The notes below the pieces were generated by a model. That model worked only from the letters and a program-made list of their open reading frames with translations. It was not told the DNA's origin and did no database searches. A program made the position numbers and the translations under genes. From an uncultured Saprospiraceae bacterium (GTDB lineage: Bacteria; Bacteroidota; Bacteroidia; Chitinophagales; Saprospiraceae), in the NCBI GenBank assembly GCA_937930025.1, contig CALGJW010000391.1, positions 1 through 34,039 of the forward strand: a DNA stretch of 34,039 nucleotides, written 5' to 3'. Shown here piece by piece: positions 1 to 34,039 of the stretch. Each line of letters begins with the position of its first letter. The stretch's first letter is position 1.

Positions 1-653
1 GTTTTCCTTTTATGGTAGCTGAATTCATCAAAACTAATCCATCGTGTACGGGTCTTAGTGACGGTTCCATCACAGTGAATGCAACAGGCGGATCTGGAAA
101 TTATACTTATGATTTTGGGGTTGGACCAACAGGAACGCCAACTGCAAATTCATTAGCAGCGGGGGATTACAATGTTTCCGTAGAGGATGGTAGTACAACA
201 ATAACCGAGCTGGTAACTATCAACCCTTCCATTGCCACAGTATTTCTACCAGTGGATGCAGGAAACGGTTCGCTTCGTCATGCGGTTGAAAATGGATGCC
301 CTTCTGATACTATAACATTTGATGTTGGATTGATGGGAGATTCACTGCGACTTGAAAACGTATTAAATATTATGGGCACCAGGGTAATAAATGGCCTAGG
401 TATGTCAAATTTAATAATCAGTGGGGATCATATTACAAGTATATTTAACATTCCATCAAGTAGTAGTTTGAGCTTATTGAATTTAAGTTTAGTAAATGCA
501 GAGTCTCCTGCTGGCGGAGGAGCGATCAACAATGGTGGTATGTTGTATTTAGAAAATGTATTGTTCGAAAATAATCGAGAGAATGGAGTACCATTGGCTT
601 GGTCAGGTATTGGAGCAGTGATCATTAAACAATTGGTGGAGATTAGGAAGTAA
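1..653 (+). CDS. C-terminal part of a surface/secreted protein with SprB-like repeat, 5'-truncated by window edge; possibly degenerate 3' end
   Basis: Frame is open to the window's left edge (no stop before ATG at 12). 'CTGLSDGSITVNATGGSGNYTYDF' resembles SprB/PKD-like repeats, followed by beta-helix-like sequence. Ends abruptly in low-similarity residues without a recognisable T9SS tail. Confidence 0.6.
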   Translation, partial: FPFMVAEFIKTNPSCTGLSDGSITVNATGGSGNYTYDFGVGPTGTPTANSLAAGDYNVSVEDGSTTITELVTINPSIATVFLPVDAGNGSLRHAVENGCPSDTITFDVGLMGDSLRLENVLNIMGTRVINGLGMSNLIISGDHITSIFNIPSSSSLSLLNLSLVNAESPAGGGAINNGGMLYLENVLFENNRENGVPLAWSGIGAVIIKQLVEIRK

Positions 654-803
654 GAAAGCATAAATATCATGGTTCCACTTCACCTCTTAAACGCATTATG
701 TCCGTTTGATCTAAAAAGGATGAATTCTTTGGTGGCCCGTTTTATTTTGGGTTAACTGTTTGCCTGAATTCCGAAAACAAAAATTAAGAATATTCTAATG
801 GGG

Positions 804-835
804 AAGAGAATGCTGTTTCAGCATTCTCTTTTTTT
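804..835 (+). terminator. Rho-independent terminator
   Basis: aagagaatgctg-tttca-gcattctctt stem-loop followed by a T-run. Confidence 0.75.
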
Positions 836-1046
836 GTGCATTTATTAATCGTATTCATTGAATGAATTCATTGATTTTCCCTTCAATTCTCAATTTCTGA
901 GAAACTAATTTTCAATAGTCTCACTATTCGAGACGACCCAATTCTATTTTTCTAAGATATTGGACCTAATTAAATTAATATTTCGCTGCGTATGATTAAA
1001 GGCCTCACTAAAAGATTGAATTTTCTTTTTCACAAAATGAAAAATT

Positions 1047-2042
1047 ATGAAAGCATTAAGGCCAGTCAAAATTATTGCCTCTGGGAAATACCTTCCTCAG
1101 AAAGTAGACTCTGCTCAAATCGAAGCCAAATTTCAGATGCCACTCGGTTGGTCAGAAAAATATTCAGGTGTAAAAAGTAGACATCATGTAACTTTTGAAT
1201 CCAATGGGTTTATGGGTGCGCGTGCACTAGAAGAAGCGATGGCAAAGGCAAATATCGAACCCAAAGACTTGGATTTGATCATTTCAGCCGGTGCTACTTT
1301 TGACTATCCCCTACCCAATCAATCCTGCATAATCAAACATGAATTAATAGACGGAATGAAATCAAGCGTAGGAACATTGGACATCGATACAACTTGTCTA
1401 AGTTTTGTCACCGCCTTGGAAATCGCATCAAAATTATTAGACGGAGATCAATATAAAAGAATAGCAATAGTAAGTTCAGAAATTGCTTCCAATGGGTTGA
1501 ATCCAAATAATAGGGAAACATTGACACTCTTTGGAGATGGTGCGGCTGCGTTTATTGTAGAGTATGACGAAAGTGGAATTTCCCAATTTATTAAGGGTGG
1601 CATGAAAACCTATGCGGAAGGAGCCTACCACACAATTATCAGAGGAGGAGGCAACAAACATTATTTCAAAGACAATCCTTACGATCCGGAGTTACATTCT
1701 TTCCAGATGAATGGAATGAAACTCTTACGTTTAGCTAAAGAAAAAGGACCCGAATTCATTCAATGGTTATTGGATGACCTGGGTTTCGGTCCAGAAAAAA
1801 TAAAGATTGTTATTCCACATCAAGCTTCGAAGGTTGGCTTAACTCTTTTCAACAATTGCTTGCCGTTCCGTCCAGAACAAATCAAAGGAAATCTTGCAAC
1901 CCATGGCAATTGTATAGCTGCGTCTATTCCTTTGGTCCTTCATGAAAACATAGAAAATGGGACCTTGAAAAGAGGAGACAATTGTATGCTCATTGGAACT
2001 TCCGCTGGCTTTTCTATCGGCGGAGTAATATTTAAATATTAG
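1047..2042 (+). CDS. 3-oxoacyl-[ACP] synthase III (KAS III / FabH-like) family protein
   Basis: 331 aa; catalytic triad contexts DTTCLSF (Cys), IPHQAS (His), HGNCIAASIP (Asn); GDGAAAFIVE motif. Confidence 0.88.
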   Translation: MKALRPVKIIASGKYLPQKVDSAQIEAKFQMPLGWSEKYSGVKSRHHVTFESNGFMGARALEEAMAKANIEPKDLDLIISAGATFDYPLPNQSCIIKHELIDGMKSSVGTLDIDTTCLSFVTALEIASKLLDGDQYKRIAIVSSEIASNGLNPNNRETLTLFGDGAAAFIVEYDESGISQFIKGGMKTYAEGAYHTIIRGGGNKHYFKDNPYDPELHSFQMNGMKLLRLAKEKGPEFIQWLLDDLGFGPEKIKIVIPHQASKVGLTLFNNCLPFRPEQIKGNLATHGNCIAASIPLVLHENIENGTLKRGDNCMLIGTSAGFSIGGVIFKY

Positions 2043-2102
2043 CGCAAAATTCTAATACCAAATCAAGCTAATATTTTCTTAAACATTTTAAAACGAACAA
2101 CA

Positions 2103-3239
2103 ATGGAAACTATAAATCTAGTTTGGGGAAATGCACTACTACTGCTATGTGTCATAATCGAAATATTGATCATCAAATTTATCCTCAAGGAAAAACTTCC
2201 TTGGAAAGAAATCATACTCAATTTCAATTCAGGGCACATCTTACTTTGGGTATTCCGAGGCATGGAGGTAGCCGCTTATTTTTACACGGTAAAATTTTTA
2301 AGCCTAGGCATTGTCGATGGAATACCGATCTGGTCGCAATGGGTAATAGCCTTCGTACTATGGGATTTTTGTTTTTACTGGCTACACAGAACACATCACT
2401 ACTTCAGTGTCCTTTGGGGTGTGCATGTCGTTCATCACGAAGGGGAGCACTTTAGCCTGTCGCTTGGAATTCGAAACTCCTGGTATTCTTCCTTGACTTC
2501 TTATCCATTCTTTATCATCATGGCGGTCATTGGAATTCCAGTGGAGATGTTTATTCTGGTTTCTTCCACACACTATTTTATTCAATTTTACAATCATAAT
2601 CATTTGGTGAAAAAAAGTGGCTGGCTCGAGTACATTATGGTTACTCCCTCACATCATAGAGTTCACCATGGAAGCAACGACCCCTATATTGATAAAAACT
2701 TCGGAGGAACATTTGTTTTTTGGGATAAATTTTTTGGTACATTTCAAAGAGAGATAGCTGACAATCCAGTCGAATTCGGCGTGCATGAACCCATTCACTC
2801 CAACAATCCAATTCTTATCAACAACATTCCAATATTAGAATTGATAGGTTTTGAAAATTTGAAAAAGAAAATGAACAAGGTTTCTTTTAGTCTTCCGAAT
2901 TTACTGTTGGTTTCAGGTGCATTGCTCTTATTCGTTTTACTCTTGTTCTACATTTATTATGAAAATAGCCTAGCCTTTGAGCCTAAAATTGTATTATTTG
3001 CCTTGGTCTTTCTCGGCACTATTGGCAATGGAATTCTTTCCGATGGAAAGTGGATTGGAGCTTTTCTATGGGGAGGAGCGACAATCGGTTTGTCCTTTAT
3101 TATGTTGATAAATTATCCTGAGCTATTGGTTGGATTTAAGCTTTGTTTACTGCTTGCAATGATCCACGGAATTGCCACATTATTTTGGTTGACAAAAGAT
3201 AAGGTTCTTACTGAATCAGCTCAGGTTAAAAATATTTAA
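2103..3239 (+). CDS. Sterol desaturase / fatty acid hydroxylase family integral membrane protein
   Basis: 378 aa; histidine boxes HRTHH, HVVHHEGEH, HHRVHH; multiple TM segments and a hydrophobic C-terminal extension. Confidence 0.88.
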   Translation: METINLVWGNALLLLCVIIEILIIKFILKEKLPWKEIILNFNSGHILLWVFRGMEVAAYFYTVKFLSLGIVDGIPIWSQWVIAFVLWDFCFYWLHRTHHYFSVLWGVHVVHHEGEHFSLSLGIRNSWYSSLTSYPFFIIMAVIGIPVEMFILVSSTHYFIQFYNHNHLVKKSGWLEYIMVTPSHHRVHHGSNDPYIDKNFGGTFVFWDKFFGTFQREIADNPVEFGVHEPIHSNNPILINNIPILELIGFENLKKKMNKVSFSLPNLLLVSGALLLFVLLLFYIYYENSLAFEPKIVLFALVFLGTIGNGILSDGKWIGAFLWGGATIGLSFIMLINYPELLVGFKLCLLLAMIHGIATLFWLTKDKVLTESAQVKNI

Positions 3240-3266
3240 AAATTTATTAGTTAATATTGATTTTAC

Positions 3267-3300
3267 ACCCTCGGCTACTTAGTTGGTCGGGGGTATTTTA
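3267..3300 (+). terminator. Putative intrinsic terminator downstream of the desaturase gene
   Basis: accctcggc...gtcgggggt stem (with G-T pairs) then attttat. Confidence 0.45.
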
Positions 3301-3900
3301 TCAATCCCTACCTAACAACTCCTGCCAATCTTTTTCATTGTCCACGTCAAATAAAACGTGGTCGCAATCCATTTCCACTTTTAAAATTTCTGAGGAATGC
3401 GTTTGCACGATTTTACGGCAGCCTTCCATTTCTTCATGCGCTAGGATCGCATCTTTATAATAAGAAGAGAGAATTATTGGATTGCCTTTTTGATTTTGAA
3501 AAAATGGCAGTGCCATCGTTTTTGGATTCGTCTTGATCGAATGATTAAAATGGGAGAGAATATGATTGTATTCTTCAGTAGTAGTCAAAGGCATGTCTGC
3601 TTGACAAATCATGTATCCTGTTGCAAGGCTACTACTTGCTCGAACGCCTGCCTGAATCGAAGTCGTCATTCCTTTATCGGCAATAGGATTCAGTGCTAAC
3701 TTTATTCGATCAGAAAATATCCCACCAAGGAGGTGCTCGGAATTATCTTTTCGAACAATGATCAATTCATCAATGTCAGCTGCCCAAAGTTGCTGCATTA
3801 CATGATTGACCAGCCAATGCCCTTTGTATTTTAGGAATAGTTTATCCTGCGCTCCCATTCGAGTAGAGCTACCCGCTGCTAAAAGAATCGCAGACACCAT
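3301..3900 (-). CDS. Nucleotidyltransferase family protein, MocA-like (molybdenum cofactor cytidylyltransferase type)
   Basis: 199 aa; N-terminal AILLAAGSSTRMGAQDKL signature; adjacent to MobA-like and MoaC genes on the same strand. Confidence 0.8.
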   Translation of the reverse strand: MVSAILLAAGSSTRMGAQDKLFLKYKGHWLVNHVMQQLWAADIDELIIVRKDNSEHLLGGIFSDRIKLALNPIADKGMTTSIQAGVRASSSLATGYMICQADMPLTTTEEYNHILSHFNHSIKTNPKTMALPFFQNQKGNPIILSSYYKDAILAHEEMEGCRKIVQTHSSEILKVEMDCDHVLFDVDNEKDWQELLGRD

Positions 3901-3902
3901 GA

Positions 3903-5024
3903 TTAGGACAATTTCTTCAACACCCCTTTATACTCTTCCGGTGTATTGACATTCAACATAAAATCATTTTCGTCCATGTGAATTTCTTTTACGTTAGAAT
4001 TGATCAATACTTTTCGTGGGCAAGAATAGCCTTGTGCTAAAAATTGCAAAAGGACTGGATATGCCCTTGGCTCCCAAATAGTAATCAAAGGCTCAGGAAA
4101 GGCCGTCTCGGGATTGTGAAAGCAAGTTGCTGCTAGACGTGGGTCTCTTTCCGCAACTAATTTTTGTAAATGGACCTCATCCAATAAAGGCTGATCGCAG
4201 GCCACTACTAACCAAGCCGCATTAGGATCTTTTTTCATGGCGGATAAAATTCCACCGAATGGTCCCAAGCCTACAAAGCTATCTTCTAATTCTGGGAAGT
4301 TGCTATCCTCCATTTTACTTGCAGTGGAGATAAACGTTTCTTCGCAAAATTTTCTGAGCAAATTGGCCATATACTCTCGCTGTGGTTGGCCATGATAATC
4401 GATTGCCCCTTTATCTTTGCCCATTCTCTGACTCTTCCCTCCAGCCAGCACCAATCCTTTTAATGGCGGACGTTCTATTTTTTCTTGAATCAGGTTTATC
4501 AAGTTTTCCTCTTCAGAAATTTGAAACACAGGAATGGATTCCCAATTGGGTAATTTTTCTTTCAGAAAGTCATAGATCTCTTCGTCATCCTGCACGAAGG
4601 CAATCACATTAGTTAATCGATCTAATTTTTTTTCTAAGGAAACTTTCTTTTTCGAATTCAAAAAGACGATTTGCTGATCTGACTCAAAATGGTTGCCATT
4701 AACCAACACTAAATGGCATTCATTGAACCAGGTCCTATGTTGATAAGTATCTTTTTCGGTGTGAAAATTTAATTGATGGAAATCGATTTTATCCACATAA
4801 TGAGAAAACATCCCAGGCATTTCTTCCTGCTTGGCTTGATGTTCTGCATCAACAAAACCTATGTTATAAGTTGACTTTAGTGATTGATTAATAAATCTCG
4901 CCAAGGTCAATATTTTCCCACAAGGCGCTCCTAAAAGTCCAAATTCATTTCTATGAAAACGACCGCCTAACGGCTTACTAATGTCCGCATGTTTTTTATG
5001 CGCTTTGGTAATCACTTTTCCCAC
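3903..5024 (-). CDS. MobA-like molybdenum cofactor guanylyltransferase with extra ~190-aa N-terminal domain
   Basis: 373 aa; LKGLVLAGGKSQRMGKDKGAIDYHG signature in the C-terminal half; N-terminal domain carries LLGAPCGKILTLARFI, possibly a degenerate P-loop. Confidence 0.82.
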   Translation of the reverse strand: MGKVITKAHKKHADISKPLGGRFHRNEFGLLGAPCGKILTLARFINQSLKSTYNIGFVDAEHQAKQEEMPGMFSHYVDKIDFHQLNFHTEKDTYQHRTWFNECHLVLVNGNHFESDQQIVFLNSKKKVSLEKKLDRLTNVIAFVQDDEEIYDFLKEKLPNWESIPVFQISEEENLINLIQEKIERPPLKGLVLAGGKSQRMGKDKGAIDYHGQPQREYMANLLRKFCEETFISTASKMEDSNFPELEDSFVGLGPFGGILSAMKKDPNAAWLVVACDQPLLDEVHLQKLVAERDPRLAATCFHNPETAFPEPLITIWEPRAYPVLLQFLAQGYSCPRKVLINSNVKEIHMDENDFMLNVNTPEEYKGVLKKLS

Positions 5025-5475
5025 CTGTCTTTTTTATCAGTTTAGTTTCTTTAATAACAATGTCATGCGAAAACGCTTTGCACATATCATAAATTGTCAA
5101 TGCAGCAACGCTAGCTCCAGTGAGCGCTTCCATCTCCACGCCTGTCTTCGAAGTAATTTTAGCAATACAATCAATTTGTACTTCGCGATTTTCGTTTAAT
5201 ACAATATCCACTTTACAACTATCCAACCCAAGTGGATGACAAAGTGGAATCAAATCACTGGTCTTTTTTGCGGCCATTACCCCAGCCAAAATAGCTGTTT
5301 GAAAAACCGGCCCTTTTTTCGTTTGAATATCTTTTCCTTCAAAAAATGTCAGCACTTCTTCGCTCACAACAACAATGGAACGAGCATGTGCAGTTCTTGC
5401 AGTTACCTTTTTATCGCTTACATCCACCATGGAAGGGTTGTCAGAAGCGTCCAAATGTGTAAATTTATTTGCCAT
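4996..5475 (-). CDS. moaC: Cyclic pyranopterin monophosphate synthase MoaC
   Basis: 159 aa; MVDVSDK, TARTAHARS, LIPLCHPLGLDSCKVDI, GVEMEALTGASVAALTIYDMCKA motifs. 3' end overlaps the start of the MobA-like gene by 29 nt. Confidence 0.95.
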   Translation of the reverse strand: MANKFTHLDASDNPSMVDVSDKKVTARTAHARSIVVVSEEVLTFFEGKDIQTKKGPVFQTAILAGVMAAKKTSDLIPLCHPLGLDSCKVDIVLNENREVQIDCIAKITSKTGVEMEALTGASVAALTIYDMCKAFSHDIVIKETKLIKKTGGKSDYQSA

Positions 5476-5549
5476 TATATTGAATTGACCATAAAGATAA
5501 GGGTCTTTTTGATTGTTGTGTAGTTTATACCTTTAGGGATAGAATAATA

Positions 5550-6677
5550 ATGAAAGAACAAAAGCTCAGTAAATCCGAATACGCCAGATATCATCGGCAC
5601 CTAATTATGCCCGAATTTAATTTGGAGGCACAACTTGCGCTTAAGAACGCCAAGGTGTTGGTCGTCGGCGCGGGCGGTCTAGGTGCGCCGGTACTTCAAT
5701 ACTTGGCTGCCGCCGGAGTTGGAACTATTGGCATTGCGGATTATGATACGATTGAGCTTTCGAATCTTCAACGGCAAATTTTGTTTGCGACAGTAGATGT
5801 AGGAAAGTATAAGGCGGAAGTTGCCAAGGATCGCATCTTAGCCATGAATCCGAATATTGAAGTTCGCGTTATTCTAGAAAAAGTCACTGCTGAAAATGCG
5901 CTGGAAATTTTAGTCCCTTATGATGTCATTCTGGATGGTTCCGATAATTTTCCTACTCGGTATTTAATCAATGATGCTTGTTACTTATTAAAAAAGATAA
6001 ATGTCTTTGGATCGATCTTTCGCTTTGAAGGCCAGTTGGCGGTTTTTAATTATGAGGAAAAAAGTGGCTTGCGTTCCGCTAACTATAGGGATATTTTTCC
6101 GGAGCCACCCGCTCCGGGCATGGTGCCAAATTGTGCAGAGGCTGGCGTGTTAGGTGTACTTCCGGGCATCATCGGAGCGATGCAAGCTAATGAGGCGATT
6201 AAAGTCATCACTGGGATTGGTGAACCCTTGGTTAATAAGTTATTAGTAATGGATAGTTTGTCAAATACCCAGCATGTATTGAAGATCAGTAAGCAAAAGG
6301 ACAATCCGCTTTCTGGAGAAAACCCAACGCTTACATCGCTGATCGATTACGAAGAATTCTGCGGTATTACTTCCAATGATGATTTAGTTAATATTAATGA
6401 AATCACTCCCGGAGAATTTATTGCCTTAAAAAATAGCAAAGAAGAATTTCAACTTATTGATGTTCGTGAAAAAAGTGAATATGAAATTTCAAACCTCAAC
6501 GGACTTTTGATTCCTTTGAGTGAGTTAGAAAATCATGTGGATAAAATCAATCGACAAGGGATGGTGATTATTCATTGTCAATCGGGGAAGCGAAGTGCGG
6601 CTGCGATTGAGCGATTACAGCGGGAGTTTGGGTTTTCGAATTTGGTTAATTTGGAGGGGGGAATTTTTGCCAATTAG
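5550..6677 (+). CDS. moeB: Molybdopterin-synthase adenylyltransferase MoeB/ThiF family with C-terminal rhodanese domain
   Basis: 375 aa; VVGAGGLGAPVLQYLAAAGVGTIGIADYDTIELSNLQRQILF nucleotide-binding motif; C-terminal IIHCQSGKRS rhodanese active-site loop. Confidence 0.88.
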   Translation: MKEQKLSKSEYARYHRHLIMPEFNLEAQLALKNAKVLVVGAGGLGAPVLQYLAAAGVGTIGIADYDTIELSNLQRQILFATVDVGKYKAEVAKDRILAMNPNIEVRVILEKVTAENALEILVPYDVILDGSDNFPTRYLINDACYLLKKINVFGSIFRFEGQLAVFNYEEKSGLRSANYRDIFPEPPAPGMVPNCAEAGVLGVLPGIIGAMQANEAIKVITGIGEPLVNKLLVMDSLSNTQHVLKISKQKDNPLSGENPTLTSLIDYEEFCGITSNDDLVNINEITPGEFIALKNSKEEFQLIDVREKSEYEISNLNGLLIPLSELENHVDKINRQGMVIIHCQSGKRSAAAIERLQREFGFSNLVNLEGGIFAN

Positions 6678-6931
6678 TTCAAGCCACCAAAGGTCGCTAG
6701 GTTGTCCGCGGCGCAAGGCGAAATATCGTACATTTAATAAGTTCAATTGTTTAATGACCCAATTCGCAATGCGGCAATTGCCTACGACTCAAAGTCGAAT
6801 TTCGTAAATGAGTAGCTAATATAACACCAACAACCAGGTCCTAATATAAGACAATGAAATACAATTAATTTGTTATATTAGCATAGCAATAGAAAAATTA
6901 ATTTGGGCTCGCTAAGTGATTTAACCTCTAC

Positions 6932-7678
6932 ATGAAAATTTATTATAAAATTCTATCAATATTATTTTTGTTCCTGATAACAATTGTCAGCACGCATGCT
7001 CAAAGAAGTGTAAAAAAGCCTGCGAAAAAGGGCTTCAATTTGAGCATCCAAAGTGGGCGATTCTTCATTGATAAAAGTAAAACTGACCTAAGTGCTTATA
7101 ATTATAAAAATAAAAACATACGAGAATCCATTAAAACAGGATTGTTTATTCGAAAAGCCTTGAACAGAAGATTAAACGTAACACTCAATCCACAAATTGG
7201 CTTTAACTTTCACAGAACTCTGGATTATAAATATCTCTCTCCTTACTTTGGTTTTAATCGTCCTGATCCAAAAGAATATGTCCTTACCTATGATTATTAT
7301 GATGTCAATATTAAAAGTTTCGATTTCCTCTCTACAATTATTGTGGATTTCGAAATATTCAAATTCATTTATTTCGACATATTGATAGGCATTAAATACG
7401 ACCCATCCTTAACCTTTGAATTATCAAATAATACTGCATATATAATTTCCAAGGATAGAGATCAAGATAATAATGAAATCTACTATGCCAAAACTTCTCC
7501 CGAGAATTATTCTCTGTCTAGAGAAAGCTATAGTTTAAACCACGGAATCCAATTTACGGTAGGAGTCAAATTTGAAAAAATCCAAATTGACGTAGGCATG
7601 GGCGGAGGTTCAGGTATCAATAAAAGCGGTTTTGGTGTACTTTCGGTCTATTATAAATTAGATGGTCTGGAAATATAA
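6932..7678 (+). CDS. Predicted outer-membrane beta-barrel-like protein, function unknown
   Basis: 248 aa; signal peptide MKIYYKILSILFLFLITIVSTHAQ; alternating aromatic beta-rich sequence. Confidence 0.6.
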   Translation: MKIYYKILSILFLFLITIVSTHAQRSVKKPAKKGFNLSIQSGRFFIDKSKTDLSAYNYKNKNIRESIKTGLFIRKALNRRLNVTLNPQIGFNFHRTLDYKYLSPYFGFNRPDPKEYVLTYDYYDVNIKSFDFLSTIIVDFEIFKFIYFDILIGIKYDPSLTFELSNNTAYIISKDRDQDNNEIYYAKTSPENYSLSRESYSLNHGIQFTVGVKFEKIQIDVGMGGGSGINKSGFGVLSVYYKLDGLEI

Positions 7679-8359
7679 TTAACTCACCTTATCTTGCTTC
7701 AACCGAATAATCTCCGACAAATGCGTATAAATCACAATCGGCACGACAATCGCCGGAAGCAAAACAAATGGAAAATAAAGTAGCGCAATATTAGGTTGAT
7801 CAAATCCAAATTGCTGGAATGGAGTTGGCACTGAAAAAATACCGTTGACCAAAATGAAAAGTATTAAACCAAGCCCAAGGAAGTTCCAAATCAAAAGTAT
7901 ACGGCGAGACATTTTCCCTTTGTAAAATAAGAACCCAATGATAGGCGCAGTGGTGCCTGCTAGAATATCAAAATTACGACCATGGAAGCTCATCAATTCT
8001 GGTACTGCTCCATTTAGGAATAAGTACAGTAATACAATTTCAACAGGAATTCTAATGGTGTGCAGAAAGGTGATGAGATTTGTATTTCTATTTTTCACTA
8101 CCCACTCGATTTGCTTAGGTAGGCAGCCATAAATGATAAGCACTAGATTTGGCAATAGAATAAAAGCGATCCTAGGTGGAAAGCCATCTAATGTCAGATA
8201 AAACGAACTATAAGCAAGCAAGGATTGGATGACTCCGATGACTACTATTGCTAGGGTCAATTTTTTTGGGTTGCCATGAGTGATATGAAAGAAAACAATC
8301 GTAAATATTGCAACGACTAAAAATATAATAGAAATCCAGTTGGGCAATCCTTCTATCAT
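7679..8359 (-). CDS. Hypothetical multi-pass membrane protein
   Basis: 226 aa; about 6-7 hydrophobic segments; convergent with the preceding ORF with directly abutting stops. Confidence 0.65.
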   Translation of the reverse strand: MIEGLPNWISIIFLVVAIFTIVFFHITHGNPKKLTLAIVVIGVIQSLLAYSSFYLTLDGFPPRIAFILLPNLVLIIYGCLPKQIEWVVKNRNTNLITFLHTIRIPVEIVLLYLFLNGAVPELMSFHGRNFDILAGTTAPIIGFLFYKGKMSRRILLIWNFLGLGLILFILVNGIFSVPTPFQQFGFDQPNIALLYFPFVLLPAIVVPIVIYTHLSEIIRLKQDKVS

Positions 8360-8500
8360 GATGTACGCTTTAAAAATTTTTCAATAAATTATGTATTATT
8401 TGAAATAAGGCCATACGTCAAAAATACGTTGCCGTTTTCTAGAGATCTTCAGGTTGTATGTCACCTTGACATTAGAATAACGTATAGGTAGCCACGAATT

Positions 8501-8530
8501 TCACTAATTAACACTAATTAACACTAATTC
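8501..8530. repeat. Short tandem repeat, about three copies of 10 bp (a/t)cactaatt(a/c)
   Basis: tcactaatta acactaatta acactaattc; flanked by recurring (g)ccacgaattt words at 8491 and ~8558. Confidence 0.7.
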
Positions 8531-8790
8531 GAAAAACGTTAAAAAGGCGCAAAATGGCCACGAATTTATTGCTGCGCAATTGCTAATTTTCACGAATTCA
8601 GAACCTGTCGAATCACGCAAATGTCTGAAGTAGGATTTTGTAGAAATAGATTCTCGGATAAGATTTTACGAAAATGTAAATATTCTTTTTATCCCAGAAA
8701 AGAATTAATTCAATCTAAATCACGCCTACGTCATTCGAAACTTTTGATCTCGCCTGGCGGCCAGACAGGCTTTTTAGATTTTGACTTTCT

Positions 8791-9636
8791 CTAAAAATCC
8801 AACGCAAAGCCCAGTTCCTTTCCTTTTTGAACTAAGGCTTCCGGTAACTCTTTATCATGCTTTAGATAGTTACTGTAGTAGCCAGATGGCCTGGCTCTTA
8901 AACATCGATTCAAATCATTGCAGTACTTCATGTTGTCGGTAACGATATTGAAGTAGGCAAATTTATCATAGTCCTCTCTTTTCGCCTTTGGTGTCGAACC
9001 TTTATGATCAATACGGATATCCAATAGAACGATGTCACCCTTTTTAGAAGGAACCCTTGTGAGCTTGGGATGATTTTCCAATTTATCGTAAAAGGAAATA
9101 CCCAACATTTTTTGAAGCTTCAAAAATGCACGTTGCAACATGTTCATGTGTGCCACTTTATGGTGCTGATCTTCTTTGTCCTTGTGGCTCCCTGGAGCAA
9201 CGGTTATTCCTCCGCCATAAACATCATCATTATCTTGAAAGTACATGGCTGCCATGATCGCATTGAAGTCATCATTCCAATGAAATTTTTCTCCTTGTTC
9301 ATCCAAGAAGGAAGAATCTTTATGCCAAAAGTAAAATCGATTCCTATGTATAGCTGGCTCAGGAAGGACCACCATTTTTTCCCCAAACAAATCTTTAAAG
9401 ACTTGAACATAGCGTTCCGTAAACATCAGCTCAATTAGCTCAGGCATGGTCCTGAATACATCAGTGGTAACGCCTTCGTTAGCATAAGGCGCAGATTCCC
9501 AGGTGCCGTCTTTCAAGGCCTGGGCCATCAATTCTCGGATACGATCGATGGACGCAGGAGTATAAACCTGAGGAACATGCAAAAATCCTTCTCGGAAATA
9601 ATGATCAATCTGACTTTGTGTAAGTATGGATGGCAT
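8791..9636 (-). CDS. Phytanoyl-CoA dioxygenase (PhyH) family protein
   Basis: 281 aa; HKDSSF (HxD), AMYFQDNDDVYGGGITVAPGSHK, distal DIRIDHKGS. Confidence 0.85.
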   Translation of the reverse strand: MPSILTQSQIDHYFREGFLHVPQVYTPASIDRIRELMAQALKDGTWESAPYANEGVTTDVFRTMPELIELMFTERYVQVFKDLFGEKMVVLPEPAIHRNRFYFWHKDSSFLDEQGEKFHWNDDFNAIMAAMYFQDNDDVYGGGITVAPGSHKDKEDQHHKVAHMNMLQRAFLKLQKMLGISFYDKLENHPKLTRVPSKKGDIVLLDIRIDHKGSTPKAKREDYDKFAYFNIVTDNMKYCNDLNRCLRARPSGYYSNYLKHDKELPEALVQKGKELGFALDF

Positions 9637-10119
9637 AACAGGGAAATTTCGATGGTAAATATAGGCAGGATTTCAGGATTTGCATGGGAGTTTTGCCCTA
9701 AACAAAGGAATTGCAATCAACTGCTCAATTCTATAGGATTTACAAATGCTATTTCCATTAACCCTTTCAACATTTAACCGTATCTTCACATTACGAAAAA
9801 AAAGAATATTGTCTTTTTTTTAACATTCCTATCAGGAACCGTGCAAGCAAATCGAATTACGACTACAGGAAATTTTATTGGACAAGACAAACCAACAGGC
9901 TATTAGTCAGGTTTAAACGAAATGATTTTTTTCATAATTGTAACCTTATCTGTTGGGTAAACTAGGAAATCGAAGCTAAAATTTTTAGTAGCTGAGATAT
10001 TCACAAGTTTTCCACATCAACCAATAGGTTTACTAACAATCAAATTTTTCAAACCGATTTTGAATCACCAAATTTAAAGCTAGTTTTGAGCTCGGAAAAA
10101 CGACGACCAACGCAACACT

Positions 10120-11631
10120 ATGGCAGATACCAATCAAATCAAAAAGCTTCGGGACGATCCTAGAAACGGATCTACTAATGACCTGACGAACTATGTTTTC
10201 GGAAAGGTTCAACCACAGGCGTTGCCGCTGGAGGAGGCTGTTTTGGGGGCTATCATGCTAGACAAGGACGCACTAGCAGTTGTACTTGATATTCTTCAAC
10301 CCGAATCATTTTATTCTGAGGGGAACCAAAAGATCTTTCGAGTGATGCTCGAGTTATTTGAGAAGACACAGCCAGTCGATCTTTTGACGGTAACTGAATC
10401 CTTGAAAAAGAAAGGAGAACTAGACGTAGTAGGTGGACCTTATTATCTTGTCGATCTAACGAACAAAGTTGCCTCTGCCGCAAACATTGAATATCATGCA
10501 CGTATAATTTCTCAGAAACATATTCAAAGAGAACTGATCTCTGTTTCCACGCGAACCATTAAAGATGCTTACGAAGATACCACTGATGTCTTCGATCTTT
10601 TAGATTCTGCGGAGCAAGGCTTGTTTGATATCACTCAGCAAAATCTTTCCCGTAGTTACGAGAAGATGAGTACGCTAGCAGGACAGGCATTAAAAAGACT
10701 GGAAGAGCTTTCGGAAAAAGATGAAGGGCTGACCGGTGTTCCATCTGGATTTACCGAATTAGATCGATTAACTTCCGGGTGGCAGCAGTCGGATTTGATT
10801 ATCGTGGCAGCTCGTCCAGGTATGGGAAAAACCTCCTTCACCTTGGCAGTGGCTAGAAATGCCGCTATGGATTTCAATAAACCCGTGGCTTTTTTCTCCT
10901 TAGAGATGTCCTCCATACAATTGGCGCAACGTCTGATTTCCATGGAAGCCGAAATTACTGGTTCCAAGTTAAGAGATGGAAAATTAGATGACGACGATTG
11001 GAAGAACGTGCACTCCGCAGTAGAGAAAGTTGGAGAAGCACCCATCTTCATCGATGATACACCAGGTATCAATATTTTCGAATTACGTGCAAAATGCCGT
11101 CGTTTGAAAATGCAACATGATATTCAATTAGTGATGATCGATTACTTACAATTGATGACCGCCGGAGCCACGAACAAGCAAGGAAATCGAGAACAAGAGA
11201 TATCTGCTATTTCAAGAGCATTAAAAGGAATGGCCAAGGAATTAAATATTCCTGTGATTGCACTTTCGCAGTTGTCTCGGGCAGTGGAAATGAGAGGAGG
11301 AGATAAGCGACCAATGCTTTCTGACCTTCGGGAATCTGGAGCGATTGAGCAGGATGCAGATATTGTTTCCTTTATCTATCGTCCGGAGTATTATCAAATA
11401 CTAGAAGACGAAGAAGGAAATTCCATGAAAGGTGTGGGTGAAATTATAGTGGCCAAACACAGGAATGGTGCGACGGACACCGTTAAACTTAGATTTATCG
11501 ATTACTGCGCAAAATTCACCAATCTGGACGATCCCAACTTCAGCGATCTTTCGGACACTACTTACAATAATAACAATCCCAATATCATCACCATGCCTTC
11601 TCGTATCAACGATGAGGATGTTCCATTTTAG
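10120..11631 (+). CDS. dnaB: Replicative DNA helicase DnaB
   Basis: 503 aa; VLGAIMLDKDAL N-domain; AARPGMGKTSFTLAVARNAA Walker A; MIDYLQLM Walker B; SRALKGMAKELNIPVIALSQLSR; RPMLSDLRESGAIEQDAD. Confidence 0.97.
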   Translation: MADTNQIKKLRDDPRNGSTNDLTNYVFGKVQPQALPLEEAVLGAIMLDKDALAVVLDILQPESFYSEGNQKIFRVMLELFEKTQPVDLLTVTESLKKKGELDVVGGPYYLVDLTNKVASAANIEYHARIISQKHIQRELISVSTRTIKDAYEDTTDVFDLLDSAEQGLFDITQQNLSRSYEKMSTLAGQALKRLEELSEKDEGLTGVPSGFTELDRLTSGWQQSDLIIVAARPGMGKTSFTLAVARNAAMDFNKPVAFFSLEMSSIQLAQRLISMEAEITGSKLRDGKLDDDDWKNVHSAVEKVGEAPIFIDDTPGINIFELRAKCRRLKMQHDIQLVMIDYLQLMTAGATNKQGNREQEISAISRALKGMAKELNIPVIALSQLSRAVEMRGGDKRPMLSDLRESGAIEQDADIVSFIYRPEYYQILEDEEGNSMKGVGEIIVAKHRNGATDTVKLRFIDYCAKFTNLDDPNFSDLSDTTYNNNNPNIITMPSRINDEDVPF

Positions 11632-11639
11632 CAATAACT

Positions 11640-12371
11640 ATGTCTGAAGAGCAAGAAGCTGGAATGCGACTAAACAAATATGTCGCGCATTGTGGACTAG
11701 GTTCCAGACGGAAGGCTGCCGATTGGGTGAAGGCTGGAAAAGTAAAAGTAAATGGCGCAGTAGAAATCAATCCAGCGATATTAGTCAAAGAAGGAGATAT
11801 CGTAGAATACGGCGGAAAAGTGATCACTCCTGAGAAAAATTTGGTTTACATATTGATGAATAAGCCCAAGAATACCATCACTACCATGGATGATGAAAAA
11901 GGGCGTACGACAGTGATGGATATATTAAAGGGAAAAATTGAAGAACGCATTTTCCCTGTAGGTCGATTAGATAGAGATACCGTTGGATTATTGATGTTGA
12001 CGAACGATGGTGATTTGGCCAAACGTTTGACTCACCCAAGTCATGAAGTTTCTAAAGTTTACGAGGCTGTTTTGGATAAAGAACTTTCGGAAGCTGATTT
12101 CAATAAAATAAAGGCGGGTCAAGATTTAGAAGATGGTCGAGCAGATGTGGATTGGATCAATTATCCAGACCCTAAGAATAAAAAAATAGCTCGCTTGGAA
12201 ATTCACATTGGTCGCAATAGAATAGTGCGACGCATTTTTAAGGAAGTGGGTTATACCGTTGTCAAGTTAGATCGTATTTATTTCGCGGGCTTGACCAAGA
12301 AGCATTTGGCTCGAGGGCGTTGGCGACATCTGACGAAGGAAGAGGTTGGGAAATTGAAGCATTTTTCGTAA
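11640..12371 (+). CDS. rRNA pseudouridine synthase, RluB/RsuA family
   Basis: 243 aa; S4 domain MRLNKYVAHCGLGSRRKAADWVKAGKVKVNG; catalytic GRLDRDTVGLLMLTNDG; GRNRIVRRIF. Confidence 0.92.
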   Translation: MSEEQEAGMRLNKYVAHCGLGSRRKAADWVKAGKVKVNGAVEINPAILVKEGDIVEYGGKVITPEKNLVYILMNKPKNTITTMDDEKGRTTVMDILKGKIEERIFPVGRLDRDTVGLLMLTNDGDLAKRLTHPSHEVSKVYEAVLDKELSEADFNKIKAGQDLEDGRADVDWINYPDPKNKKIARLEIHIGRNRIVRRIFKEVGYTVVKLDRIYFAGLTKKHLARGRWRHLTKEEVGKLKHFS

Positions 12372-12699
12372 CGCTTACTGGAGTCTTAAAAATGAAGCCT
12401 AGTTCATTATAAACTAGGACTTCTTTCCAGGCGTAAATAATCTAAAAACAGGGTTTTTTAGGGTGTTCAAGGGGTTTGTTAATTTTAAGTTGATTCGTTT
12501 GGATTAAATGTTACCCTTGGTTTTATTTTATTTCTTTGAAAAGCAACTTATTTACGAAATACGATTTACGATTTCGAAAATACGGTGATCGAAAATGCGT
12601 AGATGTTTGAATTTAAAAATCCTAATTCTGACGATTTCACGTGATTGTCTGAATTGGGTTCGTTGGGATTATAGGATTGGGGTTGATTGCGCGGGTTAC

Positions 12700-12757
12700 A
12701 CGAACCCACACCTTGTAGAGACGCAAAGCATTGCGTCTCTACAAGGTGTGGGTTCGT
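12700..12757. repeat. Perfect 27-bp inverted repeat with 4-nt loop (REP-like hairpin)
   Basis: acgaacccacaccttgtagagacgcaa-agca-ttgcgtctctacaaggtgtgggttcgt; arms are exact reverse complements; no T-run follows. Confidence 0.9.
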
Positions 12758-12911
12758 AAATCGTGGGATTCCCCTAGGTCCAATTACCCTATGTTTGTAA
12801 TTTCGAAATTAGGTCGTTGGTATTATTCTACATTGGAAACACGCTATTCGGTATTGCTCCGCAGGAATTGAACTAATTGCTGCGAAGCAAATTGCGGCAA
12901 AGGCAATTGAA

Positions 12912-13559
12912 CTAAACATTCAAATATTTCCTAACCGCCCCCACCCTATTATTCACCTCCAGTTTTTTATAAATCTTATACGTCAATGACTTCACCGTAT
13001 TTTCGGAAATATTGAGCCTTTTGCTGATCTCCTTATTTAGATATCCGACCGCTATTAAGTCCAATACTTCAATCTCTCTCGGCGTCAATTTTTTGATCTT
13101 CAATAATTCTTCCATGGGTTGCTTGAATTTTTCAAGCATTGCATTCATCAACTTTGGACTTAGAATGAATTGCGATTTTTGAATTTGGTCAATAATTTCA
13201 AAAGGTGCTTTTTCAAATTCTGATTTTAAAATCAAAGCGCTGGAACCAAATTTCAAACATTCATACACAACCTTTAAATTCAATTTATCTAGGACCAAGA
13301 AAAATTTTAGCCTTGGAAATTCTTGCAATTGCTTTAGCATTACATCCAGTGCATATTTTTCATCACTAGTTGTTTTTAAATAAAAAAGAATAATCAAATT
13401 GTCCGGATCAAAAGTTGGTTCCGTGAGTGTTAAGCTTAAGTGCGATTTAAGCACCAAATGAATCTTTGTGTGAGGGATAACCTGTGCACAGAGCCAACTA
13501 CAAAATTGCTTATCGTTGGAAACTAACAGAATCTGTTGGCTTGGCTTTTTGGGATTCAC
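12912..13559 (-). CDS. LuxR-type response-regulator-like transcription factor with degenerate receiver-like domain
   Basis: 215 aa; C-terminal KKLTPREIEVLDLIAVGYLNKEISKRLNISENTVKSLTYKIYKKLEV; N-terminal receiver-like fold without an obvious phospho-acceptor Asp. Confidence 0.82.
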   Translation of the reverse strand: MNPKKPSQQILLVSNDKQFCSWLCAQVIPHTKIHLVLKSHLSLTLTEPTFDPDNLIILFYLKTTSDEKYALDVMLKQLQEFPRLKFFLVLDKLNLKVVYECLKFGSSALILKSEFEKAPFEIIDQIQKSQFILSPKLMNAMLEKFKQPMEELLKIKKLTPREIEVLDLIAVGYLNKEISKRLNISENTVKSLTYKIYKKLEVNNRVGAVRKYLNV

Positions 13560-13657
13560 TGGGCTTATTTAAAATATCGAAGCCTGCGACACACGCCTCT
13601 TTAATAGGTTGAAAAATCAAGACAAATCGTTACCTATATTTTGAGAAAAAGTAGTGC

Positions 13658-14347
13658 TTATTTGCAATCGGTTGAAACCTGGGAGATTTCTGCCTTAGAT
13701 TGGAAAGCCTGGGTTAGGGTAAATAAACATTCGTAATTTTTGTATTTACTCTTTAGAAATAATTTCCCCGCCTCTTCATACTTTTCTTGTTGGCCTTGTT
13801 GGCCCTGTTGGAACAAAGCATGGGCTAGCCAAAAATTAGCTTCAGCCGTTTTGAAAAAATCAGGTTGTGTTTCAAGGAATGTGCGAAGGGTTGTTTCACT
13901 TTTTACGAAGTCGTTTAATTCAAAATAATATTTGCCTTGAGAGAATAAATCAAGAGTGCTTACATCCGTAGAGCGAACTTTATCTTCATAGATCGGTCGC
14001 TCATAGAAGGCGTATAGCGCTTCGCTATCTACAGCTGGATTGAAACTTTTTTGTACGATAAAATAGGCAATCACTAAAACAAGTAAAGCTGCTGCCATAT
14101 ATAGCCACTTGCGATTATATCCTCTTGAGACTTTTAGTTTTTGAACTTCATTGCCATACACCTTCTGCTTCACCTGAGCCAATAGCTCTTGTTCCAAGAT
14201 ATCTTCTGAAAGAGTATTAACCGCCTTGTAGTTTTTCACTACATTCATTGCATCAGAGTTTTCTTTTAACAAAGCTTCAAACTTTGCTTTCTCAGACTCG
14301 GACAATTGTCCAGCCATATATTGATCTATGTAGTCTGCTATATTCAT
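13658..14347 (-). CDS. Putative anti-sigma-like single-TM protein with TPR-like C-terminal domain
   Basis: Preferred start MNIADYIDQYMAGQLSESEKAKFE at 14347 (the track ORF starts at 14410); ATGA overlap with the sigma-factor stop; TM segment WLYMAAALLVLVIAYFIV; TPR-like C-terminus. Confidence 0.75.
   Translation of the reverse strand: MNIADYIDQYMAGQLSESEKAKFEALLKENSDAMNVVKNYKAVNTLSEDILEQELLAQVKQKVYGNEVQKLKVSRGYNRKWLYMAAALLVLVIAYFIVQKSFNPAVDSEALYAFYERPIYEDKVRSTDVSTLDLFSQGKYYFELNDFVKSETTLRTFLETQPDFFKTAEANFWLAHALFQQGQQGQQEKYEEAGKLFLKSKYKNYECLFTLTQAFQSKAEISQVSTDCK
13786..13812. repeat. Three tandem 9-bp units (cttgttggc) inside the anti-sigma/TPR-like gene
   Basis: cttgttggc cttgttggc cctgttgga, encoding QQGQQGQ on the minus strand. 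Confidence 0.8.
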
Positions 14348-14961
14348 AGTGACAATAGATTTTTGAGTTGCGGATGTTCTTCCAAATAATTCGAAAGTTC
14401 CTTCATACAATTGTACTTCTTCTTCCGTACCATCCCTTCACTCTTATAATTCAACTGTGTTGCAATTTCAGCCATTTTGAAATTAGATGCCCAAAGCATC
14501 AAAACTTCTTTGCAATTTTTCCCCAACTTACTCAATACCTTATCCAAGTTCTCCGATCGCTCCTCTTCTATTAACCGCAAGTCCACCGAAGGAGTTTCAT
14601 CTTTTAGGTTAAAATCTTCTGGCAGTTCCCTTGGCAATTTATTGCGCTTTCGCAATTCCTGCACCCAAAGGTTTCTAGCAATTCCAGCTAGATAGTTATT
14701 CAAGCTCCCATTAATGGTCAGCTCTTTATTCTTCATGACCGTCTTCAAAAACTGCACAAGCGTAAAGCTCAGGATAGAACGAAAGTCCTCTTCCGATCCA
14801 TTACCCACCCTTAGTATTTTCTTTATGGTATTTTGAAGATGTTGGTCATCATACAACTGTGCAATGATTCTATCGCGGCCGGCAGTACCGGAACGAATGG
14901 AGTTGATCATTTCACTAAGTTGCATCGCTTTGTCTGAGGTTATGTTAGACTTTGAGGTCAA
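14344..14961 (-). CDS. Sigma-70 family (ECF-like) RNA polymerase sigma factor
   Basis: 205 aa; region 2-like LNNYLAGIARNLWVQELRKRNK; region 4-like LSKLGKNCKEVLMLWASNFKMAEIATQLNYKSEGMVRKKKYNCMKEL. Confidence 0.82.
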   Translation of the reverse strand: MTSKSNITSDKAMQLSEMINSIRSGTAGRDRIIAQLYDDQHLQNTIKKILRVGNGSEEDFRSILSFTLVQFLKTVMKNKELTINGSLNNYLAGIARNLWVQELRKRNKLPRELPEDFNLKDETPSVDLRLIEEERSENLDKVLSKLGKNCKEVLMLWASNFKMAEIATQLNYKSEGMVRKKKYNCMKELSNYLEEHPQLKNLLSL

Positions 14962-15086
14962 AGTGTTCCCTTTGGGAGCAAGATAATAAATGATTGGGAA
15001 AAACTTTAGTTTACTGTTATATACAAATCGTTGATGGATAAAGGATTTTGGGGGATAAAAAAAAATGGCTGTTTTTAAATAATGAA

Positions 15087-15175
15087 TTAATTTAAGTAGA
15101 CATTGGGGTTTCCCTCCAGGACGAAGCCTGCCCAGTCTTTTAGGGTGTAGTTGGGGATTGATTTGGAAATTTGGC
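15087..15175 (-). pseudogene. Remnant of a second CHAT gene C-terminus
   Basis: Minus strand encodes SIPNYTLKDWAGFVLEGNPNVYLN*, near-identical to the intact CHAT end SDPNYSLKDWAGFVLEGNPNVFLK*; an in-frame stop precedes it and no upstream ORF remains. Confidence 0.85.
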
Positions 15176-15253
15176 CATCCTAGTTTTGGAAATCGGCAAA
15201 TAACATGTAGCTTAGTTGTTGTAGAATTTGTTTTACCTCAAAAATCAAATCAA

Positions 15254-15622
15254 ATGAAAATTGCATTTACCATTCTTTTATTGTTCGCCTTATTATCGTC
15301 ACCGAGCAAAAGTGAGATTATTGAAAATGTAGTATATCATCAAAAAATTTGTTACAAAAAGCTGGACAAAAATTTAAGTGACAACAAAGACTTTAAATTG
15401 ATCATATCCATTCCGGAAGAAGGCATTTTCAATGCTTCCTATTCCTGTCCGCAATCCACTTATATCAAAGCAAAAAATATTTCTGCACTCCGACCAAACG
15501 GTTCAGAAGTTTTTGCATTAATATGGGGTGATGCTATATTTGATCTTGATATTTGCCATATACATGATGACAAAACTATAGAATGCGGGGAACCGCTAAA
15601 AGTATCCCCTGACTCATTTTAG
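15254..15622 (+). CDS. Small predicted secreted protein of unknown function
   Basis: Preferred start MKIAFTILLLFALLSSPSKS at 15254 (the track ORF starts at 15158, inside the CHAT remnant); C-terminus CHIHDDKTIECGEP; stop overlaps the convergent CHAT stop. Confidence 0.65.
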   Translation: MKIAFTILLLFALLSSPSKSEIIENVVYHQKICYKKLDKNLSDNKDFKLIISIPEEGIFNASYSCPQSTYIKAKNISALRPNGSEVFALIWGDAIFDLDICHIHDDKTIECGEPLKVSPDSF

Positions 15623-18190
15623 AAAGACATTGGGATTTCCTTCTAAAACGAAGCCTGCCCAATCTTTAAGGGAATAGTTGGGATCTGATTCAAATTTTTC
15701 GCGGGTTTGATTGATCGCATCTCCTAAAGAGATTCCCTTATTCCAATTAGTATATAGGTCTACCATGAAATCTTTGGTGGCTGAGTCGTCGACTTTCCAG
15801 AGGGTTTTGATGATGGTTTGGGTGCCGTTTTGCATGAAGGCGCGGGAGATGGAATAGGTTCCTTTGCCGTTTTTATGTACCCCGATGCCAGTGTCACATG
15901 CGGATAGGATCACAACTTTTGGCGCGGCGTTCATGGCTTCGATTTCGTAGGTGTAAAGTTTTTTTGCTTTGCCGTTTTCATCGCGAAGGACGATGTAGTT
16001 ATCAAGTCGGTTGTCTAGATTGGTGGCAGCGTGAGCGGAGATGTGATATAAGTCTGATGCTAGATTATTCTGGAAATTTGTGGTGGTGAAGTTTGGGCCG
16101 GTGAAGTATTGGTTGTTGTTATTGGAGTTTAATATTTGGGATATTTCTTTGGTTTCTTGGAATCCGTAGTTGAGTTCTTGGTGGATGCGTCGGGAGTTGT
16201 CGGCTAATGTAGAGCTGTCGGTGTATGAAAAATTCGTGAATGTTTGTTTATCCAAATTTACTTCATGACGGTCTAGATATTCGATTAGGCTATGTTCTAC
16301 ATTGACTGATTTGAAATCTTTGAAAATATATTCTAAAGGTAGGCTACTAAAGACGCCATCGGGAATGATGACCAAATCTTTTCCGATTTCCAGGGGGATG
16401 TTCTTTCTTATTTCTTTTCTTAATTGTTGAACTACATTTTGAAAAGGAAGGTTTTTATGTATAAGACTATCCAGTTGTTGAGAAAGTTTGATAATTGAAG
16501 TCCCGTCGAATTCGAAGGCATGGAGGCTGTTGTTAGATACTAGATATCCAAAATAAAGATTCCTAAATGACAATAGATTTAATATTTGACCTTTATTACT
16601 AAGAACGTCACTTACTTTCCTTTTATCAATCTTGAATTCATTGAGCTCAAAGACAGGGGCACTGTAATTTTCATACTCCTCGAAAACAGATTCAAATATT
16701 TCCTGATAGATCGGATCTCTAAAATTAGTATTAAAATCAAATTCATTAATTTTTCTTAATAATTCCTTTTTTTTATTCCTTTTTTTATCAACTGTTTGAA
16801 TCTTTCCCAAAGCATAACGAACCAAAACATCACTAGATTTTGAAGATTCAAATATTTCTATCAATTTCTTTAAAATTGAAACTTCTGATACATTCTCAGC
16901 AACAAATAAGGAGTATATCCTTAAAGTGTTTTCCACCAAATAATCAACCTGATGTTCAATGTCGGTTTCATTTATCTCCACCCCAATTTTCCTTTCTCTT
17001 AGTAACATATTCATTAGGGAGTCCTGTGATGCTTCAGGATGAAGCAAATCAAAATAACTGGACATAATAATAGAATTCACATAATCATATTCCTTTATTA
17101 CCGCAATGTCACAAGTTTTATAACTCAATGCTTTTTTATTCCAAAAATTCATCGAGTCCAAAAGATTCATCTCTGCATAAGTCATCGCCAAATAATTTTG
17201 AATTATTTTTTTATGATAATTGCATTCATTGGTCTTAAGAATACTTTCAGCAGCGAGAAAATATTTTAAAGATTGTTTGGTGTTTTTGAAAAACTCCTTT
17301 TCTCCATTTTCTGCGAGCAGACCATATTTTAAAGAAAGGCTAACATTAAATTTTAAAATTCTATCCACATCTAGAGAATTTGATGCCGTCCCTTTGGTTT
17401 GAATAAATTCGGCCACACAAAGGCTTGTTTCTCCCCAATTGTTGTTTTTATAAATTTCAATAGCCTTTAACAAATGCTTATTAATAATTTCTAAAGCTAT
17501 TTGACCTGTTTTTATCAAATCAATAGAACGTTGAAAAATAAGATTAGCCTTAGTTAAAGGAAACAATTTCCGGTCTTCCCTTTTTTCAATTAGGTAAAGA
17601 CCCAGACCTGTTAATGCCATCTGAAGTTCAAAACTATGAGAACCATCTAATTTACCAGAGAGATTTTTCAACCCATTGACAAAAAATTTCAAATCAACAG
17701 GATCTAATGATTTTTGGTACTGCTTTTTAATGAAAGAAAGATGAGCCGTTCTGTTTCTTCCAAGAATACTACTTTCTAACCAAAAGTATTCGAAAGGATA
17801 AGAACTTGAAAGATTAAATATACTGTTCAGTGAATCTAGTTTTACTGAGGCTTTGTTTAAATTTAATTTGTCAATTTCCTTTTTAACTGCGAACAGATCA
17901 CGAAATGGGAATTGTTGTGAATTTAGAAATATTTTTTTATCATTACTAAATAAACTTGCACGCAACCATTGCTCATTAATTGGATCTCCAGAATTAAGTA
18001 CTGAGTCCAACGATTTTTTTGCCTGATCAGTCCTATTTTGTTCTAGCAAAGTTATATAATTTGTGACCTGTTCAGGATAGGATTTCTTGAATTTACCATT
18101 GCAACTATATAATCCGACAAACAGAACAAATCCAATAACAGCTGTATTCGATTCGAAAAGTATCCGAAAGAAGAATTTGAATTCCGTCAA
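15614..18190 (-). CDS. CHAT-domain (caspase-like) protease, predicted lipoprotein
   Basis: 858 aa; C-terminal CHAT signatures DLYHISAHAATN (His) and VVILSACDTGIGVHKNGKGTYSISRAFMQNG (Cys); N-terminal hydrophobic stretch ending in lipobox-like GLYSC; helical, TPR-like middle. Confidence 0.88.
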   Translation of the reverse strand: MTEFKFFFRILFESNTAVIGFVLFVGLYSCNGKFKKSYPEQVTNYITLLEQNRTDQAKKSLDSVLNSGDPINEQWLRASLFSNDKKIFLNSQQFPFRDLFAVKKEIDKLNLNKASVKLDSLNSIFNLSSSYPFEYFWLESSILGRNRTAHLSFIKKQYQKSLDPVDLKFFVNGLKNLSGKLDGSHSFELQMALTGLGLYLIEKREDRKLFPLTKANLIFQRSIDLIKTGQIALEIINKHLLKAIEIYKNNNWGETSLCVAEFIQTKGTASNSLDVDRILKFNVSLSLKYGLLAENGEKEFFKNTKQSLKYFLAAESILKTNECNYHKKIIQNYLAMTYAEMNLLDSMNFWNKKALSYKTCDIAVIKEYDYVNSIIMSSYFDLLHPEASQDSLMNMLLRERKIGVEINETDIEHQVDYLVENTLRIYSLFVAENVSEVSILKKLIEIFESSKSSDVLVRYALGKIQTVDKKRNKKKELLRKINEFDFNTNFRDPIYQEIFESVFEEYENYSAPVFELNEFKIDKRKVSDVLSNKGQILNLLSFRNLYFGYLVSNNSLHAFEFDGTSIIKLSQQLDSLIHKNLPFQNVVQQLRKEIRKNIPLEIGKDLVIIPDGVFSSLPLEYIFKDFKSVNVEHSLIEYLDRHEVNLDKQTFTNFSYTDSSTLADNSRRIHQELNYGFQETKEISQILNSNNNNQYFTGPNFTTTNFQNNLASDLYHISAHAATNLDNRLDNYIVLRDENGKAKKLYTYEIEAMNAAPKVVILSACDTGIGVHKNGKGTYSISRAFMQNGTQTIIKTLWKVDDSATKDFMVDLYTNWNKGISLGDAINQTREKFESDPNYSLKDWAGFVLEGNPNVFLK

Positions 18191-18342
18191 ATATGTAGGT
18201 TATTTACAATTCCAAACATTAAAAATACCATAAATAAAGTAATCTATAATTCATTTTCCCTGAAAATATTTCAAATAAATTAAAATGCGGGTAACACTTT
18301 AGTTTATATAACCAACTTAATTATCGAACAAACAAAATCAAA

Positions 18343-19017
18343 ATGAAAACAAAATTTAATTTTATCGAATTTGCAATAATACTTATTGCAATCCTATTTT
18401 TTCAAAGTTGCTGTTCTCCAGAATGTTGCGAAACATGCCCTTCTAAATGCGAAGAAAGTATCGAATTCAATGGCGATTACATTGAAGGAGTAGTTTTTTC
18501 CGAAACAGCGGATGGAGAATATGCCCTAATCCAAGTAAATTCTTCCATAGAAGATTCCTACTTTTTCTTATGCGATGAATCAAAAATAAAAACGAAAAAT
18601 TTCGGAGAGCCTTTTTGGTTTAAAGCTTATAAAAAAGCTAACATCTACTATGCGAGAGAAATAGAAAATTTGGACCCATCAATTACGGGAAAAGGCAAAC
18701 TTTTCAAAGGGCCGGTAAAAACCTCTCTTGACTTCCATGGCTTTCGAAATGAACGCCATACAAATAATAGACATAGAAAATTTCACCTAGTGAGCATCGG
18801 ATCGAATAACGTAATAATTAAAGAACTTGACAGCAATGGCAACCCGGTTGCTCCCAATATTACAAAGAACGCAACTGCATCGGCAATTGAAAATGCCATG
18901 GAAAATAATTACTCAGGCAAAAATGTTTATATCGAGGAAAATGAAAGTGCTTTAGTGGTTGAAATAGAAAGATGTCATATTCATGCAGATCAAACAACAC
19001 CATTCTGCGCACATTAA
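18343..19017 (+). CDS. Cys-rich predicted lipoprotein of unknown function
   Basis: 224 aa; signal ...IILIAILFFQSC followed by CSPECCETCPSKCEES; C-terminus CHIHADQTTPFCAH. Confidence 0.7.
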   Translation: MKTKFNFIEFAIILIAILFFQSCCSPECCETCPSKCEESIEFNGDYIEGVVFSETADGEYALIQVNSSIEDSYFFLCDESKIKTKNFGEPFWFKAYKKANIYYAREIENLDPSITGKGKLFKGPVKTSLDFHGFRNERHTNNRHRKFHLVSIGSNNVIIKELDSNGNPVAPNITKNATASAIENAMENNYSGKNVYIEENESALVVEIERCHIHADQTTPFCAH

Positions 19018-19028
19018 AAACAAATACA

Positions 19029-20156
19029 ATGAAAAGCTACATTATATTATTATTTCTTTTGACTAGTTTCCAAGGTTTCGCAATTGAAGAATCTTCAAAT
19101 TGTCAACCTGATTTAAATAACTTAACACTTGTATACTACTTTAATCCCAATCTAAACAATGGCAACGTAATTAGCTTGTCGGATATGACAAACACCGCAG
19201 TAACAGCGGCTGGTTATTTACAAGCGCTTATACAAAATTTGGGAATAGGAAGTATTGCCTTTAATGGAGGAGGAAAGGCAAGAAAACTATTCCATGGAAA
19301 CAATTTTGCTGAATTTTTCCAAGATCATGAATATTGTTCATGCAATGAGTTGCGAGTATATATTTCAAATGTCCCATTTGCAACAACAGGCCCAAAGTAT
19401 TATTTAAAAGGTGCTGGAAATTTCATTTACTTACCTTATGAAGACAGGAATCACCCAATAGTCTTACTTCATGAAACCATTCACTGGTTATTTGGGCAAC
19501 TAGATGGTATTAATTACGGAGAAAATGAATCCCATGTAACCAATATTAATCAAATTGAAGGAGTTTTACTGCCTAATAAAAATGGCTGCATGAACCTTAT
19601 GTATAAAGATGATATTGCACCTTTAAATTTTCTCCTAAGTAAACATCAGCAAAAGATCATCAATCATAAAACCCCTGACGCTGGTTGCGATCCAGACGAT
19701 GACGAAAGTTGTTTTTATCAAAAGATACCCTTTGATATAATTAATCAATTTGATTTAGAAAGAGATCTTTGCTGTCAATCAATATCTAGATCTCATGTTT
19801 TAGCCACAATACAAACAATAGGTGTCGGAATAATTACTTATAAGCAGGCTGCTCAATGGTTGGAAACATACGCTCATGGCCAATGCATGCTAGATACACA
19901 AGCAGCAAAAAGGGTTTCTAAAGTAGATAAGAGTAAGTTTTCTTTAGAACAACATACCTTCATGAAAAAGGTATTAATTGATTTATATGTTGAAAGTAAA
20001 GAATTCAACAAATTGCTTACAGTTGAAAGGGACTACTTAAACAAAATTGTAATTGATCCTAAAATTCAACTTGATAAGGATTATGTCGAATCGCGAAAAG
20101 CGGTCATAAGAAGAAATCTTTACAAGAGGGATATGATCAAAGAAAAAAATAGATAA
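19029..20156 (+). CDS. Predicted secreted metzincin-like zinc metallopeptidase
   Basis: Preferred start MKSYIILLFLLTSFQGFA at 19029 (the track ORF starts at 18972); LLHETIHWLFGQLDG (HExxH) and downstream CMNLMYKDD resembling a Met-turn. Confidence 0.65.
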   Translation: MKSYIILLFLLTSFQGFAIEESSNCQPDLNNLTLVYYFNPNLNNGNVISLSDMTNTAVTAAGYLQALIQNLGIGSIAFNGGGKARKLFHGNNFAEFFQDHEYCSCNELRVYISNVPFATTGPKYYLKGAGNFIYLPYEDRNHPIVLLHETIHWLFGQLDGINYGENESHVTNINQIEGVLLPNKNGCMNLMYKDDIAPLNFLLSKHQQKIINHKTPDAGCDPDDDESCFYQKIPFDIINQFDLERDLCCQSISRSHVLATIQTIGVGIITYKQAAQWLETYAHGQCMLDTQAAKRVSKVDKSKFSLEQHTFMKKVLIDLYVESKEFNKLLTVERDYLNKIVIDPKIQLDKDYVESRKAVIRRNLYKRDMIKEKNR

Positions 20157-20169
20157 AACCTTTAGAACA

Positions 20170-20200
20170 AACAAGGCTGACATTCCTCGTCAGCCTTGTT
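20170..20200 (+). terminator. Strong hairpin, likely terminator of the 18343-20156 transcription unit
   Basis: aacaaggctgac-attcctc-gtcagccttgtt perfect 12-bp stem; short T-run. Confidence 0.65.
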
Positions 20201-20481
20201 TCATTCAACCCTACCTGTATTAATTCGTAATACCTTCAAGAAAATGGTATTGAGTTGTCCCAACAACATGTCCGTTCCGAAGTCGTTTATCCTGAACTAA
20301 AACACTTTCCAATTCCTCCCGGTCTTATTCACCTTCCCATAGACGTTTTATAAATTGAAATATCAATAATCATCACCCTGCTTTCCTACGTCCAACTTTC
20401 GATATCATTCCATCCTTCTTTCCCACTCCACGAATCCCAAAACCAACTTTTCCGTATATTCATTCTCCAAAACTTTCCAAA

Positions 20482-22611
20482 ATGAAATGCAAAGCTATAT
20501 TTCTCCTTCTTATATCAACACTCGCTCTCAAAGCCCAAGACGCCTACCACCAATCCCTCCTAGATCAACTACAAAACGACTATTACATCACAGGTGGAAC
20601 TTGGACCCTAAGCCCTGACGCAGAAGCCATTATGACCAATGCTTGGAGCTATGGAGATGACCCATTTCAGGTGATTCCTGCCTCAAATCAGACCTTCACG
20701 ACTAAAACTTCCGTGAATATCACCACCGAATACGAAAACCACTGGAACGCTGGCTGGGGAATCGGGATTGAAAATGCGATCAATGAAAATGATGTTTGCT
20801 TGATGGTTTTTTGGGCCAGAGCGGCAAGCGGGAATGAAGGTAGATTAAGTGCCTTTGTTGAAAACTCCATCACCTACTACAAAGAAGTGTACACCACTTT
20901 TCCTGTTGGCAATGAGTGGAGGCAATATATTTATGCATTTGAATCTGGTAATTCTTATGATGTGGATGGACTTCAGATGGGATTCCATACCGGCGCTATA
21001 CAACAACATGTGGAATATGCGGGAGTGAATATTTTGAATTATGGCAATAGTTATTCCCTAGATGATTTACCGGAAATAATAAACAATGATACTTATGGTG
21101 GGCATGAAGCGGATGCTCCTTGGCGGGCTGCTGCAGAAACGCGAATAGAAAATTTGCGAAAAGCGCCGTTAGAAATAACCGTTCAAAATGCTGCTGGAAA
21201 TCCTATGCCGAATGTCGGAGTGGGGATTGAAATGTTGCAACATGAATATGCTTTTGGAACTGCGGTGGTGTCTTGTATGTTCGCGCAGAACGATTGTCAA
21301 AATCAAATTTATGAGGACAAGCTTTTAGATTTGGATGGGGAAGGTCATGGATTTAATTGGGTGGTGTTTGAAAATGGAATGAAGTGGCCCGCATGGGAAG
21401 GTGGTTGGCCGAATTCTCAATTTGAAAAGGCGGATGCTGTTGAGTGGCTTGGAGAAAAAAATATTCAAGTACGGGGACATACCCTTTTATGGCCCGGTAG
21501 ATGGACTTTACCGAATGATGTCAGATTGAATATCGCAAATACAAACTATGTGCTGGATAGAATTGATGGTCATCTGGAAGAAATATTGGAATATCCATCT
21601 ATTAATGGTGCATTAGCCGAATGGGATGTGGTTAACGAAATCACACAAGAAAGATTCCTAGAAGATTCTCTCGCAGGCAACAATGGCTATGTAACGGGCC
21701 GTGAAATCTATGCCGAGATATTTGAAAAAACCAAGGCGCTTGATGCGGTTCCCAAGCTTTACATCAATGACTATATGACCATTTCTTCGCAACGATCCCG
21801 AGGTCCAGTTTATGATCGCTATCAACAATTCATTCAGGAAATCATCGACGCGGATGCTCCATTAGACGGTATAGGTTTTCAAGCGCATATCGGCACCTAC
21901 CCTACCTCGATCTATCAAGTGGAAACCATTCTTGATGATTTTTATGCAAAATATAATCTAACACACAAGATTACTGAATTCGATATTGACGGTACCGCGG
22001 GTGACGAAGTCGAAGCAGCTTACATGCGTGATTTTCTAACCTATGTTTTTTCACATCCTTCAACGGATGGATTTCTGATGTGGGGATTTTGGGATGGCGA
22101 ACATTGGAAGGATAATGCCCCGATGTTTGACTTGGACTGGAATTTAAAACCTTCTGGGCAGGCATTTATTGATTTGGTTTTTAAAAAATGGTGGACCAAA
22201 ACATTCAAGATCACTGACACAAATGGTCAAGTTAACCTAAGTGGATTCAAAGGTCGTTACGTGATCCAAATAAATTGCGATCAGATCATTAGGGACACCA
22301 TCGAATTGACTGGCGCAGGAAATAGTTTGAATTATCCTTGTGAAGAATTGGTGAGTATTGAGGAATTGGAATCCACTGTTATCAAAATATTTCCAAACCC
22401 TAGTTCGAGTGGAAATTCAAATTCAATTTTGGAAAGAGTGTCAACTAAACCAGCTGTCCTAAGAATTATCAATGCCAGAAGTCAGCTTGTTTTGGAGAAA
22501 AAAATCTCTGGCAAACAAATTTTATTAAACTCTCCAGAAAATTCTGGAATGTATTTTATTGAGATTCAAGAGGTCTCTGGCATCACGCGGTTGCCTTGGA
22601 TTGTAAACTAA
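20482..22611 (+). CDS. GH10 endo-1,4-beta-xylanase with N-terminal CBM-like region and C-terminal T9SS sorting domain
   Basis: 709 aa; FENGMKWPAWE, RGHTLLWPGRW, AEWDVVNE (acid/base Glu), KITEFDID (nucleophile Glu), MWGFWDGEHW; tail VIKIFPNPSSSGN...; signal peptide MKCKAIFLLLISTLALKAQ. Confidence 0.93.
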   Translation: MKCKAIFLLLISTLALKAQDAYHQSLLDQLQNDYYITGGTWTLSPDAEAIMTNAWSYGDDPFQVIPASNQTFTTKTSVNITTEYENHWNAGWGIGIENAINENDVCLMVFWARAASGNEGRLSAFVENSITYYKEVYTTFPVGNEWRQYIYAFESGNSYDVDGLQMGFHTGAIQQHVEYAGVNILNYGNSYSLDDLPEIINNDTYGGHEADAPWRAAAETRIENLRKAPLEITVQNAAGNPMPNVGVGIEMLQHEYAFGTAVVSCMFAQNDCQNQIYEDKLLDLDGEGHGFNWVVFENGMKWPAWEGGWPNSQFEKADAVEWLGEKNIQVRGHTLLWPGRWTLPNDVRLNIANTNYVLDRIDGHLEEILEYPSINGALAEWDVVNEITQERFLEDSLAGNNGYVTGREIYAEIFEKTKALDAVPKLYINDYMTISSQRSRGPVYDRYQQFIQEIIDADAPLDGIGFQAHIGTYPTSIYQVETILDDFYAKYNLTHKITEFDIDGTAGDEVEAAYMRDFLTYVFSHPSTDGFLMWGFWDGEHWKDNAPMFDLDWNLKPSGQAFIDLVFKKWWTKTFKITDTNGQVNLSGFKGRYVIQINCDQIIRDTIELTGAGNSLNYPCEELVSIEELESTVIKIFPNPSSSGNSNSILERVSTKPAVLRIINARSQLVLEKKISGKQILLNSPENSGMYFIEIQEVSGITRLPWIVN

Positions 22612-22810
22612 GCACATCTTAAAAAAATCATATTTCTAATTTGAGAGAAAAGCTGCTCAACCTTTTGGTTTTCCTTTGAATCATTACTCTTGCAGGGTTA
22701 CCCCGAATAGGGTAATTATAGTCTTTTTTCCATAAAATATGTAAGTATTTTTACCTTTTCTGGTTTAGTAGTCACAGGAATTTATTATCTTTCTTTAAAG
22801 TTTCTTCTAT

Positions 22811-22851
22811 ATTTAATTAGAATCAAATACTACTCCTGATTCTAATTAAAT
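22811..22851. repeat. Perfect 15-bp inverted repeat, 11-nt spacer
   Basis: atttaattagaatca-aatactactcc-tgattctaattaaat. Confidence 0.8.
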
Positions 22852-22934
22852 AGAACTTAACTTTTATTCAAAACTTGCTTTAAAAAATATTTCAGAAGCA
22901 TCTTTTGCAATTTCTTTACTTCAAAAAACCAAAA

Positions 22935-23963
22935 ATGAATTACTTACATCTCTGTATGTATCTAATATTTCTATTAGGTGCATCACAGGTTTCCATCGCC
23001 CAATGTCCCACCACTTCTTGCGCAACTCACCTTACCGAGATCTCCACAGCCACTTTTCCTGATTGTCCGAGCACTACGTTAGACTTATCTGGAAACATTG
23101 ATAATAATAGTGACTGCGAAGATTCTAACAATGATAATTGTTGGAAGTATATTTTTACACAACATGATCCCTTGATCACAGGATTATTTATGGATGTCGG
23201 TAAAGGTAATGGGTGTAATGGAGAGGTAAATACTTTTTACACTGAAATTGATGGTGTTTGTGTGAATTGGGGATCTAGTGGATCACAAAATACTTTCAGT
23301 TTTGATTTTGGGGTTGATGGGAAAATCACGATGTGGCTTTGCGATAATTCTTCTGGAGAAGTTTCCCTTTGTGAACTTTGCTCGGAACTTCTTGCCCCGG
23401 CTCCTGTCGATTTAGTTTCTTTTAGTGGGAAAGCTATGGAGTTTAGCAATGAAATAAATTGGTCAACGGCAAGTGAGGAAGGTTCTGCTTTATTCCTTGT
23501 TGAAAGATCCATAAACGGTCGATCTAATTTTGAACCTTTAGGCTCATTGCCCGCTCAAGGAAATTCCAATTATTTGAAAAATTATCAAATGACAGATCGA
23601 AGTCCATTTCCAATCACTTATTATCGTTTGCATAGTATTGACCTGGACGGCTCTAAAGAAATTTCTGATTGGGTTGCGATTAAAAGAGATAAAGCAGTTT
23701 CTGATAACCAACTACATGTCTTCCCTTTGCCCTTAGGCGATCAACCACTACAAGTATATTATCAAGCCAATTTGGAAGAACCTATTGATATTGCTATAAC
23801 AGATATTTCGGGCCGAGTGCTTTATACAGATTATAAGGTCCTACCAAAAGGAATCCACAATTGGAGTATTGATTTACCTCAATTTGAAACTGGATTATTA
23901 GTATTGAAAATTATTAGTCGCAGTGGCCAACAAACCTCACTAATTCCAAGAATAATAGAATAG
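22935..23963 (+). CDS. Secreted protein with T9SS type A-like C-terminal sorting domain
   Basis: Preferred start MNYLHLCMYLIFLLGASQVSIAQ at 22935 (the track ORF starts at 22905); C-terminal LHVFPLPLGDQPLQVYY...DISGRVLY...FETGLLVLKIISRSGQ. Confidence 0.75.
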   Translation: MNYLHLCMYLIFLLGASQVSIAQCPTTSCATHLTEISTATFPDCPSTTLDLSGNIDNNSDCEDSNNDNCWKYIFTQHDPLITGLFMDVGKGNGCNGEVNTFYTEIDGVCVNWGSSGSQNTFSFDFGVDGKITMWLCDNSSGEVSLCELCSELLAPAPVDLVSFSGKAMEFSNEINWSTASEEGSALFLVERSINGRSNFEPLGSLPAQGNSNYLKNYQMTDRSPFPITYYRLHSIDLDGSKEISDWVAIKRDKAVSDNQLHVFPLPLGDQPLQVYYQANLEEPIDIAITDISGRVLYTDYKVLPKGIHNWSIDLPQFETGLLVLKIISRSGQQTSLIPRIIE

Positions 23964-23989
23964 TAGAATACTTATAGTTCCTGATTCAT

Positions 23990-24026
23990 AAAATCCATCT
24001 TCTCATAGCTGAGAAGATGGATTTTC
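23990..24026 (+). terminator. Hairpin terminator
   Basis: aaaatccatcttctca-tagc-tgagaagatggatttt perfect 16-bp stem. Confidence 0.7.
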
Positions 24027-24249
24027 ATTAGCGCTATTTCTAGAAAATGGCCTTTAGCTCGAGCTCCGATTTTTTTATGCACTATTCTCCACGTTAAATA
24101 GGCTTGTTTGGGTATCTATCAGGCCTAAAGCATTACTATAAATTTTTATAGATAAAACCCTGAAATAATTGGTTTTACATACAATTCTTCTATATATTAG
24201 CGTTTGAATGACTCGTTTTCGAACGGATTATTTAAAACACTACACTACT

Positions 24250-25989
24250 ATGAAACACATTTGGCTAACCGCCGCCCTTCTTCTGGGCGCTTGGGCTGTT
24301 GTATTGGCCCAACCAATATCTAATCAAACTTATAGTATCCATCTTGGATCTTTTGTTCAACTGAGCAATGATGACTTTAGTGATGTCCGCGAACTAGGAT
24401 ATCTCTATGCTGAAACGTACAGCGAGCATCTCAACCACCTTTATCTTGGAGAATATAAAACTAAACCTTTGGCTGAAGCCATATTAGTTGCAGTTCACAA
24501 GAAAGGATTTCCTGACGCATATATTATAGAGCGCAAATTAGATGGTGACCAAAAAGTGGAGGTGGTCCAATTAGGAGTGGAATTAATTGGAGAGCAGATT
24601 CCTTGGAAAAAATATAAAACGGGAACACCGATTTCAACTATTATTGACAAACAATATTTAAGAATAGTGGCTGGGCCGTATCCTAGTCATGAAGCTACCG
24701 TACAAAAGGTAGAGCAATTTAAGAAAGCAGGCTACGGAAATGCCTTCATTCGCACTGAGTACTCACTACGACTTCATCCGGTTACCGATTTTGAAGCACC
24801 AGATTTATTCCTACCGGATAATCCTGAACCCATGGCCGTCGTTACTGAGACGGTCATATCGTCGCCAACTCCTCCTGTCAAGCACTCTTTGAAAAAAGCG
24901 CTTGATATGGAGGAAGCGGTTGCGACGGTAAAAACAAAACCTGAAGCTAAAGCGGAAATTACTCCTCCTGCAGTTGCAAAAATTCCTGAAAATTATGAAC
25001 CTGAGTTTATAGCCAAAGCAGCACCAATTTCTGGATTGAGCATGCCTGCAATTCGTTCTGAAATAAAAAGAACTTCTGCGCTAGAATTGCAAAAAGTATT
25101 AAAAGAAAATAATTACTACACAGGATCTTTAGATGGTTTCTATGGGCAAGGTACCTCTGAAGCATTTGCAGATTTCACGACTAATAATACTGACTGGAAA
25201 AAATATGAGGTAATAAGCAAGTATTTGAGCCCAGAAAAAATAGATGTTGCCAACAGTGATCTAATAGAAGGAATAGCCCTAGCCATTGGAACACCAACAA
25301 AAGCTAAGAATGCATTGGCAAAAAATGACCACCCCTTAGCTAAGGCTTATCAAGCATACATTTTAAGAGAACTTTCGGAAGACAACATTCTTGAGGTGAA
25401 CCGCCTTATGAATGAAGCAAACAAAGAAAGTTTTGCAGACTATAGTGGTAATTTACCTTTTGATTTTACGGCGAGCTATTCTTATAATGACAAGCAACAA
25501 TTATTGAAGCACTTAGCTTTCCTACATGGAGTAAACAATGATGTGCCTGTCCCTTGCTGGTTATTTCAAAAGCATCAATACGATGCCATCACTGCGTTCG
25601 AATCCGTTGACAATTATACCATGGAATCTTGTGATCCATTCATGGATTGGGACGTGTTGAGAAATCTAGAAACAATCGCACAAGATGCTAATCAAAAAAC
25701 TGATGAAACAAGATTAGAAGCTAGTTCTACCAGATCCAAGTTGTTTCTAAATCCTCCGAGCTATACCCATGAAGAAATGAAAGCCATTTATGAGTGGAAT
25801 ACAAACTACTGGAGTAAAATTGACCAATGGGCTACTTCAGATCCTTTGCATCAGAAGATCGTTACTAATATGAAAATCGCCTACTATCAATCACAAGTCT
25901 TGATTGAAGATTATTATATCAACGGAGGAATGGAATATCGCCAGGCTAAAGCCTTGGGATTAACTACCTTAAAAACTATAGTTGAATAA
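24250..25989 (+). CDS. SPOR-like and peptidoglycan-binding-domain exported protein
   Basis: Preferred start MKHIWLTAALLLGAWAVVLAQ at 24250 (the track ORF starts at 24208); two SPOR-like segments (YSIHLGSFVQ..., YLRIVAGPYPS...); PG_binding-like LQKVLKENNYYTGSLDGFYGQGTSEAFADF. Confidence 0.65.
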   Translation: MKHIWLTAALLLGAWAVVLAQPISNQTYSIHLGSFVQLSNDDFSDVRELGYLYAETYSEHLNHLYLGEYKTKPLAEAILVAVHKKGFPDAYIIERKLDGDQKVEVVQLGVELIGEQIPWKKYKTGTPISTIIDKQYLRIVAGPYPSHEATVQKVEQFKKAGYGNAFIRTEYSLRLHPVTDFEAPDLFLPDNPEPMAVVTETVISSPTPPVKHSLKKALDMEEAVATVKTKPEAKAEITPPAVAKIPENYEPEFIAKAAPISGLSMPAIRSEIKRTSALELQKVLKENNYYTGSLDGFYGQGTSEAFADFTTNNTDWKKYEVISKYLSPEKIDVANSDLIEGIALAIGTPTKAKNALAKNDHPLAKAYQAYILRELSEDNILEVNRLMNEANKESFADYSGNLPFDFTASYSYNDKQQLLKHLAFLHGVNNDVPVPCWLFQKHQYDAITAFESVDNYTMESCDPFMDWDVLRNLETIAQDANQKTDETRLEASSTRSKLFLNPPSYTHEEMKAIYEWNTNYWSKIDQWATSDPLHQKIVTNMKIAYYQSQVLIEDYYINGGMEYRQAKALGLTTLKTIVE

Positions 25990-26072
25990 AAACCCGAAGA
26001 ATAATCTTGGTTCTTAAGTCGCTAAATTTTTGACCAAGCATTAGTATTTAGAGTAACAAATTGGGATGACTG

Positions 26073-26112
26073 AATAGCCACCAAGGTAAATTGCCTGGTG
26101 GCTATTTTTTTC
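26073..26112 (+). terminator. Rho-independent terminator
   Basis: atagccacca...tggtggctat stem followed by tttttt. Confidence 0.8.
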
Positions 26113-26132
26113 ACCTTTTTTATGCAAATTTC

Positions 26133-26657
26133 TTATTGCCCTCTAATACTAAAAATCAAATCCATTTGCATCGTTATAAATTGGCTATTGATTTCGCGCG
26201 TATCTAATTGAACTTCAAAATTCAACCTACTCTGATCAAAAAAATCAGCGGCATCAATTAAAGTACCGGGAAGATCTAAAAATGATCCTTGATCAAATCG
26301 AATTTGATTGGTCCAAAAAGCCTCAGATCGTCTTCCTACATTATCATGAAATAACTTCACGGAGCACTCTTGTACAAAGCTGAGCGGCGAATCATCAAAC
26401 AATACTTGAAATTTCGCTGATTGAGGACTAATCCTTACTATATCATCCTTATTAATTCCAAGGGAAGTAACTACCTGGTCAAATGGATTACCAACGTTGG
26501 TCATTTCAAAGAAATGATCTTGCAAGGTATTTAACCCTGCGGGTATCTCAAATTCAACTCTAATTGGAATTTGAGCCAGTTCAATAGTGTCATCATCATT
26601 CTTACAAGAATGAAAAGCACCCAAAAGAAGTAATAAAATTAAAAGTCTATTCAACAT
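26133..26657 (-). CDS. Predicted lipoprotein, function unknown
   Basis: 174 aa; MLNRLLILLLLLGAFHSCKNDDD lipoprotein signal. Confidence 0.6.
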   Translation of the reverse strand: MLNRLLILLLLLGAFHSCKNDDDTIELAQIPIRVEFEIPAGLNTLQDHFFEMTNVGNPFDQVVTSLGINKDDIVRISPQSAKFQVLFDDSPLSFVQECSVKLFHDNVGRRSEAFWTNQIRFDQGSFLDLPGTLIDAADFFDQSRLNFEVQLDTREINSQFITMQMDLIFSIRGQ

Positions 26658-26796
26658 AATATTGGAACGTATGAACCAGAAAGAATGATATTATTATTGC
26701 AATAAATGTCAGAAATTTTTATTCAATTTTATTGGATAGAGAAAAATACTCCAGAAAAACACTAATTTAATTGCCATAAAGAACCAACAATAAAAA

Positions 26797-28731
26797 ATGG
26801 GAGAGCAAAGAGTAAGTTTATTGAAAGGGGACGACCATATGGGAGCTTTTGTAAAGCAACTATTGGATGATGTTCAGGCACTTGAATACATGTTAGATCA
26901 CGATCTTTTTGAGACTGGAATCACTAGAATTGGAGCTGAGCAAGAAATGTGTTTGGTTAACAAAGACACCCTGAAACCAGCACCAATCGCCATGAAGGCC
27001 TTGAGTAGGATGAAAGAATATCCCTGGGTTGAAACTGAACTTGCGAAATTTAACCTTGAGACAAACTTAACTCCAAGAGAATTTAAAGGAAAAGCCCTTT
27101 CTGCTTTAGAAAATGAAAATTCCAGCTATCTTAAAAAGATTAGCAAAAAACTAAACGAACTAGATTCCGAATTAATCCTTACCGGAATTCTTCCCACTTT
27201 AAGAAAATTTCATTTGGACATGAAATTTCTTACTCCCAAGAAGCGATATCACGCACTTATGGAATCCATCAACTCACAATTGATTGGCCAATCCTACGAA
27301 CTTCGGCTTTTGGGAATTGATGAGTTGTTGGTGCGCCATGACTCTCCCCTACTTGAGGCATGTAATACTAGCTTTCAAGTTCACCTTCAAGTTGCTCCGA
27401 AGGATTTTGTAAAAATGTATAACATCTCTCAGGTTTTGGCAGCGCCTTGTATTGCTATTTCTGCTAACTCACCTATTGTCTTTGGAAGAAGGCTTTGGCA
27501 TGAATCAAGAATTGCATTATTCCAACAAGCTTTAGATACTCGAACAACTCATGACCATCTTCGGGAAAGAAGTCCAAGGGTAAACTTTGGATCTGATTGG
27601 TTGAAAGAATCTGTGCTGGAAATTTACCGAGAAGATATTGCTCGATTCAGAGTATTAATTGCGAGTGATATAAAAGAGGATTCTATCAACATGATCAGCA
27701 AAGGAAAAATTCCTAAGCTACGAGCATTGCAAGTGCATAATTCCACCGTTTATCGTTGGAATAGACCCTGCTACGGAATCAGTCCTAATGGAAAACCACA
27801 TTTGAGAATTGAAAATAGAGTTTTTGCTGCAGGCCCAACTGTCATCGATGAGGTAGCCAACGCTGCATTTTGGTTTGGTTGCATGATTGGTTTGGCAGAC
27901 GAAGTGAAAGATATAACTACCCAAATTGACTACGCAGATATCCGAGATAATTTTTCTAAAGCTGCCCGATATGGAATCGATTCAAAATTTACTTGGTTTA
28001 AAGATCGAAAAATTAGTTCAATTGATTTAGTACGCAAAGTATTATTACCTATAGCTCGCAGAGGATTAAAATCACAGAAAATTGATTCAAAGGATATTGA
28101 TAAATATTTAGGTGTCATTGAAGGTCGTTGTAAAACTCACATGAATGGTGCGCGTTGGCAATTACGTGCATACACTCGATTAAAAAAAGAAACTACCGCG
28201 GATGAAGCGCTAAGTTGTTTGACCTCTGCGATTATCCAGAACCAGAAAACAGAAAAACCAGTTCATACTTGGAAAATGCCAAAATTGTCTGATTTTCAAA
28301 ACTATCAAGCAAGCGAAATGACAGTAGAAGAATTTATGATCACCGATTTGTTCACGGTTCAAAAAGACGACATCATTCAACTTGTTGCAGAAATGATGGA
28401 TTGGAGAAATATTCGGTATACGCCGGTTGAAGATAAAAATGGAGCATTAGTCGGACTGGTTACTTCTCGAATATTATTACATCATCTCATTCGAAATGCA
28501 AAATTGAAAAAAGATGAGGTGGTTGTAAAAGATATAATGATCACAAATCCAATTACTATTAGTCCTGATGAATTAATCTTGACTGCAAGAGATATGATGC
28601 GGGATAACGAGATTGGTTGCTTACCTGTTGTCAAGGACGGCGAACTTGTTGGATTAATCACAGCTATGGATTTTCTTAAGATTTCGGGAAGACTAACTAA
28701 TCCCAAAGGCAGTAAAAAGAGGAAAAAATAG
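26797..28731 (+). CDS. Glutamate-cysteine ligase family 2 (GCS2)-like protein fused to a C-terminal CBS-domain pair
   Basis: 644 aa; RIGAEQEMCLVN; RIENRVFAAGPTVIDEVANAAFW; C-terminal CBS repeats VEEFMITDLFTVQKDD... and VKDIMITNPITISPDE...GCLPVVKDGELVGLITAMD. Confidence 0.82.
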   Translation: MGEQRVSLLKGDDHMGAFVKQLLDDVQALEYMLDHDLFETGITRIGAEQEMCLVNKDTLKPAPIAMKALSRMKEYPWVETELAKFNLETNLTPREFKGKALSALENENSSYLKKISKKLNELDSELILTGILPTLRKFHLDMKFLTPKKRYHALMESINSQLIGQSYELRLLGIDELLVRHDSPLLEACNTSFQVHLQVAPKDFVKMYNISQVLAAPCIAISANSPIVFGRRLWHESRIALFQQALDTRTTHDHLRERSPRVNFGSDWLKESVLEIYREDIARFRVLIASDIKEDSINMISKGKIPKLRALQVHNSTVYRWNRPCYGISPNGKPHLRIENRVFAAGPTVIDEVANAAFWFGCMIGLADEVKDITTQIDYADIRDNFSKAARYGIDSKFTWFKDRKISSIDLVRKVLLPIARRGLKSQKIDSKDIDKYLGVIEGRCKTHMNGARWQLRAYTRLKKETTADEALSCLTSAIIQNQKTEKPVHTWKMPKLSDFQNYQASEMTVEEFMITDLFTVQKDDIIQLVAEMMDWRNIRYTPVEDKNGALVGLVTSRILLHHLIRNAKLKKDEVVVKDIMITNPITISPDELILTARDMMRDNEIGCLPVVKDGELVGLITAMDFLKISGRLTNPKGSKKRKK

Positions 28732-28971
28732 GCCCTAGATGGCTGTCTTGAAAATAATCAAAGCTCTTCCCTCTTTAACCAAAGAGAGGAGTCAATCCTT
28801 TGGCTTTTTGCACTTCCCTTCGATAGATCGCCATGTTTTCCCCAAATATTCAAACTATTTGCAAAACTTCCCTTGATTTATGTGACTTTGCTCATTTTTC
28901 AACGCCTAAATAAAAGATTCGAAAGGCTAATTCGTTCGGTAAAAACTCCAACTTATATATCTGGAAAGTCG

Positions 28972-28979
28972 TACTTTTG
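28972..28979 (+). promoter_or_regulatory. Bacteroidota -7 promoter element upstream of aconitase
   Basis: TACTTTTG matches TAnnTTTG, 31 nt upstream of ATG 29010; no clear -33 TTG at the expected spacing. Confidence 0.35.
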
Positions 28980-29009
28980 TAGCCTATTTATCACCTCTAA
29001 ACTTTGTTC

Positions 29010-31283
29010 ATGGCATACGATATAGATATGATCAAAGGGTATTATGAAACCCTTGCTTACCGAATTGACGAAGCAAAAAAAACATTAGGTCGTCCACTCA
29101 CACTTTCAGAAAAAATATTGTACAGTCACTTGCATGAGGATTCTCCTCTTCAAAACTACAATAGAGGAAAAGATTACGTTTTCTTCTCTCCGGATCGTGT
29201 AGCAATGCAGGACGCTACAGCCCAAATGGCATTGTTGCAATTTATGATGGCGGGAAAAGACAAAGTGGCTGTTCCCTCTACGGTTCATTGCGATCACTTG
29301 ATCCTAGCCAAGGTTGGCGCTGAAAAGGATTTGGAGACTTCTAAAGATGTTAATTCAGAGGTATTCGATTTCCTAGGAAAGGTTTCCAACAAATATGGAA
29401 TTGGATTTTGGAAACCTGGTGCTGGGATTATTCACCAAATCGTATTAGAAAATTATGCTTTCCCAGGAGGAATGATGATTGGAACAGATTCGCATACAGT
29501 GAATGCTGGAGGACTCGGAATGGTGGCCATTGGAATTGGAGGAGCGGATGCAGTGGACGTCATGGTAGGAATGCCTTGGGAATTAAAAATGCCAAAACTA
29601 ATTGGCGTAAAATTGACAGGAAAATTAGGTGGATGGACTTCTTCGAAAGATGTTATACTTAAAGTAGCCGGAATCGTTTCTGCTAAAGGGGGAACCGGAG
29701 CAATCGTTGAATATTTTGGTCCAGGTGCTATTTCATTGTCTTGTACAGGGAAAGGAACTATCTGTAACATGGGTGCAGAAATAGGAGCGACTACTTCCAC
29801 TTTTGGCTATGACGATAGTATGAGAAGATATTTGATCGCTACTGATAGAGCAGATGTTGCTGAGTTAGCAGATCAAGTTGCAGATCACTTAACAGGTGAT
29901 CCAGAATGTTATACAGATCCGGATAAATATTTTGATCAAGTAATCGAAATAGACCTAACTACTTTAGAGCCGCATATCAATGGGCCATACACGCCAGACT
30001 TGGCTTGGCCAATTTCAAAATTTGCACAGGCGGTAAAAGACAATAACTATCCGCCAAAATTGGAGGTTGGATTGATCGGCTCTTGTACGAATTCTTCTTA
30101 TGAAGATTTATCTCGTGCAGCTTCGTTAGCGAAACAAGCCCGAGAAAAAAACCTTAAGGTGAAGTCAGAATTCACTATCACTCCAGGTTCTGAGCAGATT
30201 AGATTTACCGTTGAGCGAGATGGTATCCTTGATGAGTTCGAAGCAATAGGAGGAGTGGTTCTAGCAAACGCTTGTGGACCATGTATTGGTCAATGGGCAA
30301 GACACACAGATGATCCTGATCGAAAAAATTCCATTATCACTTCTTTCAATAGAAACTTTGCCAAAAGAAATGATGGTAATCCCAATACACATGGCTTTGT
30401 AGCCTCTCCCGAGATTGTAACTGCCATGGCTATTTCTGGAGATATGTGTTTCAATCCTTTGACGGATACGCTGACCAATGAAAATGGAGAGCAAGTCAAA
30501 CTTGATCCGCCAGTGGGAATAGAACTACCTCCAAAAGGATTCGATGTTGGAGATGCTGGATTCATCGCACCAATTGAAAATGGTTCAGGAATCGAAGTCA
30601 CTGTTAATCCGGAGTCCAATAGAATTCAATTATTGACTCCATTTAAGGTTATTGATCAAAAGCAGGTTAGCAAAATGCGCGTTTTGATTAAGGCGAAAGG
30701 AAAATGTACTACAGATCATATTTCTATGGCTGGGCCTTGGTTGAAATTCCGTGGTCATTTGGAGAACATTTCTAACAACTGTTACATCGGAGCAATTAAT
30801 GCTTTTAATGATAAAACGAATACTGTTATCAACATGGAAACAGGAGAATTTGGAGCAGTTCCTGATGTTGCCAGAGCGTACCGAGATGCCAATATTGGAA
30901 CTGTAGTATTTGGTGAGGAAAACTTGGGTGAAGGATCTTCTAGAGAGCATGCAGCGATGGAACCTAGATTTTTGGGAGTAAAAGCAGTAATTGTGAAGTC
31001 TTTTGCTCGAATTCATGAGACCAATTTGAAAAAACAAGGGATGCTAGCTTTGACCTTTGTTAATCCTGCTGATTATGATAAAGTCAGACAAGATGACTAT
31101 GTGAACATCACAGATTTTGACTCAATGGCCCCAGGCCAAAATTTAACCGTGAGATTAGATCATAGCGATGGAACGACTGATTCATTTGAAGTAAAACATA
31201 CTTATAACCAAGCTCAAATCGATTGGGTTAAGGCTGGATCTGCTTTAAATAAGATTAGAAAAGACGCCGGTGTAATGATGTAA
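29010..31283 (+). CDS. Aconitate hydratase
   Basis: About 758 aa; ATG start at 29010 (the track begins at a TTG codon, 29004); [63 protein letters not shown]. Confidence 0.96.
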
Positions 31284-31307
31284 TATCACCGATTAAGTTA
31301 ATATTTT

Positions 31308-31346
31308 AAGGCCTCTTGCTCAATGAGTAAGGGGCCTTATTTTTTA
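31308..31346 (+). terminator. Rho-independent terminator after aconitase
   Basis: aaggcctcttgctca/tgagtaaggggcctt near-perfect stem then a T-run. Confidence 0.85.
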
Positions 31347-31366
31347 TTAAAATCTGGGCTAATTTA

Positions 31367-31396
31367 TTGATATTCAGCAAATTCTTGGTATTTTTC
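31367..31396 (+). promoter_or_regulatory. Bacteroidota-type promoter for mscL
   Basis: TTG (31367-31369) - 19 nt - TATTTTTC (31389-31396, 7/8 to TAnnTTTG); ATG at 31438. Confidence 0.55.
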
Positions 31397-31437
31397 CGCC
31401 TTGAACCATTAATAACACTTAAACAAAATCAACTATT

Positions 31438-31830
31438 ATGTGGAAGGAATTTAAAGACTTTATCATGACGGGGAACGTCATAGATTTCGCGATCGCAGTA
31501 ATCTTAGCCGGAGCAGTAGGTCTGGTTGTTACTACATTTGTAAGCGATGTTATGATGCCTGTGGTGGGTATGATTTCTGGTGGTCCAGATTTCGCTGATA
31601 AAATGATCGAATTAGCACCTGCAGTGGGTGTTGAAGGAACGGATGGTTACCAACCAGCAAACAATCTAAAGTGGGGTAACTGGATTAATACAATCATCAA
31701 TTTATTTATTGTTGGATTTGTATTATTCTTGATGTCTAAATCAGCTGCTAAGTACAAGAAGCCTGAGGCTCCAGCTGGTCCTACTCAAGAAGAGCTACTA
31801 GCTGAAATCCGCGATGCCTTGAAGAAATAA
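31438..31830 (+). CDS. mscL: Large-conductance mechanosensitive channel MscL
   Basis: 130 aa; MWKEFKDFIMTGNVIDFAIAVILAGAVGLVVTTFVSDVMMPVVG; second TM helix and charged C-terminal helix. Confidence 0.96.
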   Translation: MWKEFKDFIMTGNVIDFAIAVILAGAVGLVVTTFVSDVMMPVVGMISGGPDFADKMIELAPAVGVEGTDGYQPANNLKWGNWINTIINLFIVGFVLFLMSKSAAKYKKPEAPAGPTQEELLAEIRDALKK

Positions 31831-31851
31831 ATTCTTATATACGATATTAAG

Positions 31852-31884
31852 AAAGGGTTGTGATTTTATCATGACCCTTTTTTT
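31852..31884 (+). terminator. Rho-independent terminator after mscL
   Basis: agggttgtga-tttta-tcatgaccct stem followed by a T-run. Confidence 0.8.
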
Positions 31885-31910
31885 ATTGTAAAAAAGTCTA
31901 TGCGACTTGC

Positions 31911-32969
31911 CTAATAGTTGTTGTGAACGGCATCAATTGAAAAATGCCTACTGTTGAGATCATGAAGTTTTAGTGCGCTTGTTGTAATTTCTATTTTAGT
32001 CAAGAATGACTTAGCCCAAGCGTTTTTGCTCCTATAGTTAAGAAGCAGTTCACAATAGTTCTTCGCCTTATCGTATTCAGCTGACCAAAAATACAAAAGG
32101 ACCAAATGCTCAATAGCTTGGGCACAAAATCTATCCTTAAATTTCAAATCTTCCTGATCAGAAATATATTTCTCCCAATAAACTAAACTAGATTGAATTT
32201 TGGACTTAAAATCGGTTAACCCACCATCTGGTTTTAACATTTTAAAAGCCTGAGTAGTATTTTCGATTTCATTTCGCCATTGTTCAAATTCTTTTTTTCT
32301 CTTTTCTTCTACATTTGAAAAAACAACGAATTCTACATGCGGTGAAAATCCATATTGTTCATTCACAAATTTTGCTGCTTCTTTTACGATCTCTTCCACT
32401 TCACTTACATAGGCTAAACTAATTTTCAATGGAGCATATCTTTTATCGACAACGGCCTCATCAAAGGTTGCAAACTTATTTCCTTGAACCAGTTTTATGT
32501 CCTTGGAGCTTCGCAATTCTGTCTTTAATAATTCTAATCCATCTTTAGTTGAGACAATAAAAGTTGAAGGTATCGAAAGTTCGTGCTCCCACCAATACAG
32601 GTGATTGACTGCCTTAGCGCCAGCGTCCTGACTGTATCTAATTTCTTTATCCAATATTTCGACTTCTTCAAAGTCATTAATTGGTTTGTAAAATTCTATT
32701 TGAAAAATGAGATCGCTTTTATGTTTTATTTTTGGTAAGGTTGAGAAGTCAAATCCACGAATCAATTCTTGTTTACTGATCAATTTTTCACCGATGTTTT
32801 TCTCCTTGAAAAATATTTCAACCGAGTAATTTTCTAAATTTTGAGGTAGTCTCTTTTGAGCCAACTTTCGATATTCAACGGGTATTTCGAAATCGGATAA
32901 GTTTTGTGCTTTAGAGGAATAAACAATTGAAAGCAAGCCAAGTGCAAGTATTATGGATCTAATTACCAT
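31911..32969 (-). CDS. Hypothetical secreted protein
   Basis: 352 aa; signal peptide MVIRSIILALGLLSIVYSSKAQ; no recognised catalytic motif. Confidence 0.65.
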   Translation of the reverse strand: MVIRSIILALGLLSIVYSSKAQNLSDFEIPVEYRKLAQKRLPQNLENYSVEIFFKEKNIGEKLISKQELIRGFDFSTLPKIKHKSDLIFQIEFYKPINDFEEVEILDKEIRYSQDAGAKAVNHLYWWEHELSIPSTFIVSTKDGLELLKTELRSSKDIKLVQGNKFATFDEAVVDKRYAPLKISLAYVSEVEEIVKEAAKFVNEQYGFSPHVEFVVFSNVEEKRKKEFEQWRNEIENTTQAFKMLKPDGGLTDFKSKIQSSLVYWEKYISDQEDLKFKDRFCAQAIEHLVLLYFWSAEYDKAKNYCELLLNYRSKNAWAKSFLTKIEITTSALKLHDLNSRHFSIDAVHNNY

Positions 32970-33077
32970 AATTAAATTTAGGAATTATTTTTTAGATATT
33001 ATTTTTCCTTTGGCCATTCGAAAAATCGATAAATGAAAACACGCCAATTTGTACTTATTGAATACTCGTAATTTGAT

Positions 33078-33305
33078 AGGACCTTTTATCCTACGGACCA
33101 TTCGGTCATCTTTTTAGATTGGGAAGAGGTGGACTTGATGAGTTTGGTGGGATGAACGTTCATTCGATTTTGCGCCGTCAGGCAATTGCCGCGTAGCGAA
33201 TTTGTGGCGAAGCCAATGAAAAGCCTTCCCGCCCGAAACTGATGTTTCGGTTCCCTCGCTTGAAAGGTCCGTTTAGGACCTTTCATCCTACGGATCGCTC
33301 GGTCA
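33078..33305. repeat. Composite intergenic repeat: two ~31-bp direct repeats and internal palindromes
   Basis: aggaccttttatcctacggaccattcggtca (33078-33108) and aggacctttcatcctacggatcgctcggtca (33275-33305), 27/31 identical; palindromes at 33181-33190, 33233-33250 and 33262-33284. Confidence 0.8.
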
Positions 33306-33307
33306 CA

Positions 33308-33336
33308 TAAAAAAACCCCGTCGTAATGACGAGGTT
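33308..33336 (-). terminator. Rho-independent terminator of the rRNA operon
   Basis: On minus strand: aacctcgtc-attac-gacggggtt followed by TTTTT, downstream of 5S. Confidence 0.8.
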
Positions 33337-33379
33337 ATTTACTTTTTTTTCAATCTCTCTTTAGAGAAAAAGAAAAAAA

Positions 33380-33488
<109 letters not shown>

Positions 33489-33689
33489 AATCTTGCGGTC
33501 CTAAGACCTATTTCTTTTACATAGCTTCTTATAACTATGTTTTTGTTATCCCTATTGTATAACTCTTAAGCTATTCAATAGAATAACATTAACAAATTGG
33601 AAAAGTAGCATAACAAACAATTATCATTACAAAGTCATTCTCGTTGCGAATGAATCTTCGTATTAAGATTCTTATTTAATAATAAAAAA

Positions 33690-34039
<350 letters not shown>

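Follow-up and report, generated by a model that had tools for sequence, protein, structure and literature searches.

Within the window, the whole stretch of DNA analysed here (34,039 nucleotides of a Saprospiraceae MAG), a core set of five genes encodes a CHAT-domain lipoprotein, an ECF sigma factor, its anti-sigma, an exported lipoprotein and an HExxH metalloprotease-like protein. Export and membrane signals and retained catalytic and metal-site residues are seen among their products, and the genes cluster in relatives despite reshuffling of their order. The set resembles a gene switch linked to proteolysis that has not been described before. We give about an even chance to the reading that it forms a conserved Saprospiraceae envelope-signalling module, in which the caspase-like CHAT lipoprotein and the membrane anti-sigma would control an ECF sigma driving both its own operon and that of the exported pair.

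Gene products of the cluster

The ORFs named in a previous, sequence-only reading of this DNA are all present where it had placed them, as is the hairpin that it saw closing the last operon (Table 1).

Table 1. Features of the cluster, in order along the window
Feature	Position	Strand	Basis or remark
Membrane anti-sigma, C-terminal TPR-like domain	13658..14347	-	Weak anti-sigma NF052375 and weak TPR matches
ECF-type sigma factor	14344..14961	-	NCBIfam sigma70-ECF; likely true start ATG 14925
Candidate autoregulatory sigma-gene promoter (AGGGAACACTTTGACC...)	14944..14971	-	46 nt upstream of ATG 14925
Remnant of another CHAT gene: its final ~25 codons (NYTLKDWAGFVLEGNPNVYLN-stop)	15083..15163	-	DNA identity and CHAT profile
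Small secreted protein, 122 aa, CHIH stretch at end	15254..15622	+	Unique to this locus
CHAT-domain lipoprotein, 858 aa, TTG start	15614..18190	-	Pfam PF12770 and lipobox
Candidate sigma-dependent promoter of lipoprotein/metalloprotease operon (GGGTAACACTTTAGTTTATATAACCAAC)	18289..18316	+	Motif match
Exported lipoprotein, conserved HxxxH and C-terminal HxH (CHIH here)	18343..19017	+	Congener homologue
Exported HExxH metalloprotease-like protein	19029..20156	+	Congener homologue; ORF open from 18972
Hairpin closing lipoprotein/metalloprotease operon	20169..20201	+	13-nt perfect arms

The identification of the largest product as a CHAT lipoprotein, already proposed in that reading, is confirmed by a Pfam PF12770 match (E=1.2e-36, residues 587-851, 127.1 bits versus a cut-off of 24) and by a lipobox cysteine, C30; N-terminal export signals are predicted for the CHATs. 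The catalytic His720/Cys765 dyad is invariant, and the lipobox cysteine conserved, in five aligned relatives; the protein is a candidate protease. CHAT relatives occur at all eight module loci described below, and seven of these eight CHATs form a single supported clade in the tree. The label "TPR-CHAT" was considered for the window's protein and is not established, its N-terminal half giving no Pfam TPR match.

The description of an ECF-like sigma with a coupled anti-sigma also holds. The sigma scores 45.9 bits against the NCBIfam sigma70-ECF model (cut-off 42.9) and is 50% identical to that of a congener, the alignment running from residue 13; since the homologue alignments begin there, ATG 14925 is its likely start. 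Its ORF overlaps by 4 nt that of the anti-sigma, which resembles the congener homologue (2e-18) and is predicted to have a cytoplasmic N-terminus, one transmembrane segment and a periplasmic TPR region of its own. This single hydrophobic segment is found in 40/44 anti-sigma homologues. The pair displays the coupling of an ECF sigma to a predicted single-pass membrane anti-sigma that characterizes RseA-type systems. Besides, the host genome contains two PF02163 (M50 site-2 protease) matches above cut-off.

Single-sequence searches of 101 genomes yielded no convincing relatives of the three exported proteins; relatives emerged only through synteny with the congener, then through small alignments. 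The lipoprotein and the metalloprotease-like protein match their congener homologues at 5e-9 and 6e-8, respectively. HxxxH and the C-terminal HxH are present in all eight lipoproteins and probably constitute a metal site, while the cysteine preceding HxH is kept in three of them: CHIH, previously taken as the defining motif, has to give way to this broader histidine pattern. The metalloprotease-like protein likely starts at 19029, with a signal peptide, rather than at the ORF start of 18972. HExxH, likewise a likely metal-binding site, occurs in 8/8 members of its family and a Met-turn-like Asn-x-Met in 6/8. The third ligand varies, the canonical full metzincin motif HELGHALGLTH being restricted to the L087 relative, which also gives weak M66/reprolysin/M10 matches; no member of the family has a Pfam match above cut-off. 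The AlphaFold models of the lipoprotein (pLDDT 48) and of the metalloprotease-like protein (pLDDT 33) are too poor for use, and searches of solved structures returned no meaningful match.

The 122-aa protein had been regarded as one of two paired CHIH proteins. This pairing was rejected, as its sole alignment with the lipoprotein is a 14-residue match over the CHIH stretch, and it has no relative in the 101 genomes; it is possibly a decayed paralogue of the HxH lipoprotein. Its gene adjoins a feature absent from the sequence-only reading, the remnant of a second CHAT gene, which shares 78% DNA identity with 15610-15690 and matches the CHAT profile at model positions 845-869 (E=1.3e-7).

Conservation in Saprospiraceae and a promoter-like element

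All five core genes are kept in the congener (L038), with 25-50% protein identity. The trio of CHAT, lipoprotein and metalloprotease genes recurs, in reshuffled order, in eight Saprospiraceae genomes (the window, L038, L064, L086, L087, L108, L109 and L110), and six of the eight also have the sigma/anti-sigma pair within the cluster or close by: besides the window and L038, this pair accompanies the trio in L087, L108 and L110, and stands about 4 kb off in L109. No sigma gene was found within 9 kb of the trio in L064, and the genome of L086 (G052) carries a module-clade sigma on another contig. The six module sigmas fall within one set of ten in the tree. More broadly, a CHAT gene lies at most 10 kb from a sigma of this type in 22 of 34 Saprospiraceae loci, 1.34 being expected; in the same line, 20/29 sigma matches across nine genomes are near a CHAT gene, for 0.6 expected. 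In many loci the two genes are convergent or divergent and not in one operon. The co-occurrence in related genomes that had been named as a check is borne out for the five-gene core. The LuxR-type gene (12912-13559; GerE E=4e-18), which had been counted in the module together with the 122-aa protein, was rejected since it is not conserved beside the module in relatives, and the 122-aa protein is not conserved either. Weak lipoprotein matches at L111-L118 were likewise discarded as unrelated signal-peptide matches that have no CHAT neighbours. Finally, a trypsin-PDZ protein is encoded in the same neighbourhood at L065, another Saprospiraceae locus.

A promoter motif was fitted on the regions upstream of sigma genes at other loci, from a search seed, GGTNAC, that had been spotted partly in the window itself. 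Its top match in the whole window is the element preceding the lipoprotein gene (16.2 bits, the runner-up reaching 11.4), and the element preceding the sigma gene scores 9.6 bits (p=0.03 versus other upstream regions). Upstream of sigma genes, the motif clusters 27-36 nt before the start (12/37, p=9e-7). In both L108 and L109, RGGTCAC precedes the sigma and the lipoprotein genes, being located in the latter case in the CHAT/lipoprotein intergenic region. At 93.8, the likelihood of the motif barely passes the maximum reached under the null (93.2), and a higher score was obtained for an AT-rich motif; the case for a promoter therefore depends on where the motif lies and on its match in the window. 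A promoter-like element, and hence co-regulation of the sigma and the exported pair, may be regarded as supported, not proven.

Proposed mechanism and competing explanations

In the mechanism judged most likely, an envelope signal or stress would activate the exported CHAT protease, which would in turn make the site-1 cut in the periplasmic portion of the anti-sigma; general proteases, for instance RseP, would complete the degradation of the latter. The freed sigma would then drive its own operon and the divergent lipoprotein/metalloprotease operon, leading to more exported proteins. Envelope stress and CHAT cleavage could also represent alternative routes by which the sigma is released. The assignment of CHAT as site-1 protease of the anti-sigma is a candidate one, arising from genetic linkage.

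CHAT could instead be an output of the switch: the periplasmic TPR region that the anti-sigma itself carries would sense the envelope, and the sigma would turn on CHAT, the lipoprotein and the metalloprotease, CHAT hitting other targets as a defence or death effector. This explanation, the most serious competitor while clearly less probable than the proposed module, agrees with sigma operons that do not always include CHAT and with the intergenic position of RGGTCAC in L108 and L109; however, the recurrent proximity of the sigma/anti-sigma pair to divergent CHATs is explained no less well by a constant regulatory partner. That the trio stays together without a nearby sigma in L064 and L086 would rather evoke a proteolytic cascade, in which processing by CHAT activates a zymogen or removes an inhibitor, its target being either the metalloprotease or the HxH lipoprotein, and the sigma only tunes expression. 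We consider such a cascade improbable, no cleavage site or zymogen feature being definable in these proteins, whose structure models are unusable.

Chance neighbourhood or genomic hitch-hiking would account for the lack of conservation of the LuxR gene and the 122-aa protein, but is contradicted by the trio in eight genomes with rearranged order and by the 22/34 loci against 1.3 expected, which makes it very unlikely. Least credible of all is a type III-E CRISPR locus (Craspase/CASP) or its remnant. The same kinds of partners, a CHAT protease, a sigma and an anti-sigma, are indeed found there (PMC10028731), and as an analogy the likeness drawn in the sequence-only reading stands. Membership does not: the Csx29 model gives 21.7 bits with the CHAT protein for a cut-off of 300, and the CHAT protein is here an exported lipoprotein. 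In agreement with the earlier statement that neither CRISPR array nor nuclease is visible, no CRISPR-type repeats were detected in 12300-20500, the window gave no match to a CRISPR RNA family, and no anti-phage family matched apart from one weak and implausible Cas8b match to the sigma protein.

In the literature searched, we found a linkage of CHAT proteases to sigma factors described for CRISPR systems and for the ECF54 group, itself poorly known, and nowhere else. Across Saprospiraceae this link is frequent, and brings a membrane anti-sigma together with an exported protease and an exported pair that is likely sigma-driven. Should the anti-sigma prove to be cut by CHAT, bacterial envelope signalling would have a caspase-like site-1 protease, and CHAT would be a candidate source of the CRISPR Csx29 pathway. 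Only tentatively would we extend this to a large, diversified Saprospiraceae family of envelope CHAT/ECF-sigma/anti-sigma switches, several per genome and with interchangeable exported partners, of which the HxH lipoprotein/metalloprotease would be one type, and from which type III-E CRISPR may have recruited its CHAT-sigma logic.

Comparison with known systems

The metalloprotease-like protein shares HExxH and a Met-turn-like motif with the metzincins (M10, M12B, M66), but differs by its varying third ligand and sub-threshold Pfam scores. As regards the sigma, the ECF54 group has CHAT, subtilase and carboxypeptidase neighbours and includes a model member from Geodermatophilus (PMC8999054, citing Casas-Pastor 2021). 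In both, the genes of an ECF sigma and of a CHAT protease are neighbours, whereas ECF54 is proposed to be devoid of anti-sigma and the sigma described here is coupled to a conserved one. The CalpL/CalpT/CalpS cascade of type III CRISPR, in which a Lon-type protease is activated by cA4, offers the same trio of protease, anti-sigma and ECF sigma (PMC11417357) but, unlike the module, has neither CHAT nor envelope components.

With systems of the DegS/RseA/RpoE type, where membrane anti-sigmas undergo regulated proteolysis, the module shares an ECF sigma and an anti-sigma that crosses the membrane once and has a periplasmic domain, as well as M50 proteases in the genome, while its candidate site-1 protease would be a cysteine protease of the CHAT type instead of a PDZ serine protease. 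With CASP/Craspase (Csx29-Csx30-CASP-sigma), it shares a CHAT protease, an ECF sigma and a sigma inhibitor encoded together and, as proposed logic, relief of sigma inhibition by the protease (PMC10028731). Craspase is nevertheless a cytoplasmic protease, RNA-guided via Cas7-11, that cleaves the soluble Csx30 (PMC10028731), whereas the CHAT protein of the module is a lipoprotein, its anti-sigma spans the membrane, and CRISPR and Cas7-11 are absent. By analogy, the module most likely resembles DegS/RseA and Craspase in its way of working while belonging to neither.

Composition and conservation of the gene cluster

All ORFs listed by the sequence-only reading are present in the window, which is contig 391 of a 5.0-Mb, 74% complete Saprospiraceae MAG, and the hairpin it noted is confirmed. 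The CHAT protein matches PF12770 (1.2e-36), starts with a lipoprotein signal and retains the catalytic His720 and Cys765, the sigma factor scores above the sigma70-ECF cut-off, and the anti-sigma ORF, overlapping the sigma ORF by 4 nt, encodes one hydrophobic segment and, after it, a TPR-like region. Protein-family profile searches returned no family match for the lipoprotein, metalloprotease-like and 122-aa proteins. The LuxR/NarL-type regulator, proposed as a module gene, is not kept beside the module in relatives.

Features of the window and of three related loci
Feature	Position	Strand	Remark
Inverted repeat	12700-12757		perfect, 27 bp, 4-nt loop, contains GTAGAGACGCAA...TTGCGTCTCTAC; one copy in window; possibly a dispersed palindromic element
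LuxR/NarL-type regulator	12912-13559		receiver domain looks incomplete
Anti-sigma	13658-14347	-	
Sigma	14344-14961	-	
Weaker motif match	14944-14971		sigma gene's own
CHAT remnant	15083-15163		between sigma and 122-aa protein genes
122-aa secreted protein	15254-15622	+	
CHAT	15614-18190	-	
Best motif match	18289-18316		directly upstream of lipoprotein gene
Lipoprotein	18343-19017	+	
Metalloprotease-like protein	19029-20156	+	
Hairpin	20169-20201		
Family 10 glycoside hydrolase	20482-22611		follows the module directly; its T9SS sorting tail is weak
5S rRNA and 23S rRNA 3' end	33378-34039	-	at contig end
Locus L035 (C445)	5241-10872		window's own genome
Locus L039 (G004)	15590-19501		two pairs of sigma and anti-sigma genes in an 8-kb stretch; a CHAT gene is convergent with one of them
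Locus L065 (G003)	6673-9760		serine and cysteine proteases share one sigma neighbourhood

In L038, from the one further good-quality genome available for the genus, the metalloprotease-lipoprotein and CHAT-sigma-anti-sigma gene orders match those of the window, with 50% protein identity for sigma and 25-29% for the remaining four. A CHAT profile scanned against 84,980 species genomes yielded four Saprospiraceae loci (L038 again, L086, L087 and L085, the last being identical with L064), and a profile built from five lipoproteins added three complete clusters, L108-L110. The proposed gene-neighbourhood check thus places CHAT, lipoprotein and HExxH protein together in eight genomes; in L086 and L087 the metalloprotease was called from its HExxH motif, export signal, size and position, without the aid of a profile score. 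The window, L038, L087, L108 and L110 have sigma and anti-sigma inside the cluster, and L109 has them at a distance of about 4 kb. L064 and L086 have neither gene within 9 kb, though another part of the L086 genome encodes a sigma belonging to the module's sigma clade. In a CHAT tree, seven of the cassette's eight CHATs group in a single supported clade, and a supported set of ten takes in all eight. Cassette genes have been reshuffled from one locus to the next, an argument against a frozen block that was simply inherited.

Exported proteins and a trace of duplication

The CHIH motif attributed to the lipoprotein survives in its HxH part, which is C-terminal and invariant across the eight lipoproteins together with an HxxxH, and not in its Cys, kept in three; the lipobox Cys is present in most. 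A C-terminal HxH (last 45 residues) occurs in 4% of ORFs above 200 aa at the same loci. HExxH is found in all relatives of the metalloprotease and an Asn-x-Met turn in six, the L087 protein reading HELGHALGLTH with weak matches to M66, reprolysin and matrixin. The protein is called metalloprotease-like here, metzincin not being a proven label.

As for the claimed CHIH pair, the 122-aa protein resembles the lipoprotein in the CHIH stretch and nowhere else. Next to its gene lies an in-frame, stop-terminated copy of the final CHAT codons (78% identity), independently picked up by the CHAT profile (E=1.3e-7). We infer that CHAT and its divergent neighbour were tandemly duplicated, most of one CHAT copy then being lost; that neighbour's duplicate may survive, in decayed form, as the 122-aa protein.

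Sigma-CHAT linkage and co-regulation

Similarity to the window sigma factor was the sole criterion for choosing 34 loci, and a CHAT gene lies no more than 10 kb away in 22 of these (expected 1.3). When nine genomes were searched with the two proteins, the same held for 20 of 29 sigma matches (expected 0.6). The exported neighbours of these other loci differ from the cassette pair: a T9SS-tailed secreted protein stands between sigma and CHAT in L035, a second sigma/anti-sigma/CHAT locus of the window's own genome; L053 has a thioredoxin-like protein; in L065, a trypsin-PDZ (HtrA/DegS-like) protein adjoins sigma and anti-sigma genes, with CHAT genes flanking both sides.

A 28-nt motif, GG-N2-ACATTTT, about 9 nt, then TAAATACAC, was fitted on 37 sigma-gene upstream regions, all from loci devoid of the cassette; in 12 of these regions it stands 27-36 nt ahead of the start (p=9e-7). 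Its best match on both strands of the whole window scores 16.2 bits (runner-up 11.4); that of the sigma gene has p=0.03. In L108 and L109, RGGTCAC precedes sigma and lipoprotein genes alike. Because the seed was partly picked out in the window itself and the likelihood is just above null, these matches are supportive of co-regulation, short of conclusive.

Possible mechanism and known systems

With CHAT exported and the anti-sigma in the membrane, cysteine protease and possible substrate share one side of the membrane. Sigma could then be released by envelope stress or by CHAT cutting the anti-sigma, and would transcribe the operon it belongs to as well as the genes of the two exported proteins. 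CHAT might instead be an output of sigma, or process the metalloprotease; given the genetic linkage, sigma release by stress or CHAT cleavage is preferred as the best reading.

In type III-E CRISPR, Csx30 inhibits CASP-sigma and Csx29 cleaves Csx30 (PMC10028731), and CalpL/T/S is a Lon-based counterpart (PMC11417357). ECF54 has CHAT neighbours, and its anti-sigma is proposed to be absent (PMC8999054). Membership tests for Csx29 and Cas7-11 place the Saprospiraceae module outside type III-E CRISPR, and that for ECF54 places it outside ECF54. What the module has in common with type III-E CRISPR, CalpL/T/S and ECF54, as described in the open-licence papers searched, is their logic.
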